Positions 1 through 64,000 of a stretch of DNA of 64,000 nt are shown here, one piece after another. The first letter of the stretch is position 1, and each line of letters begins with the position of its first letter. The position numbers were made by a program, and so were the translations under genes. The DNA comes from a virus, in IMG/VR virus record IMGVR_UViG_3300032011_000001, positions 94,154 to 158,153 of that record. The stretch is one strand, 5' to 3'. The notes under the pieces are model-generated. The model saw only the letters and a program-made list of their open reading frames with translations. It searched no databases and had not been told where the DNA came from.

Positions 1-131
1 AATGGAATACCAAGGAGACACAGCAGCGGAGTGTTATCTCTAAAACTTTTCCAAACAAGTTGGCCACTACTCTGTAGCCAGACAAGAATATGCCCTAAGA
101 ATACTAAGCCAACAAATGTCAGGAGTTTCAT
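1..131 (-). CDS. Phage membrane protein, truncated by the window edge
   Basis: A reading frame starts at the ATG at 129-131 and stays open for 43 codons to the left edge, so the C-terminus is missing. It begins MKLLTFVGLVFLGHILVW, a clear N-terminal membrane span, followed by a polar stretch and a second hydrophobic stretch (LLCLLGIP). The start overlaps the stop of the 1356-aa gene as TAATG, which suggests translational coupling and the same late operon. The layout (span, SGQLVWK, DNTPLL, LGIP) recalls small two-span membrane proteins found near structural genes of marine phages. That resemblance is from memory and the function is unknown. Confidence 0.6.
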   Translation of the reverse strand, partial: MKLLTFVGLVFLGHILVWLQSSGQLVWKSFRDNTPLLCLLGIP

Positions 132-3100
132 TACGCACCAGAGCCAGGAGGAGCACTCTTACTTCTCTTGGTGGGTGCAAGCTTGTGCCCCTTATCAGCC
201 GTTTTTCCAGGAACTCTTATAAGCAGGCCCTTCCTCGTGGAGTGTTGTTTTTTAGCCGGACTATTCTGGTAGTCTTTTGCTTCTTGAGCTGGCTGTGGAG
301 CTCCCAACGTTGCACCCACTGGCTCTCCTGCTTGGACACCTGCGAGCTTTCTGTCGGCATCAAAATTATTATCTCTTCTGATACTCTGAGGGTTCATCTT
401 TATCCATCTCTCAGTAGCAGACTGAAGAGAGGCTTGCCAGAGCTTCCAGTGTTTGTCGAATAGTCTAGTTCCGTCAACAATAGCGTCGAGTTCTTCCTCG
501 CTGTATTTGGAGAGTTCAACGGATATATCCATTTTAGCTGTTGTCTTATAAACTATCATGTAACCCACCAAATCATTTCTTTCCGAAACATACATGATTC
601 TATCAATGATATCGTCTGTGTCCTGCTCCTCCATACCTGGTAGAGAAGGCTGTCTTTGTAGAAGCTTTTGAAAGACATTTAGTCCTCTTCTGAGTATTTT
701 CTGAGCTCCGTCATTACTTGGCCTATCACCAATAATTTGTGTCTTGTCTTGCTGTACTTCTTCCGGTGGTGGATAAGGAATACTAAATTCCATCTCGCCA
801 TTTTCCGGGTCAAAAGATATCAAGTGAAGATTCTTATATTGTTCTTCAAACTCATCCTGTAATTCTTTTGCAGTTTTATCTTCAACTTCTCTGCCGTCGT
901 CTTCGGGGTCATATACTTGAACTTCAGCATTCTCACCCTGACCATAAAGCAAAGTATCATATTTTGTGAAAGGTAAAACACCTCCCTCAATGAGAGTTGC
1001 CCTTATTTTTCCTTGGCATGCTTCATATTTGTTATCGGGACCATACTCGACATTGTTGAAGAAGTCTTCTGCTCCTTCTATACCACTTTCTCCATAAAAA
1101 GAGCCATAGCATTCAATTGTTACTTTCACAGTTCTTCCACTAACGTGGATATCAATATACTGCATAAGATCTTGCATGATGGCCGGGTCTTCCTGATTGC
1201 CAATCATGAGGTTCTGATTTGCATCCTGAAACGCATCCCGAAGGGCATCGAGCTCATACATATCCAAGTCTTCTTTCCCGTCAAACTCTCCTGAGTCGTA
1301 GATAAAAGATATCGTTGCTTCCACATTGATAGTCATATCTTCGTAGTCGTCGTATGTATCGAAAGCTAGCGATATTCTATTTCCATGATCGAGGCGCTGT
1401 TCTGCTGCTTCCATTATCTCTTTCAGTTTACTATCGTAATCAATCATCTCATAATCGAATACAGTATCAAACCTACCTTCAAAGCCATTGTCTTTAAGTA
1501 CATCTTTTAATTTACCATGTAATATTTCAAACTCATCCCCGCGCACAGGAGTATCTGTTACATCCATAAACTGCTTTGAACCATAATGAAACTGGAATCT
1601 GTCTCCGTCATCTTCGGGATCATCACGAGTATCTCCCGGAGTATGGATATAAAACAACGGGTCATCCTCGCCACCGTAGTATTGATTAAAATAATCTAAG
1701 CCAGGAGAAGCAGTGCACCAGCTAGTCTTTTTACCTAGTAAACATGCAGCGCCCTTTCCATGAGCTGCAGCAATAACCCAGCCATCCTTACTTCTTCTAA
1801 ACTGAGGGATGCCCTGCTCGTCTCGAAGAACTTGGCCCTTGTCATCTAACTTATACCCACCAGCGAAAAACTCTGTTCTGCCAACAGCATCATTTGCCAT
1901 CTTCTTGTCGTTTTCTGCATCAATAGAAGCCTGTCCAGCTTTGACGACATCATCTAGCATTTCTTTAGTTTTTATTTGCCCGATGTCAGAAACTTTCATA
2001 TGTCTTGGGTGCTGAAAGAACGTTTCGAAGTTCTGACGGATAAGTATAGCATCACGGTTGGCCAGCGGGTACTGTCCTGAGAGTATTCTGTCTCTCAGCT
2101 CAGTGTCTGTTTTAAGATACCTCAGCCACCAAAATATTATCTGAGCTCGGTTTGAATCTTGTATGGATTTGTGTTTCTCCGGTTGGTGGGTGCGAGAAAT
2201 GTTACCAGGAACTACATCTGCCGGAGTATATGTCAGAGATATTACTGAATGCAATTTCTTGTGTAGTCTATTATAGTCATCACCGGGATCTTTACCTTGA
2301 TCAAAGTTATAGCTTTTGATAATCTTCTTTCCGGCTTTGCCTCCGAGGGAACTCATTGCGTCGTCAAGACTGACTTCTTGCAACAACTCCTCTCCAAGTA
2401 GTTTTACTAAAATTCTTTCTTCTAACTTCATAGCACTTTCCTCTAGACCTAACTGGCCCATAATAGCATCAATACTGTCTCGCGTACCTACGAGCTCTTT
2501 TTCTGGAGCCTCTCGCGGATGATTCTTTATCCACTCTTTCGCAAGTTTTGTAAACTCTTTAAAAGCTTTCACGTCCATCTTTTCGGGCCACTCATTAGCG
2601 GCGGGACCGGTCGTTGCTGGCAAATCTGAACTCAACGAATGTGAGAAGTTTCTCAAATCGCTGATAGCACCTGCATAAAGCCTATCCATTTCTTCTGCTG
2701 GAATTTTGCTTTCGGGGTCTGTGATCATCACTGACCAGCGCATGTCCATAATAATATATTCTTGCTTTCCTTTGCGGCCAGTAATATCAAGCTTTGGTTC
2801 TCTTATTTTGGCCTTGAAAACTCTATCCACAGGAACTTCGCCATTATCATATTTTTCCTTACCACTGTTGAATGTATGTAATGCAACGCCTTCAACCATC
2901 TTAGAATATTCAGGAAGGTCCATTTTCATTCGGAGGTAACTCACAAACTGCTCGTTCCTTGATCTGTCGTTACCTCGGAATTCCTCGTGTCCTGTCATCT
3001 TCTCATAACCACCGATTTCATCTGGTATGGGCAAATAAACAAAATTCTTAATATTTGCAACGAGCCTTCCAGCTTCAACCTCAGTGGCAGACATATATGC

Positions 3101-4201
3101 GTGTGCACTTGGTTTGTCCGGAGCTTCGTTGTGTAGGGGAAGAACTTTGTCGTGATAGTTGCTTTCCCATTCTTTAGTCAACTTGTCCATCAGGTCTGAA
3201 TATTTCTTTTGACGTGATGCTGCAGGGTTTGGGTTTTTCTCTAGGTCATCTTCCAGTGTATCAAGCAACACATCCACCATCATTTCTATCTTGTCTTCTT
3301 CAACACCCCAAGCTTTAAGAGCACCATCAAGAAAGTCAATGTCGTGCTGCTTATCTTCTGCGTCGAATATTTCCATCCGACCGTTGGCGTTGAACACAAG
3401 CGCGACTTTATCGTAGCGAGTTCGATCTTTAGTCTTCGTCGGCTTCTTTTCTTTCCCAGGTTTTTCTTCTCGACCGATAAAGGGGAGAAGTTCGTGGTAT
3501 TTTTTGATGAGGTTTGTGACTCTGTTGCGAGCAAACAACTCTCTTCTTCCGCTGACCTTGCCATCGTCGTCCAGCACAACTATATCATTTGCGTTTTTAA
3601 CCATCCAGGCTAAATATTTGTTTTTTCCAGAAGGGTCTTCTTGTGACATCTTGTCAATACCCCTTGGGCCACTGTATGTCTTATTCCAGTCTTCATAATC
3701 TGATAGAACCCATTGGGGGTATTTCTTTTTTAAGTCTTCGAGTTTGCCTTCAAACAGGTCGTCGAGCTGAGCGTTGAAGTCTTCAACCTCATCATCAGAC
3801 ATGTCTCCTGCTCTACCAGCATCAACACTTTTCGGAAGAATGTAATAGAGAGTTACGCCATGACGGTTATAATATCTATCAAACATATTTGATTCTTTGG
3901 AACCAGCCGTACACCACTTTGTCCCAGAACCATAGTGACAAGAAGCTTCTGTTGTTTTCGGTGCGACAATTTGAAATGCATCACTAGGACTTTCTACTTT
4001 TCTGTATTCTTCTGGGGGAACACTTTTCTTTGCTTTCTTTTCTTGAGAGGCTTTCTTTAAGCTTGCGGCCTTCTGAATGACGACTCCCATTTCCCTGGGG
4101 GTGAGAGTAGTGTGGTCTTTAGGGTTTGACTTCTTTCCTTCTTCTATCTCGTTGTCTGGCTTTCTTGTTATTTTAGCATATATCTTTTCTTCTAATTTCA
4201 T
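131..4201 (-). CDS. Giant virion-associated-type protein with two WCTA domains
   Basis: A 1356-aa soluble acidic protein. Two segments share the signature of a Cys domain seen in marine phage proteins: GTKWCTAGS near residue 96 followed by a YYxxHGVTLYYI strand, and TSWCTASPG near residue 827 followed by YFNQYY and LFYIHTP. The N-terminus MKLEEKIYAK recurs inside at residue 591 as MKLEERILVK, so this looks like two ancestral genes joined head to tail. The internal copy is followed by LLGEELLQE, resembling the short helical leaders of virion proteins in T4-like marine phages. The start has GAGG upstream and overlaps the stop of the peptidase gene (ATGA). No enzyme motif was recognised, and function (virion component or injected effector) is inferred only from size and position. 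Confidence 0.7.
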   Translation of the reverse strand: MKLEEKIYAKITRKPDNEIEEGKKSNPKDHTTLTPREMGVVIQKAASLKKASQEKKAKKSVPPEEYRKVESPSDAFQIVAPKTTEASCHYGSGTKWCTAGSKESNMFDRYYNRHGVTLYYILPKSVDAGRAGDMSDDEVEDFNAQLDDLFEGKLEDLKKKYPQWVLSDYEDWNKTYSGPRGIDKMSQEDPSGKNKYLAWMVKNANDIVVLDDDGKVSGRRELFARNRVTNLIKKYHELLPFIGREEKPGKEKKPTKTKDRTRYDKVALVFNANGRMEIFDAEDKQHDIDFLDGALKAWGVEEDKIEMMVDVLLDTLEDDLEKNPNPAASRQKKYSDLMDKLTKEWESNYHDKVLPLHNEAPDKPSAHAYMSATEVEAGRLVANIKNFVYLPIPDEIGGYEKMTGHEEFRGNDRSRNEQFVSYLRMKMDLPEYSKMVEGVALHTFNSGKEKYDNGEVPVDRVFKAKIREPKLDITGRKGKQEYIIMDMRWSVMITDPESKIPAEEMDRLYAGAISDLRNFSHSLSSDLPATTGPAANEWPEKMDVKAFKEFTKLAKEWIKNHPREAPEKELVGTRDSIDAIMGQLGLEESAMKLEERILVKLLGEELLQEVSLDDAMSSLGGKAGKKIIKSYNFDQGKDPGDDYNRLHKKLHSVISLTYTPADVVPGNISRTHQPEKHKSIQDSNRAQIIFWWLRYLKTDTELRDRILSGQYPLANRDAILIRQNFETFFQHPRHMKVSDIGQIKTKEMLDDVVKAGQASIDAENDKKMANDAVGRTEFFAGGYKLDDKGQVLRDEQGIPQFRRSKDGWVIAAAHGKGAACLLGKKTSWCTASPGLDYFNQYYGGEDDPLFYIHTPGDTRDDPEDDGDRFQFHYGSKQFMDVTDTPVRGDEFEILHGKLKDVLKDNGFEGRFDTVFDYEMIDYDSKLKEIMEAAEQRLDHGNRISLAFDTYDDYEDMTINVEATISFIYDSGEFDGKEDLDMYELDALRDAFQDANQNLMIGNQEDPAIMQDLMQYIDIHVSGRTVKVTIECYGSFYGESGIEGAEDFFNNVEYGPDNKYEACQGKIRATLIEGGVLPFTKYDTLLYGQGENAEVQVYDPEDDGREVEDKTAKELQDEFEEQYKNLHLISFDPENGEMEFSIPYPPPEEVQQDKTQIIGDRPSNDGAQKILRRGLNVFQKLLQRQPSLPGMEEQDTDDIIDRIMYVSERNDLVGYMIVYKTTAKMDISVELSKYSEEELDAIVDGTRLFDKHWKLWQASLQSATERWIKMNPQSIRRDNNFDADRKLAGVQAGEPVGATLGAPQPAQEAKDYQNSPAKKQHSTRKGLLIRVPGKTADKGHKLAPTKRSKSAPPGSGA

Positions 4202-4785
4202 TTGATGTCCTCGTTGAGAAAGATTTCTGTTTTCCCAAACTTGGGAGTATCAAATATGTCTACTTTCTCTATTTCGAATTTTGCTGCAGCGACATAGCAG
4301 CAATCGTATATATCTGCTGAGTCTATCATCCATTCATTTTTGTCTACCTTGTTTGGTAAACGATAGTCACACCAATATTCTTGGCCGTTTTTCTCGTATA
4401 TACATAGTGCATGGGCAGACATCTGTCCGTTGCCCTTTTTAAGCATAGAATAATATCCGAACCACACTCTGTCAACGAGGTTGGACTTTTTCAAAACAGT
4501 AGCCCAAAATATAGCATGGTCGTCACAATCGCCAAACAGCTTGCCGGAGTCTATATTATTTTGCAGACGTGAAGGATGAGTAAGATAGTCTAGCATTCCA
4601 TTTACAGGATCTTTGCGATACTTTGTACCCCAATCAAAAAACTCGGGTATCTCACAAATGTCATTCATTTTTCTTAGTGTAACATTGTCTCTAGTTAGAA
4701 ACATGGTAAGTCGATACCACACTTTTGCAAATGAGACGTTTAGTGAGAATAATTTTTTGGTGAGGAATATCTTAATTTTCTTCAT
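4198..4785 (-). CDS. Transglutaminase-like cysteine peptidase
   Basis: A 195-aa protein with the catalytic signature of bacterial transglutaminase-like peptidases. GDCDDHAIFW supplies the nucleophilic Cys, SAHALCIY the His, and the following YWCDYR strand probably the Asp. The N-terminus is basic and weakly hydrophobic (KKIKIFLTKKLFSLNVSF), so membrane or virion association is possible. Members hydrolyse or cross-link peptide/isopeptide bonds; a role in virion maturation or host-surface processing is inference. No Shine-Dalgarno sequence precedes the ATG. Instead an AT-rich CTATTTAT motif lies 3 bases upstream, so the mRNA may be leaderless or the start may differ. Confidence 0.75.
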   Translation of the reverse strand: MKKIKIFLTKKLFSLNVSFAKVWYRLTMFLTRDNVTLRKMNDICEIPEFFDWGTKYRKDPVNGMLDYLTHPSRLQNNIDSGKLFGDCDDHAIFWATVLKKSNLVDRVWFGYYSMLKKGNGQMSAHALCIYEKNGQEYWCDYRLPNKVDKNEWMIDSADIYDCCYVAAAKFEIEKVDIFDTPKFGKTEIFLNEDIK

Positions 4786-4788
4786 GAT

Positions 4789-4796
4789 ATAAATAG
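4789..4796 (-). promoter_or_regulatory. CTATTTAT motif before peptidase gene
   Basis: On the minus strand the octamer CTATTTAT lies directly upstream of the transglutaminase-like gene. The same octamer precedes the tail-fibre gene (10559-10566) and the acidic scaffold-like gene (40493-40500), all late-type genes. A late-promoter role is inferred only from this shared position; one further copy lies inside the reductase gene near 51830. Confidence 0.3.
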
Positions 4797-4800
4797 TTTT

Positions 4801-5028
4801 TTAATACACAACTTCTAAAAAGTTTTTATACATGAAGCAGGAATAGGGTTTTTGATCAAAACTGAATGGCGCATCGGGCCGCCAAAGCCAACTAACTTTC
4901 ACCATTCTTGGGTCCGGTGACAAGCCACTGCACTTCAAAATAATACCATATCTTTTTGGGGAACACTTGCTGCTCACTAATGTTCCGACATCAATTTTAT
5001 TACTCTTAACAGGTTGGACTGATTTCAT
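4801..5028 (-). CDS. SH3/KOW-like GDLV-family small protein
   Basis: A 75-aa protein. Residues 12-45 show a small beta-barrel pattern (VGTLVSSKCSPKRYGIILK, then RMVKVSWLWRP) that recurs in about 17 small proteins here: a G-D/T-x-V turn, a GIV/GII strand and a final strand after a basic turn. The ATG overlaps the end of the upstream 92-aa gene, with a GGAG ribosome site about 9 bases before it. Such barrels bind nucleic acid or protein; the target is unknown. Confidence 0.6.
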   Translation of the reverse strand: MKSVQPVKSNKIDVGTLVSSKCSPKRYGIILKCSGLSPDPRMVKVSWLWRPDAPFSFDQKPYSCFMYKNFLEVVY

Positions 5029-5284
5029 CTATTTCTACTCCCATAATAAACAGATTTAACAAAAGTTCTTCATACTCTACTTCATCTAACACAAACATCA
5101 TATAAGATAAGAATTCTTTAGCATCACTCCTACACAGTGTATCTATATGATAACATATAAATGTCATTATCTCTGCGTCGATGACTTCTGGTATTTCCGG
5201 AAGGCTCTCGATAGGTATATTGAATTTATATTTTGAAATTTCTTTTTTTACTTTAGCTATCTTTTCACTTCTTTTTTCAAACAT
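5006..5284 (-). CDS. Unrecognised 92-aa acidic protein
   Basis: A mostly helical protein with a charged N-terminus (EKRSEKIAKVKKE), a Pro-rich turn (PIESLPEIPEVID) and an acidic helical C-terminal half. The start overlaps the upstream stop as ATGTTTGA and the end overlaps the next gene, so it sits in a coupled operon with two GDLV-family genes. No family was recognised. Confidence 0.55.
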   Translation of the reverse strand: MFEKRSEKIAKVKKEISKYKFNIPIESLPEIPEVIDAEIMTFICYHIDTLCRSDAKEFLSYMMFVLDEVEYEELLLNLFIMGVEIDEISPTC

Positions 5285-5804
5285 TTTCTTCCATTAAGCC
5301 CTCATAGTATTCGTCCAGCTCCTCTTCTGTCATCCATTCTGTAGGTATAAAATCTGAAGTGTTTATCTTTCCTGCGCCGGGCAAAGGAACACTCTCTTTT
5401 GTTATTTCATCTTCCCATTCAGAATATAGCTGGTCTTCTTCCTTATCAGTACGTATCTCTTCGTCTTGTTTTTCAGGCTCGGAAAAAACGTGTCTTAAAA
5501 TATCATCTCTTGCTTTTTTGCAAACTCTTTCATGTTCTTGCAATTGATCGCAAGCTCTTTTAATGCTTTCGTCATATATTATATCATACTTCTCTACTTT
5601 AATGCAATAAGAATCTAACGCCCATGCTTCTCTGTTTTTATATTTTATCCTTAAAAATATAACTCCCTGGTGTGAGCGGCTGGATTTTACATCTATGACT
5701 TCACAAACATTTCCAGGTATCATGTTATTTGATGCCTTCCAGTATTTCCACCACTTTATTCTATTAGCTATTTGAACCCAATCACCCTTACTAAAGCTCG
5801 CCAT
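5277..5804 (-). CDS. SH3/KOW-like protein with acidic helical tail
   Basis: A 175-aa protein. Residues 4-75 form the GDLV-type barrel (FSKGDWVQIANRIKWWKYW, NVCEVIDV, GVIFLRIKYKNREAW). The remainder is a charged helical region (about residues 85-135) and a Pro/Asp/Glu-rich tail ending EELDEYYEGLMEENV. It is the longest of the GDLV family apart from the 31366 protein. The start overlaps the end of the HNH gene by 14 bases, with GGGGG about 6 bases upstream. A scaffold or adaptor role is inference. Confidence 0.6.
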   Translation of the reverse strand: MASFSKGDWVQIANRIKWWKYWKASNNMIPGNVCEVIDVKSSRSHQGVIFLRIKYKNREAWALDSYCIKVEKYDIIYDESIKRACDQLQEHERVCKKARDDILRHVFSEPEKQDEEIRTDKEEDQLYSEWEDEITKESVPLPGAGKINTSDFIPTEWMTEEELDEYYEGLMEENV

Positions 5805-6396
5805 TGTTAACCCCCAAGAACCGAAACCATTCAGTCTTTTTAAAGCGCCTTGCGTAGTATCTAAAAAATTTAATATCGAAACATAAAGGCTTTGGTCTTT
5901 TAAGTAGTTTCATGTTACATTGTAACAGAGTCTTACTGCCTTTTAAATTATTGCACTCTTTGCAGCTCGTTGCTGCATTTGCCCATGACATCTCTCCCCC
6001 TTTGGACTTTGGGATAATATGATCCACGGTCGCATGGCCTTGGGATAACTTTATTCCGCAGTATTGGCACTCGTACATATCTCTGATAAATATGTTCATC
6101 TTGGTACATGAGGGAGAGCGAGTTCTTTTTTGAATATAGTTTTTAAGTATTATTATTTTTGGAATTCCAAACACACTGCTTACTGAGCGAAGAACTTCGA
6201 AGTCTGCATCCCTCATTTCATTCCTGTGTTTCGAATGTCTCATCCACTCTTCGAGAGTAAAAACATTATAGTCATTATCTATCACATTTGCTGCTTCTCT
6301 GAAAACAAGATAAATGGCCCCGCGAACGCTTGTTATTCTTATGGGGCGATAGTTTTTATCTAAGACTAATACCTTCTTATTAAGAATCAAAGGCAT
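5791..6396 (-). CDS. HNH endonuclease
   Basis: A 201-aa protein with a complete HNH nuclease module in its C-terminal half: a CQYC zinc knuckle, then VDHIIPKSKGG carrying the catalytic His, an Asn in the WANAATSC segment, and a second CKECN zinc pair. The N-terminal ~100 residues (VLVLDKNYRPIRITSVRGAI) match the usual N-terminal region of stand-alone phage and bacterial HNH proteins. The family nicks or cuts DNA. It could be a free-standing homing nuclease or help packaging, but no terminase or intron is nearby to decide. The start has GAGG about 8 bases upstream. A small hairpin (GGGC-ACTAC-GCCC) lies in the 90-base leader. Confidence 0.88.
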   Translation of the reverse strand: MPLILNKKVLVLDKNYRPIRITSVRGAIYLVFREAANVIDNDYNVFTLEEWMRHSKHRNEMRDADFEVLRSVSSVFGIPKIIILKNYIQKRTRSPSCTKMNIFIRDMYECQYCGIKLSQGHATVDHIIPKSKGGEMSWANAATSCKECNNLKGSKTLLQCNMKLLKRPKPLCFDIKFFRYYARRFKKTEWFRFLGVNNGEL

Positions 6397-6486
6397 GGCA
6401 GCATCCTCGGCAAACTCCCTCCTACGGGCGTAGTGCCCTATGAGGACACCACCATATTAATATATATGATAGAAGAGATATTTTAA

Positions 6487-9400
6487 CTATCCCAAATTTA
6501 TAAAGTTTACATTGGCAGGCACAGATTCCGCTTTAATCATGAGGGGCGCATATCCGGCTCCTGCCTTTACTTGTACATTTTCGTTCGTGCTATCAACTTT
6601 CATTTGGAAATACATTGTTTTAGATTCCCCAGCAGCCCAGTTGTGGGTTCCGTCTGTCCCATCAAAATACCACTGAAGAACATATATGCCGAACTTCTCT
6701 TCTGTGTGTCCGTTTATTTGTTCATCATTCCAATCAGAGCCCCAGCTTCCCTCAGTGGATTCAGAGTCGCTATCGGTTATTCTACATCTCCAAAGATTCT
6801 CTGAAGAATCAAAATCTCTAATAGACATCTTGAGAGTCACCAGCACCTTGCGGCTCGCTGGGACAGTGAAAGTGATAGAGGGCTTAATGTTGGCATCACT
6901 ATCACTATTAATTTGTTTATAGGTCGTTGTGAAACTGCCGCAGGAAAATGTAGTAGTTGCACCGTCCATAATTGTTTGTGACAAGAGAGTTGAACCGCTG
7001 ACGATATCGAGAGGAACTTTCGGGTTATTCGTTCCAATACCTACATTTCCGGAGCCACTAATGAACAAAGAGTTTGCAGTTGCTTTTCTACTTATCGACA
7101 ACACATTGGTATCTGATGTGGAGTTATCTCTGACTCCCAAATGAAGCATTCCATTGTGAGGAGAAGCGGCATCACCGTCATAATCTAGAAATGCGCCATA
7201 GGTCATAACTTGACTTCCGTTAGTATCCTCTGCCATCTCTAGCCGACCAGAAAAGTTTGATGCTGAACTGTTGTCTCCACCGAGGCGTATTGAAACTACT
7301 CCGCCATCTGCATCGCCCTCAATTGATAAGTTAGCATAAGGGCTGGTCGTACCAATTCCTACCTTGTTGCCGCTACTATCAACATATAGAGTGTCTGTAT
7401 CAAACGTCGCATTACCGGTGAAAGTCGGACTTGCAGTAGGCGCTTTCGCATCAAGCTGAGTTTGAATAGCACTGGTCACACCGTCAACATAATTTAGTTC
7501 TGTTGCTGTAGCTGTGACTAAAGTACCGCCCAGGGATAAGCCTGCCGAAGAGCCGTTATGTGATGATATATCAGCGTCGCCAGTTACAGTGAGATCATCA
7601 TTTACAAACATATCATCAGTGCATCTTATATCTCCGTTCACGTCCAAGGTATAACTTGGGGTACTATCAAGGATGCCAACAAAACCGTTTGTTCCTTTGA
7701 TGCTTATTGCTGTGTTTGTCGTGCTGTCTCTTTGTCCAAATATTAAATTACCACTAGAATTATAATAAATAGGAAACCAATTATCTGCATCTGATTTTTC
7801 AAGCCTGATGCCGCCTGTGCTATCTTGGGCCGACTGTTTAATATGAAATTTAGAGTCCGGGTCGTTGGTACCAACACCAACATCACCATCATTCTGGATT
7901 CTCATTCTTTCAGTATCGTTTGTGCCGAAATAGAGGTCGTAGTTTGTTGATACATTCAGGTAAGTGTTACCGTCGGTATTTATAGAATTGCCGTCAATAT
8001 ACATGTTGGTACTGCTGTCTGTTATTTTTACAGTAGCGTTACCTAATGTAAGCCCACCTATATCTCCAACTGTAGCATTTCTGTCAACGTGCAATGCTGC
8101 AGCCGGAGAAGTTTCATTGATGCCAACTCTGTTCAAACTTGGGTTGTAAGAAATACCAGCGTCGGTTTTTAATTGTTGTGTTGCAGCAGTGCTATCAACA
8201 AAGGTTAGGTAATGAGATGCGTTGCCGCTATCCGTTGCGGTAGTGACGTTAGTAGCGTTAGTAGCGTTGGTAGCAGTTGCGGCATTGCCACCGGTTGCTA
8301 ATTTTCCGTCTAATTGAGTTTGGATGGCGGAGGTTACACCGTCAACGTAATTTAGTTCTGTTGCAGTTGCAGTGACTAATGTGCCACCAAGTTTAAATCC
8401 ATTGGCAGAACCGTCGTGAGTGCTGATATTAACATCTGCTCCGAAGGTAGCATCACCATCTTGGTCAACCAACAATGCGTTTACATCTGTGCCACTCTGA
8501 TTATCCATAATAAGAGCAAACTGGTTTGCATCACCGTCATTGTCTCCAAGATACCTAATTGCCCACCCATGCGTTTGGACGCCGCTTTGTAATACCCTAA
8601 TTACGTCTGCATCCGTATCGTTGCCTCCATTCATAATTATCGCGGGAGTTGTTTCTGTGAGTTTGGTGATGGTGAGCGAAGCACCATCCCATGTAAGATC
8701 ACTGTTTCCTTTAAAGGAGCCTGTGCCAGTTGCTGTAAGGACTCTGTTGTTTGCTCCGCTCGACATAAAGTCAGTAACGTCTACGGATAGATGATCTCCA
8801 GTTAAGTCAAGCCCGTTACCTACTGCTAAGTTTGTATTATCACTTATATCAATTGAGCTGAGTGTTGCCAACGATCCTAAGCCTAGTGTAGCTCTGGCTG
8901 TCGAAGCATTTGCGTCGTCGATAAGAGTTTTACCGAATGCAGATACGGTCGTTGTGCCAATAGTCAAGTCGCCATCTATCTGCAAGTTTCCGGACTCATC
9001 AAGATTTAAAATTTCCGTATTATAAGCATTGACAGTAAACTCATTAGATGAATTATTATTTGAGTCTATAACAAGATTTATATCGCCATAAGATCTAATA
9101 TTGAGATCACTGGTGGTGCCATTTATATCTCCGCCCTCGACCACGATATCCTTGTGAGCAGTTAAATCTCCTTCAACTCTTAATGTGTCTCCAAGAGTTG
9201 CCGCTCCGGAGCCAGAGATGGTCCCTTCGACAGACAAGTTATTGCCTAAGCTTGTTGCGCCTGCAACTTGCAAAGTACTAGAGCCGGAAATAGCAGCAGC
9301 AGCCAAGTTTCCTGTGAAAGTTGGGCTCGCTGCAGGCGCTTTCGCATTCAACTGAGTTTGAATAGCACTGGTAACACCGTCAACATAATTTAGTTCTGCT

Positions 9401-10542
9401 GCAGTTGCAGTAACTAATGTGCCGCCGAGCTTGAAGCCATTGGCAGATCCGTCGTGAGTGCTGACATTGACATCTGCGCCGAAAGTGATGTCACCGTCTT
9501 GGTCTGCAAGAATTGCATTAACTGGCGTTCCGTCTTGATTATCCATTTTAAGGGCAAAACGGTTGGCATCACCGGTTCCAGTTCCCATGTACTTAATCTG
9601 CCATCCGTGGGTATCTGTCTGGCCCTCTCTTGCTCTAAGGATGGTGACATCATTATTATCACACTCCGCAACGAAGGCAGGATTATTATCACTCTCTTTG
9701 TTTATGGTAAGGGTATTGCTAGAATTAAAAGTTAAGTTCGCTTCGCCGCTTATTGCAGAAGCCCCCGTTGCGGTTACTACTCTATCGTCTAAACCGTTTG
9801 ATAGTGTGGCACCACCACCAGCCGAAGGGAGATTAGAAATTAAAACTTTCTTAGTAGAGTTGTCAGTTACATCTTGTAAGACAACATAGTCCGAGGTTGC
9901 CGCCGTTGTGCCCAAGGCAGATAGTTCATTTACATCCAGCGACAATACCCCGCTTGATGCTGCGAGGCCATTGCCAGCCATAAACGTAGCGACATCATCA
10001 ATACTCTCTAACTGTTCGGTAGAACCGTCGGAGTCTAAAACTAAAAACTTATCACCAGAGGCTATTTGTACATCTGAAAACTCGCTTATGTCTACATTTA
10101 AAGTTGCAGCTCCAGAGTTCGCTCCACCAGATAAGCCAGTACCCGCAATAACAGAAGTTATGTCAGCGTCGATGGTGCTTGTAAGGTTTGAAACGGTTAC
10201 TTTTTTTGTAGAGTTGTCGGTGATGTCCTGCACCACGATGAAGTCACCGCTAGCAGGCGCTGTGCCCAACGCTGTTAGCTCGCTAGCATCGAGGGCTAGC
10301 GATACCTCACCCGCAGTCCCACCCCCGGAGAGGCCGACTCCGGCGCTCACAGAGGTAATGTCACCATCACCTCCACCGGTATGAAAGTCAAATATCTCTG
10401 TCTCGACACCTTTGATGACTTGAAAAACTTTAAGATTGTCATCGTCGCCCACACGAATATCGAAATATGTTCCCTTGCTTCGGGCTTTATTCAATATTTT
10501 GAGGGTTTCGGACCAAAGGTTGCTTAGTTTGTTTGAAGGCAT
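6487..10542 (-). CDS. Tail fibre / receptor-binding-type structural protein
   Basis: A 1351-aa low-complexity beta-rich protein. I chose the ATG at 10540-10542 because GGACGGAG lies 6 bases before it; an upstream ATG would add 13 residues without a ribosome site. The N-terminus (KLSNLWSETLKILNKARSK) is a short helical base. Then come repeated fibre units: a sandwich motif with VVQDITDNSTKKV, three copies of GGTLVTATAxELNYVDGV followed by SAIQTQL and SPTFTG, and GIGTxxP turns (KVGIGTTSP, NVGIGTNNP) typical of trimeric tail fibres. The last ~130 residues form a different, compact domain without repeats, a likely receptor-binding or capping tip. No intramolecular chaperone was recognised. Confidence 0.88.
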   Translation of the reverse strand: MPSNKLSNLWSETLKILNKARSKGTYFDIRVGDDDNLKVFQVIKGVETEIFDFHTGGGDGDITSVSAGVGLSGGGTAGEVSLALDASELTALGTAPASGDFIVVQDITDNSTKKVTVSNLTSTIDADITSVIAGTGLSGGANSGAATLNVDISEFSDVQIASGDKFLVLDSDGSTEQLESIDDVATFMAGNGLAASSGVLSLDVNELSALGTTAATSDYVVLQDVTDNSTKKVLISNLPSAGGGATLSNGLDDRVVTATGASAISGEANLTFNSSNTLTINKESDNNPAFVAECDNNDVTILRAREGQTDTHGWQIKYMGTGTGDANRFALKMDNQDGTPVNAILADQDGDITFGADVNVSTHDGSANGFKLGGTLVTATAAELNYVDGVTSAIQTQLNAKAPAASPTFTGNLAAAAISGSSTLQVAGATSLGNNLSVEGTISGSGAATLGDTLRVEGDLTAHKDIVVEGGDINGTTSDLNIRSYGDINLVIDSNNNSSNEFTVNAYNTEILNLDESGNLQIDGDLTIGTTTVSAFGKTLIDDANASTARATLGLGSLATLSSIDISDNTNLAVGNGLDLTGDHLSVDVTDFMSSGANNRVLTATGTGSFKGNSDLTWDGASLTITKLTETTPAIIMNGGNDTDADVIRVLQSGVQTHGWAIRYLGDNDGDANQFALIMDNQSGTDVNALLVDQDGDATFGADVNISTHDGSANGFKLGGTLVTATATELNYVDGVTSAIQTQLDGKLATGGNAATATNATNATNVTTATDSGNASHYLTFVDSTAATQQLKTDAGISYNPSLNRVGINETSPAAALHVDRNATVGDIGGLTLGNATVKITDSSTNMYIDGNSINTDGNTYLNVSTNYDLYFGTNDTERMRIQNDGDVGVGTNDPDSKFHIKQSAQDSTGGIRLEKSDADNWFPIYYNSSGNLIFGQRDSTTNTAISIKGTNGFVGILDSTPSYTLDVNGDIRCTDDMFVNDDLTVTGDADISSHNGSSAGLSLGGTLVTATATELNYVDGVTSAIQTQLDAKAPTASPTFTGNATFDTDTLYVDSSGNKVGIGTTSPYANLSIEGDADGGVVSIRLGGDNSSASNFSGRLEMAEDTNGSQVMTYGAFLDYDGDAASPHNGMLHLGVRDNSTSDTNVLSISRKATANSLFISGSGNVGIGTNNPKVPLDIVSGSTLLSQTIMDGATTTFSCGSFTTTYKQINSDSDANIKPSITFTVPASRKVLVTLKMSIRDFDSSENLWRCRITDSDSESTEGSWGSDWNDEQINGHTEEKFGIYVLQWYFDGTDGTHNWAAGESKTMYFQMKVDSTNENVQVKAGAGYAPLMIKAESVPANVNFINLG
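7430..7590 (-). repeat. Tail-fibre repeat unit, copy 3 (short)
   Basis: Encodes a shortened copy of the unit found at 8300-8700 and 9335-9730. It retains the segment GGTLVTATATELNYVDGV and the SAIQTQL tail but lacks the preceding HGW/MDNQ section. Boundaries are approximate. Confidence 0.6.
8300..8700 (-). repeat. Tail-fibre repeat unit, copy 2
   Basis: A stretch of about 130 codons closely matching 9335-9730. Both copies contain THGW, RY/KYxG, DANxFAL, MDNQ, VDQDGD or ADQDGD, FGADVN, STHDGSANGFKLGG and ELNYVDGV in the same order. The sequence is similar at DNA level, so it is a possible recombination point. Boundaries are approximate. Confidence 0.7.
9335..9730 (-). repeat. Tail-fibre repeat unit, copy 1
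   Basis: The copy nearest the N-terminus of the ~130-codon unit described at 8300-8700, with the same order of motifs and near-identical DNA through the HDGSANGFKLGG to ELNYVDGV part. Boundaries are approximate. Confidence 0.7.
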
Positions 10543-10558
10543 AAAAAACTCCGTCCCA

Positions 10559-10566
10559 ATAAATAG
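10559..10566 (-). promoter_or_regulatory. CTATTTAT motif before tail-fibre gene
   Basis: Minus-strand CTATTTAT sits 16 bases upstream of the tail-fibre ATG, just before its GGACGGAG ribosome site. It matches the motif at 4789-4796 and 40493-40500. A late-promoter role is inferred. Confidence 0.3.
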
Positions 10567-10591
10567 TGAGGAACGGAGCATTTGTTGCTTA

Positions 10592-10616
10592 TCGGCAGCG
10601 AAGCGCCGAATTTTTT
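10592..10616 (+). terminator. Hairpin plus T-run facing the plus strand
   Basis: TCGGC / GCCGA stem (10592-10596 / 10605-10609) followed by ATTTTTT on the plus strand. All genes are on the minus strand, so as a terminator it would stop antisense transcription. On the minus strand it is preceded by A-runs and would be only a hairpin. It lies in the 100-base gap before the tail-fibre gene. Confidence 0.35.
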
Positions 10617-10642
10617 GCGATTTTTTTTGCGCTAAATTTTTT

Positions 10643-10855
10643 CTAGAGGCTTAAATTGTATTTTTTGCTCAAATAAGCCTTAATTTCTTCCGGGCTTGAG
10701 GCTGTCATGATAGGTCGCTCCTCATTGTGAAGCATATAAAGCTCCCTACCGTCCTTTGTTCCCATAGTAACGTGCAAATTTAGGCCATTTCTCTTAATAG
10801 AGAACACTTCTCTTACTTCATCCCACATATCTAACTCCAAAATAAACTTATTCAT
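10643..10855 (-). CDS. Unrecognised 70-aa protein
   Basis: A small alpha/beta protein with regular strands (FILELDMWDEVREVFSIKR, LNLHVTMG, ELYMLHN) and a C-terminal helix beginning SSPEEIKAYL. Its ATG overlaps the stop of the upstream basic 66-aa gene by 8 bases. It is the last gene of the small-gene operon before the tail-fibre gene. No family was recognised. Confidence 0.55.
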   Translation of the reverse strand: MNKFILELDMWDEVREVFSIKRNGLNLHVTMGTKDGRELYMLHNEERPIMTASSPEEIKAYLSKKYNLSL

Positions 10856-11048
10856 CCACTTTTTGTTCCGTTACGTCCAGAGTACCAGCGAAATTCGCCC
10901 TTTCAGAGACTTTTGCAGTACCATCCATAAGACTTTCGAGGTCATAACCTAAATTTTCGAGCGTATCTCGCATAATTTCTGCTTTTTTCTTAGCTTTGCG
11001 TTTAATTCGCTCTTCTCTTTTGGTAAACTTCTTCATCATTTTGCCCAT
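10848..11048 (-). CDS. Unrecognised 66-aa basic protein
   Basis: The first 27 residues are strongly basic (KKFTKREERIKRKAKKK), a helix suited to nucleic-acid or ribosome contact. The rest is acidic. AGGAGACAAT directly precedes the ATG, a near-ideal ribosome site. It overlaps the downstream 70-aa gene. Function is unknown. Confidence 0.6.
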   Translation of the reverse strand: MGKMMKKFTKREERIKRKAKKKAEIMRDTLENLGYDLESLMDGTAKVSERANFAGTLDVTEQKVDE

Positions 11049-11057
11049 TATTGTCTC

Positions 11058-11339
11058 CTATTGTTGTAAGTATGGGGAAACGAGGTCTATCTCCTCGTCA
11101 AAAAACTCTTCTTTGCGTCCATCCGGTAAAAGTACGAGATATAATGGAACATATTCGAACGGTTCATCAGGACTATTATATATTTCAGGGTGCTCGCGGT
11201 ACAATTCAATATCATAATATCTCTCACTATAAAAAGGAGACTCCAGCTCGTGACATACATTCAAGACAATGCCAACGTGATGGTACATATCCTTATTAAC
11301 GAAAGCAGGCTCCCTTATCTTAACTAAGTCTCCCTTCAT
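11058..11339 (-). CDS. SH3/KOW-like GDLV-family protein
   Basis: A 93-aa protein. I start it at the ATG at 11337-11339 (MKGDLVKIREPAF), which has GAAGGAA 9 bases upstream and matches the MxxGDLV start of its relatives. An upstream in-frame start would leave no room for a leader after the promoter at 11378-11406. The barrel continues with HHVGIVLNV, YYDIEL and EYVPLYLVLLP. This is one of the clearest members of the repeated small-protein family. Confidence 0.65.
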   Translation of the reverse strand: MKGDLVKIREPAFVNKDMYHHVGIVLNVCHELESPFYSERYYDIELYREHPEIYNSPDEPFEYVPLYLVLLPDGRKEEFFDEEIDLVSPYLQQ

Positions 11340-11377
11340 GTACTTCGGTTCCTTCTTCTTGACACCCATAGCACACT

Positions 11378-11406
11378 ATTGTAGCACAGATACTCACAAA
11401 AGTCAA
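11378..11406 (-). promoter_or_regulatory. Sigma-70-type promoter (TTGACT-17-TACAAT)
   Basis: Minus strand: -35 TTGACT at 11401-11406, 17-base spacer, -10 TACAAT at 11378-11383. Each box has one mismatch to consensus. It would start transcription near 11371 and drive the operon 11339 to 10643. Confidence 0.7.
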
Positions 11407-11409
11407 ATA

Positions 11410-11589
11410 TTATTTAATAAGAGATACTTTATCTTCCACATACCATGAGTTACCACCCGCCATCTTGATGAAACCAATAGTAGGCTCAACGTAGTACCAT
11501 ATATCCTCATGGGCTGAGACTCCCCTTACTTCTCCCTCGAAAAGCAACTCACCATCTTTTACAAGTACCTTGTCTCCAATACTAAGCAT
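11410..11589 (-). CDS. SH3/KOW-like GDLV-family protein (59 aa)
   Basis: Starts at the ATG at 11587-11589 (MLSIGDKVLVKDG), with TAGGAGGGTTAGGTAC directly upstream; a longer frame upstream has no ribosome site. The barrel pattern is GDKVLVKDGELL, FEGEVRGVS, WYYVEP and GNSWYVEDKVSLI. At 59 aa it is essentially a single minimal domain. It sits just upstream of the promoter at 11378-11406 and so ends a separate transcription unit. Confidence 0.6.
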   Translation of the reverse strand: MLSIGDKVLVKDGELLFEGEVRGVSAHEDIWYYVEPTIGFIKMAGGNSWYVEDKVSLIK

Positions 11590-11714
11590 GTACCTAACCC
11601 TCCTATGAAACTCTCTTAGAGAAGCTTCTGTTAGCTTACACAAATATGCTAAGCATTAGTACATAGTATTAGATATATGCTATTGAAAAAACTCAAAAAA
11701 TAACAAGCAGAATT

Positions 11715-12071
11715 TTAGCAGCCTTCCCATGACTCCAAATCATCGTCGTTGTAGGCCATCTCATAAGTATCTGTCTCTTCATTGTACCTAAGAGGCGATA
11801 GGTTGTTGTGTCCCATCCACATAGAGCGACAACTAAGCTGCTTTACCGCACTTAACATGTCGTCTTTCTCTATCTGTTCTGCTATATCGTGTATTAGGCC
11901 CTCGTCTATCCAAGGTTTTATCTTATAATACACCTGATCTAAGTTTACACTGGTCCATGACAATGAAGGATCTTCTTTTATCTCTAGTATTTCCGCTGCA
12001 TAGCAATAGTCTTTAACAATCTGGCTAGTCGGCCAACGGTTGACCAACACAATATCACCTATCCTATACAT
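11715..12071 (-). CDS. SH3/KOW-like GDLV-family protein (118 aa)
   Basis: Starts at the ATG at 12069-12071 (MYRIGDIVLVNRWP), the position matching the MxxGDxV start of its relatives. Three further ATGs lie in frame up to 30 bases upstream, inside the previous gene. Barrel strands include YCYAAEILEIKED and VYYKIKPW; an extra helical region and acidic tail (EETDTYEMAYNDDDLESW) follow. The gene overlaps the previous one by 8 bases. Function is unknown. Confidence 0.6.
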   Translation of the reverse strand: MYRIGDIVLVNRWPTSQIVKDYCYAAEILEIKEDPSLSWTSVNLDQVYYKIKPWIDEGLIHDIAEQIEKDDMLSAVKQLSCRSMWMGHNNLSPLRYNEETDTYEMAYNDDDLESWEGC

Positions 12072-12321
12072 TCCCTTCATCCTTCTCATTAGGTTCCCCA
12101 TCCCAATTTTCCATGTATTGGTAAATAGGTGCCAACTTGACTAACCTCTGAGGATGCCAATCAACTTTTCCTGATGCGTTGTTTGGAATGACCTTGTAGA
12201 ACACCTCTTTGTCGTGTGCCCTCTCTGCGACATCTGCGACAATGCCCTTAAAACCCATTGATGGTGCGCGTTGCATTACTACAACCTCTGTACCGATGCC
12301 TATTATCATGCTATTTGTCAT
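12064..12321 (-). CDS. SH3/KOW-like GDLV-family protein (85 aa)
   Basis: Begins MTNSMIIGIGTEVVVMQR; the GTEVVV turn replaces GDLV. It continues FKGIVADVAER, EVFYKVIP and HPQRLVKLAP in family order, then has an acidic tail. The ATG overlaps the stop of the 49-aa gene by 11 bases. It belongs to a run of four consecutive family members (12460 down to 11410). Confidence 0.6.
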   Translation of the reverse strand: MTNSMIIGIGTEVVVMQRAPSMGFKGIVADVAERAHDKEVFYKVIPNNASGKVDWHPQRLVKLAPIYQYMENWDGEPNEKDEGNV

Positions 12322-12460
12322 ACTGGCTCCACTCTTCGTTGAATACCCATCGTCTTACGCCCGTCTTGTTGCTCATCATAAGTGCATGGTCAAAGTACAA
12401 GTCCAATACGAGCCACGATGTCTCATCCATTCTTCTTATTAGTAAGTCACCTATTTTCAT
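12311..12460 (-). CDS. SH3/KOW-like GDLV-family microprotein (49 aa)
   Basis: A short gene below common length cut-offs. ATG at 12458-12460, preceded by AAGGAGACAGC, an excellent ribosome site. The product opens MKIGDLLIRRMDETSW, then LVLDLYFDHALMM and GVRRWVFNEEW, the family pattern in minimal form. It overlaps the next gene by 11 bases, consistent with coupling. It heads a four-gene tandem of related proteins. Confidence 0.6.
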   Translation of the reverse strand: MKIGDLLIRRMDETSWLVLDLYFDHALMMSNKTGVRRWVFNEEWSQYDK

Positions 12461-12531
12461 GCTGTCTCCTTAATTCTCAAAAATTGGGCCGTGTGTTACG
12501 AACGCCCTTAGCTTGCTTTATACCCCCCTAG

Positions 12532-12589
12532 TAGGTAGTAGTACCCACTCTCCGGGTACCCCCCCGGTGGGGGGTAGGGGTAGGGGGGT
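12532..12589 (-). other. GC-rich nested-stem structure between genes
   Basis: In a 139-base gap, an outer perfect 9-bp inverted repeat (12532-12540 with 12581-12589, ACCCCCCTA / TAGGGGGGT) encloses two perfect 6-bp hairpins: GTACCC/GGGTAC (12541-12546, 12554-12559) and CCCCCC/GGGGGG (12560-12565, 12569-12574). The plus strand also has closely spaced G-runs. The composition is far from its AT-rich surroundings. It could be a structured leader of the 49-aa gene, a terminator without T-run, or a protein or G-quadruplex site. Confidence 0.6.
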
Positions 12590-12599
12590 GTGCCCTTGC

Positions 12600-12878
12600 T
12601 TAGAACACCTCGTCACGCTTGCCCATTTGATATGTCAATGGCCTAAACCAATGGCGACCCTTGCATAGGTTAGGGTGCTGCCTCCTGCATGCATCAAGTG
12701 GCTTCTCCTTGGTATCTTCTAAGTGTACCTTAACATGCACCGCTTGTGTCATGTCAGGATACACGCTGCCATACTTAGTGTTATACTTATACGGCGCAAG
12801 GATAGCAGTGAACTCACACAGCATTGCCTTGATCGCACCGCGCTTTAACTTCTTACTCTTTGTACTTTTTCTAGCCAT
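12600..12878 (-). CDS. Unrecognised 92-aa basic protein
   Basis: Very basic N-terminus (ARKSTKSKKLKRGAIKA), a central region with Tyr and His, and a Cys pair (CRRQHPNLCKG) that could bind metal with nearby His residues. The ATG is 9 bases after an AGGAGATCAC ribosome site and about 24 bases after the predicted start of the perfect promoter at 12909-12937, so strong early expression is likely. No family was recognised; nucleic-acid binding is plausible from charge alone. Confidence 0.65.
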   Translation of the reverse strand: MARKSTKSKKLKRGAIKAMLCEFTAILAPYKYNTKYGSVYPDMTQAVHVKVHLEDTKEKPLDACRRQHPNLCKGRHWFRPLTYQMGKRDEVF

Positions 12879-12886
12879 GTGATCTC

Positions 12887-13015
12887 CTAAATGAAATACT
12901 TACCTACTATTATACCAAGAATGAACCAGCATGTCAAGTCTGCTAGGTGTGCTACTAATAGTTTTCTGTTATGTCTCTCGCATACTTTGAGCCACTGATA
13001 TGTATGATCGTTCAT
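12887..13015 (-). CDS. Membrane microprotein (42 aa)
   Basis: ATG at 13013-13015 overlaps the stop of the peptidase gene as TAATG. The product has a polar N-half (MNDHTYQWLKVCERHNRK) and a C-terminal span (LADLTCWFILGIIVG) ending in KYFI. It is one of several single-span microproteins in this region. The promoter at 12909-12937 lies inside its last codons, so the sequence carries two functions or the frame is fortuitous. Confidence 0.5.
   Translation of the reverse strand: MNDHTYQWLKVCERHNRKLLVAHLADLTCWFILGIIVGKYFI
12909..12937 (-). promoter_or_regulatory. Perfect consensus sigma-70 promoter
   Basis: Minus strand TTGACA at 12932-12937, 17-base spacer, TATAAT at 12909-12914: an exact match to the consensus with optimal spacing. 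Transcription would start near 12902, just before the ribosome site of the 92-aa basic gene. It is embedded in the 42-aa frame. Confidence 0.85.
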
Positions 13016-13443
13016 TATGCTTGCTCCCTTACATATGTCATCACCCATCGTGATGCATAGTTGTTATATTCTTCTTTGTTTATGTTTATTTTTAATCTAC
13101 CCGCCAACTTTAGTCCACGCTTCCATGCGTCTAGCTCCTCCGCGATAACTTCACATCGGTATGCATTGCGGCGCTTGTTGACCTTGCTATCCTTGAAGCG
13201 ATAGGCAGCGAGGGTAGGGAAACTTTCCTTGTAACCTTTGCTGTTGTACGCAATCGCATGACCACATTCGTGAAGCAGGGAATAGACTTGGTTCTTCTTG
13301 CTCTTGATCTTAGAGTTATAGACAATATGTTTCTCCTCATGTAGATAGGCATCAATGCCATAGCTCTTGTATACCTCGAAGCCACGTCTATGTGCCCATG
13401 CTTCCAGTTTAGCTAATGCTGTAGTATATTCTTTCTTGTTCAT
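13015..13443 (-). CDS. Small zinc-peptidase-like protein (HECGH)
   Basis: A 142-aa protein with LLHECGHAIAY, an HExxH zinc motif in an ImmA/SprT-like context. The downstream EVIAEELDAW helix can supply the third ligand. The N-terminus (KKEYTTALAKLEAWAHRRGF) is helical and basic. I start at the ATG at 13441-13443, 12 bases after GAAGG; a TTG 9 bases upstream is the alternative. Phage proteins of this type may cleave regulators, but some are adaptors. The substrate is unknown. Confidence 0.7.
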   Translation of the reverse strand: MNKKEYTTALAKLEAWAHRRGFEVYKSYGIDAYLHEEKHIVYNSKIKSKKNQVYSLLHECGHAIAYNSKGYKESFPTLAAYRFKDSKVNKRRNAYRCEVIAEELDAWKRGLKLAGRLKININKEEYNNYASRWVMTYVREQA

Positions 13444-13476
13444 ACTTAACAAATACCTTCTTTTATGTTATAATTA

Positions 13477-13698
13477 TTATAGTTTTGTTCCCGGCAAAAC
13501 AGGTTGCTCAGTCTCAGCATCGTATATGATCACGGGGAGGTCTTGTGATCGAAGCTTGAGCTGAAGTGCTTGCCTAGCATCTTCCAATTCACTGAAGATG
13601 GCTACTGTAGTGTGCCCAAAGTGTGGGCTGATGGTCCTTAACTCATAGCGAGAGAAGGTTACGTTAGGATGTTTTTGTGAATATAGTTTGTTAGTCAT
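13477..13698 (-). CDS. Unrecognised 73-aa protein
   Basis: An alpha/beta protein (NVTFSRYELRTIS, TTVAIFSELEDARQALQ, LPVIIYDAETEQPV). The order strand-helix-strand with the phrase IYDAETEQPV is common in small phage proteins of unknown role. It ends about 35 bases before the peptidase gene, and an AT-rich stretch with TATAAT lies between, without a good -35 box. Confidence 0.55.
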   Translation of the reverse strand: MTNKLYSQKHPNVTFSRYELRTISPHFGHTTVAIFSELEDARQALQLKLRSQDLPVIIYDAETEQPVLPGTKL

Positions 13699-13699
13699 G

Positions 13700-14023
13700 T
13701 TATCGTTCTCCCGCCACAGTATTCATGCGGCTTTCAGGTGCTAAAAAGGTTTGCCATTCACGGCCATGAAGCTCGGACAGGTCCATAGGCGCACCACGAT
13801 CATCATAGCGGTTACACATACGCTTGAAGGCGTTGATGTGCTTGCTTGTGGTTGTGGAATATCTTTCTGCGGTTTCGTGTACGGTTGCGTCACGGTAGTT
13901 GACAACTAACACAGGCACACCATAGGAGAAATAAACATCCTTGTCCCAAGTGAGGTCCAGTTCTTCATCTGGAATTTGCACAATAACGCGAGTTTGGTTC
14001 TTACCTAAGTTTTCTAATTTCAT
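13700..14023 (-). CDS. Conserved small phage protein (STTTSKHINAF motif)
   Basis: A 107-aa protein containing DVYFSYGVPVLVV and a segment ending YSTTTSKHINAF. This strand-turn-helix module (SY-x-TPV ... TTSKHINKW in relatives) recurs as a stand-alone domain in many phages; I believe it corresponds to a named DUF. It starts in frame with a weak ribosome site and is followed within 2 bases by the 73-aa gene. Function is unknown. Confidence 0.65.
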   Translation of the reverse strand: MKLENLGKNQTRVIVQIPDEELDLTWDKDVYFSYGVPVLVVNYRDATVHETAERYSTTTSKHINAFKRMCNRYDDRGAPMDLSELHGREWQTFLAPESRMNTVAGER

Positions 14024-14025
14024 AT

Positions 14026-14169
14026 TTACTCCTCTTCATATCCGTCAAACCAGCCATCGCCGGAGGTTGCAGGGTCTTTACAGTGGGCTTGTGCTTGTTC
14101 GAGAGTTAAACCTCGCTTGATAACACGGTTATTGCCTTTAAAACGAAACCTAATAATCTTATATGTCAT
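14026..14169 (-). CDS. Unrecognised 47-aa basic protein
   Basis: Starts at the ATG at 14167-14169 (MTYKIIRFRFKGNNRVIKR), with AAGAGGTGCGATA upstream; the longer frame upstream only shadows the 110-aa gene. A beta-hairpin of basic residues is followed by a helix (LTLEQAQAHCKD) and a Gly/Asp-rich end (SGDGWFDGYEEE). This strand-turn-LxxEQAxxHC layout is frequent in short phage proteins. Function is unknown. Confidence 0.6.
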   Translation of the reverse strand: MTYKIIRFRFKGNNRVIKRGLTLEQAQAHCKDPATSGDGWFDGYEEE

Positions 14170-14170
14170 A

Positions 14171-14503
14171 TTATCGCACCTCTTCTTTAACTTCAAGTGA
14201 ATTGTATTCAGGGCTACGTTCGCGAGTAAAGAAATAATACTCGTTGTCAAAGCTCCCGAAATACAGGGCATGCTCAGGCTGAGGCTCGCGAGCGTCGGGG
14301 TAAGCCTGAGTTTCATTTACCATGCTAGCAAGATCACCAATGGTGTGCTTTGCCTCATGGTGTGTCCACATAAGGCGAGCAATGGCTAGTTCCATGATCT
14401 CGCTCTTGGTCAAACACTTGTTGACCATGTATTCGGCCACGGCTTGGCTCACCTTGGTTTGATTGACTTTTGTATTGGGGATAGTGAGGTATTTGTTTTC
14501 CAT
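14171..14503 (-). CDS. Unrecognised 110-aa protein heading an early operon
   Basis: The first gene after the conserved element A and promoter A. The N-half is helical (VSQAVAEYMVNKCLTKSEIMEL) and the C-half strand-rich with aromatic residues (ALYFGSFDNEYYFFTRE). The ribosome site AAAGGAAA precedes the ATG. It is followed by the 47-aa, 107-aa, 73-aa and peptidase genes with minimal spacing, so all are probably one transcript. No family was recognised. Confidence 0.6.
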   Translation of the reverse strand: MENKYLTIPNTKVNQTKVSQAVAEYMVNKCLTKSEIMELAIARLMWTHHEAKHTIGDLASMVNETQAYPDAREPQPEHALYFGSFDNEYYFFTRERSPEYNSLEVKEEVR

Positions 14504-14542
14504 GCTTATTTCCTTTTCGGTTTCGCTGTTTAATATGGGTTA

Positions 14543-14570
14543 ATTATACACTTCTGAGCGAGGATTGCAA
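14543..14570 (-). promoter_or_regulatory. Sigma-70-type promoter A (TTGCAA-16-TATAAT)
   Basis: Minus strand -35 TTGCAA at 14565-14570, 16-base spacer, -10 TATAAT at 14543-14548. It lies about 18 bases downstream of conserved element A. Promoter B (23196-23223) has the same form in the same position beside element B. Confidence 0.7.
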
Positions 14571-14587
14571 GAACTTTCTTTCCTTAT

Positions 14588-14700
14588 ATTCCGGGCACTT
14601 ACGGATAAAGCGACAATTGAGTGTTTTCGGGGGGTTGCGCGGGAATGCTGGGACTTACGTGGATCTCCATTGAGGGCAGATCTGCATCGCCATGTCGCAC
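14588..14700 (-). promoter_or_regulatory. Conserved intergenic element, copy A
   Basis: 113 bases sharing ordered blocks with 23251-23371. Minus-strand order: GTGCGACATG, a GATCT...AGATC hairpin, CCACGTAAGT, then TTGTCGCTTT, CGTAAGT and CCGGAAT. GCGACA at one end is complementary to TGTCGC near the other. It is flanked upstream by a terminator and downstream by a sigma-70 promoter, as in copy B. It may be a regulator-binding site, an origin with CGTAAGT iterons, or a structured RNA. Confidence 0.7.
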
Positions 14701-14707
14701 TAGCATT

Positions 14708-14749
14708 AAAAAGACACCCACAACTAGAGTAGGTTTAGTCATGGGTGCC
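14708..14749 (-). terminator. Rho-independent terminator of the small RNA
   Basis: Minus strand stem GGCACCCA / TGGGTGTC with an inner GACTA/TAGTT helix, followed by TTTTT. It ends transcription from the promoter at 14842-14870 before element A. Confidence 0.8.
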
Positions 14750-14835
14750 TCAAAGATAAGGGGGTTTGATCCTAGCCCCTATCATATGTTGTTAAGGCTC
14801 GCCGAGCGTAGGAGGGGAACAGCGACATGCCTAAC
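14708..14835 (-). ncRNA. Candidate small RNA between promoter and terminator
   Basis: A near-consensus promoter (14842-14870) faces a rho-independent terminator (14708-14749) about 127 bases away, with no credible protein between them (the best frames are 11 and 18 codons without ribosome sites). The transcript would contain CATGTCGC near its 5' end, a GCTCGGCGAGC hairpin and short C- and G-rich arms (TTCCCC, AGGGGC, ACCCCC) that can pair. CATGTCGC is the inverse complement of GCGACATG in element A just beyond the terminator. It could be a trans-acting sRNA, a leader or a decoy. Confidence 0.55.
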
Positions 14836-14841
14836 TTAAAC

Positions 14842-14870
14842 ATTATATCATGACGACGAGGGTATGTTAA
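14842..14870 (-). promoter_or_regulatory. Sigma-70-type promoter for the small RNA
   Basis: Minus strand -35 TTAACA at 14865-14870, 17-base spacer, -10 TATAAT at 14842-14847: one mismatch to consensus. Transcription would start near 14835. Confidence 0.75.
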
Positions 14871-14889
14871 GTGGTGACGACGTTATTTG

Positions 14890-15036
14890 TTACTCTTTTT
14901 TAACGCAGTGCGTATATACTATGTAACGTGCGTGTGCTAGATACATGGCATAGTTCACCACCATTTACCACTTTATTCCACAGAATACCACTAAAGTAGC
15001 AACCCCTACCACAGGGCATGCAAAGCTATCACCCAT
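14890..15036 (-). other. Two tiny ORFs (23 and 24 codons) in a 170-base gap
   Basis: From 15036 a 23-codon frame encodes MGDSFACPVVGVATLVVFCG, a possible membrane span. Its stop is followed immediately by an ATG opening a 24-codon frame (MVVNYAMYLAHARYIVYTHC) that ends at 14890. Neither has a convincing ribosome site. The stretch may simply be spacer upstream of the small-RNA promoter. Confidence 0.25.
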
Positions 15037-15043
15037 CTTTTAG

Positions 15044-15232
15044 CTACTCATCATCATCTTCTTTATCGGCATCGAGCTCCGCAGCAAGCATCTCTTTAAA
15101 GTGTTTAAGCATAGTCTCAGTACCAACAATGGGCATGCCTTGTATAGACTCAGTTACCATCTTCTGCTCATAGTCTCTTATCCTATACTCAAGGTATTCT
15201 ATCTTCTTTTCTTTCTCTTCTCTATTAGTCAT
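15044..15232 (-). CDS. Coiled-coil 62-aa protein
   Basis: Almost entirely helical and charged: residues 3-30 form a probable coiled coil (EEKEKKIEYLEYRIRDYEQK), and the tail is acidic (DADKEDDDE). The start overlaps the stop of the 84-aa gene by 8 bases. Likely an oligomerising or adaptor microprotein; function is unknown. Confidence 0.6.
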   Translation of the reverse strand: MTNREEKEKKIEYLEYRIRDYEQKMVTESIQGMPIVGTETMLKHFKEMLAAELDADKEDDDE

Positions 15233-15479
15233 CTTCTTCTACTTTCTTTAATTTAAACTCTTGTAGACCATAATGCTCAGGGTTACTCAGTATGTCCCTA
15301 CACTTGTCTTTCCATATAAGCTTCTGTATGTATACTTGTACCCATTGCCTATTCTCATAGGAACCTCTTTGGTCTGGTTCTAGACCTAGCTTCCTTCTCT
15401 TATCCTCTGGTACTGAGTTGTACCTTGTACTATACTCTGCTTCTACTTCTTTTACTATTTCATTCCAGCTTTTTATCAT
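15225..15479 (-). CDS. Unrecognised 84-aa helical protein
   Basis: A charged helical protein (SWNEIVKEVEAEYSTRYNS, VQVYIQKLIWKDKCRDIL). It sits between a GDLV-family gene and the coiled-coil gene in the same operon. No family was recognised. The upstream sequence ATCATGATAAAAAGC gives only a weak ribosome site. Confidence 0.55.
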   Translation of the reverse strand: MIKSWNEIVKEVEAEYSTRYNSVPEDKRRKLGLEPDQRGSYENRQWVQVYIQKLIWKDKCRDILSNPEHYGLQEFKLKKVEEDD

Positions 15480-15490
15480 GATACTTACTC

Positions 15491-15751
15491 CTACCCAAGT
15501 ATAATGTTGTCTGTGTTCTTCATGTACTTTACATGTACTAATTCTATTTTATTATTTACTAATACCCTATAGCATTTATTCTTTATATCCCTCGGGTCAT
15601 TCCATTCTTCTCCCGCCCATTCTAGGACGATGCCCACTGTGCCATGTAGTCGCATCTTGCTGAATACTCCAAGCTCTTCGTACAGGCTGTCTCTTGGTGT
15701 GGTATCCCTAATGGAAACCAAGTCACCCTTCTTAAACGTGTTCTCTTGCAT
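15491..15751 (-). CDS. SH3/KOW-like GDLV-family protein (86 aa)
   Basis: Clear family member: FKKGDLVSIRDTTPRD near the N-terminus, then LHGTVGIVLEWAG, KCYRVLVNNKIELVHVKY. A loop of about 20 residues (SLYEELGVFSKM) separates the first two strands, as in some relatives. It follows the secreted peptidase gene by 12 bases. Target unknown. Confidence 0.65.
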   Translation of the reverse strand: MQENTFKKGDLVSIRDTTPRDSLYEELGVFSKMRLHGTVGIVLEWAGEEWNDPRDIKNKCYRVLVNNKIELVHVKYMKNTDNIILG

Positions 15752-15763
15752 TGGTGTTCTCTC

Positions 15764-16426
15764 TTATAGGTTTATAAGCTTAAAGTATAAGTTCATTCTT
15801 CTTATAAACTGACTATGTTTCTTTGTCCATCCGCCAAACCTTACACCAACGTGGTCCGGGTCGCAATGAAGGTATCCGTTCTCGGTGCATATGGCGACAT
15901 GGACGAGCTCGTGGACAAAGCTTGTGTTATGTAATTTGATGTTCTTTGCCCCTCTCGTTGACACCCATATCCTTGCACCATTTCCCAACGTCAACCCATG
16001 CAGTGGAGTCTCCCTCAAGAAACGCCCTTTCGAGTCGTATACGTTTTGCGCGACAAGCTTCCTTGAGCTAAACTCTATCTCAAGAGAGCGCAAGTCGTCT
16101 AAGAGTTGTTGCCTTGTCTCGTCCGTGTGGCAGAAGCCCTCGTCCACCCAAAAGGAATAGAACAAAGATAGACCCATTGCCAAGTCAAACTTGTCAACAG
16201 GGAAGAAGCAAGAGTCTTGCTCTAGCGTTGCATTACCGAAGCCAACGATAGTAGACTTGGCTGTCCTGAGACACTTTCTATCATCTTCGAAGGTGTGAAT
16301 GAAGCCTGTCTTGACATAGTTGCTCCACTCACTGTGGTAAAAGCCATACTGGTCTGCTTGCGGCGTGTAGGCCGAGGCAAGGAATAGTATGGTTGCTGCA
16401 ATGTATGCTTTCATCATCTTCCTCAT
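15764..16426 (-). CDS. Exported HExxH metallopeptidase-like protein
   Basis: A 220-aa protein with an N-terminal signal peptide (KAYIAATILFLASAYTPQA) and a C-terminal zinc motif SFVHELVHVAI followed 15-20 residues later by HCDPDHVG, which can provide the third ligand. Several Cys residues suggest disulphides, fitting periplasmic or extracellular location. The ATG overlaps the upstream stop (ATGA); an ATG 4 codons later is the alternative. An exported peptidase beside membrane microproteins could act on the host envelope; this is inference. Confidence 0.7.
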   Translation of the reverse strand: MRKMMKAYIAATILFLASAYTPQADQYGFYHSEWSNYVKTGFIHTFEDDRKCLRTAKSTIVGFGNATLEQDSCFFPVDKFDLAMGLSLFYSFWVDEGFCHTDETRQQLLDDLRSLEIEFSSRKLVAQNVYDSKGRFLRETPLHGLTLGNGARIWVSTRGAKNIKLHNTSFVHELVHVAICTENGYLHCDPDHVGVRFGGWTKKHSQFIRRMNLYFKLINL

Positions 16427-16641
16427 CTTTCCATGATGATAAAGGCTAGCATGGCCAAGTAGATAACTGTAAAGATGGCGTCTGTGCTCCTCTTAAACAA
16501 ATAATATGTATAAAGCTTTAAGCCCGTCAATGTTAGCATGGCAAAGATGAATAGTTGCGTGTGCCCTGTGAACAAGGTTAACAACATAGCAATGATGGCC
16601 ATGAGTTGTAGGCGGTTTATTAGTGTTTCGTTTATTTTCAT
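16423..16641 (-). CDS. Three-span membrane protein (72 aa)
   Basis: Starts at the ATG at 16639-16641, 8 bases after CAGGAG; an upstream frame start lacks a ribosome site. Hydrophobic spans lie at about residues 12-28 (LQLMAIIAMLLTLFTG), 30-48 and 54-70 (AIFTVIYLAMLAFIIM). There are few charges between them. It overlaps the exported peptidase gene (ATGA), suggesting coupled expression. Holin, anti-holin or envelope modifier are possible; none is supported specifically. Confidence 0.65.
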   Translation of the reverse strand: MKINETLINRLQLMAIIAMLLTLFTGHTQLFIFAMLTLTGLKLYTYYLFKRSTDAIFTVIYLAMLAFIIMER

Positions 16642-16652
16642 ATGTACTCCTG

Positions 16653-16925
16653 TTACTTTACTGCCCGAAAAACATAGTCGGTTATCCACTTCGAGCAGGT
16701 TGGCCCTTCCTTGACAGCTATCTTCAAGAGGCTACGGTAGTAGCTTTCAAGACTCTCATGATGCCATATGGACTTGCCTGTTCTATTCTTTTCACGCGAA
16801 CATGAGCGGTGAAACTCTATCTTCTCTTGCAAGAAGGATATATGTTCCTCGTAACCCTCACGCAATAGGGCTGTTCGCTCATCATATGATAAGGTATCTT
16901 CCATTTTATCTTCGCTATCTGACAT
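16653..16925 (-). CDS. Unrecognised 90-aa protein
   Basis: Helical, charged protein (MSDSEDKMEDTLSYDERTAL, EEHISFLQEKIEFHRSCSRE). The ATG follows AGAGGCATAAT. Directly upstream lies the motif CGCCCCAAATTTTTT (16943-16958), shared with the leader of the IMPDH-like gene. It ends 11 bases before the membrane protein. Function is unknown. Confidence 0.6.
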   Translation of the reverse strand: MSDSEDKMEDTLSYDERTALLREGYEEHISFLQEKIEFHRSCSREKNRTGKSIWHHESLESYYRSLLKIAVKEGPTCSKWITDYVFRAVK

Positions 16926-16942
16926 ATTATGCCTCTGTTTGG

Positions 16943-16958
16943 AAAAAATTTGGGGCGA
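16943..16958 (-). promoter_or_regulatory. 16-base leader motif, copy 1
   Basis: Minus strand TCGCCCCAAATTTTTT, ending about 17 bases before the ATG of the 90-aa gene. An identical 16-mer precedes the IMPDH-like gene at 42234-42249. It could be an operator or a translational control element in the mRNA leader. Confidence 0.45.
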
Positions 16959-16966
16959 AAAGCTTT

Positions 16967-17071
16967 TTAGTCTGAGGACAAAAGCTCCCTTGCCTCCAAC
17001 ATAATCTTTTCTGCCGCGATGAGAGCCACGACATACCCGGCGAGTGCTGTCTCGATGAGTGCCGTTAACAT
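16967..17071 (-). CDS. Membrane microprotein (34 aa)
   Basis: ATG at 17069-17071 overlaps the stop of the 100-aa gene, and GAGGATGATGGC just before it provides a ribosome site. The product is one span (LTALIETALAGYVVALIAAE) followed by a charged helix (KIMLEARELLSSD). Short length explains why automatic calling would miss it. Confidence 0.55.
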   Translation of the reverse strand: MLTALIETALAGYVVALIAAEKIMLEARELLSSD

Positions 17072-17367
17072 GCCATCATCCTCATTTTATTTTGACGTCT
17101 GGCTGCAGCCTCAATAACATTAAGACCGGCAGAGATAGCTACGTTATCTCCCATCGGGTCGCGCAATTGAGCCTCAAGGCGAGCGTCAATGTAATCGGAG
17201 AGAGTGAAGCCAAGGTTTGTGAACATGTATTTCTCATCCTTCAGGCCTGAATAGTATTTATCGTGGTAGGTAAAATACTCCAAAAGGCTATCCCCTTGTT
17301 GTAATAGTTTTAACTTTTTTCTTTCCTGCTGACTTTTTACGGGCAGCTTCTTTTTCTTAAAAGGCAT
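17065..17367 (-). CDS. Unrecognised 100-aa basic protein
   Basis: Lysine-rich N-terminus (PFKKKKLPVKSQQERKKLKL), central Tyr-rich segment (YFTYHDKYYSGLKDEKY) and a helical C-terminus with a basic end (AAARRQNKMRMM). A GAGAGGAGTATAA ribosome site precedes the ATG. It lies between two membrane microproteins. Function is unknown. Confidence 0.6.
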   Translation of the reverse strand: MPFKKKKLPVKSQQERKKLKLLQQGDSLLEYFTYHDKYYSGLKDEKYMFTNLGFTLSDYIDARLEAQLRDPMGDNVAISAGLNVIEAAARRQNKMRMMAC

Positions 17368-17384
17368 TTATACTCCTCTCAGTG

Positions 17385-17531
17385 TTAATAAAGAACAACA
17401 ACACCAGTGGCGTGTAATACTGTAATGATGCCGAAGGCCGTTGCAGCTCCTCGCAAATACCATCGACTCAAGTCTGACAACGTGGCAAATAGCGCCATTG
17501 CCACTTTCTTTGTATCAATTTCTACGTTCAT
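17385..17531 (-). CDS. Membrane microprotein (48 aa)
   Basis: ATG at 17529-17531 overlaps the upstream stop as ATGA. The product is amphipathic at first (VEIDTKKVAMALFATLSD), then has a C-terminal span (AATAFGIITVLHATGVVVLY). It belongs to the hidden set of membrane microproteins. Confidence 0.5.
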   Translation of the reverse strand: MNVEIDTKKVAMALFATLSDLSRWYLRGAATAFGIITVLHATGVVVLY

Positions 17532-17755
17532 AACTTTGTACCATTCCTTTCGCAAACAAGATCAGTGTCGTGCTTTTTCTCGACAACACTTGTTGACATA
17601 TAGTTAATTATGCCCTGCAAGGCATTAATTGAGGTTTTCATCTTCTTTTTGTGGTTATCATCAGCAGTGGTAAAGTGCTCAGAGCCTATTTCTTCGTGCA
17701 TCTGTTTCAGAATTTCCTTAATCTGATCTTGATATTTTATTAATGTCCTAAACAT
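17528..17755 (-). CDS. Unrecognised 75-aa helical protein
   Basis: Starts at the ATG at 17753-17755, 8 bases after CAGGAG (MFRTLIKYQDQIKEILK); the longer frame upstream overlaps the GDLV gene. Helical and charged, with an HFTTADDNHKKK turn. Function is unknown. Confidence 0.6.
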   Translation of the reverse strand: MFRTLIKYQDQIKEILKQMHEEIGSEHFTTADDNHKKKMKTSINALQGIINYMSTSVVEKKHDTDLVCERNGTKL

Positions 17756-17973
17756 TGCTGGCTCTCCTGAGTGGGTCTTGATATTAGTTCTAAGTCTTGG
17801 TATGGAACACACTTAACTGTCCCTATCTCGTCCTCGATGAAGGTGTCTAGCACATACACTAGGACAACTGCCTTGCCTCTCTTCTCCTCAACATCCTTTA
17901 CTATACCCAATGGAATAGATTTTGGATACTTCGCATAACCAACAAGATCATTCTTTTCAAATTTATTAAACAT
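17740..17973 (-). CDS. SH3/KOW-like GDLV-family protein (77 aa)
   Basis: Begins MFNKFEKNDLVGYAKYP; then IPLGIVKDVEE, KAVVLVYVL and VPYQDLELISR in family order. It is the first gene after the promoter at 17983-18011, whose predicted start gives a short leader. The 3' end overlaps the next gene by 16 bases. Confidence 0.65.
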   Translation of the reverse strand: MFNKFEKNDLVGYAKYPKSIPLGIVKDVEEKRGKAVVLVYVLDTFIEDEIGTVKCVPYQDLELISRPTQESQQCLGH

Positions 17974-17982
17974 ATTCTGTCC

Positions 17983-18011
17983 ATTCTATCACACTTTGGT
18001 AACATTGTAAA
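17983..18011 (-). promoter_or_regulatory. Sigma-70-type promoter (TTTACA-17-TAGAAT)
   Basis: Minus strand -35 TTTACA at 18006-18011, 17-base spacer, -10 TAGAAT at 17983-17988, one mismatch per box. It lies just beyond the 44-aa gene and would drive 17973 leftwards. Confidence 0.65.
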
Positions 18012-18014
18012 GCA

Positions 18015-18149
18015 TTATTCTTCTCTTACTTTTTCTCTGCAAATGTTACGGTTCTTTTCTTTCTTCTTGTCCTTGAATATTTGGTTCTTATGATCGTTCA
18101 ACTTGGGGACAAGAGGGTTTCTTGGTAGTCTTTCTTTGCTTTTTGTCAT
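18015..18149 (-). CDS. Basic microprotein (44 aa)
   Basis: ATG at 18147-18149, two bases after the stop of the Fe-S carrier gene. The product is strongly basic (MTKSKERLPRNPLVPKLNDH, then FKDKKKEKNR). A short Lys/Arg-rich protein of this kind could bind RNA or the ribosome. It fills the gap exactly before the promoter at 17983-18011. Confidence 0.5.
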   Translation of the reverse strand: MTKSKERLPRNPLVPKLNDHKNQIFKDKKKEKNRNICREKVREE

Positions 18150-18151
18150 GA

Positions 18152-18487
18152 TCATACCCCGAAAGAACTTCCACAACCACACTTCTTCTTGGCGTTTGGA
18201 TTTATAAACTGAAAGCCGCTGGCCATAAAGCTCGTTCCGTAGTCAAGCGTAGTCCCTTCTAGCACCACCGCACTGTAACCATCAACAACAACCTTTAAAC
18301 CAGATACCTCTGTGATGTGATCGTGATCGAAACTCTCGGTGTCTATCTCCAGCTTGTATTGAAGCCCGGAACAGCCGCCGCCCTGAATGGCTGCTCTAAG
18401 GAATGAACCTTCTTTGCCCTCTACTTCGATAGCTTCCTTGGCCTTCTCTATTGCGGCCTCAGTTAATGTCAGTGGGAAATTACTCAC
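18152..18487 (-). CDS. A-type iron-sulfur carrier (IscA/ErpA/HesB family)
   Basis: A 111-aa protein, normal length for the family. It has the three conserved cysteines: C39 in GGGCSGLQY and C103/C105 in KKKCGCGSS, a Cys-x63-Cys-x-Cys spacing that binds an Fe-S cluster between subunits. FMASGFQFINPNA matches the conserved C-terminal strand. Such genes occur in many marine phages and may help mature host or phage Fe-S enzymes, but no obvious client lies nearby. The start overlaps the 63-aa gene by 8 bases. Confidence 0.93.
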   Translation of the reverse strand: MSNFPLTLTEAAIEKAKEAIEVEGKEGSFLRAAIQGGGCSGLQYKLEIDTESFDHDHITEVSGLKVVVDGYSAVVLEGTTLDYGTSFMASGFQFINPNAKKKCGCGSSFGV

Positions 18488-18671
18488 GCTCTTTCTTCCT
18501 CATTGCTGTTAAAAACAATTCTGCATGTGTTCGATATTTAAAGTCTGCTATGCTAGAATTATATATGTCTCCTGCAGAATCTGTCAACACTCGGTATACC
18601 GTATATCCACCGGGGCCAAATGTTGTGTTGTACCCAAAAGTACCTGGCTTGTTTCCAACGTCATATTTCAT
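18480..18671 (-). CDS. Unrecognised 63-aa protein
   Basis: A Gly/Tyr-rich strand-forming N-half (PGTFGYNTTFGPGGYTVYRV) and a helical basic C-terminus (HAELFLTAMRKKERE). Translationally coupled to the Fe-S carrier by an 8-base overlap, so it may assist it. Function is unknown. Confidence 0.6.
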   Translation of the reverse strand: MKYDVGNKPGTFGYNTTFGPGGYTVYRVLTDSAGDIYNSSIADFKYRTHAELFLTAMRKKERE

Positions 18672-18681
18672 AACAAATACC

Positions 18682-18771
18682 TCATGGCGAATGCGTCAAT
18701 ATATAAACAAGAAGATTACAACCTGCTATCAAAAGAGTTATGTATAAAAAGATCGCGGCGTGTCCGTCCAT
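18682..18771 (-). CDS. Membrane microprotein (29 aa)
   Basis: ATG at 18769-18771 follows the previous stop by 8 bases and the frame fills the gap to the 63-aa gene. Nearly the whole product is one span (MDGHAAIFLYITLLIAGCNL, then LVYIL). The ribosome site is weak, so confidence is limited. Confidence 0.4.
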   Translation of the reverse strand: MDGHAAIFLYITLLIAGCNLLVYILTHSP

Positions 18772-18779
18772 ACATATAA

Positions 18780-19097
18780 TTAGTACACTTCTTGGAATTC
18801 AAGAGTATCGTCCAAGTCAAGCTCTGGCGGCTCGTCACCCGGATCGATGGTTGCGTCAGCCGACAGAACCGCTGCACCATACTTCTTTGCTGCAGCAACC
18901 TTTGCTGCTCTGACAACTTCATTAACAGCATAGTTCCTGTCCACTTCCACAACGATGTTGCAAAACTCGGGAAACCATTCGTCTCCCACGTTGTTCACAA
19001 CTCCCGTCCTGCTTGCCCAAGTAATGTTTCTCAGAGTCACAACGTACTCTTTCTCCAGGGGCATATCAAATACATCAATTTTACTTGTCACGATCAT
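18780..19097 (-). CDS. Unrecognised 105-aa protein
   Basis: I start at the ATG at 19095-19097 (MIVTSKIDVFDMPLEKEYV), with GGAGT just before it; a TTG-started extension overlaps a microprotein. Strand-rich first half with an aromatic turn (DEWFPEFCNIVVEVDRNYAV), an alanine-rich helix (VVRAAKVAAAKKYGAAVLSA) and a very acidic tail. No family was recognised. Confidence 0.6.
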   Translation of the reverse strand: MIVTSKIDVFDMPLEKEYVVTLRNITWASRTGVVNNVGDEWFPEFCNIVVEVDRNYAVNEVVRAAKVAAAKKYGAAVLSADATIDPGDEPPELDLDDTLEFQEVY

Positions 19098-19155
19098 ACT
19101 CCATAGTTTTGCAAATACAAATATAAAACAACATTCCAACTATTATCCATTCCAT
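19081..19155 (-). CDS. Membrane microprotein (24 aa)
   Basis: ATG at 19153-19155 has AGAGGTTTAGT upstream, a fair ribosome site. The product starts MEWIIVGMLFYICICK, one short span, then a charged end. It overlaps the following gene by 17 bases. Too short for certainty. Confidence 0.4.
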   Translation of the reverse strand: MEWIIVGMLFYICICKTMEYDRDK

Positions 19156-19211
19156 ACTAAACCTCTATTCCGTATAACATCAATATAAAATAATAAATGA
19201 ACACCAAGAAC

Positions 19212-19547
19212 TCATACATCCTTCGATTCTCCACCTTCTTCTGCGACAGGCTCAACCTCGGTGATGTAAGACGTCAAGTACTCAGTCATTATCGTCTTTC
19301 CTGGTTGCACTTGCCAACACACTCTAACACCTTCTGGCATCTCTTCGTAACTGTCTCCTCCCCAGCCGCCCATTGAAATACCAGTCTTAATAACAATCCC
19401 AATCCACTTGTCCGTGTGAGGCCCATACCAATATTCCATGTCACTCATGTTCGCCGGGCCAGGGGCACTCTGCCTCTCAGACAGGCTCATCTCGTAAAAG
19501 CGGCGCTTGAAGCGAACCAAGTCTCCCACTTTAGGCTTGTACTCCAT
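19212..19547 (-). CDS. SH3/KOW-like GDLV-family protein (~111 aa)
   Basis: MEYKPKVGDLVRFKRRFYEM opens the barrel, followed by a long loop, WIGIVIKTGIS, GVRVCWQVQPG and YLTSYITEVEPV. The start overlaps the upstream stop (TCATGATGG), so either of two adjacent ATGs may be used. It has the longest first loop of the family (about 25 residues with SERQSAPGPANMSD). Confidence 0.6.
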   Translation of the reverse strand: MEYKPKVGDLVRFKRRFYEMSLSERQSAPGPANMSDMEYWYGPHTDKWIGIVIKTGISMGGWGGDSYEEMPEGVRVCWQVQPGKTIMTEYLTSYITEVEPVAEEGGESKDV

Positions 19548-19918
19548 CATGAGCCCCATCGGTTCTCATCACTAATAAGCTTCCACCAGTCTGACCTCTT
19601 GGTCACACCACGAATGTGCTTATGACGGATAAAGAACCGTCGGTACATGCCTTTTCGACCCTCGGTAGGGAGGAAGGTGCAGTGGTTCTCAGGAACCAAC
19701 ACTAAGCAGCCCCTTGGGGTTGCTGCAAAGCTATTGTCGTTAACGACCTCCGCCAAAATATGAGGATCAACCTCCCTCTCACCCGCTTTACGGATGAACT
19801 TAGGCTTAGTGCCATGTACGTCTACGAGCTTAATGCACTCGATAGACGAGCCGTCAGGACGCATATCGCCCATGATCTTTTCTACCATATCTCTAGCTAA
19901 GAAGTCTGCTGCTCTCAT
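19547..19918 (-). CDS. Unrecognised 123-aa protein
   Basis: Helical N-terminus (RAADFLARDMVEKIMGD), then an alternating alpha/beta core (IECIKLVDVHGTKPKFIRK, GCLVLVPENHCTFLP) and a basic end (FFIRHKHIRGVTKRSDWW). AGGAGGATATT precedes the ATG, one of the best ribosome sites here. No family was recognised. Confidence 0.6.
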   Translation of the reverse strand: MRAADFLARDMVEKIMGDMRPDGSSIECIKLVDVHGTKPKFIRKAGEREVDPHILAEVVNDNSFAATPRGCLVLVPENHCTFLPTEGRKGMYRRFFIRHKHIRGVTKRSDWWKLISDENRWGS

Positions 19919-19927
19919 AATATCCTC

Positions 19928-20140
19928 CTATGACTCAATGGTGGTTTCGTAATAAGCATCATCATCATCTGTGATGCGAATGGTACATTGGGAATGCTCC
20001 GATGCTACCTCCCTGGCAAGTGATAGTGCCTCTTCTTCTGAGGCGATATCCTCTTTCAAAACTTCCCAAGATGGGTCATCAGATAGTCGCCCATTGGTGG
20101 ATGCCCAAGGGCAATACTTGATACCTACTTTATATGCCAT
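19928..20140 (-). CDS. Unrecognised 70-aa protein
   Basis: MAYKVGIKYCPWASTNGRL, then a helix (ASEEEALSLAREVASEH) and a strand (CTIRITDDDDAYYETTIES). The beta-alpha-beta pattern is typical of small phage proteins of unknown role. AAGGAGATGTC is the ribosome site. Confidence 0.6.
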   Translation of the reverse strand: MAYKVGIKYCPWASTNGRLSDDPSWEVLKEDIASEEEALSLAREVASEHSQCTIRITDDDDAYYETTIES

Positions 20141-20149
20141 GACATCTCC

Positions 20150-20290
20150 TTAAAGAGTCTGTTGTCGCTTGTCGCCTTCGACTCGCTTTTTGATAACCTT
20201 TTTGTACGCATATTCCATTATTTTAAAAAACTGTTCTTCAGTTACATTTAAAGACTTGCATACTAATTCTAATTCTTCTTGGTCTGTCAT
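20150..20290 (-). CDS. Unrecognised 46-aa helical protein
   Basis: A short gene with GGAGAATAAA before the ATG at 20288-20290. The product is two helices (TDQEELELVCKSLNVTEEQF and KIMEYAYKKVIKKRVE) with a basic tail, resembling a helix-turn-helix by length only. Close spacing to both neighbours supports a real gene. Confidence 0.55.
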   Translation of the reverse strand: MTDQEELELVCKSLNVTEEQFFKIMEYAYKKVIKKRVEGDKRQQTL

Positions 20291-20291
20291 T

Positions 20292-20489
20292 TTATTCTCC
20301 TGCAGCTACTTCAATGTAGCCCTGATTGATGAGCATTTCTGCGTGTCTCTGATAGCTTCCCTGTAGTGAGTTCAGGATGTTGAGGTCAACGAGTTCCTGG
20401 AAAAGGTCTACGACCTCTCCTTCGTCTAGTCGCCCTTCTTCATACGCCATGATCTTGTCCACAATGCTATGATATTTTCTCAAGTTCAT
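20292..20489 (-). CDS. Unrecognised 65-aa helical protein
   Basis: Acidic helical protein (LRKYHSIVDKIMAYEEGRLD, EVVDLFQELVDLNIL). The LDEGEVVDLFQELVD part recalls short phage proteins of unknown role. AAGGGG lies 10 bases before the ATG. The -10 box of the promoter at 20488-20516 overlaps this start codon. Confidence 0.6.
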   Translation of the reverse strand: MNLRKYHSIVDKIMAYEEGRLDEGEVVDLFQELVDLNILNSLQGSYQRHAEMLINQGYIEVAAGE

Positions 20490-20516
20490 TATATCACTTC
20501 CCCTTCTTTATGTCAA
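20488..20516 (-). promoter_or_regulatory. Perfect-consensus sigma-70 promoter overlapping a start codon
   Basis: Minus strand TTGACA at 20511-20516, 17-base spacer, TATAAT at 20488-20493. The TATAAT contains the ATG of the 65-aa gene, so transcripts begun here would lack that start and would serve the genes further downstream. It may also be chance within a ribosome-site region. Confidence 0.6.
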
Positions 20517-20622
20517 ATTTATTATCTATCCGGCATTTTCCGTAGTACATGATCCCTATCCAAATAGAGAACAAGATACCATCAGTATACGTCAATTCGT
20601 GCCATACGTCAAGGAAATTCAT
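20494..20622 (-). CDS. Membrane microprotein (42 aa)
   Basis: ATG at 20620-20622 overlaps the upstream stop as TAATG. The product has a central hydrophobic span (GILFSIWIGIMYYG) flanked by a polar N-terminus (NFLDVWHELTYTD) and a basic C-terminus (KFDIKKGK). It is another member of the membrane-microprotein set. Confidence 0.55.
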   Translation of the reverse strand: MNFLDVWHELTYTDGILFSIWIGIMYYGKCRIDNKFDIKKGK

Positions 20623-20921
20623 TAGTTGATCTTCTTTTTGTCAATGGCGAACTCGCCAAAAGCAGTGTATTCATTGCTCCTTTGAGGCAACATTGGGCTT
20701 GAAGCCTTTGCCAAGTCTTGGTATACATCGAATTCAAACCTCTCATCTCGCATGGGACTGAAGGCTCTCAAGAGGTATTTAATGAAGTCATACTTGAGAT
20801 CGATATACTCTGACTTCAACTTGTATGCGTCTTCTGGGCTCATTCTATCTTGTGCTGCGAGCAACTTGTGCTCAAAGCGGTTAAGAGTTTCGTTTAATTC
20901 TACTTCCATTTTGTTTTTCAT
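20622..20921 (-). CDS. Unrecognised 99-aa helical protein
   Basis: AGGAGATAAT ribosome site. Long helices (VELNETLNRFEHKLLAAQDR, LKSEYIDLKYDFIKYLLRA) and an FSPMRDERFEFD segment. Coupled by TAATG to the following membrane microprotein. No family was recognised. Confidence 0.6.
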   Translation of the reverse strand: MKNKMEVELNETLNRFEHKLLAAQDRMSPEDAYKLKSEYIDLKYDFIKYLLRAFSPMRDERFEFDVYQDLAKASSPMLPQRSNEYTAFGEFAIDKKKIN

Positions 20922-20929
20922 ATTATCTC

Positions 20930-21148
20930 CTATTGAATTTTGTTTAATTTTCTAACGTCAAACCATGTTTTCATGCTCACCCGATGGGCTCCGCTATCAT
21001 TAAGCCAAAAGACTTGTGCAACGCGCTCCACTTGGTCTGAACTTAGCTCTTTCATCTCGCGCACGATACCCATTAAAGGCGGGTATCCGTACTTCTCCTG
21101 CTTTGCTGATAAGCCATCGTGAGTCACTGTATCGCCTACTTTGATCAT
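20930..21148 (-). CDS. SH3/KOW-like GDLV-family protein (72 aa)
   Basis: Starts at the ATG at 21146-21148 (MIKVGDTVTHDGLS), after GGGGGAGTATTAAA; upstream frame extension only shadows the neighbour. Barrel strands PLMGIVREM, VAQVFWLND and TWFDVRKLNKI follow the family pattern. Confidence 0.65.
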   Translation of the reverse strand: MIKVGDTVTHDGLSAKQEKYGYPPLMGIVREMKELSSDQVERVAQVFWLNDSGAHRVSMKTWFDVRKLNKIQ

Positions 21149-21149
21149 T

Positions 21150-21410
21150 TTAATACTCCCCCACATCTGCGTCAAAGCACCATTTTTCAATCTTAGCCTC
21201 TTCAAAGAGATCATCTTGGCAGGACTGGCAAAGGCCAGAAATTTCAAACTCCTTAGCATCCGCATTAGTGCGGAATTTGGTCACAGGCATGCCGCAACCA
21301 ATGGGTGCGGATACGCAAACCTCATCAAGAATGGCTTGCTCGCGGTTAACGCCGAACGTGGCCTTGAGATGGTTGTCAATACGGGGGCTTTTAATAGTTG
21401 GAATAAGCAT
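21150..21410 (-). CDS. Small zinc-ribbon-like protein (86 aa)
   Basis: Starts at the ATG at 21408-21410, 7 bases after AAAGGAG. Two Cys pairs, CVSAPIGCG and CQSCQDD, about 25 residues apart, fit a zinc ribbon of the kind used for RNA, DNA or protein contact. The arrangement resembles small phage proteins that strip regulatory information from a CxxC pair; the target is unknown. Confidence 0.6.
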   Translation of the reverse strand: MLIPTIKSPRIDNHLKATFGVNREQAILDEVCVSAPIGCGMPVTKFRTNADAKEFEISGLCQSCQDDLFEEAKIEKWCFDADVGEY

Positions 21411-21421
21411 AGTGTCTCCTT

Positions 21422-21655
21422 TTAGTCTCGATAACAGCCATAGTCCCAAGCATCTGGGCTAGACTTTTCAATCTTGTGGTCATAAGTAACGCGAGCGAGC
21501 TGCAGAATGCGGTCGCGGCTTTCATCATCGAGTTCCCCCAAGTCAGAAAGAAAGCTCAAAAAGTCAATATCTGCAAAAGAGTTCACAGACTTTTTGAGGT
21601 GTTGTTCGGTTGCGCTCATGCGCTCTTCAAGATATAATTCGTGTGCTGTTTTCAT
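21422..21655 (-). CDS. Unrecognised 77-aa helical protein
   Basis: Helical (TAHELYLEERMSATEQHLKK, FADIDFLSFLSDLGELDDES, RDRILQLARVTYDH) and preceded by AGGAGACTCGA. The middle segment is acidic. No family was recognised. Confidence 0.55.
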   Translation of the reverse strand: MKTAHELYLEERMSATEQHLKKSVNSFADIDFLSFLSDLGELDDESRDRILQLARVTYDHKIEKSSPDAWDYGCYRD

Positions 21656-21664
21656 TCGAGTCTC

Positions 21665-21910
21665 CTATAAAGAAAATACTGCTGATACTTCGTTGTTAAT
21701 TGCTTCTACATAATGCATGCCAGGTAGCTCGTTAGACACTTGTCCCCACTCAGTAAGACGGCTAACAGAAGGCATACCATTGGTATGGTATATAATAACC
21801 TCAGCGGAGGGTGCCCACTCGCCGGGGTCTTCGCTTGCAGGGCAAATGCACTGTGGATTGACCGTCATGCAGAATACTTTTTCAATTGCTTTTGTTACTT
21901 GATGTTCCAT
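21665..21910 (-). CDS. Unrecognised 81-aa protein
   Basis: Contains a Cys pair (CMTVNPQCICPASED) early and strands further on (AEVIIYHTNGMPSVSRL, MHYVEAINNEVSAVF). It is preceded by a GGAGAGTAAGAT ribosome site. Possible metal site; function is unknown. Confidence 0.55.
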   Translation of the reverse strand: MEHQVTKAIEKVFCMTVNPQCICPASEDPGEWAPSAEVIIYHTNGMPSVSRLTEWGQVSNELPGMHYVEAINNEVSAVFSL

Positions 21911-21913
21911 ATC

Positions 21914-22174
21914 TTACTCTCCTTCTGTTAATAGTGTTTCTTCAACTTCATCAACCGGAATCCAGCCGAACCATCGAGGGTATTTTGCCTGCTTGGGATC
22001 TCTCTCTAGGCTGCAAAATGCCTGACACTTGCGGCCCTTGAACCCAAAGACGTTTTCTGAAAACTCGTCTCCACGGTTGCCAATTGGCCCTTCTTCCTCT
22101 GAGAAGGGGATGATAGTATGCTCCCTGAAGCGGTTCTTTGTTCGCTTGGTTGCGTTTTTGCTAGGCTTAAACAT
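21914..22174 (-). CDS. Unrecognised 86-aa basic protein
   Basis: Starts at the ATG at 22172-22174 (MFKPSKNATKRTKNRFREH), after AGGAGCAACAATA. Basic N-terminus, GNRGDEFSENVFGFKGRKC core, aromatic C-half (YPRWFGWIPVDEVEETL). Coupled to the previous gene through TAATG in a junction also used at 22618. Confidence 0.55.
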   Translation of the reverse strand: MFKPSKNATKRTKNRFREHTIIPFSEEEGPIGNRGDEFSENVFGFKGRKCQAFCSLERDPKQAKYPRWFGWIPVDEVEETLLTEGE

Positions 22175-22395
22175 TATTGTTGCTCCTGTTCCAAAAGGTC
22201 GTCGTAACAACCACCATGTTGATCAAAAATTTGGTCTTTCAATTGCTCAAGTGTATACTCGGTGTAAAATTGCTGATGAAGTGTTTCTATTGCCATCGTA
22301 ACAAGGGTATCCATATCCATATCATCAACTAAGCGGGTCGCATAGTTTTCTGCTAAAGTGTTGTGTGTCATTTTGTCGCTTGAGTTATTAACCAT
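22174..22395 (-). CDS. Unrecognised 73-aa acidic protein
   Basis: Helical acidic protein (TRLVDDMDMDTLVTMAIETL) ending DDLLEQEQQ. Its last codons GAACAGGAGCAACAATAATG double as the ribosome site and start of the next gene. The 112-aa protein at 22618 ends the same way. Function is unknown. Confidence 0.55.
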   Translation of the reverse strand: MVNNSSDKMTHNTLAENYATRLVDDMDMDTLVTMAIETLHQQFYTEYTLEQLKDQIFDQHGGCYDDLLEQEQQ

Positions 22396-22618
22396 TGATA
22401 ATATCCTTCGAGTTAAAGAGTTTAGATGGGCATTCGCTCATAACAATTGTTTGAATGCGAGGCTTTGTGATACCAAAGTTCTTAACAAGCTCATCGCGGG
22501 TGGCGTGTGCCTGTGTTGATGAGTTAATTCGAGTACACAAAAGCGACTCTTCAATACCATCGGGGATAATACCCCAAATTGCATATTCTACTTCACTGGT
22601 TATATCTTTATCGTTCAT
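22388..22618 (-). CDS. Unrecognised 76-aa protein
   Basis: Acidic N-half (NDKDITSEVEYAIWGIIPDG) and a helical part with FGITKPRIQTIV that could be a helix-turn-helix-like module, but the match is weak. Coupled to both neighbours by start-stop overlaps. Confidence 0.55.
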   Translation of the reverse strand: MNDKDITSEVEYAIWGIIPDGIEESLLCTRINSSTQAHATRDELVKNFGITKPRIQTIVMSECPSKLFNSKDIING

Positions 22619-22956
22619 TATTGTTGTTCCTGTTCTACTGCCATTCGTGCTGCTGTTTTCAAAATACTTACCAAACCCGCTTGTGTTGGGAAGTCTTCAA
22701 CCATGTCCCATTCAAATTTATTGGGCAAGAAGCCATTAACGCTTGCGGTTGCGGCTGCATTGTCCCACTTCTGCAGCGAGATATGATTGAAGTGTCCGTC
22801 ATTGCGAGTATCGGACAACCACTTAGTGGTAAATACATCTTTTACAAATTCAACCAAAGCAGGTTTAACCAATTGACGATAGTATGTCTGATGATCTATC
22901 GAGCTTCTAAGATAGTCGCTTCTGGTATAAATGAATGGTTTTAAGATATTCGGCAT
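22618..22956 (-). CDS. Unrecognised 112-aa protein
   Basis: Aromatic and charged protein (YRQLVKPALVEFVKDVFTTK, FNHISLQKWDNAAATASVNG) ending VEQEQQ. The final codons form the ribosome site of the next gene, as at 22174. It lies second after promoter B. No family was recognised. Confidence 0.6.
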   Translation of the reverse strand: MPNILKPFIYTRSDYLRSSIDHQTYYRQLVKPALVEFVKDVFTTKWLSDTRNDGHFNHISLQKWDNAAATASVNGFLPNKFEWDMVEDFPTQAGLVSILKTAARMAVEQEQQ

Positions 22957-22965
22957 AATAAACTC

Positions 22966-23163
22966 CTATTGGCTTTCGGTGAATTGGTCATAAGATGCAG
23001 ACTTTTCTGATGCTTTGTAACCATTGTTATATCCATGCTCAAATGCGGCGCGGTTTGTATCAAATATTCTTTTATAATAAGAACCATTAATATCCTTATA
23101 TACGCCCAAGACCTTCGAACGATCTCCAACGGTTGTTACATACGTTTTGAACTCTTTCATCAT
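22966..23163 (-). CDS. Unrecognised 65-aa protein heading operon B
   Basis: First gene after conserved element B and promoter B, with AAAGGAAACAAAA before the ATG. Strand-rich N-half (FKTYVTTVGDRSKVLGVYKD) and a helix (AAFEHGYNNGYKASEKSASY) with the HGYNNGYKA pattern common in short phage proteins. Strong expression is likely. Function is unknown. Confidence 0.6.
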   Translation of the reverse strand: MMKEFKTYVTTVGDRSKVLGVYKDINGSYYKRIFDTNRAAFEHGYNNGYKASEKSASYDQFTESQ

Positions 23164-23195
23164 TTTTGTTTCCTTTGCCTCTTTAAGATGTACCC

Positions 23196-23223
23196 ATTAT
23201 ACCAAGCCTGACAGAAATAGCAA
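23196..23223 (-). promoter_or_regulatory. Sigma-70-type promoter B (TTGCTA-16-TATAAT)
   Basis: Minus strand -35 TTGCTA at 23218-23223, 16-base spacer, -10 TATAAT at 23196-23201. Same form and position relative to the conserved element as promoter A. Confidence 0.7.
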
Positions 23224-23250
23224 GGCTTTTTTCATCTTTTTTTCTCTTTA

Positions 23251-23371
23251 ATTCCGGCAACTTACGCAAAAAGCGACAATCAGGTACTTACGCGCATTTG
23301 CTTGACTTGTGGCCACTTTCAGGTACTTACGTGGATCTGCTTTTGGGGGTAGATCCATCGGCATGTCGCAC
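23251..23371 (-). promoter_or_regulatory. Conserved intergenic element, copy B
   Basis: 121 bases matching element A (14588-14700) in block order: GTGCGACATG, a GGATCT...AGATCC hairpin, CCACGTAAGT, then TTGTCGCTTT, GCGTAAGT and CCGGAAT. It has an extra GCGTAAGTACCTGA copy in the middle, giving three CGTAAGT repeats. GCGACA and TGTCGC at the ends are complementary. It is placed right after terminator B and right before promoter B. Confidence 0.7.
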
Positions 23372-23375
23372 ATAC

Positions 23376-23402
23376 AAAAAAACCCCCTAAAAACAGGGGG
23401 TT
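23376..23402 (-). terminator. Rho-independent terminator B
   Basis: Minus strand AACCCCCT, loop, AGGGGGTT with seven Ts. It ends the operon whose last gene is 23419-23724 and directly abuts element B. Confidence 0.88.
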
Positions 23403-23418
23403 ACGTAAGTACTTGTAT

Positions 23419-23724
23419 TCATTGAAGTTTTCTCTTCCAGTGTTCTATGGTCTTGACCTTCTTGCCCACCGGACAGATCTCGTATGTTCCACCGTTAAAG
23501 GCCGTCATAACAAAACGTATGCCCTTAACATTCACAAGGATCTTCCTCTCCCACATATCAACATCTTCCACCACCGCTATGCGACAATGGAAAGCGTGAA
23601 CAAATGCATCAATATACTTTTCCACCTGTGGCAGTGTCGGAACCTTTGCTACTATCGGCAAAGATACAATAGCAAAGGAAAAGACACACCCCAGAAAAAA
23701 GCTTAGCACATTGCCTCGGCTCAC
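23419..23724 (-). CDS. Membrane-anchored or exported 101-aa protein
   Basis: N-terminal signal anchor (VLSFFLGCVFSFAIVSLPIV) then a compact alpha/beta domain with two Cys (FHCRIAVVEDVD, YEICPVGKKVKTIEHW). The start overlaps the upstream stop. Probably periplasm-facing; function is unknown. Confidence 0.6.
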   Translation of the reverse strand: MSRGNVLSFFLGCVFSFAIVSLPIVAKVPTLPQVEKYIDAFVHAFHCRIAVVEDVDMWERKILVNVKGIRFVMTAFNGGTYEICPVGKKVKTIEHWKRKLQ

Positions 23725-24011
23725 ACATCCCCAGCCTTTGCTGATGCGGCGTACTCATTGAACCTTTCGATGATCTGCTCAAAAGTTGCCTTGTCTTTTA
23801 AAGAAAAGCTGGTTGTCACAAAACGAATGTCCACATTCTCTGTGTCAATCGCTGTGTTTCCTTCTTCATCTTCTTTCAGAACTTGCTTGGGTAGGTAGAA
23901 TTCGTTTACTCCCTCTGGTTTTAAAACAATAACATAGTCTTCACTATCGTTGATGTTATATTTGTCTTCCATTTCGATATTGCCCTTCATTGCTTCTTCT
24001 TTTTTTGTCAT
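23721..24011 (-). CDS. Unrecognised 96-aa acidic protein
   Basis: Starts at the ATG at 24009-24011, after AAAGGAAGTCGA. Strand-rich middle (SEDYVIVLKPEGVNEFYLPK, VDIRFVTTSFSLKD) and helical C-terminus (ATFEQIIERFNEYAASAKA). Overlaps the following gene by 4 bases. Function is unknown. Confidence 0.6.
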   Translation of the reverse strand: MTKKEEAMKGNIEMEDKYNINDSEDYVIVLKPEGVNEFYLPKQVLKEDEEGNTAIDTENVDIRFVTTSFSLKDKATFEQIIERFNEYAASAKAGDV

Positions 24012-24033
24012 TCGACTTCCTTTCGTTTTTATC

Positions 24034-24261
24034 TTAATTGTAATAGGCAAAAGAGTCAGAACTCTTTCGCTTTCTTAGGCGAGTTTCTTTCTCCACAACG
24101 ACGAGTGCTTTGCGAACTTCGGTCAGAGAAGCTGATGGCATCTCTTGTCTCTCAAGGATGTCGTTTACCTCTTCTCTTATCTGTCTTGCTGTTTTGAAGT
24201 GTATGTACGACAGAACGTCGATCACACACAATTCTATTTCTTTTCTCTCTGCTTTGGTCAT
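24034..24261 (-). CDS. Winged-helix-like 75-aa protein
   Basis: Starts at the ATG at 24259-24261, after GGGAGGAGGCCCT. The order helix (RKEIELCVIDVLSYIHF), helix (TARQIREEVNDILER), helix (LTEVRKALVVVEKE) and basic strand (RLRKRKSS) is that of a small winged helix. This suggests a DNA-binding regulator; the assignment rests on pattern only. Confidence 0.5.
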   Translation of the reverse strand: MTKAERKEIELCVIDVLSYIHFKTARQIREEVNDILERQEMPSASLTEVRKALVVVEKETRLRKRKSSDSFAYYN

Positions 24262-24275
24262 AGGGCCTCCTCCCA

Positions 24276-24470
24276 TTATCCAAGAACTTTGACTAAAAAT
24301 GTAACGTCGATATAATTGCTTATTAATACTTTATCACATAAAGAAGAAACTTTAATATATTTTCTTTGCATGGTGCCATAATCTATGGTTTTTATCTTTT
24401 CTTCTAGTATTATGACGACGGAGCCATCAACTAAAGAGACGAGCTCACCTCTCTTGTATCGAGCTTCCAC
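24276..24470 (-). CDS. SH3/KOW-like GDLV-family protein (64 aa)
   Basis: YKRGELVSLVDGSVVIILEE, then MQRKYIKVSSLCDKVLISNY. Minimal single-domain member directly downstream of another member (24473-24673). Confidence 0.6.
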   Translation of the reverse strand: MEARYKRGELVSLVDGSVVIILEEKIKTIDYGTMQRKYIKVSSLCDKVLISNYIDVTFLVKVLG

Positions 24471-24472
24471 AA

Positions 24473-24673
24473 TTAACCTGAAATTTCCTGCAGCTCTTGT
24501 GGCTGGAAGTATAAAACCTTCTGAGTATTTCCCCTGGAGATTGGGACAGAAACGGCAACTACGTCACCCTCGCAGAATGTCTCTATTGACACAACGCTCC
24601 CCTGTAAACCAATCAGCTCATCGCTAATGCCAAGTAGATCTTCTTTAATTAAAACAATAGAACCTATTTTCAA
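24473..24673 (-). CDS. SH3/KOW-like GDLV-family protein (66 aa)
   Basis: MKIGSIVLIKEDLLGISDEL, LQGSVVSIETF, DVVAVSVPISRG and VLYFQPQELQEI follow the family strand order. Tandem neighbour of 24276-24470, so a local duplication is plausible although the sequences have diverged. Overlaps the upstream gene by 4 bases. Confidence 0.6.
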   Translation of the reverse strand: MKIGSIVLIKEDLLGISDELIGLQGSVVSIETFCEGDVVAVSVPISRGNTQKVLYFQPQELQEISG

Positions 24674-24960
24674 AACTGCTCTCCTCTTTCGTTAATCATT
24701 TCATAGTACTTAACTATCCACTTCAATGTCCTCATGAATGCTGCCCTCTTCTTTTTCAAATCCTTTGCCTCGTCTTTGTCAACACAATGATACGTCCTCA
24801 CTGTTGACTCTATGCATGCGAACAGGCTATAGAGATAGCAGTTCACAAGGAGGGATGACTTATCTGGCTCATTCTGCCAGCCTTCGTCATCGTCAGCGGA
24901 GAGAATTTTCCAAAGGTTCCCCTCGTTCCCTACCTCTAACGGTTTTAAGTGTGTCGCCAT
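24670..24960 (-). CDS. Unrecognised 96-aa protein
   Basis: Starts at the ATG at 24958-24960, after CCGGAGGGTACAAAC; the longer frame overlaps the neighbour. Acidic first part, then a helical C-half (CYLYSLFACIESTVRTYHCV, LKKKRAAFMRTLKWIVKYYE). No family was recognised. Confidence 0.6.
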   Translation of the reverse strand: MATHLKPLEVGNEGNLWKILSADDDEGWQNEPDKSSLLVNCYLYSLFACIESTVRTYHCVDKDEAKDLKKKRAAFMRTLKWIVKYYEMINERGEQF

Positions 24961-25141
24961 GTTTGTACCCTCCGGAAGATATTTCCATAAAACATTCTCG
25001 ATGCTCAACACATTTACGAATGTCGCGGCCACAAAGCCAAGCTACTCGATAAGTGTTCTTTTCTCTTCCTGGCCCGACAACGACTCCCACTCCGTAGGAA
25101 ACATTCCAAGGCTTTACTCCGAGAACAAGAGCTCCGTCCAT
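24893..25141 (-). CDS. SH3-like 82-aa protein
   Basis: VLGVKPWNVSYGVGVVVGPG, NTYRVAWLCGRD and ECFMEISSGGYKHGD resemble the GDLV-type barrel without the canonical first turn. The ATG lies 3 bases after the stop of the VWA gene. It overlaps the next gene by 68 bases, so one of the two starts may be wrong. Confidence 0.5.
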   Translation of the reverse strand: MDGALVLGVKPWNVSYGVGVVVGPGREKNTYRVAWLCGRDIRKCVEHRECFMEISSGGYKHGDTLKTVRGRERGEPLENSLR

Positions 25142-25144
25142 ATA

Positions 25145-26311
25145 CTAAATACCCAGAACCTTCTCATTCCCGCATTTAAAATTTGTATAAGACATAACTC
25201 TTTTCGGAGCGATCCAAAGACGCTTGCACATACTTCGGCCTGGAGTCGGGGCTCCAAGGTCTGTAACGACGATATGAGCATCATAATTGTGCTCATTCAC
25301 ATACTTTGTCGGTGCATCAAAACATGTACCTCCAGTCAATACTCTCTCTCGTTTTACGCTATGTCCCTTCTTTACTCTGACAATCTTATCCTCGTGGACC
25401 CTTGTATCGAAAGGTATAAGATCAAAGTCAACAATGCTGCTCAGTACACTAATCTCAGAAAAGAATTCGGCCAACATCTTATCGTCAACCGAGCCGGACT
25501 GATCTAGGCTCAGGGCTATCTTTGCAACTCTTCTAACTTTCTTGGCTGGAAAGACGTATGGAAACCTCTTGTTTATTTTTCTAACTGTGCTGTTCTTTTC
25601 CATTCTTTGGGAAGTCTTACAGAAATACCTGAGTACTTTTTGCCAACTAACTCTTGCTCCAACATATTTGTCGATAAGTTTGTTTTTCATCTCCGCTGTA
25701 ACGGTTCCCCACCTGTTTGTCTTTGAACAGTCGCTAACTGCTTTCGAGATAGCATCCTCTAGATTGCTGTTTGCTATCTCAGAGCCTACAGAGGCTTTTG
25801 CATCGCCCGGTGTATCACCAGTCGCCGGTGCCCACTCCTCGTGGCTGTCGAGCTCTGAGACACCATCAACATCCTCGTCGGACATCTGGGAAAGTATGGC
25901 CTGATAATACCACTCTGAGGTTTTTCCAGCAGGCATGTTCTCAAAAGGACCTTTTCCTGGGAAGCATGCAATATCTGGTAGCTCGCCCTCCAGGTGACTG
26001 TTGATGGCAAGATCTGCAGCGATGTTCCAAACCTTATGGTTTGTTCTCTTTTCTGCAGTGACGTGGTTAAAGATAAGATGATAGAACTCGTGCTTTAGAA
26101 CGCCCAAGATCTCTCTAGCTGGTAATGAATTTATAAACTCTTCATTGTAGAGAAGTTGAAAGCGGCTCGTCGATTCGTTGAAGCGAACTCCGCAAGTGGG
26201 CACACTGCTGTCACTTATCTTATCTATCTGTAGAGAAATGTATGAGAAAAACGGCTCGTCCCTCAATAGGGCAGACAAGTGCTTTCTCATATCAAACTTT
26301 CTTTTACTCAT
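25145..26311 (-). CDS. HExxH/VWA protein, partner of the MoxR ATPase
   Basis: A 388-aa protein. The N-terminal half has LKHEFYHLIFNH, an HExxH zinc site, followed by a helix with WNIAADLAINSHL. The C-terminal half is a von Willebrand A-like domain with the metal-binding DQSGSVDD (DxSxS). This arrangement is the DUF2201-type VWA-like peptidase found beside MoxR ATPases. MoxR/VWA pairs act as AAA-driven chaperones or co-factor inserters. I use the ATG overlapping the ATPase stop by 8 bases. Which protein it remodels, and whether the zinc site is active, is unknown. Confidence 0.82.
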   Translation of the reverse strand: MSKRKFDMRKHLSALLRDEPFFSYISLQIDKISDSSVPTCGVRFNESTSRFQLLYNEEFINSLPAREILGVLKHEFYHLIFNHVTAEKRTNHKVWNIAADLAINSHLEGELPDIACFPGKGPFENMPAGKTSEWYYQAILSQMSDEDVDGVSELDSHEEWAPATGDTPGDAKASVGSEIANSNLEDAISKAVSDCSKTNRWGTVTAEMKNKLIDKYVGARVSWQKVLRYFCKTSQRMEKNSTVRKINKRFPYVFPAKKVRRVAKIALSLDQSGSVDDKMLAEFFSEISVLSSIVDFDLIPFDTRVHEDKIVRVKKGHSVKRERVLTGGTCFDAPTKYVNEHNYDAHIVVTDLGAPTPGRSMCKRLWIAPKRVMSYTNFKCGNEKVLGI

Positions 26312-27425
26312 CTTTCTGGTCCTCGACAAAGCTCAAAATGTCAACGATATATTCACGAATAACAGTACCATCCGCTGTTTTAGATTTGTGAAATGCCACA
26401 ATGTTTTTAAGTTCCCCCGAACCGATGATCGACCAAAGCTTGGCAGCGGCCTCGGAAGGAACCTTGACAAAGTATTCACACACGTTTGCAAGCACCTCTT
26501 CTTCGATCTCTTCAGGGCCGATGAAAAGAGCTGAATTCTCCTCATCTAATTTCTCGATAAGATCGCAATGCTCTGATAGGGTGAAGTCCTCCACCAAGTC
26601 CAGCTTACCATCATAAAACACATCCTCGATAGAGACTTTTCTTTCGCAGTTTTTCAGATAGTCAGCAAAGGACACAGATGCCTGCATGCCAACAAAAGAG
26701 CATGAGATGTTGTAAATGGACTCTAGAACGAATTCATCCTTATTGTGCATGTATTGTTGAATGAGCTCACCTACCGTGGTGCTTAGTCGATCCCAAGATC
26801 TTCGACTAGGATATACGGTGCCGGGAGAGTGCTCCTCTGCAAACTCTAAGAACTTTGGCTCTCTGTCCAGGAAGTCAATAATTTCCGAGACAACTTTTCC
26901 TTTGGCCCAAGCCTTCCAATCTTCATGCGAAGGGTCAACATCAAAGACCGACCACCTGTCTAACTCTGCAGGGTCCATCTCTCCCACTTGGTATGAAGAG
27001 CTTTCCTGAGCTCCTCCGTTAATGGCTGCGAAGATGATGGTGTCCGGGTGTAGCGTCCAGCCTGCCAGCTTTCTGCTGTCCGTTAACTCAAAAATACCCT
27101 GTCGGACTTCGAGGACCGCACGATCAATTTCGTCGAAGAAAAGCACAACAGGCTCAGTGCATGCTTGCACTAGCCATGAAAACGGTCTAAACCTTGATGC
27201 CTTCTGGCCATTGACATCGTAAGACTCCTGGCTCGGGATACCAAGTAAGTCACCCTCTGTCATCTGAGAAGCTCGGCGCTCTACAACTGGAAGCTCGACG
27301 GTATTCGCGAACTGGTATATAACCTGGCTTTTTCCAATCCCATGCTTCCCTCTAAGAAGCACAGGCAACCTAGCACTGGTTACTAACGGAAGGCATCTAT
27401 TCAACGAAGAAAAAGAAATGCTCAT
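26304..27425 (-). CDS. MoxR-type AAA+ ATPase
   Basis: A 373-aa protein with Walker A GKHGIGKSQV near residue 27, Walker B VVLFFDEIDRA near residue 95, sensor IIFAAINGG and a WSVFDVDPS segment with an Arg-rich helix, as in MoxR ATPases. The C-terminal ~150 residues are helical and acidic. It is preceded by AAAGGATAAAAA and overlaps the VWA gene, so the two are probably made in fixed ratio. The Walker A has H-G-I-G in place of the commoner P-G-x-G. Confidence 0.85.
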   Translation of the reverse strand: MSISFSSLNRCLPLVTSARLPVLLRGKHGIGKSQVIYQFANTVELPVVERRASQMTEGDLLGIPSQESYDVNGQKASRFRPFSWLVQACTEPVVLFFDEIDRAVLEVRQGIFELTDSRKLAGWTLHPDTIIFAAINGGAQESSSYQVGEMDPAELDRWSVFDVDPSHEDWKAWAKGKVVSEIIDFLDREPKFLEFAEEHSPGTVYPSRRSWDRLSTTVGELIQQYMHNKDEFVLESIYNISCSFVGMQASVSFADYLKNCERKVSIEDVFYDGKLDLVEDFTLSEHCDLIEKLDEENSALFIGPEEIEEEVLANVCEYFVKVPSEAAAKLWSIIGSGELKNIVAFHKSKTADGTVIREYIVDILSFVEDQKDE

Positions 27426-27447
27426 TTTTTATCCTTTTGTGTTTTAG

Positions 27448-28449
27448 TTAATAGTTGTTGTACTTGCGGCTTGATGAGATCATCTCATCAGTCCTCTTTA
27501 TGAAGGCTCTTGCTATATCATACCACTGTTGTTCGGTAATGTCAATAGCTAGATCAATGTTTTTTTGATTTTCTTGTATTGGCTCTCCGGATGGAGAAAT
27601 AACCTCAACATTACTAGACAGTTCTATAAACTTATATCCGCTGGCCAGCTCTGCATGCAAGCTTTCGAGCAACGTTCCGAGAACCTGCATCGCGCTTCTC
27701 TCTCCCTTTGACAGCTCTTCAATAGCGTTGATGTCGTGAGCCTCAAGTTGTCGATACAAAGCTGCAACCTGCCTCTGAGAGTAAAGGGTGCATGCATGAA
27801 GAAATGGTGTGTTTATCTTTATGATTTCCCTCTCTCGAAAGTCACACTTATGATATGCAGTAGAGTAGGCATTGTGAGTCTTTGTCTTTTTTTTGGGAGG
27901 AGCAAAAGGTAGAGAGCTAAGTTCTATAAACTTGTCTCTTGCATACACTCCCTTTAGCATCTTCCTAAAAGATTTGTCACTCATTCCCCTGGGCTTTTGT
28001 CTCTTCATATCCGCACTCAATTCGTGCTTATAGTTGTGCACTGCCCACAAATTGTAATACATCTTTTCTGCCATCCTTCGAAGAATAGGAAAGGCGTTGG
28101 TGAACGAAGGACCAAACAAGCCAGAGTTTGCGAGAGGGAGAGCAGTGACAGCGAAAGTATTCGTGCTGCCAGTCTTGGATGAGTCATACAAGCTGCTACC
28201 TAAAGTTCCTGGAGTAAAGCTTCTACTTGGTTCGTAGACATATTCATTGCTTGTCTTCGAATAAAAATAGTGGGGTTTATTTTTTATCTTCAAGATAGAC
28301 ATGTGGCCAACACCATTCTTATTGAGTTCCTCGAATAGACCTCTAAAGAAAAGCTTAGCACACTCCCGAACAAGGGGAATGTGCTTTGCTTTGTGTGGAC
28401 ACTTTCGAATATCGTGAGTCGGCTCTTTGCAGTACGAGCATTTTCTCAT
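27448..28449 (-). CDS. CCHC zinc-knuckle protein (333 aa)
   Basis: Residues 4-17 (CSYCKEPTHDIRKC) are an exact Cys-x2-Cys-x4-His-x4-Cys zinc knuckle, the RNA/ssDNA-binding module of retroviral nucleocapsids and eukaryotic RNA proteins. The rest was not recognised: a basic middle (KHELSADMKRQKPRGMSDKS) and helical C-terminal part (LYRQLEAHDINAIEELSKGE). It lies between the coiled-coil gene and the MoxR gene in one operon. It may present nucleic acid to that machinery, which is inference. Confidence 0.7.
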   Translation of the reverse strand: MRKCSYCKEPTHDIRKCPHKAKHIPLVRECAKLFFRGLFEELNKNGVGHMSILKIKNKPHYFYSKTSNEYVYEPSRSFTPGTLGSSLYDSSKTGSTNTFAVTALPLANSGLFGPSFTNAFPILRRMAEKMYYNLWAVHNYKHELSADMKRQKPRGMSDKSFRKMLKGVYARDKFIELSSLPFAPPKKKTKTHNAYSTAYHKCDFREREIIKINTPFLHACTLYSQRQVAALYRQLEAHDINAIEELSKGERSAMQVLGTLLESLHAELASGYKFIELSSNVEVISPSGEPIQENQKNIDLAIDITEQQWYDIARAFIKRTDEMISSSRKYNNY

Positions 28450-28457
28450 ATTCTAAC

Positions 28458-28802
28458 CTACTTCTTTTTCTTGGTAGATGTCTTTGTCTTCTTGGCGGGT
28501 GTTTTTGGTTTTGGCTTTGCTTTAGGTTGGGCCTTCTTTGTCGGCGGGGCCACAGCCTTAGTCGCTCTATCCTTCAAGGATTTCACTTCTTGTTTTGCTT
28601 CGTCCAATTTTGACTTTAAGTACAGCACTTCGTTTTCAAGGGAAACCTTGTCATACAAAGCTGCTCGAAGTCTTGCTTGTGCTTCTTCGTACTTCTTTTC
28701 CATGTCTATCAATGCTGCATTAACTTTCTTTTGCAGATCGGGGGACAAGAGTCTTGAAGTGTTTTGTGCCACACTTTTCATGGCTTCTCTTAAACTAGGC
28801 AT
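28458..28802 (-). CDS. Coiled-coil protein with histone-like Lys/Pro tail
   Basis: A 114-aa protein. Residues ~25-80 form a coiled coil (AALIDMEKKYEEAQARLRAA, LENEVLYLKSKLDEAKQEVK). The last ~35 residues are almost only Lys, Pro, Ala and Thr, like the C-terminal tail of histone H1 or bacterial HU-extended proteins, so DNA or RNA binding is likely. First gene of the operon, driven by the promoter at 28839-28867. Confidence 0.65.
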   Translation of the reverse strand: MPSLREAMKSVAQNTSRLLSPDLQKKVNAALIDMEKKYEEAQARLRAALYDKVSLENEVLYLKSKLDEAKQEVKSLKDRATKAVAPPTKKAQPKAKPKPKTPAKKTKTSTKKKK

Positions 28803-28838
28803 AATATTCCTCTCCTTATGTGAGATCGTGTTTTCAAT

Positions 28839-28867
28839 ATTATATCAAATTTATTGTGGAATGTAAA
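28839..28867 (-). promoter_or_regulatory. Sigma-70-type promoter (TTTACA-17-TATAAT)
   Basis: Minus strand -35 TTTACA at 28862-28867, 17-base spacer, -10 TATAAT at 28839-28844. The leader contains AAGGAGAGGAATATT before the coiled-coil gene. It drives the coiled-coil, zinc-knuckle, MoxR and VWA genes. Confidence 0.78.
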
Positions 28868-28877
28868 GTTATTTTTA

Positions 28878-30818
28878 CTAGAAGCAGACGTCTTGGAAAA
28901 TATCCTTTAAAATTTCAGTATATCGAGAGCCGCTTGGTGGGTGAATATCAATTGTTCTATCCGGATCTCCGTATGCTGCAGCCATCCAGGATGACAAATA
29001 ATTGATCGCATCAATAAAAAAGATCTCTACTGCATCGCCCGGCTCGCATCCGGCTATACCACATGGGGAGGCCAGCGCAGATATATCTTGAGGCTGATTT
29101 CCCCAAGTTGTTTGTGGCCCCTCATCGCTAATGCTGATCACATACGGAAAAGCATCACTTCTCCAAGGAATAGCCAGGGGGTTTACGGGGTCTACGGCTG
29201 CAGCAACGACATCAGATGTTCTCTCCCATCCGCCTCCATGACAACCCAAGCTTGCAATGATGCTGGTAAGTGATGCGGCATCAACCATCCCGGCCTGAGT
29301 CATTACGACTGCATTGCCATAGGAATTTGAATGATGCTGGCTTGGGTGCATTATTAACCCGAAACGATGGTCTGTTTCTTCAAAGTCAGCAACATATGAT
29401 GCAATGCCTTCTGCTAGAGCTTCGATGTAGGGACACATGGAGCCTGAAGTGTCAATGACAAATACCATGTCCACTTTGTCATGTGCATTCAAGTCTTCGT
29501 CTATCTCTCCGTCACAGTCATTGTCTATCTGATCGCACACCTCTTCTTCTGGCAGTATCTCCCCTACGCAGTTACCCCAAGCACCTACTTCGCAGGTGGT
29601 GGTGCCCAGACGACACTGGCCAATGCCATGCAAGTTTGGATTGTTGCCGCACATGGAAACTATCCCGTCGATGTTGCCGTCACAGTCGTTATCCCAGTTG
29701 TCGCAAATCTCCGGCTCGATGCCTTGGTAAACACATGTTCCCCAAACTCCAAACTCATCACAGACCTGCATACCAAAGCCACAGTTGAGGAGGTTGCCCT
29801 CAGTGTCGTAAATGTCTTCTCTGCACACCTGTATTTCGTCCTTTATACAAAGGCACCCCTCGTCAATTTCTCCGTCGCAGTCGTTATCAATCTCATCACA
29901 AAGCTCTGTTGTGGGTTGTGGGGCGTCACAGAAAGCCCATCGACCGAGGAGGCACTTTTCCATACCTGGGCCACAAATAGACTCGCATGGTTGAAATAAG
30001 TTCTCGTCCGTCGCTCCGTCACAGTCATCGTCGAGGTTGTTGCACGTTTCATTCATTGGCATGACAGCATCAAAACATTTAAGATCTCCTTCAACACAAT
30101 ATTCCAAGCCATAGGCGCAAATACCGACATCGCTGAAACCGCATACCCTCTGGTTCAGTGAACTAAGTTCAACAGGGTCGTCGTCAACAATACCGTTACA
30201 GTCATTATCAACTCCGTCGCACCTTTCCTGCTCATCTAACACTTGCCCCTCACAGTTCGTCATTTGCCCGTCAGTGCATCTCATGATGCCAGTGGCACAC
30301 GGAGTGGTATCGGAGAAGATAACGTCTTCAGAGCCCGTCCAGCACTCCACAGGGGGTATCTCATCTATCTCACCGTTGCAGTTATCATCATAACCATTGC
30401 AAACCTCAGTTCTCATTGGTCTAATGTCTGGATTTGTGTCATCGCAGTCTTGTGCATTCAAGCACGACTCTAATGAGTTGAAGCCATCGCCGTCCTTGTC
30501 TTCTGACAGGCCATCGTCGATAAGGCCATTGCAGTCATCGTCCTTTTCGTTACACTCTTCGTCTTGTGGTCCGAGGTATTCTTCGCAAGTAACTGAGTAG
30601 TCTCTATTATCGCACACCGTTGTGCCAAAAGAACACTCGCCCAACTCAGTCAGGCCTTGAAGGTCAATGCCTATCAAGACTTCTCCGTCTGTGCCGGTGG
30701 CACAAGGTTCTGGTGGTGGGCAAAAGCGTGTCAGTTGTTCATCGCACTGTGGGCATGCAGCTAACACCAAAAGCATTATGGCGCTAACCGAAAAAAACCT
30801 AGACATTTTTTTTCTCAT
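28878..30818 (-). CDS. MopE-repeat/VWA surface lipoprotein (646 aa)
   Basis: N-terminal lipoprotein signal with lipobox LAAC (Cys22). Residues ~70-445 hold seven Cys/Asp repeats (CNGYDDNCNGEIDE, CDGVDNDCNGIVDD, CDEIDNDCDGEIDEG and others), the MopE-type metal-binding repeat found in surface proteins of Myxococcota and relatives. The last ~200 residues are a von Willebrand A domain with an intact DTSGS metal site. An exported, calcium-type multi-repeat lipoprotein in a phage is unusual; roles in superinfection exclusion or surface masking are guesses. No ribosome site precedes either candidate start (30818 or 30806). Confidence 0.82.
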   Translation of the reverse strand: MRKKMSRFFSVSAIMLLVLAACPQCDEQLTRFCPPPEPCATGTDGEVLIGIDLQGLTELGECSFGTTVCDNRDYSVTCEEYLGPQDEECNEKDDDCNGLIDDGLSEDKDGDGFNSLESCLNAQDCDDTNPDIRPMRTEVCNGYDDNCNGEIDEIPPVECWTGSEDVIFSDTTPCATGIMRCTDGQMTNCEGQVLDEQERCDGVDNDCNGIVDDDPVELSSLNQRVCGFSDVGICAYGLEYCVEGDLKCFDAVMPMNETCNNLDDDCDGATDENLFQPCESICGPGMEKCLLGRWAFCDAPQPTTELCDEIDNDCDGEIDEGCLCIKDEIQVCREDIYDTEGNLLNCGFGMQVCDEFGVWGTCVYQGIEPEICDNWDNDCDGNIDGIVSMCGNNPNLHGIGQCRLGTTTCEVGAWGNCVGEILPEEEVCDQIDNDCDGEIDEDLNAHDKVDMVFVIDTSGSMCPYIEALAEGIASYVADFEETDHRFGLIMHPSQHHSNSYGNAVVMTQAGMVDAASLTSIIASLGCHGGGWERTSDVVAAAVDPVNPLAIPWRSDAFPYVISISDEGPQTTWGNQPQDISALASPCGIAGCEPGDAVEIFFIDAINYLSSWMAAAYGDPDRTIDIHPPSGSRYTEILKDIFQDVCF

Positions 30819-30882
30819 AATATAAATATGATCAAAAACTATTATAAATCACTTTTCCAAGGCTTACAAGCGGTTTTTTTTG

Positions 30883-31077
30883 CTATTCCTGGCCTAGTTT
30901 GTCCAAGATCTCCACTTTAAGTGTGCATTCATCCATATCATTTAAGTACCTTACCACAGTTTTGAAAGAAGCTTCAACAAAAATATTACCATCAATATCA
31001 CAATAGTGACAGCTCAGGCCTCGCTTCCCTCGACAAGTCATACAGGCACACTTCACATAAAGCTTTTTATCTGCCAA
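30883..31077 (-). CDS. DnaJ-type zinc-finger microprotein (64 aa)
   Basis: Contains CMTCRGKRGLSCHYCDIDG, two CxxC pairs in the order of a DnaJ Cys-rich domain repeat, preceded by VKCA. The C-half is an alpha/beta segment. The start is TTG with GAGGGACAGCAC upstream. Such zinc fingers bind unfolded protein or partner proteins; a link to the chaperonin genes is speculative. Confidence 0.6.
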   Translation of the reverse strand: MADKKLYVKCACMTCRGKRGLSCHYCDIDGNIFVEASFKTVVRYLNDMDECTLKVEILDKLGQE

Positions 31078-31141
31078 GTGCTGTCCCTCTGAATTCTCGG
31101 TATGTCATATAGTAAATATGAGTACAAAAGACAAAGGGCTC

Positions 31142-31309
31142 TTAAAAAAATTGTAAAGTTTTTTTATCGTCGTCGGTGAAGGTTCTGTCATCATCAACAA
31201 GGGTAATGTCGAAGTCTTCAGGGATGGTCTGATCAGGGTCGAGCTTCATGTGGTCCAGCCTTTTCATAAAAACTTCATTGATAAATTGTTCAGGTAATTT
31301 GTTCGACAT
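31142..31309 (-). CDS. Acidic microprotein (55 aa)
   Basis: ATG at 31307-31309 directly follows TATAAT (TATAATATG), so there is no ribosome site and the message might be leaderless. The product is helical then acidic (SNKLPEQFINEVFMKRLDHM, then DITLVDDDRTFTDDDKK). The frame is clean and fills the gap between neighbours. Confidence 0.5.
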   Translation of the reverse strand: MSNKLPEQFINEVFMKRLDHMKLDPDQTIPEDFDITLVDDDRTFTDDDKKTLQFF

Positions 31310-31365
31310 ATTATAACTATATCAGAAAAGTAGAAAAGTTATGTGTCAGGTGTGTGAAATGTGTA

Positions 31366-31989
31366 TCAAAGCTCTCTTTTTATGTGTCTTTCCTCACATA
31401 CCACCAGAGCTTGCCTCTTTCCGACCAAAACTATGCTGTACTTCTTCGAGCCTTTTGCGAAGGATGAGATATATTGGTAGTTGTTTTTTATGACAATGGC
31501 CAAGTGACCCCTCATGTCCTGCCTAACAGTGGCTGCAGAGCGCAACATGATAAGAGAGCCGATGGAATACTTTGGTTCTCTGGTAATTTCATGATATGCC
31601 TTGTTTGCATACTTGTTGTCGCACATCTTTTCATATGCTGTACGAGAAGGTACGAACTTGTCATCAGTTAGAATGCGAGTAGACATGGAGGCATAGTATC
31701 CTCCTGGGCCGAAGAAATATTGGTTGGCAATCACGAGAGCCTTTTCTCTGTGTTCCTTTCTGTACTCTTCTTTCCACTTGTTATGTTCTTCTATCACTTC
31801 AGGCTTTGTAAAACTTTCTATCTTTTCGAAAGCTCGGTGCTGGCGGTAGGTGAGTCTCCCGTATGTATGGTAACTATTAGCGAGGGACTGCAAAAAGTCT
31901 ATAATACTTTGGTCTTCTGGGTCATTCTCTTGTTTAAAACGAATGGCTTCTTCAATTCTTTCGTCTAAAGTGATCTCTTGTATTTCCAT
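31366..31989 (-). CDS. Protein with C-terminal SH3/KOW-like domain (207 aa)
   Basis: Starts at the ATG at 31987-31989, after GGGAGGCATC. The N-half is helical and charged (ITLDERIEEAIRFKQENDPE, KWKEEYRKEHREKALVIANQ). The C-terminal ~65 residues carry the GDLV-type barrel (YSIGSLIMLRSAATV, GHLAIVIKNN, YSIVLVGKRQALVV). It has its own near-perfect promoter (32009-32038). Largest member of the family; function is unknown. Confidence 0.6.
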   Translation of the reverse strand: MEIQEITLDERIEEAIRFKQENDPEDQSIIDFLQSLANSYHTYGRLTYRQHRAFEKIESFTKPEVIEEHNKWKEEYRKEHREKALVIANQYFFGPGGYYASMSTRILTDDKFVPSRTAYEKMCDNKYANKAYHEITREPKYSIGSLIMLRSAATVRQDMRGHLAIVIKNNYQYISSFAKGSKKYSIVLVGKRQALVVCEERHIKREL

Positions 31990-32008
31990 GATGCCTCCCG
32001 GTTGGGAC

Positions 32009-32038
32009 ATTATAACACGAAGTTGAACGGAATGTCAA
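32009..32038 (-). promoter_or_regulatory. Sigma-70-type promoter (TTGACA-18-TATAAT)
   Basis: Minus strand TTGACA at 32033-32038, 18-base spacer, TATAAT at 32009-32014. Both boxes are consensus. It overlaps the end of the DUF523-like gene and drives 31366-31989. Confidence 0.78.
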
Positions 32039-32502
32039 GCACTCTTGGTGAAAGCATACTTATACAAGCGAGTAAGAAAAACTTCTCGCCCTCCCTCGTT
32101 CTTTAGCTGATTTACTTCACACGATGGAACTGGGGACCGTAGATGCATGGTCCCCTTCATCACTGAGCCTCGACTCTTAACACCAACAGACATGCCGCAC
32201 GAGGGCGAGTTTGCAATACCAATGAAACCAACTGCATCCGGATGCCTGGAGAATATCTCTTCCGACTTTGACATCATAGATGGATAGACATTCTCTCCTC
32301 CCATCTTTCCGTGAACCTCGTCGCCAATTTGCATCAGTCTTATATTCTGGCGAGGGGTACCAAAAAGTTCGTGTTCTGGGCAAACAGGTACAAGTGTTAT
32401 ACCATTCTCTTTCGCCCACTCTTGAACGTCTGGTCTGTGTTTGTCGGCACCATTCCACCTGACCTTGTTGCCCAGAACACATGAACTTATTAGTACTTTC
32501 AT
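32035..32502 (-). CDS. DUF523-like protein
   Basis: A 155-aa protein matching the DUF523 pattern: SSCVLGNKVRWNGADK near the start, PVCPEHELFGTPRQNIRL in the middle and NSPSCG later. The conserved Cys residues suggest metal or cluster binding. The family occurs across bacteria and some phages with no defined activity; here it sits next to the tRNA genes, which may hint at RNA modification or sulfur chemistry. Confidence 0.8.
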   Translation of the reverse strand: MKVLISSCVLGNKVRWNGADKHRPDVQEWAKENGITLVPVCPEHELFGTPRQNIRLMQIGDEVHGKMGGENVYPSMMSKSEEIFSRHPDAVGFIGIANSPSCGMSVGVKSRGSVMKGTMHLRSPVPSCEVNQLKNEGGREVFLTRLYKYAFTKSA

Positions 32503-32518
32503 CGGCTATCCGTTATGC

Positions 32519-32595
32519 TGGCACACTCGGCAGGACTCGAACCTGCAACCCTCGGCTTAGAAGGCCGATGCTCTATCCAGTTGAGCTACGAGTGC
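32519..32595 (-). tRNA. tRNA-Arg (anticodon TCT)
   Basis: A complete cloverleaf: acceptor GCACTCG/CGAGTGT, D-arm with AGCTCAACTGGATAGAGC, anticodon loop CTTCTAA, T-arm GGTTCGAGTCC, and encoded CCA. It reads AGA/AGG codons, often rare in hosts and supplied by phages. Confidence 0.95.
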
Positions 32596-32605
32596 TTAAA
32601 AAAAA

Positions 32606-32682
32606 GGGGGTTCCGGAGTCGAACCGGAATGAGCAGCATCGGCATGCCATTAGCCACCGTCGTGACCATTGCCTTGCCCCCC
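32606..32682 (-). ncRNA. tRNA-like element with T-arm, degenerate cloverleaf
   Basis: Minus strand: 5' GGGGGG pairs with 3' CCCCC, and TTCCGG-TTCGACT-CCGGAA is a good T-arm. The length (77) fits a tRNA. No convincing D-arm or anticodon arm can be drawn, no CCA is encoded, and eight Ts follow. An outer TGAGCAG / CTGCTCA stem (32709-32715 and 32630-32636) could fold with it. It is either a decayed tRNA, a tRNA mimic or a processed terminator-linked RNA. Confidence 0.35.
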
Positions 32683-32781
32683 ACAAGTTTCACTACGGAA
32701 CCACATAACTGCTCAACGAGAGAAGAAACAGTCCCGTAACAAAAAGGGTTGAGAACACTATTATTATAACATCTAGAGCTT

Positions 32782-33051
32782 TCACGAGTTGCAGTCCTTA
32801 TACTGAAGCTCCCACTCACAATCCTGTGAACCATAAGCACAGTAGTCGTATCTGCAGGTACCTCCGTCAGACTCGTCAAATGTCCAAGAACAACAAACGC
32901 CATAAGAATTGGACGTGCACTCGTCGGGAGCTTCCTCAAAGGGATACTCGTGAGAACACTGAGGTGGTTCTGGGTCTGGTGCTGCGACCCATTCTGGCAT
33001 TGGCTCCACGCAAGCGATTGCGCCAAATGCTATAAGTAAAATACTTTTCAT
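32782..33051 (-). CDS. Cys-rich small lipoprotein (89 aa)
   Basis: Lipoprotein signal KSILLIAFGAIAC (Cys14), then a Pro/Glu linker and eight more cysteines (CCSWTFDESDGG, CRYDYCAYG, CEWELQYKDC), probably disulphide-bonded outside the cytoplasm. It has a perfect consensus promoter (33079-33107). Expressed early and small, it fits a superinfection-exclusion or receptor-blocking lipoprotein in the manner of T5 Llp, but no sequence similarity to those was seen. Confidence 0.7.
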   Translation of the reverse strand: MKSILLIAFGAIACVEPMPEWVAAPDPEPPQCSHEYPFEEAPDECTSNSYGVCCSWTFDESDGGTCRYDYCAYGSQDCEWELQYKDCNS

Positions 33052-33078
33052 ATTTCCTCCGAATAAACTGTTTTTTAT

Positions 33079-33107
33079 ATTATAACGTATCTTAAAAGCT
33101 GTGTCAA
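33079..33107 (-). promoter_or_regulatory. Perfect consensus sigma-70 promoter
   Basis: Minus strand TTGACA at 33102-33107, 17-base spacer, TATAAT at 33079-33084. Directly precedes the Cys-rich lipoprotein gene. Confidence 0.88.
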
Positions 33108-33111
33108 TACT

Positions 33112-33570
33112 TTATTTGCTTTTTATTGTGTAGTATACGTTCATCACTCTCTTGACGTAGGAATATCTCATCTTTTTAAAGCAGATATATCCTGCATTAT
33201 ATGCACATAGGGCTAGTTCTCGATCTCCCTTTGCGCGATCCAGCCACCAGCGGAGGGCCTTTGTGCCGACCTTGATGTTCGTCTTAGGATCTTTTAACTC
33301 TTCACAAGTATAAAGAGAGCCATCCTTCTTTGGATTCCACTTTGGTATCACCTGCATCAAGCCACAAGCGCCTGCTTCTGACACTGCTTTCGGATACCAA
33401 CTGCTCTCAACCTGGATGATTGCAGCAACGAGCTCTGGCTCCAGGTTGCTCTGCTTTGCATGTTCGATAATTGTTGGGGTATATTCTTGTATTTTCTTTT
33501 CTGATATTGTAGTGTGCGACACAAGAAACGCTATAATAGCCGCACTAGACAAATTTGATACTAAACTCAC
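33112..33570 (-). CDS. Lytic transglycosylase (SLT domain)
   Basis: A 152-aa protein with an N-terminal hydrophobic signal/anchor (LSSAAIIAFLVSHT) and an SLT goose-lysozyme-like domain. Catalytic Glu55 lies in IIQVESSWYP, followed by GACGLMQVIP and the LALCAYNAGY segment, all family hallmarks. It cleaves the glycan backbone of peptidoglycan. Position next to the XhlA-like and coiled-coil genes suggests a lysis or spanin-like cassette; virion-associated entry enzyme is the alternative. Confidence 0.9.
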   Translation of the reverse strand: MSLVSNLSSAAIIAFLVSHTTISEKKIQEYTPTIIEHAKQSNLEPELVAAIIQVESSWYPKAVSEAGACGLMQVIPKWNPKKDGSLYTCEELKDPKTNIKVGTKALRWWLDRAKGDRELALCAYNAGYICFKKMRYSYVKRVMNVYYTIKSK

Positions 33571-33848
33571 GCTTCACCATCTTTCTCCGTTATATAAAGA
33601 CCACTTGCTCTGGCAACCATGTCCATTCCTGCCCTCTCTGCTGTCTTTTTGAGGCTATCGAGCTGGTCATGGCTTAGGCCTATATCCAACATTTTTCTGT
33701 GAATGAGTTGGTGGATCATTTCAACAGCAGCATATATGTAAATATACCCCTCAATGTTTGTGGTGTGACCCTTTTTCATCATTTGGCTTAAAAATTCGGT
33801 ATAAATCTCTTCAACCTTATCAATGTCGAAATGAACTTTGTTAGACAT
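33567..33848 (-). CDS. Unrecognised 93-aa protein
   Basis: Helical protein (VDIDKVEEIYTEFLSQMMKK-like start, then YIYAAVEMIHQLIHRKML, LDSLKKTAERAGMDM). It is coupled to the transglycosylase by a 4-base overlap and to the coiled-coil gene upstream by 8 bases, so it belongs to the same cassette. No family was recognised. Confidence 0.6.
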   Translation of the reverse strand: MSNKVHFDIDKVEEIYTEFLSQMMKKGHTTNIEGYIYIYAAVEMIHQLIHRKMLDIGLSHDQLDSLKKTAERAGMDMVARASGLYITEKDGEA

Positions 33849-34341
33849 CTTTCTTTTTTCTCGTGCTTTTCTTTTTTGCTTTTGGTTGAGAAGCCTGAGC
33901 CTTCAAAGAGTTTTCCGCATCTATCACTCTCTTCTCAAGTTCTTTTATAGTATCTTCTCTGGCCTTTATAAGAGAGTTAAACTCTTTAGTTCTTTCATCA
34001 ATGAGTGTCTGGGCCTGCTCTTTTATTGCTATTGTTTGCTCTTCGATCATTTCGCTTGCTTTCATCTTCAACTCTTCGTCCTTTAATTTCTGAGCCACGT
34101 CTGCGTAACTCTTTAGATAGTCCAGAAGAGATTCTATCTTGTCGTATACTTGGTTTAAATCCTCTACGCAACCTTCTACTACGATGCGGCCCACGTTGAT
34201 TTGCTTTATATCATCGACTATCTCAACGTCTTCAATTTTCTTGCTTATCTTCGCAAGGAGCTCCGCAATTTCTTGCTTATTCTTTTTAAGCTCATAAGGG
34301 ATCTTCTTAACGTCGATATCATAACTCATTCTTACTTTCAT
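33841..34341 (-). CDS. Coiled-coil protein with basic tail (166 aa)
   Basis: Starts at the ATG at 34339-34341, after AGGAG. Residues ~20-150 are almost continuous coiled coil (KKNKQEIAELLAKISKKIED, LIKAREDTIKELEKRVIDAE). The last 15 residues are Lys/Arg-rich (PKAKKKSTRKKK). Likely an elongated structural or tethering protein. Confidence 0.6.
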   Translation of the reverse strand: MKVRMSYDIDVKKIPYELKKNKQEIAELLAKISKKIEDVEIVDDIKQINVGRIVVEGCVEDLNQVYDKIESLLDYLKSYADVAQKLKDEELKMKASEMIEEQTIAIKEQAQTLIDERTKEFNSLIKAREDTIKELEKRVIDAENSLKAQASQPKAKKKSTRKKKDV

Positions 34342-34351
34342 CTCTTTTCTC

Positions 34352-34639
34352 CTATTGAATAGTATCAAAAAACTCTTTAATAAAGAAAGTCACGAGGCTT
34401 ACCATGCCGGTAACGAGCATCCAGGTCATTTTGGTGGAAGTTGATTTCCACTGCTCTAAGTCTCTTATTCGAGCATATATTCCCTGATCTGGACCGTATA
34501 TAGATTCTTTTACTTTTTGAAGGGCCATGTTGCTCTCTTCTTGTTTTTCTTTTAATTCGTCTATCTTGATATTCAGGACATCCAGCTTGCCAAAAATCTT
34601 GGCTAAGACTGTTCCTATATTGAGCTCGTCGCCATGCAT
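34352..34639 (-). CDS. XhlA/holin-like coiled-coil membrane protein
   Basis: A 95-aa protein: coiled coil (LDVLNIKIDELKEKQEESNM, IYARIRDLEQW), then one C-terminal span (MTWMLVTGMVSLVTFFI) and short polar tail. This is the layout of haemolysin-XhlA-type phage proteins that assist cell lysis. A hairpin at 34649-34676 can mask its GGAGGA ribosome site. It follows groEL and precedes the other lysis-type genes. Confidence 0.7.
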   Translation of the reverse strand: MHGDELNIGTVLAKIFGKLDVLNIKIDELKEKQEESNMALQKVKESIYGPDQGIYARIRDLEQWKSTSTKMTWMLVTGMVSLVTFFIKEFFDTIQ

Positions 34640-34648
34640 GGTACATTC

Positions 34649-34676
34649 CTCCGACTACTATAAGTAGTTTGCGGAG
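34649..34676 (-). promoter_or_regulatory. Leader hairpin covering the ribosome site
   Basis: Outer stem CTCCG/CGGAG plus inner ACTACT/AGTAGT with a 3-base loop. CGGAG is part of the Shine-Dalgarno sequence of the XhlA-like gene, so translation could be held back until the hairpin opens. No T-run follows, so it is not a terminator. Confidence 0.45.
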
Positions 34677-36254
34677 CTAGGACTTATCATCTACAATAGC
34701 ATATTTCGTGTTCAACAAAGTTGATGCAGCGGAGGATGCATTGAGTAGGGCATTTTTTGTCACCTTTACTGGATCTAGCACCCCGCGCTCAACGAGATCT
34801 TCATACTTCTGTGTAGAGAAATTATAGCCATAGCTGTGTTCTTCCTTGTTATTAACATTCTCTATAATAACATCCGCACTAACGCCGGAGTTCTTTGCCA
34901 TCTGTTTAATGGGATGTGAGCAAGCCCTGGCGACGATATCAAGGCCACAACGCTGCTCTGGACTATCAAAAGCAACACTCTTCAGGAGGGCACTTCCTCT
35001 CAACAGAGCTACTCCGCCGCCTGGAATAACGCCTTCTTCTTGAGCTGACTTCACTGCTTCCAGCGAGTCCTCTATTCTGTGCTTCTTTTCTATCATTTCA
35101 ATCTCAGTTGGTGCACCGACATTAATAATGGCCACGCCTGCAGCCAAGCGGCTGAGTCGTTCTTGCAATGTATGACACAAGTTAATGTCTTCTGTACTTT
35201 CAATCTCTGAAGATATTTCTGCAATCTTCTTTTCTATAACTTCTGGATCTCCAGCGCCGCCAATAAAAGTGGTTTCAAACTTGCTGGACTCTACATGTTT
35301 TGCTGTGCCGAAGTGCTCAAGCTTCACCTCTCTCAAGGAAACCCCAGTCTCTCTGGAGATGAGGGTGGCTCCTGTTGAGGCACACAAGTCTTTTATAATG
35401 TTTCTTCTCTCTTCTCCGTATCTCGGAGCTTTGACTGCGGCAACCTTCATGGTGCCTCTGATAGAATTCATAATAAGGGCTGCTAATGCCTGTCCTTCGA
35501 TGTTATCAGCAACAACAACGAAAGGTCTTTTGTCCCTAGCAGCGATCTCCAAGGCTGGGAGTACATCATCTACTGCATCAATCACTTCGTCTGTCACTAA
35601 CACCAATGCATTATCATATTTGAGAAGACCTCGACGCTCGTCAGTAGCGAAAGAAGCGGCAACGATGCCACTATCAAAACGAAAACCCTCAACAACCTCA
35701 AGATGTGTATCATTTGTTCTTCCTTCCCGAATAGAAATGGAGCCATCAACTCCAATAAGCTCAATGGCCTTGCCAATAAGTTCACCAATGGTCTTGTCGC
35801 CATTGGCTGAAATGGTGGCAATGTTGACAATATCGTCCAGACTCTCAACAGGCTTTGCCTCTTGGGTCAGTCCTTCGCAAACAATCTCCACAGCTTTATC
35901 AATACCACGCTTAATTTCAGCGGGTGAATAGCCAGAGGCAATATACTTCTGGGCTTCTACCATGATAGCTCTCGTAAGGATGGTTGCAGTGGTAGTTCCG
36001 TCTCCGGCGACTGCATTTGTTTGGCGAGATGACTGCTTTACAATTTGTGCACCAAGGTTTTCAAACGGGTCTTCAAAGTCTACAAATTCTGCGACAGTAA
36101 CCCCGTCTTTGGTAATGATAGGTTGGCCGTCGCTGCCCTGTAGGATGACGTTCTGGCCTCTTGGTCCCAATGTGCTGGCTACGTTGTCTGCCAACTTGTT
36201 AATACCTTCTAGAATTTTATCTCTCAAGCTCTGGCTGTCGTCATATACTTTCAT
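34677..36254 (-). CDS. groEL: GroEL-type chaperonin
   Basis: A 525-aa protein (bacterial GroEL is about 548) with the ATP-binding GDGTTTATIL near residue 88, the nucleotide loop after NVILQGSDGQPIITKDG, and GGGVALLRG near residue 415. The C-terminus stops at AIVDDKS, so the flexible GGM tail is absent. It folds proteins in a double-ring cage; phage versions typically handle large capsid proteins. A GroES-like gene lies 15 kb away (50719-50985) rather than adjacent. AAAGGTAATAACGA precedes the start, and a tRNA-Gly gene lies in its leader. Confidence 0.97.
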   Translation of the reverse strand: MKVYDDSQSLRDKILEGINKLADNVASTLGPRGQNVILQGSDGQPIITKDGVTVAEFVDFEDPFENLGAQIVKQSSRQTNAVAGDGTTTATILTRAIMVEAQKYIASGYSPAEIKRGIDKAVEIVCEGLTQEAKPVESLDDIVNIATISANGDKTIGELIGKAIELIGVDGSISIREGRTNDTHLEVVEGFRFDSGIVAASFATDERRGLLKYDNALVLVTDEVIDAVDDVLPALEIAARDKRPFVVVADNIEGQALAALIMNSIRGTMKVAAVKAPRYGEERRNIIKDLCASTGATLISRETGVSLREVKLEHFGTAKHVESSKFETTFIGGAGDPEVIEKKIAEISSEIESTEDINLCHTLQERLSRLAAGVAIINVGAPTEIEMIEKKHRIEDSLEAVKSAQEEGVIPGGGVALLRGSALLKSVAFDSPEQRCGLDIVARACSHPIKQMAKNSGVSADVIIENVNNKEEHSYGYNFSTQKYEDLVERGVLDPVKVTKNALLNASSAASTLLNTKYAIVDDKS

Positions 36255-36277
36255 TCGTTATTACCTTTCATTAGCAA

Positions 36278-36353
<76 letters not shown>

Positions 36354-36380
36354 AAAAAAAGCAGGACAAAGTGTCCTGCT
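36354..36380 (-). terminator. Rho-independent terminator
   Basis: Minus strand AGCAGGACA / TGTCCTGCT stem with a 3-base loop and seven Ts. It separates the 620-aa gene from the tRNA-Gly/groEL unit. Confidence 0.9.
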
Positions 36381-36420
36381 TCTATTATAAACATATTTTT
36401 GAGAAAGTAAAGTCTTTTTC

Positions 36421-38283
36421 CTAAATTTCTTCGCCTGGGATCTCTTTCCCTGTGCCGCGAGTTCCGCCTGCTTCGTAAGATTTAACTTCTGTTTCGATCT
36501 TCTTTGCAACGTTGGCAGCGTTCTCTCTGGCTTTTTGCCCCTTGGCAATTGCCTTGTTTCTAGATGCATCCCCTTCAGGAGCAAAGAAGTATCCATTAAC
36601 ATTCTCCGACAGAGACTGGACCTCTTCGAAAATTCCAGCTAAACTTTTCTCCAAAACATCAATATACCTCTCGGCCATTTTAAAAAGAGCATCGCCTGAA
36701 TAGGGGAGCGTACCAATTGTCTCGTGGTCAATGCCCCTTATACCTGGAAGCTGTGCTGTTGAGATGTTCCATTGTGTTCCGCCAGCGCCTTCGGTGAGGA
36801 GCTTTGTTTGTTCCTGGTGGTATTTCCAACTGGTTCTGTTCTCCTCCACGGTGTAATAGGTTTTGTCTTCCTGAACTATTTCTTCCTTTTTGTCCATCAA
36901 GGCGTTAAAGAGATCGGAGAACTTATTTATTTGCCCATTGTCGTAGTCTGCCTTAACTGGCCTCAAGTAACTTTTTTCGAATTTCCTCGTCATTTTGCCA
37001 AGGTTCTTCTGTAGTGGCTTTTCCCAATCTTTTAGCCCATCATAGGCAGTATTATAGAAGAGGGTTATATCCCGAACCAGCTTTAGTGTGCGAGAGTCCA
37101 GCATCTCCTCTTTGTCTCCAATGCCTCTCCACAGATTCAAAAGTGGTTTTTCTACTCCCAGCTTTCGGCTAAAGTATATATCAAATTTTTCCGATCTTTC
37201 TGGTGCACCCCATCGGGTTGGATCATTAAATGCAATATCAACGTTGCCAAAGTCGCGACCAGTTCCATCATCTTCAACATCGGCTTTGGTCTGCTCCTTG
37301 TCGCTTCTGGTGTATCCCTTTGTCATTTTCAAGAGAGCGTATGCACCTTCTTCATCCTTCGCTTCAATTGCTTTTTTGATCCTATTTATCATACCCTCGG
37401 CACTTCTTGCGAGTCTACCAGTCTTAGGGGCAAAGAGCTTGGCACCCGATGCAGAGAGTTTGCCCTCCTCAACATAGGCAATTGCGTTAATGAAGTTGTC
37501 CTTTCGAAGATCAAAAGACTCCAAAGACATTTCTTTTCCGTCCTTACGGGCGATCACATACAGCATTCCATTTGGCCAGTCTGTCCACAGGGCATCTACT
37601 AGGTTTGTATAACTCCCCTCGATGTCCGTTCCTTGACCAAGGAGTTTAAGGCTAACTGCTTTTTCACCCCCCGCTGCATTGATAGTGGTGAATGCAACCA
37701 AATCCTCAATAGGTAGGTTTCCCTTTTCCGATCTTTCAGATCTTTGCTCGCCTTGAAAAAGTGCTGCCAAGAAGCCCTCGAAAACGAAACCTGCTGAAGC
37801 CTCGTTAAAACTTCTAATAACTGAAGTGAGTGACTCAAGAGCAATAAGGCCGGCCAAGATCTCTCTAACGCCGCCACGAGAACCAATAGTGCCTGTGGGG
37901 TTGTAAATAACCCTGTTAAAGTTTTTCAGCCGATCTGCCACTGTTGCTCCGCCACGAGACAAAGCTTTGAAGATACTATTAATCTGCTTTCTTTCCATAG
38001 ACTTTGGGTCGCCCCAAGCTTCGGTGGGAGTATACTTTGGGAGCGATAAAATAAACTGCTTTACCGCCTTTTTGCTCACCTTCTCCTTGGCTTCATTTTT
38101 GAGTTCTTCCGGCTCTTTTCTCCTGAACTTTGACTCCTTGGTGGAGTTCCACGTTTCATCAATAAGGGAGGGCATTTCGTCTATGATGCCTTCGATAAGC
38201 TCTTGAAGACCTGGGGTCGTTTCAGCGGTCTTTGTTTTCTTTTTGTTATCGTAATAATTTTTAATGTTCTTATCCCAACTCAT
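36421..38283 (-). CDS. Unrecognised 620-aa virion-type protein, possible nuclease fold
   Basis: Charged alpha/beta protein. Residues ~165-215 (AGFVFEGFLAALF, LPIEDLVAFTT, KAVSLKLLGQG) follow an E...D...(S/E)xK order resembling PD-(D/E)XK nucleases, but the last acid is Ser, so activity is uncertain. LLTEGAGG fits the (L/I)xE|G consensus of T4-type prohead proteases. The N-terminus (SWDKNIKNYYDNKKKTKTAE) is basic. GAGGAACAACT is the ribosome site. Its place near the amidase and scaffold-like genes suggests a virion role; no family is certain. Confidence 0.6.
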   Translation of the reverse strand: MSWDKNIKNYYDNKKKTKTAETTPGLQELIEGIIDEMPSLIDETWNSTKESKFRRKEPEELKNEAKEKVSKKAVKQFILSLPKYTPTEAWGDPKSMERKQINSIFKALSRGGATVADRLKNFNRVIYNPTGTIGSRGGVREILAGLIALESLTSVIRSFNEASAGFVFEGFLAALFQGEQRSERSEKGNLPIEDLVAFTTINAAGGEKAVSLKLLGQGTDIEGSYTNLVDALWTDWPNGMLYVIARKDGKEMSLESFDLRKDNFINAIAYVEEGKLSASGAKLFAPKTGRLARSAEGMINRIKKAIEAKDEEGAYALLKMTKGYTRSDKEQTKADVEDDGTGRDFGNVDIAFNDPTRWGAPERSEKFDIYFSRKLGVEKPLLNLWRGIGDKEEMLDSRTLKLVRDITLFYNTAYDGLKDWEKPLQKNLGKMTRKFEKSYLRPVKADYDNGQINKFSDLFNALMDKKEEIVQEDKTYYTVEENRTSWKYHQEQTKLLTEGAGGTQWNISTAQLPGIRGIDHETIGTLPYSGDALFKMAERYIDVLEKSLAGIFEEVQSLSENVNGYFFAPEGDASRNKAIAKGQKARENAANVAKKIETEVKSYEAGGTRGTGKEIPGEEI

Positions 38284-38296
38284 AGTTGTTCCTCAC

Positions 38297-39046
38297 TTAC
38301 TTCTTGAATAGTTTTGAAAAGTCGAACCCCAAAGGGTCTGTTTTGTTTGATGAAATATGATAATGCCCAAGCACTCCCTTAAACTTCTGAGGGTCTTTGA
38401 TTGTGCCCTTCCATGACGGAGTGATGATGGGAAGGCTGTAGTATCCACACAATGTCTGGACCAACGCCCTCAATGCCTCTTCTTGAATCGGATAAAAACC
38501 TAGACGGTCTGGGGCTTGTCTGCGATGTACTTTGTCTGCTTTCCATATTGGTCTTGGGTTTTCTTTGTTTTGGTATTTTAGGAATACAGGGTTTGCGACT
38601 TCAACACCGACACTCTGGGTGTTTACGCCACGGGCATGCCAAGCAATATCATTGGCATCCATTAGCTGTATTATTGTGCCGTCCGTATCAATGCAAAAAT
38701 GCACTGAAAGGCCACGGTTTGTAATTACTCGGTGGCACATCTCTGAATCTAGGCAGCCATCCCAATGTACAACAACACTTCTAACTCCTCTGTGGGAGTT
38801 TCTTTTTTTCATGTTGTCTTCTGGTAGTCCCCACTCTGGGTTTGTCTTGTAAGTTACGACCTTATCCCACTCTATGGATATTTCTTTGTCGTCAATGATA
38901 ATAGAAGATTTCATTTCTTGTTCTCCGAGCACTTCACTTGGTGTAGTATATAGTGCTTCAGAGCTTCTAATCGTTATTTTTGGTCTTTTTCTTGCGGGAC
39001 TTATAATGCTTAGGAGGGTCCGTAGGAATGTAAACAATGTTTCCAT
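38297..39046 (-). CDS. N-acetylmuramoyl-L-alanine amidase (amidase_2/PGRP fold)
   Basis: A 249-aa protein. The catalytic domain spans residues ~90-245: VVVHWDG with the first zinc His, VHFCIDTDGTIIQLMD, then AWHARGVNTQSVGVEV, and LGHYHISSNKTDPLGFDF with further ligands. It removes stem peptides from peptidoglycan. The N-terminal ~90 residues (start METLFTFLRTLLSII, then a strand-rich part) may anchor it to membrane or virion. Together with the transglycosylase it gives the phage two wall-cutting activities. Confidence 0.9.
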   Translation of the reverse strand: METLFTFLRTLLSIISPARKRPKITIRSSEALYTTPSEVLGEQEMKSSIIIDDKEISIEWDKVVTYKTNPEWGLPEDNMKKRNSHRGVRSVVVHWDGCLDSEMCHRVITNRGLSVHFCIDTDGTIIQLMDANDIAWHARGVNTQSVGVEVANPVFLKYQNKENPRPIWKADKVHRRQAPDRLGFYPIQEEALRALVQTLCGYYSLPIITPSWKGTIKDPQKFKGVLGHYHISSNKTDPLGFDFSKLFKK

Positions 39047-39296
39047 CTTGCCACCTTATTTCTACTTTATCATCAAGAAACCTGTTGAGGTTCTTGAAGT
39101 GTCGGAGAATTTCACTCTCGGACATTTTCTTTCCTAGTCTGTTAGCGAGACAATGGCGGAGTACTGAATTTATTAGAAATGCTTTCTCGGCATGGTAGAC
39201 TCCCATCTTAACATAGCAAAACCTTCTGTCTTCCATGAGCTTGTCAAGGAAGCTTTCTACCAGTTCAGTTTCATAGTTATCAGACTTCATCTCCAT
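38967..39296 (-). CDS. Unrecognised 110-aa basic protein
   Basis: Starts at the ATG at 39294-39296 after AGGGAACACG. Helical (ETELVESFLDKLMEDRRFCY, AFLINSVLRHCLANRLGKKM), with a basic C-terminus (KHYKSRKKKTKNND). Overlaps the amidase start by 80 bases and the preceding gene by 17. Function is unknown. Confidence 0.55.
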   Translation of the reverse strand: MEMKSDNYETELVESFLDKLMEDRRFCYVKMGVYHAEKAFLINSVLRHCLANRLGKKMSESEILRHFKNLNRFLDDKVEIRWQDGNIVYIPTDPPKHYKSRKKKTKNND

Positions 39297-39714
39297 CGTG
39301 TTCCCTGCTATCATCTTTCTCCTGAAGCCTCTTGGCTTCTATAAGTAAATAGTAGGCATTAACGTTATTCATGGCTTCTTCCCATGTTCTGTGAGTAAAT
39401 TCTCTACGAACGTGCTCCGGGAAGTTCTCAGAGATGATCTCGATTACCTTCTTCCTCCACTCGTTCAAGTCTCCACTGTCCTCGTTTTCATATAGCTTTA
39501 GAATCTCTTTGCTGTCGCCACGTTGAATACAACGGTCGCGCAGACTTGTTAGCCTGGCTGTCACTCTCGTGTCAACCTCTCTTGCAAGATTGAGGGATTC
39601 CATCTCAAGTATGACGCCTATCTTGGCGAAATACAACCCTATTCGTGATAGACTCTGCAACCAACTTAAAGTATATCCGATGAACAAACACAAGGCACAT
39701 AATACAAATGTCAT
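39280..39714 (-). CDS. Membrane-anchored coiled-coil protein (144 aa)
   Basis: Starts at the ATG at 39712-39714 after GGAGTTAAA. N-terminal span (TFVLCALCLFIGYTLSWLQ) followed by amphipathic helices (LNLAREVDTRVTARLTSLRD, LNEWRKKVIEIISENFPEHV). The layout could fit an inner-membrane spanin or envelope anchor, given its place before the amidase gene, but no signature confirms it. Confidence 0.55.
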   Translation of the reverse strand: MTFVLCALCLFIGYTLSWLQSLSRIGLYFAKIGVILEMESLNLAREVDTRVTARLTSLRDRCIQRGDSKEILKLYENEDSGDLNEWRKKVIEIISENFPEHVRREFTHRTWEEAMNNVNAYYLLIEAKRLQEKDDSREHDGDEV

Positions 39715-39725
39715 TTTAACTCCAT

Positions 39726-39767
39726 AAAAAAAGCTCGCAATACTAACCATTGTAGCACTACGAGCTC
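39726..39767 (-). terminator. Rho-independent terminator
   Basis: Minus strand AGCTCG / CGAGCT stem enclosing a 23-base loop, followed by seven Ts. It ends the acidic scaffold-like gene's transcript; the T-run runs into the leader of the next gene. Confidence 0.6.
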
Positions 39768-39788
39768 AAAAAATTAAGGGAGCTTTTT

Positions 39789-40439
39789 TTATTTCTTAGA
39801 AGCCTTCGCCTCTTCTTTGAGAGCGGCGATAACTTTAGCAACAATGTTTTCCATCATTGGGTCTGCTTCTTCTTTTACTTCTTCGGTGTCTTCTTCGACC
39901 TTCTCTTCCTCTAGGGGAAGTTCTTCGTCTCCAGGCTCACCTTCAGGAGCGTCCATGTCGTCAGGCATTTCCTCTTCTGGTTGTGCGTCTCCGAGAAGTT
40001 TTTGTAAAACAGCGGAAGCTTGTGATAGTGCTGCGATGTCTGCATCTGAAAGCTCGACAGTTTCGGACTCTTCGTCACCCATGTCGTCAACTACTTCTTC
40101 GTCATCCACAACTGGGTCTTCCATGGCAGGCTCTTCTTCGCCCATCTCGTATCCTTCGTCAGTGGTGTCTTCTTCGTTTACTTTCTCTTCGCTTTCTTCG
40201 ACAGTCTCTTCAGATTCAGAAACTTCTTCTTCTTTAAGCTCGACTTCTTCGTCAATAGCTTCGTCTTTGGCTTCAGAAGTTGTCTCTTCTTCTTCCGTAA
40301 TTTCTTCTTCTTTAATTTCTTCTTCTTCCTTAACGAACTTGTCGGCAACGAAGTTTTCAGAAAGGCTGTCAATGTTAGCAAGCGTCATAAAGCGACGAAT
40401 AGTGCCTTCATTTAAAAGTTTTTCTTTTTTGTTAGTCAT
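39789..40439 (-). CDS. Acidic scaffold/prohead-core-like protein
   Basis: A 216-aa protein, about a third Glu or Asp, concentrated in residues ~40-200. Helical N-terminus KEKLLNEGTIRRFMTLANI and C-terminus MENIVAKVIAALKEEAKASK flank the acidic middle. LLNE|G matches the (L/I)xE|G site of T4-type prohead proteases. Acidic, helix-capped, protease-tagged proteins are typical internal scaffolds of myovirus heads. I start at the ATG at 40437-40439 after GGGAGATCTTTGAA; an upstream start adds 17 residues with no ribosome site. Confidence 0.6.
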   Translation of the reverse strand: MTNKKEKLLNEGTIRRFMTLANIDSLSENFVADKFVKEEEEIKEEEITEEEETTSEAKDEAIDEEVELKEEEVSESEETVEESEEKVNEEDTTDEGYEMGEEEPAMEDPVVDDEEVVDDMGDEESETVELSDADIAALSQASAVLQKLLGDAQPEEEMPDDMDAPEGEPGDEELPLEEEKVEEDTEEVKEEADPMMENIVAKVIAALKEEAKASKK

Positions 40440-40492
40440 TTCAAAGATCTCCCTTTTTGAGTTTTGTGGCCCACAGGGGGCAAAATACACCT

Positions 40493-40500
40493 ATAAATAG
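40493..40500 (-). promoter_or_regulatory. CTATTTAT motif before scaffold-like gene
   Basis: Third upstream copy of the CTATTTAT octamer, 53 bases before the ATG of the acidic gene. Candidate late-promoter element. Confidence 0.3.
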
Positions 40501-40535
40501 TGTTCAAAGTTAGTAAAAGTACTAAAAGTAATAAT

Positions 40536-40841
40536 TTATTCTTCTGAAAATGCCTTATACATCTTTTGTATGGCGGTATTTTGTATTTGCAGTATTCTCA
40601 CGTTGCTCAAGCCCCCTAGTCGAGATGCTGTTTCACTGAGCGTTAGTTTTTCGTTATTTTGAACCGATGCGTAAGCACAATTATAGTCCTTTTTGTATTT
40701 AATCCACCCTCGGCATGTCTTATTCGGACACGCAGTATCGTATCTGTAGCACATGCGGGTACATTCTGGCACCTCAAAGTTGTCTATTAGCTTACTGTCG
40801 TTCGCCACCAACTCTTCGACAATGTTAAATTTATATTTCAT
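40536..40841 (-). CDS. Sigma-region-4-like protein with Cys-rich N-half
   Basis: A 101-aa protein. The C-terminal third (LTLSETASRLGGLSNVRILQ then IQNTAIQKM) mirrors sigma-70 region 4, where LTL-E-A-LG-S-R-QIE-A-K is conserved and contacts the -35 box. The N-half has four to six Cys (CTRMCYRYDTACPNKTCRGW, DYNCAY) that could bind zinc or an Fe-S cluster. This may be a transcription factor that redirects host or phage polymerase to late genes. Preceded by the 121-aa gene with an 11-base overlap. Confidence 0.65.
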   Translation of the reverse strand: MKYKFNIVEELVANDSKLIDNFEVPECTRMCYRYDTACPNKTCRGWIKYKKDYNCAYASVQNNEKLTLSETASRLGGLSNVRILQIQNTAIQKMYKAFSEE

Positions 40842-41196
40842 CTAAGTCCTCCTCCTCGTTGTCAATAAAATCATATATCTTTTCTAGCTCCTCTTCTGTC
40901 AAGCCATGCATAAACTTTCTGTGAATTTCTTTTCCCACTTCTCTCTCTTCGAGGGAGATCTTGCGATATTTAGGATAGTTCTGAATGTTCTTTATTTCCT
41001 TCATCTCTGCAACTATCTCCACTAGCCTTGGGTCGTCATCAATATAACTCTGAACCAACGTTCTCATGAACGTGCCAAAACCAACACCATCGAAGACCAG
41101 TTTGTTCTTGAGCTTTACATACATCTCGTCGAAAGACTGGAAGTATAACTTCTTTGGCATTTTAATGCGGCCATACTCTGGCTTCTTGTCAGTCAT
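40831..41196 (-). CDS. Unrecognised 121-aa protein, possibly DNA-binding
   Basis: The start ATG overlaps the stop of the IMPDH-like gene (TGATG). GRIKMPKKLYFQSFDEMYVK, then a helical part (GTFMRTLVQSYIDDDPRLVE) and an acidic tail (DNEEEDLDEI). The first part resembles a ribbon-helix-helix-like layout (strand, FGTFMRTLVQSY helix, DDPR), so it may be a small regulator acting with the sigma-like gene. Confidence in that is low. Confidence 0.55.
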   Translation of the reverse strand: MTDKKPEYGRIKMPKKLYFQSFDEMYVKLKNKLVFDGVGFGTFMRTLVQSYIDDDPRLVEIVAEMKEIKNIQNYPKYRKISLEEREVGKEIHRKFMHGLTEEELEKIYDFIDNEEEDLDEI

Positions 41197-42218
41197 CACT
41201 TCCATCCGTTATCCAAGATATGTGGCCGGCTCTCTGTTGTTCCAGCCCCTGTCTGTTGAACAAACTCAGCTGTCGTTTGTAGCTCTTTAATGTTCTTTGC
41301 CCCAGAATAAGACAGGCCACTTGCCACACCAGAAGCAAAATCTTTTATAATTTTTTCCACAGGCCCCTTGCATGGTACTCGATGCGACACACCCTCAACG
41401 ACAGAAGTTTGGCCTCGCCAGTCTTTTTGTGCCTTTTCCGATGCCATGCCGCGCAACTCCTTATATGACTTGCCCTTCCTATCCTTTTTACGCTTCCCAG
41501 GAGCCTCGTCAGTCCCCGCTAGCAGCGAGCCTACCATCACAACGTCGGCACCTGCCGCAAGAGCTTTAACGGCGTCTCCGGAGCTCCTAATGCCACCGTC
41601 AGCAACGATGGTAAGTCCAGTGTCTGCTGCAGCACATTCTTGCACCGCTGTAAAGTTTGGCATGCCATGCCCAGTAACAATTCTAGTAGAACAACAACTG
41701 CCGCCGCCAATGCCAACCCGAACAGAGTCTGCCCCCCATTCCTGCAGGTCTTCGCATGCAAGAGCGGTAGCAACATTGCCTGCCATGACGTGTACGTTGT
41801 TGTGGAAAATAGCCTTCAAGTCTGTGATGGCCTTCTTTACATGGAGGTGATGTCCGTGAGCAGTGTCGATACAAAAGAACTCACATCCAATAGTAAACAA
41901 AGCCTCGGCTCGCTCCATGAAGTCTCCGGTAGCACCGATAGCTACGCCGCATTCTGCGTTCGCCTCGCGCACGTCGCCAAACATCGCCACCTGTTCTTCA
42001 ATGCTGTTATAGCGATGTAAGATACCGATGGCTCCATTTAGATATAGTGCCTTTGCCATGTCAACTCCGCACACGGTATCCATGGGTGCGGCTATCAATG
42101 GCACGTCCAACTTGGTGTACTTATCCATCGTGGCAGACACGTCAACCTTTGTGCGAGTCTTTATTTTACTATACTTTGGTACGATTAACACGTCATCGTA
42201 TGACAAACCCAACTTCAT
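41196..42218 (-). CDS. IMP dehydrogenase / GMP reductase family enzyme
   Basis: A 340-aa TIM-barrel protein without CBS domains. LSYDDVLIVPKYS begins the barrel, GIGGGSCCSTRIVTG carries the catalytic Cys loop, DGGIRSSGDAVKAL binds phosphate, and EGVSHRVPCKGPVEKI plus AEFVQQTGAG near the end favour IMPDH over GMP reductase; the flap RGMASEKAQ is intermediate. It would feed guanine nucleotide synthesis. Starts at the ATG at 42216-42218; the leader holds the 16-mer found also at 16943-16958. Confidence 0.9.
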   Translation of the reverse strand: MKLGLSYDDVLIVPKYSKIKTRTKVDVSATMDKYTKLDVPLIAAPMDTVCGVDMAKALYLNGAIGILHRYNSIEEQVAMFGDVREANAECGVAIGATGDFMERAEALFTIGCEFFCIDTAHGHHLHVKKAITDLKAIFHNNVHVMAGNVATALACEDLQEWGADSVRVGIGGGSCCSTRIVTGHGMPNFTAVQECAAADTGLTIVADGGIRSSGDAVKALAAGADVVMVGSLLAGTDEAPGKRKKDRKGKSYKELRGMASEKAQKDWRGQTSVVEGVSHRVPCKGPVEKIIKDFASGVASGLSYSGAKNIKELQTTAEFVQQTGAGTTESRPHILDNGWK

Positions 42219-42233
42219 ATGCTGTCCTTTAGA

Positions 42234-42249
42234 AAAAAATTTGGGGCGA
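42234..42249 (-). promoter_or_regulatory. 16-base leader motif, copy 2
   Basis: Minus strand TCGCCCCAAATTTTTT, ending about 15 bases before the ATG of the IMPDH-like gene; identical to 16943-16958. A GGCGC/GCGCC hairpin lies just upstream at 42257-42268. Confidence 0.45.
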
Positions 42250-42267
42250 TTTCGGCGGCGCAAGCGC

Positions 42268-42576
42268 CTAAGCCTCTAATAATACCCACCGCTCGGAAAA
42301 CCCGCCTCGGTCGCGGCGCTTCTTGAGGCGCTCGTCGTCGAGGTCGGCCTGAGTATATCCAAGTTCAAACGCGAGGGTGAGGATGACCTCGTGGATATCC
42401 GCCAACTCCTCAATGCTCGGATCTGTCAAGAACTCTGCCACTTCTTCGACAAGCTTATTTCTCAAACAATAAAAATACTCTCTATCGCTTTTCGCTTTTT
42501 TAAGAAAAAAATCACCTCCCTCTTTTTGCAATATGTCGGGAATGCCATCCCGAACAAGTTTATTGTACTTTTTCAT
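42268..42576 (-). CDS. MazG-like nucleotide pyrophosphohydrolase
   Basis: A 102-aa protein starting KKYNKLVRDGIPDILQKEGG, the typical opening of phage MazG-like/PRA-PH proteins. The metal-binding helices EEVAEF and EELADIHEV follow. The family hydrolyses NTPs or abnormal nucleotides; phage copies may alter host alarmone or dNTP levels. Fits the surrounding nucleotide-metabolism cluster. Overlaps the dUTPase gene by 4 bases. Confidence 0.85.
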   Translation of the reverse strand: MKKYNKLVRDGIPDILQKEGGDFFLKKAKSDREYFYCLRNKLVEEVAEFLTDPSIEELADIHEVILTLAFELGYTQADLDDERLKKRRDRGGFSERWVLLEA

Positions 42577-43061
42577 TGGGCACCACCGTCAGTGCTACCA
42601 AGAGCTCCTTCACCACGCTCTGAGATGGTGATAGGGTACCAATCATATGGCTCTGCATTTGTCTCCAGGGCTCGGAAGTGGACCACGGGAATCATCACTG
42701 CTTGTGCAATCTTGGTTCCTGGCTCTACAACTTGCGTCTTTTTGCCAATGTTGTGGATATTAACAAAGACCTCTCCGTCGTAGCCACTGTCAACAACGCA
42801 TGCACCGACAACAAGGCTTCTCTTAGAAGCAACGCTACTACGGTTCTTGATCTCCAGCATATAGCCATGAGGGACACCAAAGCGATAGCCAGTCTGCAGT
42901 AACACACTGTCTCCAGGCTCGATAGTAACTGCATCGCGCTCAGGGTGAGGAAGCAAGCCCTCATACCCAGGGTTGAAATACAAGTCTAAGCCTGCGTCGC
43001 TTGGGTTTGAACGAGTTGGTGGTTTAATGTTCTCTCGAACTCTTTTCATTTCAATAATCAT
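42573..43061 (-). CDS. dut: Trimeric dUTPase
   Basis: A 162-aa protein with the five dUTPase motifs: SDAGLDL, KNRSSVASK, VVDSGYDGEVFVNIHN, the EPGTKIAQAV segment, and RGEGALGSTDG at the C-terminal arm. Converts dUTP to dUMP, keeping uracil out of DNA and supplying dTMP synthesis. AAGGAGTTAAA precedes the ATG, and both ends overlap neighbours by 4 bases. Confidence 0.96.
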   Translation of the reverse strand: MIIEMKRVRENIKPPTRSNPSDAGLDLYFNPGYEGLLPHPERDAVTIEPGDSVLLQTGYRFGVPHGYMLEIKNRSSVASKRSLVVGACVVDSGYDGEVFVNIHNIGKKTQVVEPGTKIAQAVMIPVVHFRALETNAEPYDWYPITISERGEGALGSTDGGAQ

Positions 43062-44128
43062 TTTAACTCCTTTTCGATAACAATGACGAACTCAACGTTC
43101 TTCTTTTTCTTGGCCTTCTCAGCCTTGTCTCCGCCTGCACCAATTCTGGACATGACGTGACGATCATGAATCTTTGAATGGACTTTGTAACTCTTGTACT
43201 GCTCGCAAAGACCAATCATTTCCTCGTAAGAGATAAGACCTTCGTCGCTATAAGAGAATACACAATACTGAACTGGCAGTCTGTCTACCAGCTTCTTGGT
43301 TGCATCCAATGCTCCCTTTGCGGAATACCAAGGACTGGCCATATTCATATCTCTCTTCTCTCCGGACTTAACCCTGTCAATGCGTCTATTTGTTTTTAGC
43401 CCGACCTCTGGCTTGTCCCACTTAGTAATGCTATCCCATATGTGATAGTAAGTGGAGTAATCAGCCGCAGTGTATGGCGGGTCAATGTACGCAATTGATG
43501 CTTCTGGATATTCCAACAGCAAGGCATCGCCAGTGAGGTGTTCTCCGGTTGGCCCTGGGACAGTTTGCAACATCTTGAACCTCATATCTTCGCTGGAGCG
43601 GGTACTCTTCCACTCTTTCAAGTATGCTTGCTGCAGGCCAACAGTGTTGTCAACCTTATCAAGAGCAAATATAATGCAAGCAATAAGATAGTGCTTATCA
43701 ACGTCTGAGATGTCTAGTGACTCAACATAGTCTCTGGCTGCATCTGCTCTCATACCGTTCTTCTTTTTCCATACCCGGACAACATTATCGTTGCCGTCCT
43801 TCGACAAGACGTCACAGTAGTTATCTGTTAGCCAGCCTGCAGTGGGCTCGATCTTGTTCATGATGTCGATGTGCTCTTCGAGATGGCTCATGTTACCATT
43901 GTTGCAAATGAAAGCCTTGCTGTATGCTTCGGTAGCCCAAGCCATGTCGCTGGTCGTTACCTTGTAGCCAAGCTTCTTGAAAGTCTGAGCTACTCTGGTC
44001 GTGCCTGCGAACACATCTATTAATGTTTTATCTTTTACCTCTAGTCCCTCAATAACTTCTGCAATGAGGGGCATGATCTTGTTCTTTGAGCCGAGGTATC
44101 GAACTCCGTATGTTGTGTAATCAGTCAT
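43058..44128 (-). CDS. D12-class N6-adenine DNA methyltransferase
   Basis: A 356-aa protein. Motif I is VFAGTTRVAQTF in place of the usual FxGxG, after VRYLGSKNKIMPLIAEV; motif IV is YIDPPYTAADYS; the spacing with the helical target-recognition insert between them is that of Dam-like enzymes. It would methylate adenine in a short site, protecting phage DNA. Overlaps the 319-aa gene by 4 bases, the arrangement of a restriction-modification pair. Confidence 0.9.
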   Translation of the reverse strand: MTDYTTYGVRYLGSKNKIMPLIAEVIEGLEVKDKTLIDVFAGTTRVAQTFKKLGYKVTTSDMAWATEAYSKAFICNNGNMSHLEEHIDIMNKIEPTAGWLTDNYCDVLSKDGNDNVVRVWKKKNGMRADAARDYVESLDISDVDKHYLIACIIFALDKVDNTVGLQQAYLKEWKSTRSSEDMRFKMLQTVPGPTGEHLTGDALLLEYPEASIAYIDPPYTAADYSTYYHIWDSITKWDKPEVGLKTNRRIDRVKSGEKRDMNMASPWYSAKGALDATKKLVDRLPVQYCVFSYSDEGLISYEEMIGLCEQYKSYKVHSKIHDRHVMSRIGAGGDKAEKAKKKKNVEFVIVIEKELK

Positions 44129-45084
44129 TGTTTCTCCTGTTGCAGACGTAACTCTGCATCTGTATATCCGTCACCAACCGCCTGTGTACCACCGCCGCGC
44201 TTGGTCTGTGGTTTAAAGTTGATATTATCGCATATCTTCTTCTTGTTGTCAAGGCTAATATCATTTATCACGCAAACAGAAATGCCTTGCTCGTGTGGTT
44301 TAAAGAACATTAGGGTATCAAAGCCATCAATGAGTTTGTATTTTCTCATTATCTCAAAGCCGACGGCTTGCTTCCTCTCGTGAATTTTCTCTTTCATGGG
44401 AAGTTTTACAGTCTCTGCATAACACCCAATGATACGCTGTTCCGCTGCATCGTCAAGCTCGTAAACACACTCCAGCATCTTTTCTACCAACGAGATGTCA
44501 TCAGTCTCGAATTGAGCTGCAGAGCCCCTCACCTTTCTTCGGCCTGGGTAGTATTCATCGAGATAGGCGTCGAGGGCTCGGAGAGATGCATCTGATGTTC
44601 CCTTCAATGTTGCGTTGCCTGCCTTCACTTCGATGTGACGGTTTTTGTCTTCGGTGGAAACGCTAACATCTTCATCCCCAATGGAGGGGACTGCACCTTT
44701 CAGGATCATTAAGGAGAGAAGCTCTGCCTTTCCCTTCCCTTTGTTTGATATCTCTAGCATTGTATATCGAAACTTTTTGAAAGTTTCGTTCTCCCGCAAG
44801 ATATGGCCCTTGGGAAAAATGTCGAGTATTTCGAATCTCTCAACTGCTCCGGTTGGCAGGTCTGCCAGATTTTCCTCGTCAAGCAGTGCCCTTAGCATTT
44901 CAAACCCGTCGTAAGTCTTGCAATGGATGGCAAAGGCGGTGTTGTAGATCGCATCCTCAATCTTGGCCTGCAGGCTTTCTGAGCCTGACAGGGCTACCAT
45001 CTTGTCCACCAGTGGCTTAGCTGCTGCGTACCAGGCGTTTGAGTGCTCTTCTAAGAAGTTCTTTTGTTCTGTGTTTAATAACAT
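44125..45084 (-). CDS. Putative PD-(D/E)XK nuclease partner of the methylase
   Basis: A 319-aa unrecognised protein. Around residues 125-165, GKAELLSLMILKGAVPSIGD is followed ~16 residues later by RHIEVKAGNA, giving an E...D...ExK order compatible with a restriction-type nuclease core. A 4-base overlap with the adenine methylase supports a functional pair. The rest is helical (EDAIYNTAFAIHCKTYDGFE). It could also be a specificity or inactive partner; the nuclease call is tentative. Confidence 0.55.
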   Translation of the reverse strand: MLLNTEQKNFLEEHSNAWYAAAKPLVDKMVALSGSESLQAKIEDAIYNTAFAIHCKTYDGFEMLRALLDEENLADLPTGAVERFEILDIFPKGHILRENETFKKFRYTMLEISNKGKGKAELLSLMILKGAVPSIGDEDVSVSTEDKNRHIEVKAGNATLKGTSDASLRALDAYLDEYYPGRRKVRGSAAQFETDDISLVEKMLECVYELDDAAEQRIIGCYAETVKLPMKEKIHERKQAVGFEIMRKYKLIDGFDTLMFFKPHEQGISVCVINDISLDNKKKICDNINFKPQTKRGGGTQAVGDGYTDAELRLQQEKQ

Positions 45085-45093
45085 ACTCTACTC

Positions 45094-45219
45094 CTACTCT
45101 TTGTCTTTCTTCTCGTTAATCTTGTCAATAGTATAAAGGACTCCGAATGTTATCCCCGTTACGATCACAAAGTTTATTGCTGTGACTACCATAAGGTCGC
45201 CTAAGAATGCAAAACTCAT
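45094..45219 (-). CDS. Membrane microprotein (41 aa)
   Basis: ATG at 45217-45219 has TAGGAGAGAGT just upstream, an excellent ribosome site. One span (LMVVTAINFVIVTGITFGVL) and a charged tail (DKINEKKDKE). It lies between the polymerase and the 319-aa gene with no overlap, so it is a credible gene. Confidence 0.65.
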   Translation of the reverse strand: MSFAFLGDLMVVTAINFVIVTGITFGVLYTIDKINEKKDKE

Positions 45220-45227
45220 ACTCTCTC

Positions 45228-48200
45228 CTATCCCAACATCTTAAACTGATGTCGGATGCTTCTGCAAGAAAAACCCCATTGTTCGTCATACTGCAGTCTA
45301 GCCATGTAAGGGTGATTAATAGTAATCGAATCCTTACCCTCTTTTATACCCCAACACTTGATACTTGTCAAGACATTATTTTCATCAATTACTTCTACGA
45401 TCCAATAAGTCTTGTCATTCTTGGTCTTTCTCGACGTCACTTTGCGTGGAATGAACCACACAGCACCTAACTCTGGATCGTATTCTGAGATGGGTGGAAC
45501 GTATCTTTCTCTCAACCTGCGGATAACCGAGTCGTTGACAACCAAATGCATGGGAAAGATCCCTGTCAAGTTTACCAAGTTCTCGATCCTCTCCTCATTA
45601 GAGAAGTCCAAGCCTTCGCCTTCGGACAAGAGAAAGTCTTCGGCCTTCAGCAAGTTTTCCTCAAGGTTCTTCTCCTTGCGAGGTCTATCGAAAGCGACAC
45701 AGAACCAGAAATGGCGATCTCCCTTGAAGCGGTCATCCATTAGAGGCTTCAATGCACCAGAGCGACACAGCACGTCGAGGGCCTTCTTGTTTAATTTACT
45801 GTAGGTAATCTTCTCATTGAAAAGAAAGTCTTCAACATCCTTAAACGGACGGGCTCCCTCTATCTGCTCAATGGCCGTGAGTCCCAAGCCCTTAATTGAT
45901 GTAAGGGGCTGAATGAGCGTAGAGCCATCCTCGGAGATTTCCCACACCCTACCGGAGTTGTTGATATCCAAACTTCGAATAGCAAAGCCCTGGCTCTTGG
46001 CAGTGTTGATAGCTGCCTCTTTTCTGTTCTCGGGCTCTTTATCCAAGAATGCTGCAGTCCACTCTGCTGGATAGTAGTTCAACAACCAAGCACACTGATA
46101 GGATAGAGTCGCATATGAAACTGCGTGACTGGCGTTGAAGCCATAGCCAGAGAAGAATTCCATCTTCTTCCAGATGATCTCTGCGTCTTCAAGGCGCATG
46201 CCTTTATCGGTGCAACCCTCAAGAAACTTCTTCTCGATCTTGTCCAACTCCTTCTTGCCTTTGCCGGTGCCTTTCTTTGTCAGCAACTTTCTAAGTAAGT
46301 TACCTTCATCAAGAGAGACATTCTTTCCCATCTTGTGAGCGATCAATGCCAACTGTTCTTGAAAAATAATGAAACCATAAGTCTCTTCGAGAATCTCCTT
46401 CAACAGTGGGTGGCCATACTCTACCTCATCAGGGTTCAGTTTCGCTGCAACGTAAAGCTTATCTACATTTGCAGACAATGGACCCGGACGGAAGATAGAG
46501 GTAATGGCGGAAAGGTCCATTAGCGACTCTGGCTTTGCTTGTTTACAAAACTTCTGAGCTCCATCATTAGTGAATTGGAATACTCCTGTCCACTTTCCTT
46601 CATGAAAGATGTTCTTCCAGACCTCTTGGTTATCAAAGTCGATAGCTCCAGGGTGAAGCTTCTCGTTGTAAAAGTTCTGGACGTCTTCAAAGGTTGGGTT
46701 CTCAACCTTCATATGTCTCTTTAAGATATGTCGGATAGCTCCCTCGACCATACGGAGACTGGCTAGTCCAAGAATATCAAATTTAATAAAGCCCATGGGC
46801 TCCAAGTGTCTGACGTTCTGTCCTTCGGACCACGGAGTCTGCCTTACCCCACCAGAGGCGATGATGGGCATGTACTTCGTAAGCTGCTCACCAACGAGAC
46901 AACCACCAGCGTGACGCGAGGCAGAGCGCACTTGGCCATACAGATTTAAAACATGAGTCTTCACGTCGGGATACTTCTCAAGAAAGTTCCTCAGACTATC
47001 GCTATACTGCATGACCTCCTCAAAGGTCGGAACATATACACCCGCAGTCTGCCCCTTGGCAGCCTTAGCTTTTGGAGTAGCCTCACGCATCATCTTGCTG
47101 GTCACTGTGTTGACCTCAATAAAGGGAATGCCGTATAACTTCGAAATGTCTTTGATAAGCGAGCGCAACTGCAATGTGTTCCAGTTGGTAATTGGGACAA
47201 CGGTGTCCTCGCCCCACTCTTCAATAAGCATCTCCTTTGCTTCCATTGGTTCGGAGCAGTCATAATCGATATCGGGATAGTCAGTAGCATCTTTGCGTAG
47301 AAACCTCTCAAACTGGAGCTTGTACTTGATGGGGTCAATTTGTGTAATGTCCAAAACATAAGACACCAGTGACCCTGCAGCAGAACCACGTCCTGCGCCG
47401 ACAAGCTGTTTAGATGATACTCTATCAGAAATAGCTTTCATTGTCAAGAAGTATTTACTAAAGCCGCGATCTGAGATGACCTCTAGCTCTCCCTTTAGTC
47501 TATTGACATATTCCATATTCTTTGCCATGCCCTTCTTCTTTAGGGCCTCGATACATTGAGAGATGAGAGCGCGGTCTGCGGTCTGGCCTTTTGGTACCAC
47601 AAAGTCAGGCAAACGAACAGTGTTATCCGGGAAGAAGGCTTTTATCTTCTCGTGAGCAATCTGGTGTGTTCTTTCGATGCTCCCCAACACCAACTTATCG
47701 TCATACTCGACACCACACTTCTCAGAGTATCTCTTGTAGGACTCCCACATCTCATCACCGTTCTTGGGGTATAACTCATAAGACATGTCACTCAGGCTCT
47801 CTGGGAGTTCCGAGTCCATGCCCTTTCCTTTGGAAATCCACCCAAGCTTCTTATAAAGCTCTCGATCTTTCCATAGGTCTGGCGATGGGTAGTGACTATC
47901 CGCAGTAGAGATGAGAGGAACATTCATCTCGCCGCACACCTGAATAACATACTTGTTAATTTCATGCTGTTCGGGAATGGCGTTCCACTGCAGCTCACCG
48001 TACCAGTTGTCACCAAATATTTCGACCATGCGTCGAGTTGTCTCGCGCATAGCATCGAGGACAGCCTCTTCGCTCTCTTCGCGGTTCTCCCAGAAATCTC
48101 CAGCGTAAATACCACCCATGCAAGCAGAGGCGGCAATGATGCCCTCGGAGTTCTCAGCAAGGAGTTCATAGTCAACGCGAGGGTATCGAAAGAAGTTCTC

Positions 48201-48668
48201 TGGGGAATATGACTTTGATATCATCTTGAATAAGTTCGTGAGGCCCGTCTGGTTCTGTGCCAACAGCACAAGGTGCCGGCGCTTGTTGATATGACTCTTG
48301 ATAAGGGATTTGGAAGCATCTTCGTCCTCGACTGTCGTGCCACTCGCGTCTTCTTTGCTCTTCGTCTTCTTTCCGGCGTCATACTCATCCTTTACCTTGC
48401 GCCACTCCTCGACACTCGGAACAAAATAAGCCTCAACGCCGTAAATGGGCTTGAACTCACGACCCTCTGCCTGCATCTTCTTGCCATGAAGAACTTGGTA
48501 TGCTAGGCCGTTCATGTTGCCATGGTCAGTGAGAGCAAGGGCATCGCTACCATTTCCATACGCGAAGTTCATGTGATCCTGTGGGTATCCAAGGCCATCG
48601 AAAGGACTACCAGCAACCGAATGTGCATGAAGGCCAACGAACTTAATTTTACTTTTCTTTCTTTCCAT
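45228..48668 (-). CDS. dnaE: DNA polymerase III alpha subunit (family C)
   Basis: A 1146-aa protein, full DnaE length. PHP domain: LHAHSVAGSPF, ALTDHGNM, YGVEAYF. Palm: PDIDYD near residue 465 gives two catalytic Asp and KFDILGLAS near residue 628 the third; GAGRGSAAGSLVSY and SRHAGGC are the other conserved loops. The C-terminal part has an OB-like segment. It is the probable replicative polymerase, next to helicase, SSB and recombinase genes. No separate exonuclease, clamp or clamp-loader gene is in the window. Confidence 0.96.
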   Translation of the reverse strand: MERKKSKIKFVGLHAHSVAGSPFDGLGYPQDHMNFAYGNGSDALALTDHGNMNGLAYQVLHGKKMQAEGREFKPIYGVEAYFVPSVEEWRKVKDEYDAGKKTKSKEDASGTTVEDEDASKSLIKSHINKRRHLVLLAQNQTGLTNLFKMISKSYSPENFFRYPRVDYELLAENSEGIIAASACMGGIYAGDFWENREESEEAVLDAMRETTRRMVEIFGDNWYGELQWNAIPEQHEINKYVIQVCGEMNVPLISTADSHYPSPDLWKDRELYKKLGWISKGKGMDSELPESLSDMSYELYPKNGDEMWESYKRYSEKCGVEYDDKLVLGSIERTHQIAHEKIKAFFPDNTVRLPDFVVPKGQTADRALISQCIEALKKKGMAKNMEYVNRLKGELEVISDRGFSKYFLTMKAISDRVSSKQLVGAGRGSAAGSLVSYVLDITQIDPIKYKLQFERFLRKDATDYPDIDYDCSEPMEAKEMLIEEWGEDTVVPITNWNTLQLRSLIKDISKLYGIPFIEVNTVTSKMMREATPKAKAAKGQTAGVYVPTFEEVMQYSDSLRNFLEKYPDVKTHVLNLYGQVRSASRHAGGCLVGEQLTKYMPIIASGGVRQTPWSEGQNVRHLEPMGFIKFDILGLASLRMVEGAIRHILKRHMKVENPTFEDVQNFYNEKLHPGAIDFDNQEVWKNIFHEGKWTGVFQFTNDGAQKFCKQAKPESLMDLSAITSIFRPGPLSANVDKLYVAAKLNPDEVEYGHPLLKEILEETYGFIIFQEQLALIAHKMGKNVSLDEGNLLRKLLTKKGTGKGKKELDKIEKKFLEGCTDKGMRLEDAEIIWKKMEFFSGYGFNASHAVSYATLSYQCAWLLNYYPAEWTAAFLDKEPENRKEAAINTAKSQGFAIRSLDINNSGRVWEISEDGSTLIQPLTSIKGLGLTAIEQIEGARPFKDVEDFLFNEKITYSKLNKKALDVLCRSGALKPLMDDRFKGDRHFWFCVAFDRPRKEKNLEENLLKAEDFLLSEGEGLDFSNEERIENLVNLTGIFPMHLVVNDSVIRRLRERYVPPISEYDPELGAVWFIPRKVTSRKTKNDKTYWIVEVIDENNVLTSIKCWGIKEGKDSITINHPYMARLQYDEQWGFSCRSIRHQFKMLG

Positions 48669-48897
48669 ATAAAAACTCCTCTGCTAAACACATATCATGT
48701 ATGCTGATATAGTGTGTTCCTGACTTTGTATAAACCTTACAAAAAGTGTATGATGCATGCTCATTCTCGCTCATGACAATACCGGAAGTTATCTTGCCGA
48801 TGAATGTCTTCTCTCTCGAACCTGTCAAATGGAAGGATGTTGAATTATACTCACCTTCTTGGTTGACAAAGAACACCACGAGATCTCCTCTTTTCAA
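48649..48897 (-). CDS. SH3/KOW-like GDLV-family protein (82 aa)
   Basis: I start at the TTG at 48895-48897 because GAGGAGGGATCAA lies just before it and the product then begins with KRGDLVVFFVNQEGEY, the family opening. A longer ATG-started frame would overlap the upstream gene. Strands IGKITSGIVMS, TFCKVYTKSG and ISIHDMCLAE follow. It is coupled to dnaE by a 20-base overlap. Confidence 0.6.
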   Translation of the reverse strand: MKRGDLVVFFVNQEGEYNSTSFHLTGSREKTFIGKITSGIVMSENEHASYTFCKVYTKSGTHYISIHDMCLAEEFLYGKKEK

Positions 48898-48908
48898 TTG
48901 ATCCCTCC

Positions 48909-49694
48909 TCAGCTCTCTATTATACTCCATTTTTTTCCAGGAATCAAGTCTTTTGAGCGCATATCTATATCTTTTTTTGAAGAAATAAAATTTTCGTAAC
49001 TTTCCCAAGACGTTATGTCTTGGTGCCACTCTACCTCGACCTTGTTGTGGTCTATTTCCTGGAAGATGTCAAATACATCTTGGAGCCTTTCTTTTCCGTC
49101 TATCCTAATTCTTCTTCTCGCCTTGTTAAAGACAAGTTTGTTTATAGTAAAAGACAAGTTGTTAGATGTAAGCAACGACTCCTGACCGCACGATACTATA
49201 GTTGGCTTGTCTCTATCCAGAAAGACCTTTTTGTTTTCAATGATGCCTGAAATATCACAAGCCTTATAAGGAGAGCACACATAGTAGTTGTCTGGGGTTA
49301 TCCACTTGCTTAGTCCCTTTGCTATCCGGAATGCCATGAAAGAACCATGAATAGCTCCCCACGGGTAGGTGAGTCGGCCAATGTTCTGGTCCCTTGGCTT
49401 GATGGGGACATAATATATCGGTACCTTCGGAACATTGCTGGTTGAAACCTTATATTCATAAGTGTTATAGTCATAAGCCCACTCACCAATGTGGTCTTTG
49501 ACGAACGCGATATCTCTGTACTGAGAAACTATCCACACCGTGTCACAACCTGCAGCCAAACATTCGTTGATAGCGTTTTGTAGAAGTGTGTATCCGTTCT
49601 TCAACATTAGCATGCAATCATGCAATGGCGTGTCGAAGTACGTTCCTCTTTTGCAGATAGGGATTATTCCCGCTAAATGGCTTGAGTGGCTCAT
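48909..49694 (-). CDS. Nucleotidyltransferase-like (GT-A fold) protein
   Basis: A 261-aa protein. The N-terminal part has LAGIIPICKRG, then GYTLLQNAINECLAAGCDTV and WIVSQYRDIAFVKDHIG, which resemble the nucleotide-binding half of sugar-nucleotide or NTP transferases. A later PDNYYVCSPYKACD is in the place of the metal-binding loop but lacks a clear DxD. Activity is therefore uncertain. The start overlaps the upstream gene by 77 bases; an internal start is possible. Confidence 0.5.
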   Translation of the reverse strand: MSHSSHLAGIIPICKRGTYFDTPLHDCMLMLKNGYTLLQNAINECLAAGCDTVWIVSQYRDIAFVKDHIGEWAYDYNTYEYKVSTSNVPKVPIYYVPIKPRDQNIGRLTYPWGAIHGSFMAFRIAKGLSKWITPDNYYVCSPYKACDISGIIENKKVFLDRDKPTIVSCGQESLLTSNNLSFTINKLVFNKARRRIRIDGKERLQDVFDIFQEIDHNKVEVEWHQDITSWESYENFISSKKDIDMRSKDLIPGKKWSIIES

Positions 49695-50457
49695 CTAATA
49701 GATTATACTCTATTTCGGACAATTTATTAAACGTTTCGCGGAAGTGAATATTCTCAATGTCCGAATACTTGTTCATTCCCGCTCTCTTGATAACTCTCTG
49801 TCTATGGTCTATCTTTATTGATATTCTTTTTGCGTTACCCGTCTTTTTGCACAAGCCATTCTTCGAGCCAAGAACCCCGTTACTAGAAAGAACGTCGAAC
49901 AAACTTAGGCGCACAATTGGTTCCGAATACTCCGTGTCCGTTAGTTGTTCTTTTGTCATTCTAGACACAGAGCAATAGAATGTCTCCCTGTGAATAGAGA
50001 AGGTGAATAACTCTCTCATAAAGTCTTGGTCTTGAGTTAGGTTCACTAAAGTAGAGGGCTGGACGTTCTTGATGTGGAATATGTCGTAAACTTCCCTCTC
50101 TTCGTTTGGCTCATCTAAGTAGAGCTCTAGGCCGCTTACATTTTCGTCACTATAGAGCCACAAGTTTGCATACTCAAAGTATCTCCTCACCCCTCGTGCA
50201 CGAGCCTCTATTTTGTTTTCCTCTGGCAACACTGTTACGGTGGACATTATATCGCCGAAGGGAACAAGGCCCTTGAGAGACAGGCAGGCGTACAGCTTAT
50301 CCCATTCTTCTCGCTCTTCGGAAAAGGTAAACGGGGGCTCGCCATTCATGAAGAGTGGTACGCCGTGGTGGAAAGAGTGTCTCAAGGCTCCTATACAATT
50401 TCCTATAACAATGTCTATCAAGTTTCTATCTGCTTCCTGCGATACATCCCACAACAC
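49618..50457 (-). CDS. Unrecognised 279-aa protein
   Basis: Starts with GTG after AGGAGAGGTAATC. Alpha/beta protein with acidic turns (LYLDEPNEEREVYDIFHIKN) and a basic segment (NAKRISIKIDHRQRVIKRAG). It precedes the nucleotidyltransferase-like gene and overlaps it, so the two may act together. No motif was recognised. Confidence 0.55.
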   Translation of the reverse strand: MLWDVSQEADRNLIDIVIGNCIGALRHSFHHGVPLFMNGEPPFTFSEEREEWDKLYACLSLKGLVPFGDIMSTVTVLPEENKIEARARGVRRYFEYANLWLYSDENVSGLELYLDEPNEEREVYDIFHIKNVQPSTLVNLTQDQDFMRELFTFSIHRETFYCSVSRMTKEQLTDTEYSEPIVRLSLFDVLSSNGVLGSKNGLCKKTGNAKRISIKIDHRQRVIKRAGMNKYSDIENIHFRETFNKLSEIEYNLLDEPLKPFSGNNPYLQKRNVLRHAIA

Positions 50458-50653
50458 AAGAGATTACCTCTCCTACCTTATAGGATAATATGCTGCAATA
50501 ATACGTCGCATACACCAAGAACTCATATATAAGCTCAGAGTTTTGCGTTGCCAGTACGAACATCGAAGATGGCACAACAACAACAAGGATGGGACTTAAA
50601 ACCATACGGCGAAAACGCCTGGATTGTTTTTTCAGTTTCTCGTTTATTATCAT
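50426..50653 (-). CDS. Two-span membrane protein (75 aa), overlaps another frame
   Basis: Basic N-terminus (KLKKQSRRFRR), a span (MVLSPILVVVVPSSMFVLAT) and a second hydrophobic stretch (LIYEFLVYATYYCSIL). The start has no ribosome site. It shares 50535-50653 with the 48-aa frame, which has an excellent site, so only one may be expressed. Confidence 0.4.
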   Translation of the reverse strand: MIINEKLKKQSRRFRRMVLSPILVVVVPSSMFVLATQNSELIYEFLVYATYYCSILSYKVGEVISCVVGCIAGSR

Positions 50654-50681
50654 ATATTGTATTGGATAGCAAACGTTCCAC
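50535..50681 (-). CDS. Small protein (48 aa) with GTG start and strong ribosome site
   Basis: AAGGAGG sits 6 bases before the GTG at 50679-50681. The product is polar with a tetracysteine run (SHPCCCCAIFDV), encoded by TGT repeats, possibly metal binding. It conflicts with the membrane protein read in another frame; the ribosome site favours this one. It follows a hairpin (AATAGCC/GGCTATT) beyond the GroES-like gene. Confidence 0.45.
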   Translation of the reverse strand: MERLLSNTIYDNKRETEKTIQAFSPYGFKSHPCCCCAIFDVRTGNAKL

Positions 50682-50718
50682 GGGGTACCTCCTTGAAAAT
50701 AGCCTTTTATGAGTCGGG

Positions 50719-50985
50719 CTATTTAACCTCGCACAGAACATAGTTCGCTTGTAGTAAATAGTGTTCTTCACCTTTTACTTCTACTTTGCGAACCATATTC
50801 GCCTCTGCAACAACCAGAGAACCCTCTTGGATCTCTTCTGCAACAGAGGGGTGAACTGCTAAGACTTTTGCAACAACAAAGTCTTTAATAATCTGATAAT
50901 CATCCGGAAGGAGGATACCTGTCTCCTCAGTTTCATCTTCCAGAATCTCTATCAAAAGGTTTCTGTTTTTTGGGTATACCTTCAT
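50719..50985 (-). CDS. GroES-like co-chaperonin
   Basis: An 88-aa protein. MKVYPKNRNLLIEILEDETE, then TGILLPDDYQ in the place of the mobile loop, KDFVVAKVLAVHP and a final NYVLCEVK match the strand order and length of GroES (about 97 aa), like phage gp31-type proteins. It would cap the phage or host GroEL during capsid folding. Overlaps the following gene start by 4 bases. Separate from groEL by 15 kb. Confidence 0.7.
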   Translation of the reverse strand: MKVYPKNRNLLIEILEDETEETGILLPDDYQIIKDFVVAKVLAVHPSVAEEIQEGSLVVAEANMVRKVEVKGEEHYLLQANYVLCEVK

Positions 50986-51272
50986 CGGATACTCCTTCCG
51001 ACTGTCTCATAGAAGTCCCGAAGCTGCTCCAAGTCAACCTCGTCTTTAAACATTCTATATGCTTTCATAGCGAGCTTGATGTCTTCCTTCTCAAGCCACC
51101 CATTCTCAACATAGTTCTGCTTGAGAGCCTTCTTCTGCTCCTTGAAAGGCTCAATACACTCTTCGATACTGGCGATTGACTTAATGTAGTTGGCCACATG
51201 CTCCTCTGTAGAGAGTTTTTCTTCTTTTTCAATTTCACGCAAACTTTTGCTAGCAACACGATATTCTGTCAT
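50982..51272 (-). CDS. Unrecognised 96-aa helical protein
   Basis: Starts at the ATG at 51270-51272 after GAAGGAGATAAA. Helical, charged (SKSLREIEKEEKLSTEEHVA, EECIEPFKEQKKALKQNYVE) with a gap of non-coiled residues. First gene after the promoter at 51315-51342, followed by the GroES-like gene. Function is unknown. Confidence 0.6.
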   Translation of the reverse strand: MTEYRVASKSLREIEKEEKLSTEEHVANYIKSIASIEECIEPFKEQKKALKQNYVENGWLEKEDIKLAMKAYRMFKDEVDLEQLRDFYETVGRSIR

Positions 51273-51294
51273 TTTATCTCCTTCAAAATAATAA

Positions 51295-51314
51295 AAGAGC
51301 CTTTCGGCTCTCTT
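51295..51314 (-). terminator. Rho-independent terminator after the reductase gene
   Basis: Minus strand AGAGCC-GAAA-GGCTCT followed by TTTATTATTTT. The upstream edge abuts the -10 box of the promoter at 51315-51342, so transcripts begun there contain only part of the hairpin and escape termination. Confidence 0.8.
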
Positions 51315-51342
51315 AGTATAACACACATAAATGAAAAGTCAA
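51315..51342 (-). promoter_or_regulatory. Sigma-70-type promoter (TTGACT-16-TATACT)
   Basis: Minus strand -35 TTGACT at 51337-51342, 16-base spacer, -10 TATACT at 51315-51320. It drives the 96-aa/GroES-like genes. Confidence 0.6.
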
Positions 51343-51350
51343 GTGTCTTT

Positions 51351-53252
51351 TTACTTTATTTCGCATGCACCGCCAGCGCAAGCTAGCTCACCGGACAAAT
51401 TGGTGTTGTCGTCGTCTTCAACCACAAAGCGCAAGTCAACGGAAGATAGAGTCTCCATCATTGCTGCGTATGTATTTGCATCACAGTCCTCGAAAGGAGC
51501 TTGGACGTATGTTCCGCCGTCATATGGCAGAATTGAAAGACCATTAAAGTGTCCTCTGTTTTCCCACATCCACTCGCCAACGATATCCCACTCATGTTCC
51601 CTAACTGATACGGTAGCTGAAATATTGTGAGTATTCTGGCCCTTGATGTGGCCTGGTCTGATCCATTTTTTGTTAAACCACTTCACTCTCTCAAGCAAGT
51701 CAATTGCAAGCTCATGACGAAGAATTGCGTCTTCTGGCGCTTTTTGAGGAATACTGATCACTGCAGTGTCGTGTGGTCGGAAATATTCGTCTTCTACCAA
51801 CTCTGGGTGCCACTGGCTTAAATACCCATAAATAGATTCGTTCTTGCCCACTCGAATACGTCGAACATAGTAGTCATTGTGCCAAGCGTGAATACCCGAA
51901 CTACAACCTAGAGCCAGTGACGAGGTGCCTGCTGGCTTAATGGTAGTTACGCGAGCTGCTGGCTTAATGCCGATTAGTTTCGCTATTCTTCTATTTTCTT
52001 CTTTTGCGGCTGCTGCGGCTGCCTTCATGTCGTACTTCTGTGCAACGCCTGAGCCGATGCCAGTAAGACCGACGCCCAACAAGGCATCTTTCTCGGTCGT
52101 CTTTCTCCACACCGAGCGAAGATAGTGAAAGTCCGTATATCCAGCCTGCAATGTGCCAATCAGGGCTGCAGCGCGGGTTCTTTCTTCCAGGTCTTCCTGG
52201 CTCTCAATGTTGGAGACATTCACTTCACACAAGTTGCAGAACTGATATGGCCTTAGTGCAATTTCACAACATGGGTTTGTTCCCCAGTCTTTATCGTTTG
52301 ATAGATAAATGCCCGGTTCTCCACTGTTGGATAATTGAATTTTCTTCCATAAATCCATAAAAAATTCTTTATCTATCTGGTGGCGAAGCAACACTGCACT
52401 ATTGTTTGCTCTGCCTCTCTGTGGATTCTTTTCCCACCAATTACCAAATTTACAGGAGATCATTTCTTCATCGTCGGCAGAAAATAGCGATATAAGAGCA
52501 GCACGACGAATGCCACCAGCAAGAACCGCATCAGCGATATGGCAAACGACGTCATGTACTTGAATAGAGGAAAGCTGCTCACCGTCTGGTACCTCGTTAA
52601 GAATTGACTTTATCTGCCTAATACATATCTTCAATGGCTCTGGTCCGGGTGCTTTTCCGCCAGATGTCACAAGTCTGGCACCTTTTGGTCTAATATCAGA
52701 GAAATCAAAGTTTATCTCTGCACCACCTGTGAAATAAGACTTCATCAGGGCCTTTACTGCATCTGCCCAGCCCTCAATGGAATCCCCAATTAAAAAACGC
52801 TTCTTTTTGTCGTGTCTAGGCTTGCGAATTTCAGGAAGTTTTTCGACATGGTGTCTCTGGACCGAATATCCGACGCCTGTGCCTCCGAGCAGGAGAAATA
52901 GCGCCTCTGAGAAGGAACGCCAATCGTCCATCGGCATGAAAGCACAATTGTAAATTCTGTTTGGACTAATTTCGATAGGCTTGCCACCGAATTGCAAAGA
53001 ACGCATAGAAGGGAGTACTTTCTTAGCATGAACCAGTTTATATGCCCTTTCGATCTCAAAAGAAAGTTCTGGGTATTTCTTCATGTGCATTTCTTTGTTC
53101 CTGTTCACTATTTCTTCCCACGTTTCTCGACGCTTCTTGTCGTGGTCATAGCGAGCATATTTCATAAATACGGTGATATCGCTCAATATCCTTGTAGCTA
53201 CTTCGGACTCTTTATTTTTTGTCTCTGTTGATACTTCTGGTTCAGTGGGCAT
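51351..53252 (-). CDS. nrdJ: Class II (B12-dependent) ribonucleotide reductase
   Basis: A 633-aa protein of the monomeric class II type. LQFGGKPIE, then YNCAF with the first redox Cys, FLLLGGTGVGYSVQ, NPCCEI with the radical-site Cys, and the C-terminal pair CAGGAC that shuttles electrons. The Lactobacillus enzyme is about 740 aa, so this is shortened. It needs adenosylcobalamin from the host and no oxygen, unlike the class I enzymes of T4. AGTGGGCATTT-type context gives a weak ribosome site; overlaps the helicase gene by 11 bases. Confidence 0.93.
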   Translation of the reverse strand: MPTEPEVSTETKNKESEVATRILSDITVFMKYARYDHDKKRRETWEEIVNRNKEMHMKKYPELSFEIERAYKLVHAKKVLPSMRSLQFGGKPIEISPNRIYNCAFMPMDDWRSFSEALFLLLGGTGVGYSVQRHHVEKLPEIRKPRHDKKKRFLIGDSIEGWADAVKALMKSYFTGGAEINFDFSDIRPKGARLVTSGGKAPGPEPLKICIRQIKSILNEVPDGEQLSSIQVHDVVCHIADAVLAGGIRRAALISLFSADDEEMISCKFGNWWEKNPQRGRANNSAVLLRHQIDKEFFMDLWKKIQLSNSGEPGIYLSNDKDWGTNPCCEIALRPYQFCNLCEVNVSNIESQEDLEERTRAAALIGTLQAGYTDFHYLRSVWRKTTEKDALLGVGLTGIGSGVAQKYDMKAAAAAAKEENRRIAKLIGIKPAARVTTIKPAGTSSLALGCSSGIHAWHNDYYVRRIRVGKNESIYGYLSQWHPELVEDEYFRPHDTAVISIPQKAPEDAILRHELAIDLLERVKWFNKKWIRPGHIKGQNTHNISATVSVREHEWDIVGEWMWENRGHFNGLSILPYDGGTYVQAPFEDCDANTYAAMMETLSSVDLRFVVEDDDNTNLSGELACAGGACEIK

Positions 53253-54654
53253 TTTTGGACTCCTTCTTGTTCGCGTCGTTAAACTGTTTATATTTCTCTT
53301 TCATTGCCTTGGTATAATCTTGCTTCTTTTCTCTCTCGACAGATTCGATGGTCATCCCGTCATTAGGGAACACCTTCATATCTACCGAGCTAGTGTCAAT
53401 GAACATGGGATAGGCTATACCATCAGGGCCGTTGCGGTTTTTAGCAACATACATAGTTCCCTTGTTCGCTTGCTTGTCTTCTGCTGTTCTCGATATAGTG
53501 CAGATAAAGTCAGCAATAAAGCACTTATTAAAGGCTTCACTAATCTGTTCAGGTTGCACTATTTGTGCATTATATCCCGCTCTATTTGTCTGTGAGGCCG
53601 TCCATACAGGACATTCATACTGTTGAGACATCGCACGAAGATCTTCGTAAATTCCACCTAGTTCGTTCCTAAGTTCTCTTTGGGCTGAAACTGGTTTCAA
53701 TAGATCTGCGTAGTCAACAATTATCATGTCTATCTTGATGTCTCGCTTTCTTAATTTTTCCAGATGATTCCGCAAAGTTTGAGTAGATGCGGTCTTCGTC
53801 GGGTATTCTTTAACTATGAGATTGCCAAGGGAAAGGGAACTAATTTTTTCATAAATTTCATCTTTTAATCCATAGTGTGCGTTCAAAGTGAAGCCGGTAA
53901 TACAACAATCATATCTCTTCGCAACGACAGTATCTGCTAGCTCCAAAGTATAGTGAATCACGTTTAATCCGCTCTTGGCGGCCTGTGCGCCAAGGTGCAC
54001 CAGTGCCATGGACTTTCCAGCACCAGTCGGAGCGATAACAACGCCCAGTTCGCCCTTGCCCAGGCCAGCGCCCGTGATCTGATCTACTTCTTTCCACCCT
54101 GTCGTGACCGGAGATCTCTCTCTTAGTACGAACCTCTTTTCAAAATCCTTCATAAAGTCGTGGCCGAAGTTGTTGTCCGTCCCCAGTTTGCATGCGTCTT
54201 CAATAGATTTGAGGACTTTATCAAAGTCTTCCGTGTCCAAAAGGTCAACAGAATGAAGAAGTGCTTTTTTGATGCTCTGAGTTCTGCAAAAGTTTAAGGA
54301 TCTATCCTTAATATACTTATGATCTTTGTGTTCCTCTTCTCTGCCGGCAATGAGCCTAGCAAACAACATTCTCACTTGTTTCTTTAATATCTCGCTATGG
54401 TCATCTAGCTCACCCCTGAGAATTGTCTCAAAAGCCGAGTCAGTGGGGTGAGACTCGTACTTTTGCTTATACGAGTAAACCTTTTCGACAAAAACCTGCA
54501 AATGTTTGTACTCAAAAAAGCTGTTCTGCAGAACCTCCCCTATCTGGTCAGAGAATGGCCTATCCTCATAAATAAGGATGGCCAACTTTTCTTGAAAAGA
54601 CTTTGAGAAACCATAAGCTGAAAAGCTAGGTTTATTATTTTTTTCTTCAGTCAT
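53242..54654 (-). CDS. Replicative DNA helicase (DnaB/gp41-like)
   Basis: A 470-aa protein. N-terminal helical domain to about residue 170, then a RecA-like motor: Walker A APTGAGKSMALVHLG near residue 210, HYTLELADTVVAKRY, Walker B DMIIVDYADLL, WTASQTNRA and AKNRNGPDG with the arginine finger region. Ring helicase that unwinds the fork ahead of the family C polymerase. No primase gene was found in the window. Overlaps the exonuclease gene by 8 bases. Confidence 0.92.
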   Translation of the reverse strand: MTEEKNNKPSFSAYGFSKSFQEKLAILIYEDRPFSDQIGEVLQNSFFEYKHLQVFVEKVYSYKQKYESHPTDSAFETILRGELDDHSEILKKQVRMLFARLIAGREEEHKDHKYIKDRSLNFCRTQSIKKALLHSVDLLDTEDFDKVLKSIEDACKLGTDNNFGHDFMKDFEKRFVLRERSPVTTGWKEVDQITGAGLGKGELGVVIAPTGAGKSMALVHLGAQAAKSGLNVIHYTLELADTVVAKRYDCCITGFTLNAHYGLKDEIYEKISSLSLGNLIVKEYPTKTASTQTLRNHLEKLRKRDIKIDMIIVDYADLLKPVSAQRELRNELGGIYEDLRAMSQQYECPVWTASQTNRAGYNAQIVQPEQISEAFNKCFIADFICTISRTAEDKQANKGTMYVAKNRNGPDGIAYPMFIDTSSVDMKVFPNDGMTIESVEREKKQDYTKAMKEKYKQFNDANKKESKNAH

Positions 54655-55702
54655 TTTTGCCTACCATGGAAATTTTGTTGAGGGCGATGAACAAGTCTGT
54701 CCAATCTGTAGAGGATATCCCGTCTTTGTGCATGCACTTGACGATTTCAGTCCTATTAACACCCTTGTGGTAATTCTCCAAGGTAGATTTAACTTGCTTG
54801 AGCCCAACATAGGAGATGTTTGAGTTATCAAGCTGCATCATCCTGTAGTTTGTCAAGAAAGTCTGCTTTTGTTCTACGACCTTACCAAAAAATGCTGTCT
54901 TACCTTCTGCAACTTTGTCCATACAATAATCTAACACATGTTCGGTAGAGTGTGAAACATCTTCGGATAAAAAAGGCAATCTTTTTGCAACTGTCTTCAA
55001 TCCAACACCCGGTATGCCTGGTAGATTATCAGACTTATCCCCTGCCATAGCCCGAGCAAGGGCGATATTAAGAGGATGTATTTTATATTCATCGCAAACA
55101 GTTACTGTGTTTATTATCTGATAGTCCTGTTTTGGCAAAGGCCGATAAAGAACTGTCTCGCTATCACAACATTGCAAAAAGTCTCTATCTGATGATATGA
55201 TTACTTTTTGTTGTCCCGCAAAGACATCCGACTTGGCAACGTAAGAAATTATGTCATCTGCCTCTACGTTGTTTAGCATCAATTGACACACAGGCATCTC
55301 GTTGAGGTACTGTACAAGCCTAGTTTGCTGCCATATTTTATTTTTTACCTCTTGTTGCTCGTCAAGAAGCCGGATGTTCCTATTAAGTCGAACAGGCTTT
55401 CTGCCCTGCTTGTATCCCCTGTTTATCCGCTTCCTCTTGATAGAGCCGCCTGGACCGTCCCAAACAACCACAATATCTGTGGGGCTCAAGATCCTGCAGT
55501 ACTTCTGCAAGGACATAAGGAAACCCTTGAGGCCGCCGATGGGCTCACCGTTTGGACTAATAGTCGGATTAATGACGTATGATCTCAAGTAAGTATTGAG
55601 GCCGTCAATTATGATGACTCGCTTCTTCAAGTTATCTGGCCCGTGTCCAATCCGTGGTAATGCTTTTGTGTTCTTTTCCAATTTTGACGACGACGTGTAC
55701 AT
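54647..55702 (-). CDS. FEN-type 5'-3' exonuclease (RNase H-like)
   Basis: A 351-aa protein with the FEN/PIN-like order: RVIIIDGLNTYLRSY, VVVWDGPGGSIKRKRINRGY, NVEADDIISYV, VIISSDRDFLQC and MAGDKSDNLPGIPGVG (helix-hairpin-helix). It removes RNA primers and flaps at Okazaki fragments, like T4 RNase H. The annotated ATG overlaps the upstream gene by 71 bases; a TTG at 55628-55630, just before the conserved core, is a plausible shorter start. Confidence 0.9.
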   Translation of the reverse strand: MYTSSSKLEKNTKALPRIGHGPDNLKKRVIIIDGLNTYLRSYVINPTISPNGEPIGGLKGFLMSLQKYCRILSPTDIVVVWDGPGGSIKRKRINRGYKQGRKPVRLNRNIRLLDEQQEVKNKIWQQTRLVQYLNEMPVCQLMLNNVEADDIISYVAKSDVFAGQQKVIISSDRDFLQCCDSETVLYRPLPKQDYQIINTVTVCDEYKIHPLNIALARAMAGDKSDNLPGIPGVGLKTVAKRLPFLSEDVSHSTEHVLDYCMDKVAEGKTAFFGKVVEQKQTFLTNYRMMQLDNSNISYVGLKQVKSTLENYHKGVNRTEIVKCMHKDGISSTDWTDLFIALNKISMVGKND

Positions 55703-55934
55703 CTCCGAGCTCCTCTCGTACTACTTCTGCTACTCTAGTAACTGTTGCTATATTGTGTTTAGACATGTCAAGTTCATACTTGTACTCTCCGACTTCGGCG
55801 GATAAATGAGTATTTTCAAGCAATTCATCAACCAAACTCTTCCACTTCGTCGAAACATCCTTATCGCTACTCTTATCTTTCGTAAGAGCGTCCTTTGTTA
55901 TGTTTCTCAATTTACTTCTATTTCTTGGGCGCAT
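55632..55934 (-). CDS. Unrecognised 100-aa basic protein
   Basis: Starts at the ATG at 55932-55934, after AAGGAGGTGGCCA. Basic start (RPRNRSKLRNITKDALTKDK) and a strand-rich end (VREELGDVHVVVKIGKEHKS). It lies between a tRNA gene and the exonuclease gene. Function is unknown. Confidence 0.6.
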   Translation of the reverse strand: MRPRNRSKLRNITKDALTKDKSSDKDVSTKWKSLVDELLENTHLSAEVGEYKYELDMSKHNIATVTRVAEVVREELGDVHVVVKIGKEHKSITTDWTRAR

Positions 55935-55954
55935 TGGCCACCTCCTTTTTTTTC

Positions 55955-56030
55955 TGGTAGGCAAGGCAGGAGTTGAACCTGCGACTTCCCGCTTATAAGA
56001 CGGACGTTCTCACCACTGAACTACTTGCCC
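55955..56030 (-). tRNA. tRNA-Ile (anticodon TAT)
   Basis: Cloverleaf with acceptor GGGCAAG/CTTGCCT, D-arm with GTTCAGTGGTGAGAAC, anticodon loop CTTATAA, T-arm CAGGTTCAACTCCTG, encoded CCA. TAT would read AUA directly, a codon many bacteria read through modified CAT. The 5' end touches the stop codon of the 80-aa gene. Confidence 0.92.
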
Positions 56031-56272
56031 TAATAAAAGATTACTTCTTCTGGCTTAATAGATGTTCTTCTATTACCGTACTCTTCCTTGTCAAAGACAA
56101 AAACACACAGGTTTTGGCCTCGCTGTCCCTCGACGATGCCAAGGTGGGTGCCCCGGTCATCTGTCCACTTCACTATTTTAGAGAAGTGCTTGCCTTTTCG
56201 ATATTTCCCAACAACAAGACTGTAATCTGGCTCTTCGTGGTATCTACTCTTGTTGTATCTCGACACTTTCAC
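56030..56272 (-). CDS. SH3/KOW-like GDLV-family protein (80 aa)
   Basis: DYSLVVGKYRKGKHFSKIVK, THLGIVEGQRGQNLCVFVFD and TSIKPEEVIFY match the family strand order with a later first turn. Its stop codon abuts the tRNA-Ile gene. It overlaps the preceding gene by 29 bases. Confidence 0.55.
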   Translation of the reverse strand: MKVSRYNKSRYHEEPDYSLVVGKYRKGKHFSKIVKWTDDRGTHLGIVEGQRGQNLCVFVFDKEEYGNRRTSIKPEEVIFY

Positions 56273-56435
56273 TCCTCTGCTCGTATTTCGATATTAAACT
56301 CTGGTAACATGTGCGACAGTCGCCGCACTTATATGACTTCTTTACTTTATCCGCGAACTCTTCCTTCGAAGAGGACTCGCTACGCATCCGATCAATGTCT
56401 TCCTCTGTTCTATAACTGCAAAGACATAGTATCAT
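56244..56435 (-). CDS. Cys-containing 63-aa protein
   Basis: Starts at the ATG at 56433-56435 after GGGAGGTTGCTT. MILCLCSYRTEEDIDRMRSE, a charged helix, then YKCGDCRTCYQS with a CxxCxxC group that could bind metal. It follows Lon with about 16 bases between. Function is unknown. Confidence 0.55.
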   Translation of the reverse strand: MILCLCSYRTEEDIDRMRSESSSKEEFADKVKKSYKCGDCRTCYQSLISKYEQRSESVEIQQE

Positions 56436-56450
56436 AAGCAACCTCCCATG

Positions 56451-58781
56451 TCAAGACACAAAAGCATGTTCCAAAACTTCGCCAATCTCTTTGACAAAGA
56501 CGAATTCTACCTCTTCTTTAACAATGTCCGGGACATCAATTAAATCCTTCTCGTTCTTCGCTGGCATGAGGATCTTTTTAATACCTCCGCGATGTGCAGC
56601 CAGAACCTTCTCTTTGATACCCCCCACAGGCAGCACAAGCCCCCGTAAGGTTATTTCTCCAGTCATTGCGACCTCGTGGTTAACTTTCTTGCCAGTAAGC
56701 AGAGAAACGAGCGCAGTGGTTATCGTGATGCCTGCAGATGGGCCGTCTTTTGGGGTTGCACCTGCTGGGAAGTGGACATGAAAATCTTCCTCTTCCATGA
56801 ACCTGCCCTCGTCGTCTCCAAGGCCCCACTCTTTAGCGCGTGAACGAACAAGACTTAGTGCTGTGTTGGCAGACTCTGACATCACTTCTCCGAGCTTACC
56901 AGTTAAGGATAATTTTCCTTTCCCTGGCATTTTTGTAGTTTCGATAAAAAGCAGGTCGCCTCCGACTGCAGTCCATGCAAGTCCGGTTGCAACGCCAGTC
57001 TTAGAAGTTCTTTCTGCCACTTCGTTCTCAAACTTCTGAGGACCAAGGACTTCTTCAAGCTTATCAGAGGTGATAGCCACCTTCTCTTCTAATTCTTTTG
57101 CAATTTGAACTGCTATATAACGAGAGACTGCTGCCATTTGTCTTTTTAGGCCTCGGACTCCTGCCTCTCTGGTGTGTTTTTCAATAATCTCTTGAATAAC
57201 CTCATCGGACATTTCAACCGAGTCTTCCTCGACGCCATGCTTCTCTACTTCCTGCTTGATCAGGTGCCTCTTTGCAATCTGCAACTTCTCTTCGTGGGTA
57301 TATCCACTTAGCTCGATAATTTCCATCCTATCGCGCAAAGGCAGAGGGACGCCGGAAATACTATTTGCAGTTGCAATGAACAAAACAGAAGATAGATCAA
57401 AGTCCATCTCCAGATAGTGATCACTAAAGGTATCATTTTGCTCTGGGTCTAAAACCTCCAACATAGCAGATGATGGATCTCCCCTGTAGTCTGAGGACAT
57501 TTTGTCAATCTCATCTAAGAGGAATACTGGGTTATTTACCCCCACCTTCTTTAGGCCTTGTAAAATTCTACCTGGTAATGCGCCAACGTAGGTTCTTCTA
57601 TGTCCCCTAATCTCCGACTCATCTTTGACACCACCGAGAGAGATTCTATGGAACTTTCTCCCCAAGGCTGTCGCGATAGACTTGCCTAGAGATGTTTTAC
57701 CAACTCCCGGAGGCCCTAACAAGCAAAGGATTGGACCCTTCATATCATCTTTGAGCTTTCTCACTGCGAGATATTCAATGATGCGCTTCTTGACTTTATC
57801 TAGCCCGTAATGATCATCATCCAAAATGTCTTGGGCTTCTTCCAGATCATTTGAGTCAATGGTGCTAGCTGACCATGGCATATCTAAAATAGTTTCCACA
57901 TAAGTTCTGGCTACATTATATTCAGCCTGGCTCGGCTGAATGTTCTTTAGTTTTTCAATCTCTTTATCAAAAGTCTTTTGAGCTTCGTCTGGTAGGTTTG
58001 CCTTTCTTGCTCTTTCTATAAAACCTGAAACAAGATCGTCACCTTCTTCGTACTCGTTAAGTTCTTCTTTGATGACTTTCATTTGTTGACGCAAGTAGTA
58101 CTCTCTCTGGGTCTTACTCATCTCTCCTCTTACTTGGGAGTTTATCTTTTCCGAGATCTTTAACACTTCTGCTTGTTTTTCGAGCAGCGAAATGACCAAA
58201 GAGAGTCTCGCAGTTAGATTGACGGCCTCAAGAACTTCCTGCTTTTCGTCAATAGTAGCCTCTATATTGGCAGTAATTAAGTCGGCTAAATGGCCAGGGG
58301 TATCTATGGATTCCAACAACTGCTTGGCCATCATCGGGATGTCAGGCAATAGGTCCATGACCTCAGAGGCCAAGCTTTGTAGGTGATCCATGAGGTCCAT
58401 GACAACCTCGTCAACCTCTTGGTCTTCCACCATCTCCACTTTTGCAACAAAGTATGGCTCTGTTTCTTCAAACTTCTTTACGGAAAAACGAGACACACCC
58501 TCAACAACAATGTTGTACCCAAAAGTGTCTGTTTTTGCAACTTTTATAATCTTCGCAAGAGTTCCAACACGATAAACGTCTTTTGCAGTGGGATCACTTA
58601 CCTCTGGCTTGTGTTGGCTTACGATACCGATATACTTGTTCTCTCGTACTGCGTCCTCGATGAGCTTGACTGTCTTCTCTCTTCCAACAGTCAGTGGCAT
58701 AATAGCACCGGGGAAGAAAACACTGTTCCTCAAAGGAACAATGGGCAGTGAAATTGTATTCTCGTTTTCTTTTGTTGTCAT
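56451..58781 (-). CDS. lon: ATP-dependent Lon protease
   Basis: A 776-aa protein, full length for Lon. N-terminal substrate-binding domain (SLPIVPLRNSVFFPGAIMPL), AAA module with LLGPPGVGKTSLGKS and VFLLDEIDKM, and a serine-lysine protease domain with Ser682 in KDGPSAGITI and Lys723 in VGGIKEKV. Degrades unfolded or regulatory proteins; a complete Lon is rarely carried by phages. I start at the second Met because AGAGG is correctly spaced for it. Confidence 0.97.
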   Translation of the reverse strand: MTTKENENTISLPIVPLRNSVFFPGAIMPLTVGREKTVKLIEDAVRENKYIGIVSQHKPEVSDPTAKDVYRVGTLAKIIKVAKTDTFGYNIVVEGVSRFSVKKFEETEPYFVAKVEMVEDQEVDEVVMDLMDHLQSLASEVMDLLPDIPMMAKQLLESIDTPGHLADLITANIEATIDEKQEVLEAVNLTARLSLVISLLEKQAEVLKISEKINSQVRGEMSKTQREYYLRQQMKVIKEELNEYEEGDDLVSGFIERARKANLPDEAQKTFDKEIEKLKNIQPSQAEYNVARTYVETILDMPWSASTIDSNDLEEAQDILDDDHYGLDKVKKRIIEYLAVRKLKDDMKGPILCLLGPPGVGKTSLGKSIATALGRKFHRISLGGVKDESEIRGHRRTYVGALPGRILQGLKKVGVNNPVFLLDEIDKMSSDYRGDPSSAMLEVLDPEQNDTFSDHYLEMDFDLSSVLFIATANSISGVPLPLRDRMEIIELSGYTHEEKLQIAKRHLIKQEVEKHGVEEDSVEMSDEVIQEIIEKHTREAGVRGLKRQMAAVSRYIAVQIAKELEEKVAITSDKLEEVLGPQKFENEVAERTSKTGVATGLAWTAVGGDLLFIETTKMPGKGKLSLTGKLGEVMSESANTALSLVRSRAKEWGLGDDEGRFMEEEDFHVHFPAGATPKDGPSAGITITTALVSLLTGKKVNHEVAMTGEITLRGLVLPVGGIKEKVLAAHRGGIKKILMPAKNEKDLIDVPDIVKEEVEFVFVKEIGEVLEHAFVS

Positions 58782-58796
58782 TTTCATTTCCTCTTA

Positions 58797-59027
58797 TTAA
58801 TTGGCTCTAGAATCTTCTATGCTAATAATACTTAGATACCTTATTATATCAAAAGGCCCCTCTAGTGTCAATACAATATTGTATTCACTTAAACTATACT
58901 CATTTTCGAGCTCTTTGCTGTATTCAAATGCATCACTTGTGTTTTCAAAGATCTTTGAATGTACGACAGAAAAGGGTTCCTTCTGCACAACGACGACTGA
59001 TGATGTTTTTTCATCAGACCACCTCAT
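58797..59027 (-). CDS. Unrecognised 76-aa protein
   Basis: Strand-rich (KTSSVVVVQKEPFSVVHSKI, YNIVLTLEGPFDIIRYL) with a central acidic helix (TSDAFEYSKELENEY). Lies between recA and lon, overlapping recA by 14 bases. No family was recognised. Confidence 0.55.
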   Translation of the reverse strand: MRWSDEKTSSVVVVQKEPFSVVHSKIFENTSDAFEYSKELENEYSLSEYNIVLTLEGPFDIIRYLSIISIEDSRAN

Positions 59028-60168
59028 CTAAGTTTTCGCTGCCGGAAGATTCTGATTCAATATCGTAAAACTTGCTGGCATCTCCTTCTCTTTTATCAAA
59101 CTTTTGTATAATCTCCTCATCAAAGATTTCCATAACCGCCTGCCTAAAGGCTGCATTTTCCATTTTCTTTTCGAAGGTCTTCTTTTGAAACTTTTCCGCT
59201 TTTCCGTCGGGCATCTTCAAGGAATACCAAGCTCCCGAGCGATCTACTGCAGAGGTTGTCTCTATTGCTGTGAAGATACTCTCCTCGTCTAATATTTTAA
59301 CATCTGCGCCGCCCCATAAGATCTTGAAGCGACACTCGCGACCCTCAGTTCCGAATCTAGACTTTTTAAGCTTTACTTTGACTTCAGACCCTGCCTTGAA
59401 GCCCTTTTCATCAAGAAAATAGGAAGCTTTTGACTTCGGTGCTGTCAAATAAACGCGCAAAGAAGATGCGTAATGCATGGACTTGCCGCCAGGAGTTACA
59501 TACGGGTTAATCATCGCGGAAACGTGATCGCCTGGACGTGGAATGTTTGTCTTTAGTTGGTTTGTTACCAAGAATGTGTTTCCTGTTTCCGATAGGGGAA
59601 CGACCAGCTTCATCATGGCCTTTGAGAGAATTCTTGCCTTCAGTGCCATTGTCTCTTGTGGATTAAAGCCCCCTTCTACATCAGTAGAGGTTGGCGTGTT
59701 AGCCAAGGAGTCCCAAATAAATAAAGTTCTTCTTGCACCATTGGCGATAATTGAGTCAATTGCCTCAAGCATCTGTTCGACGCTATATGTCGTAATGTAA
59801 AGAAACTTGTCCTCTTGACATCCGATCTTTAAGAGAAAGTCTTCGTCGATGGCAGCCTCTGAGTCGAAGTATACAACGTCAATGCCCATCTTATTTGCAT
59901 TTGCTGCGATCATGGCAGCGAGATAGGACTTTCCTGAACCTTCCAGGCCTGCAATCTCTGTTATCTTTCCGACGGGGATACCGCCCTTTTTGCCGCGACA
60001 GATGATTCCATCCAGCCATGTACTTCCAGTCGGAATCCACTCTTTGACATTCGTTGGGTTCTCGCCGCTGTTTAGCTGCCTTGCGACAGTCATTCCTGCC
60101 TGCTTATTAAGGATATCTTTAATGTTGTTGAGGGATATCTTTCCAATTGACTTATTCTTTTTCGCCAT
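59014..60168 (-). CDS. RecA/UvsX-type recombinase
   Basis: A 384-aa protein. Walker A GLEGSGKSYLAA near residue 75, DVVYFDSEAAIDEDF, Walker B-like RTLFIWDSLANTP, and VTNQLKTNIPRPGD. The layout matches phage RecA-like recombinases that coat ssDNA and exchange strands. The tail is acidic (DIESESSGSENLDEVV). It is separated from the SSB gene by a strong terminator. Whether it is closer to RecA or UvsX needs a tree. Confidence 0.95.
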   Translation of the reverse strand: MAKKNKSIGKISLNNIKDILNKQAGMTVARQLNSGENPTNVKEWIPTGSTWLDGIICRGKKGGIPVGKITEIAGLEGSGKSYLAAMIAANANKMGIDVVYFDSEAAIDEDFLLKIGCQEDKFLYITTYSVEQMLEAIDSIIANGARRTLFIWDSLANTPTSTDVEGGFNPQETMALKARILSKAMMKLVVPLSETGNTFLVTNQLKTNIPRPGDHVSAMINPYVTPGGKSMHYASSLRVYLTAPKSKASYFLDEKGFKAGSEVKVKLKKSRFGTEGRECRFKILWGGADVKILDEESIFTAIETTSAVDRSGAWYSLKMPDGKAEKFQKKTFEKKMENAAFRQAVMEIFDEEIIQKFDKREGDASKFYDIESESSGSENLDEVV

Positions 60169-60182
60169 TAAAGGCTCCTTTT

Positions 60183-60210
60183 AAAAAATGCGGGGGGACG
60201 AGCCCCCCGC
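60183..60210 (-). terminator. Rho-independent terminator after the SSB gene
   Basis: Minus strand GCGGGGGG / CCCCCCGC stem with 5-base loop followed by ATTTTTT. It limits transcription from the SSB gene into recA. Confidence 0.92.
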
Positions 60211-60217
60211 TTGGTTA

Positions 60218-61000
60218 CTATTCAAACAGCTCGCTGAAAGCTTCGTCAACAGACTTGCTCCCAGTTGATGTGGCTGCTGCCGCTGCTGCTCCCGCAACAA
60301 CAACCTCATCCTTTCCCGGTGCATCCTCAGATGAGGAGTCAGAGGGGTTGAGGTGATCATCTAGTAAAACTTGAACCTCTGCAGTGGTCTTCTGCTCGAA
60401 CATCCCAGTGAGTTCTGGAATCTTTGCCAACAAAGTTTCGCACTCGTCCTCAGAAGCGTCTACACACACAGGCGTTGTTTTGCGCTTTGGTGTGATGTTC
60501 GTTTGTGGAAAGGATGCCCCTGCAGGCTTACCGTATGCAAGATCCAGGTCAGTACCAGAGTCTGCATCAGTAATATCTCCGTAGTCCGGGTTCAACACAA
60601 GATTCAAGAGTGTTTCGTACACTTTCTTGCCATATCCCCACACTTTTGGGCCTTCCATCTCTTCGCCACGAACAAGGACTGCTGAGAAAAAACGCTGACG
60701 AGCCGTCAGGTCTTTAGCCATCTTGACGCTACCCTCATCGCCTTCGCGATACAACGACTTAGCAAAGTCGCACACAGGGCACTGTTCTCCCAAGTTCTTG
60801 CTCGGACACAGAAAGCCAGAGTTCTTGCCTACATTATAGTGGAAGAAGTAAGACGGAAAAGGATCTCCGTCGGCGGCTGGCAGGATGCGAATTGTTTGCT
60901 TCCCGTCTTGTGGACGCCAAAAGTTGCTACCGCCTGAGCCGTTGCCACGACTTTGCAGGGTGCCTAGTTTTTCTCTCATTTTATTTAAATCAATACCCAT
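60218..61000 (-). CDS. Single-stranded DNA-binding protein (T4 gp32-like)
   Basis: A 260-aa protein. The start (MGIDLNKMREKLGTLQSRGN) and core (NFWRPQDGKQTIRILPAADG) are those of gp32-type SSBs. The zinc site is FFHY...C...CPVC: His in SYFFHYNVG and three Cys in LCPSKNLGEQCPVC. The OB-fold strands follow. The C-terminus is acidic and then alanine-rich (AGAAAAAATSTGSKSVDEAF), the typical protein-interaction tail. It partners the recombinase, helicase and polymerase. Confidence 0.92.
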   Translation of the reverse strand: MGIDLNKMREKLGTLQSRGNGSGGSNFWRPQDGKQTIRILPAADGDPFPSYFFHYNVGKNSGFLCPSKNLGEQCPVCDFAKSLYREGDEGSVKMAKDLTARQRFFSAVLVRGEEMEGPKVWGYGKKVYETLLNLVLNPDYGDITDADSGTDLDLAYGKPAGASFPQTNITPKRKTTPVCVDASEDECETLLAKIPELTGMFEQKTTAEVQVLLDDHLNPSDSSSEDAPGKDEVVVAGAAAAAATSTGSKSVDEAFSELFE

Positions 61001-61040
61001 TATATTTTCTCCTTGTTAAAGACATAAGGCAAATGTCCCA

Positions 61041-61301
61041 TTATGCCTGGTTGGTTAAAAGTTTTTCCTCTACGTCGAGTTGTTTCAAGTTTCCGATGGC
61101 CTTTTCAAAGTTAAAAACTCTAAAGCCGCTAGTATCGAGATCCCAAACTAATTCTGATCCCTCTCGGATGCTCGACTTTCCGCTGCCCTTTATTTTATCA
61201 TCTAAAAAGGCTTTTGGTAAGTCCTCGAACTTAATAAATGTCATTTCTCTCAAAGTTCCATCTTTCTTTACAAATTTACCCTTATACGCTTTCATGCTCA
61301 T
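61041..61301 (-). CDS. Unrecognised 86-aa basic protein
   Basis: Starts at the ATG at 61299-61301, after AGGAGAGAAA. KAYKGKFVKKDGTLREMTFI suggests a small strand-rich domain, then SELVWDLDTSGFRVFNFEKA. Sits between the tubulin-like gene and SSB and overlaps the former by 4 bases. No family was recognised. Confidence 0.6.
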   Translation of the reverse strand: MSMKAYKGKFVKKDGTLREMTFIKFEDLPKAFLDDKIKGSGKSSIREGSELVWDLDTSGFRVFNFEKAIGNLKQLDVEEKLLTNQA

Positions 61302-62134
61302 TTTCTCTCCTGTATAACTGAGGTTGTTAAGACGCACACAACATGTGGCTCCTCGTAGTCTGTGGGGAACACATCATAACTACTTGACGCTTCTCCAGAT
61401 AGTTTATTCACTTGTTCTCGTATCTTCTTCAACAGTTCATTGTCTGTTCTTAGTTCCTCCTCCTTCATACCATAATAATACTTCTTATTTACTATTATGT
61501 TAAGATCAAAAAAAGCTTTTTCTAAAGAATCTTTGTAAGAGACAAGGCCAATGGTCTTGATCTTCTCGTGGTCTTTTGGGGTGTTATCTGTGCCGACAAT
61601 AGACTCGGTTTTAGAAAAATAATTTATTAAATTTACCGAAGATGCCACTGCAGATGCGATTGTATGATCATAATCAATTGGAGATATGTTTCCCAATGCC
61701 TCTTCCATCTTGACCTTGCTTATAAGAAAGATATCCGCAAAAACACCGGAACGTGCATATTCCTGCAAGACATGAAAAACAACCCTCTCGTTGCGCTCTG
61801 CATCCCCGCCCATATGCTCATAATCGGGCTGAAGATAGAACACTGTGGTCTTTTTGTTGTCCATATCAGAGAGCACTTTCAAAGATGCTGCAGATATAAG
61901 TTCTGAGCCGTCTACAAAGAAGAAACTCTCTCCTCTGACTTGTTTAAAAAAGTAAGCAAGCGAGGGGCACTTCTCTTCGTACTTCTCTGCTGTCTTTTGC
62001 TTCGGAATTGACCGAGTGTTCTTAGACTTTGCTAGTTTCTCTCCTATTTTATAGGGCTTATAATTGCTATCTAGCTCACTAAGACTGTCAACAATAAGAC
62101 AGCCTGTTTTTCCCAGTCCAACTACATTTATCAT
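61298..62134 (-). CDS. Possible tubulin/FtsZ-like GTPase
   Basis: A 278-aa protein. NVVGLGKTGCLIVDSL resembles the FtsZ opening IGVGGGGxNAV. FFFVDGSELISAASLKVLSD sits where the GGGTGSG loop is usual. TVFYLQPDYEHMGGDAERNE followed by SGVFADIFLISKVKMEEALG matches the order of FtsZ's later GTPase strands (VxTKPF, ARR, IVIPNDxLL). The C-terminal part is strand-helix. The signature GTPase loop is degenerate, so nucleotide binding is uncertain. Located between SSB and a DNA polymerase, it could order replication centres, as phage tubulins do. Confidence is limited. Confidence 0.4.
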   Translation of the reverse strand: MINVVGLGKTGCLIVDSLSELDSNYKPYKIGEKLAKSKNTRSIPKQKTAEKYEEKCPSLAYFFKQVRGESFFFVDGSELISAASLKVLSDMDNKKTTVFYLQPDYEHMGGDAERNERVVFHVLQEYARSGVFADIFLISKVKMEEALGNISPIDYDHTIASAVASSVNLINYFSKTESIVGTDNTPKDHEKIKTIGLVSYKDSLEKAFFDLNIIVNKKYYYGMKEEELRTDNELLKKIREQVNKLSGEASSSYDVFPTDYEEPHVVCVLTTSVIQERK

Positions 62135-63390
62135 ATTTGTATTTCCTTCATATCTCCGAAATTCTTTCCGGCCTTTACTTTGCAAGGGTACTCGCCAAGT
62201 TCCGTGTTGGAAAATGTATTTACAATATCAATAAACAGGTCCATATCTTCCCTTGATAGATCTATAATGACAGAATCGTGCAAACACATCTTAACATAAC
62301 TTTTTCTATTTGTCAACAACTTTTCTACTTTTAAAAGTTGCCTCATGACCATTTCTGCCGCAGTTCCCTGAATTATATGGTTTACTGCTCGAAAATCATC
62401 CGTCTGTATTCTTTTTCCGAAGTGAGTTTTTGCTATTTCGCTTTTTGGGTCGAAGAACTTTTCTTTCACGACGTTCACGTTGTACAGCTTTTCTAATTCG
62501 CCAATTTCGGAGTTCCTGTCGCCATACATGTAAGCAATAACAGATCTCTTTGCTCGTTGCCTGTCCACGTTTAAGAAAGTCGAGTTCCATTCGTGCAAAT
62601 CTCCCTGGGGTTGTTCTTTTCCTGAAAGAGATAAAAACACCCTAAGCTCGGCGGCGTTAAAATCAAGTTCGGCGATAAGATCGTTATCTGGTGTAATTAG
62701 GCTGCGAAAGTCTGCATCGAGCGTTAAAGCAGGAAAAGATCTCTTTTTATTGTTATATTGCGTCGCCAACTCAAAGAACTCATCAAACAAAGCCCCTTCG
62801 AGATCAGAAACACTATCTGTTGTTAGCCGACCAGTTTTTGTTCTCAGAAAATTGTACTTTATCTTATTGGAGTACGTCTTGTGAAAAGTTTGCAAAAACT
62901 TTCGAACCTTTGGTGTGCTTGCCGATGAAAGAAGGTTTTTTGTATTGGTCTTTATTTCTTTAGAAGACAGATCATTAAAGAATTCCAGCATCCTGCATTG
63001 ATGGTGAAAGTTCTCAAGCTTGTCGTATGTCTTGAATACATGCTCCACTATCTTGTTCTGAACGAGAAAATACTTCTTTATATCGGATAATGGAACCATG
63101 TCATAGAAACAGTGTTCTGAGAGGTTTATTTTTGCTGCATTAAAGCTTCTTCGGAATGCTAGGAGTCTCTCTCTTCTTTTAAGGAACTCTCCGCGCAAAT
63201 GTTTGGGGCATGCCTCTTCCAGTGTTTTTCCGCCACATAAAACCTTAGCGTACTCATATGAGTCGCCCTTCACAGAGGAAGTGGGGGACCATGTTCTGAA
63301 GTATTCTTCTTTGAGCTCTTCTTGGTGAATTTCTCCGTCGTAGAAAAAGCCAAAACACTCTTCTCTGCTATCCAAAATTGAAAAATACAA
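62131..63390 (-). CDS. Short family A DNA polymerase without exonuclease domain
   Basis: A 419-aa protein. Residues ~180-205 (KTGRLTTDSVSDLEGA) are the RTGRLSS-type motif; motif A is AELDFNAAELRVFLSLSG near residue 241; the O-helix RQRAKRSVIAYMYG near residue 280 keeps Arg, Lys and Tyr-Gly but has Ile where Phe/Tyr is usual; motif C is LHDSVIID near residue 372, HDS rather than HDE. No 3'-5' exonuclease or 5' nuclease domain. Start is TTG with AAGGGTG upstream. Might do repair or lagging-strand work beside the family C enzyme. Confidence 0.85.
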   Translation of the reverse strand: MYFSILDSREECFGFFYDGEIHQEELKEEYFRTWSPTSSVKGDSYEYAKVLCGGKTLEEACPKHLRGEFLKRRERLLAFRRSFNAAKINLSEHCFYDMVPLSDIKKYFLVQNKIVEHVFKTYDKLENFHHQCRMLEFFNDLSSKEIKTNTKNLLSSASTPKVRKFLQTFHKTYSNKIKYNFLRTKTGRLTTDSVSDLEGALFDEFFELATQYNNKKRSFPALTLDADFRSLITPDNDLIAELDFNAAELRVFLSLSGKEQPQGDLHEWNSTFLNVDRQRAKRSVIAYMYGDRNSEIGELEKLYNVNVVKEKFFDPKSEIAKTHFGKRIQTDDFRAVNHIIQGTAAEMVMRQLLKVEKLLTNRKSYVKMCLHDSVIIDLSREDMDLFIDIVNTFSNTELGEYPCKVKAGKNFGDMKEIQI

Positions 63391-63391
63391 T

Positions 63392-64000
63392 CTACACCCT
63401 TAAAGATTTCATCAAAGAAGCAGGGATCACTTCTGCTTCATCAAGTACCTCATTAGTATAAACCAAAGCCTTCTGAATGTCAAGGTTTGCTTCCAAAGAA
63501 ACTACACTTTTTATTAATGTGTCCATCTGCTCTTGGGTGAATGAGAGATTATTCTCGTTTATCTTTGTGAAAACATACAACTTTATCCAAAATGGGTATC
63601 CTCTCTCGTCTTCCGCAAAAAACAGGTCTGTCTTGCCTAGAGTGGCTACTTTCTGTCTTTCTCGAACTAAAGAAACTACTTTTTTATCACATATCTTCTT
63701 TTGAGTGTAGGTCGGATAGTCATTTACCAATTTTGTATAAATATATGAATAGGCCTCGATAAGAGCGAGGAAATCAGACGTCTCTGTCCTGTTAAAATAT
63801 GTGTTAAAAAAGCTGTCAATGTTTGGGACGTTTTCTTCTTTCATTTTGCTCATCATATGCTCCGACTTTAAATTGGCATACATTCTCCACGGAACATTCT
63901 TGTCAAGCATGAAGCCATACGCACTGCAGTGGCGAACAAATGAGGAGTAGTTTATGTCACTCAAGTACTTCCTTATCTTGATGTCGTCGTTCCCACAATC
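63392..64000 (-). CDS. Unrecognised protein, N-terminus cut by the window edge
   Basis: Reading frame of 202 codons open to the right edge; the codons before the first possible start (ending KIRKYLSD) look coding, so the gene continues upstream. SSFVRHCSAYGFMLDKNVPW and RMYANLKS resemble a segment (GFxxDKNxPWRxxAxL) seen in marine phage virion proteins. The rest is helical. Translation of the next gene starts with its TTG overlapping this stop region. Confidence 0.6.
   Translation of the reverse strand, partial: DCGNDDIKIRKYLSDINYSSFVRHCSAYGFMLDKNVPWRMYANLKSEHMMSKMKEENVPNIDSFFNTYFNRTETSDFLALIEAYSYIYTKLVNDYPTYTQKKICDKKVVSLVRERQKVATLGKTDLFFAEDERGYPFWIKLYVFTKINENNLSFTQEQMDTLIKSVVSLEANLDIQKALVYTNEVLDEAEVIPASLMKSLRV

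Follow-up and report, generated by a model that had tools for sequence, protein, structure and literature searches.

Two syntenic copies of a promoter-attached repeat array, a putative operator, in a lineage of large uncultured phages

The DNA analyzed here (the window, 64,000 nucleotides) covers positions 94154 to 158153 of a 158,153-base virus record in which the minus strand carries almost all of the genes. Among the proteins that the phage itself encodes are a DNA polymerase III alpha, a DnaB-like helicase, a UvsX-like recombinase, a ribonucleotide reductase, a GroEL-like chaperonin and a Lon protease. The DNA of the window had no match among 50,697 phage records, and the polymerase is only about 30% identical to those of cultured phages; judging from these comparisons, this large uncultured lineage appears to have no close cultured relative. 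We refer to the present record as G000, to its IMG/VR-derived relatives as G001 to G005, and to a MAG contig as L132. Two loci of the window, A and B, carry related arrays of short repeats, each about 125 bases long and followed closely by a strong promoter; they are scored below with R1, a sequence model built from nine elements. Within the arrays, X and X' denote the sites toward the two ends and Y the direct repeats. The features of locus A are as follows.

14958 to 14991, minus strand: GTGG array, four copies with a period of exactly 10 bp
14842 to 14870, minus strand: promoter TTAACA-17-TATAAT of a likely small-RNA gene, conserved in G001
14705 to 14838, minus strand: likely small RNA whose end is formed by the terminator ahead of element A (fold z-score -3.9)
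14582 to 14700, minus strand: element A, whole array (model R1, 82.6 bits, E = 9.5e-25 in the window; member of the training set)
14685 to 14700, minus strand: distal site X, GTGCGACATGGCGATG (from an alignment of 8 to 9 elements)
14662 to 14682, minus strand: GATC inverted repeat, GATCT ... AGATC (element alignment)
14645 to 14659, minus strand: repeat Y1, CGTAAGTCCCAGCAT (spacing table)
14625 to 14639, minus strand: repeat Y2, CGCAACCCCCCGAAA (spacing table), 20 bp past Y1
14607 to 14616, minus strand: site X', TTGTCGCTTT, 46 bp ahead of the -35 box
14589 to 14603, minus strand: repeat Y4, CGTAAGTGCCCGGAA, 36 bp past Y2 and 13 bp past X'
14543 to 14570, minus strand: promoter of operon A, TTGCAA-16-TATAAT
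14171 to 14503, minus strand: first gene of operon A, 110 amino acids, YLTIPNT family

Locus B is laid out in a similar way.

23381 to 23415, minus strand: terminator of the operon before element B; it overlaps one half, reversed, of the Y palindrome (CAAGTACTTACGTAA)
23245 to 23371, minus strand: element B, whole array (model R1, 102.7 bits, E = 5.3e-31; member of the training set)
23356 to 23371, minus strand: distal site X, GTGCGACATGCCGATG (element alignment)
23333 to 23356, minus strand: inverted repeat GGATCT ... AGATCC (element alignment)
23317 to 23331, minus strand: repeat Y1, CGTAAGTACCTGAAA (spacing table)
23297 to 23311, minus strand: repeat Y2, CACAAGTCAAGCAAA, 20 bp past Y1
23278 to 23292, minus strand: repeat Y3, CGTAAGTACCTGATT, 19 bp past Y2
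23270 to 23279, minus strand: site X', TTGTCGCTTT, 56 bp ahead of the -35 box
23252 to 23266, minus strand: repeat Y4, CGTAAGTTGCCGGAA, 26 bp past Y3
23196 to 23223, minus strand: promoter of operon B, TTGCTA-16-TATAAT

The original prediction that these two places share ordered blocks holds: both elements are real, and both contain GTGCGACATG, the GATC hairpin arms (GATCT/AGATC in A and GGATCT/AGATCC in B), CCACGTAAGT, TTGTCGCTTT, CGTAAGT and CCGGAAT in the order described, with two occurrences of CGTAAGT in A and three in B. A terminator precedes each element (14734 to 14716 at A, 23402 to 23381 at B) and a promoter with a 16-base spacer follows it. The context had been called identical, but the genes that follow A are unrelated to those that follow B, and A comes after a noncoding stretch of 540 bp while a gene lies directly before B. 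An extra CGTAAGT is found on the opposite strand beside the terminator of B (23404 to 23410). Immediately ahead of their elements, the B-type loci bear a reversed Y half-site or a dyad that resembles the palindrome of G004 described below; in G003 and G005 it forms a terminator-like hairpin.

Read 5' to 3' on the coding strand, the elements are composed of X, the inverted repeat, Y1, Y2, in some cases Y3, X', Y4, an A-rich stretch and the promoter. The general form of X is GTGCGnCATGCCGATG and that of X' is TTGTCGyTTT, while Y is a 15-base direct repeat with the consensus CGTAAGTnCCyGnAA, repeated about every 20 bp (three copies in A and four in B); Y4 is often followed by TAAAGG. A fuzzy scan of the whole 158 kb recovered A and B as the sole full copies, the remainder being scattered single CGTAAGT-like matches. 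A pair of CGTAAGT words at positions 31190 and 31215 of G000 was discarded as a third copy, as it lies inside coding DNA and is not accompanied by the other blocks. By itself, CGTAAGT is no rarity (7 occurrences in the window, with 4.6 expected), so it is the ordered whole, not this single word, that counts as evidence.

A lack of further copies in relatives would have counted against the original prediction, but such copies do exist in related phages. An exact scan of IMG/VR with the 17-base pattern TTGTCGCTTTNNNCGTAAGT returned four contigs, all four with the whole element and the promoter, a sign that the shared blocks are more than chance. One of them, G002, is nearly identical to the window. 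The other three have diverged, namely G001 (64 kb), G003 (190 kb) and G004 (191 kb), and all of them carry a B-type element at the syntenic position as well. G005, found with a further pattern, has both types, and a protein search of bacterial genome contigs added one more species, L132, whose contig had been assigned by binning to a gammaproteobacterium; the part of it that was examined carries an A-type copy. Orthologues of A are thus found in G001, G003, G004, G005 and L132, and those of B in G001, G003, G004 and G005. Other pattern matches (L018 to L022 and L044) had no element and were considered chance. Model R1 matched only clade members among 34 records, found no element in 31 records related by polymerase only, and recognized the A-type element of G005, held out of the training set, with an E value of 4.7e-11. 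Every sufficiently complete genome has exactly two copies, in syntenic positions, and each of the 11 A- and B-type copies, from six species, ends at a sigma70-type promoter.

The elements are also peaks of conservation. Identity between G000 and G001 averages 78% per 100 bp (1,820 windows over 61 kb), and across element B and its terminator it reaches 94 to 100% in 50-bp windows, against 42 to 82% in the downstream gene. A segmental duplication without function, or a small transposon-like repeat, could in principle leave two such copies, and in G003 and G005 the ends are partly inverted repeats (CCCTTTA...ACTTACG...GCGACA). However, synteny contradicts this explanation, as diverged species share both the number and the location of the copies; a third copy is absent, and the elements are better conserved than their flanks, so that we regard it as extremely improbable.

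The internal spacing follows a clear pattern, bearing in mind that most comparisons are between orthologous loci and that repeated spacings do not count as independent events. In the A-type elements of G000, G001, G003 and G004, the steps between Y repeats are 20 (or 19) and then 36 bp; in the B-type elements of G000, G001 and G003, they are 20, 19 and 26 bp, and in that of type A from G005, 19 and 19 bp. The steps of 19 to 20 bp are kept though the sequence between the repeats changes. X' forms one fused module with the last repeat, Y4; the two are 13 bp apart wherever both are in forward orientation, and the promoter spacer measures 16 bp in all 10 IMG/VR-derived copies. The distance from X' to the -35 box is 46 bp in five copies (A, the A-type copies of G001, G003 and G004, and the B-type copy of G001) and 56 bp in four (B and the B-type copies of G003, G004 and G005). 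These two values are about one helical turn apart and are found even between orthologues, as in the B-type copies of G001 (46 bp) and G000 (56 bp). The X'-Y4 module runs in reverse in two copies, the A-type element of G005 and that of L132, with its CGACA 24 bp from the -35 box in each; in L132 the entire run of Y repeats is reversed as well, with steps of 19, 20 and 28 bp. In G004, two Y half-sites also form a nearly perfect palindrome, CAAGTACTTACGTAAGTACCTG, that stands by itself ahead of a gene.

The original prediction left a regulator binding site, an iteron origin and an RNA as candidates, and the relatives separate them only in part. Transcription of the element into a structured RNA (an antiterminator, riboregulator or small RNA) is suggested by the visible inverted repeats GATCT/AGATC and GCGACA/TGTCGC and by the small-RNA candidate directly upstream of A. 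Nevertheless, the eight elements fold no better than shuffled sequences (z-scores from -1.25 to +1.25), not a single pair has changed on both sides, and the proposed pairing of the GCGACA/TGTCGC ends is broken without compensation in three of the eight. The elements begin right after a terminator and stop before the promoter, and Rfam gave no match. Moreover, modules are reversed in two species, a change that a set of protein sites would survive and an RNA would not. Spacing differences of about one helical turn likewise suggest proteins that have to face the polymerase. We consider the RNA reading highly improbable; folded as DNA, only one of the eight elements stands out.

Promoter-phased and partly inverted DNA modules favor the regulator site instead, and our best reading of these sequence patterns, to which we would assign a probability of about 0.65, is that the element serves as a DNA operator array, attached to promoters, that controls two operons. 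Repeated sites at a fixed distance from a promoter, as found here, are expected of a phage operator array. A sequence-specific protein, probably encoded by the phage, would bind the direct repeats CGTAAGTnCCyGnAA, and the same or a second protein would bind GTGCGACATG and TTGTCGCTTT at the two ends. Once filled, the array would form one nucleoprotein complex on a helix face set by the promoter, and this complex might switch or boost the two sigma70-type promoters together, both of which would drive the operons of small genes that follow A and B. We infer protein binding, an action on transcription and a presumably early timing of the operons. The inverted GATC repeat (GGATCT-gap-AGATCC) fits less well. 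It is kept in seven of the eight elements, showing no compensatory change, yet its gap varies between 3 and 13 bases, a variation not expected of a rigid dimer site, and its second arm is missing in the A-type element of G003, which also counts against an operator array.

Operator arrays at phage promoters are already known as a kind. The early promoter regions of several phages have multiple operators, such as lambda OR/OL, those of P22 Arc/Mnt and the early operators of Mu. Like these, the present phages have two related operator-like clusters per genome, each at the promoter of an operon, with several repeated sites and an apparent dependence on helix phase. Unlike them, the sites lie upstream of the -35 box and not over it, a module can be inverted, and no recognizable repressor or activator gene was found. 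To our knowledge, the motif is unlike any known one, and no counterpart seems to exist for it, for the arrangement in exactly two copies, for the module that can be inverted or for the GTGG array linked to them.

Among about 20 nearby proteins compared with Pfam and PHROGs, no DNA-binding protein was recognized. By position, the YLTIPNT gene is an obvious candidate for the regulator. It adjoins the A-type element in all records of the clade and has the same distribution as the element (5 of 21 records). Its product belongs to no Pfam family, and the AF2 model is weak (pLDDT 59). Its helix pattern had brought up a ribbon-helix-helix or winged-helix regulator, but Pfam, PDB sequence and fold searches gave this no support.

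Locus A contains conserved DNA beyond the array itself. The segment from 14897 to 14996, upstream of element A, is 100% identical between G000 and G001, the highest value of any 100 bp in the compared 61 kb, and the four GTGG words lie inside it; the small-RNA promoter and the likely small RNA (92% identical to G001 over 97 nucleotides) sit between the GTGG array and element A. Each clade genome has the GTGG array once, in every case upstream of A, and chance would not be expected to produce it (Markov expectation of 0). MraZ boxes in Mollicutes are direct repeats of AAAGTG[T/G] (PMC8475190). The GTGG array resembles them in its direct repeats, its 10-bp period and the inclusion of AAAGTGG, although the likeness concerns this neighboring array and not the element itself, and none of the five phage records has an MraZ gene.

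The main rival to the operator array is an iteron-type replication origin at A, in which the Y repeats would be iterons for an initiator, the GTGG array and the small-RNA promoter would belong to the origin, and the B copy would only autoregulate. In iteron plasmids, Rep monomers bind the iterons and dimers bind an operator. The direct repeat period of about 20 bp (20 and 19 in B, 20 in A, 19 and 19 in the A-type copy of G005) is that of an iteron origin, and the direct repeats, the neighboring promoter and a palindrome built from the same half-site together recall the layout of iteron origins such as F, R6K, pSC101 and pPS10, whose repeats are about 19 to 22 bp apart. An origin would also account for the additional conserved DNA at A, where 540 bp are noncoding and include the best conserved 100 bp of the 61 kb as well as the once-per-genome GTGG array. 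Unlike those plasmid origins, there are two copies per genome, both promoter phased, which leaves B unexplained, no Rep gene or other initiator was found among the scanned proteins, and no DnaA box or opening region was identified. GC skew does not turn at A, although nearly all genes are on one strand and this bias masks the skew, making it uninformative as a test for an origin. Overall, we consider an origin at A unlikely.

Plasmid partition centromeres are also built of iteron arrays around a promoter, and together with the 10-bp period of the GTGG array this resemblance might suggest centromere-like partition sites for a ParR- or TubR-type adaptor, or packaging signals. No partition protein was recognized among the proteins tested, and two promoter-phased copies speak against this role, which seems to us very improbable.

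A broader and more tentative version of the operator array would make locus A a combined control center, in which the GTGG array, the gene for the small RNA and an operator array that is helix-phased and can be inverted work jointly via a new family of phage DNA-binding proteins, coupling the expression of A and B and possibly the start of replication at A; we find this doubtful.

The number and geometry of the sites predict one regulator acting over two blocks of genes of unknown, possibly host-takeover, function. The array offers a concrete bait for finding the predicted protein, and the distances of 46, 56 and 24 bp provide a direct test of its contact with the RNA polymerase of the host. 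Locus A, where conservation over 100 bp is the highest in the compared genome, would be the first place to seek the replication origin of this lineage.

Upstream of element A, a putative operator array, lie two features, of which the GTGG array recurs among diverged uncultured phage relatives (G001, G003, G004 and G005):

Window 14705-14870, minus strand: likely small-RNA gene (promoter, ~130 nt and terminator)
Window 14958-14991, minus strand: GTGG array, ~4 copies with a period of exactly 10 bp
G001:28245-28278, G003:144447-144480, G004:9103-9146, G005:53818-53851 and L132:2529-2562 (a MAG contig): GTGG array

The likely small RNA (fold z = -3.9) had no match in Rfam, and its gene is highly conserved in G001. 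The core of X, the distal site of the element, GCGACATGCC, is the reverse complement of GGCATGTCGC, found at the start of this gene. The GTGG array, which occurs once in each genome and is restricted to this clade, resembles MraZ boxes; no MraZ gene was found in the five phage records.

Among the other minus-strand genes of the window, the phage has one at 18152-18487 for Fe-S cluster biosynthesis (PF01521), and its product is conserved across G001, G003 and G004. The conserved small protein encoded at 13015-13452 weakly matches IrrE/ImmA-type metallopeptidases, and its homologues carry an HECGH motif. Positions 25145-27425 encode an AAA ATPase beside a DUF2201 VWA-metallopeptidase, a MoxR/VWA-like pair. 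Six imperfect 48-nt repeats (29491-30555) lie within a gene of 646 aa and code for a repeated motif in its product.

Two further features were located in relatives:

G004:164353-164374 (stretch L031): isolated, near-perfect 22-bp palindrome CAAGTACTTACGTAAGTACCTG
L014 ~4040-4085 (minus) and L016 ~5225-5260 (stretches of relatives): three-codon open frame in the operon A leader

The palindrome consists of two half-sites of the direct repeat Y and is immediately followed by a gene. The three-codon frame, ATGAACAAGTAA/G, stands at the start of the leader in G001 and G003 and possibly encodes a leader peptide.
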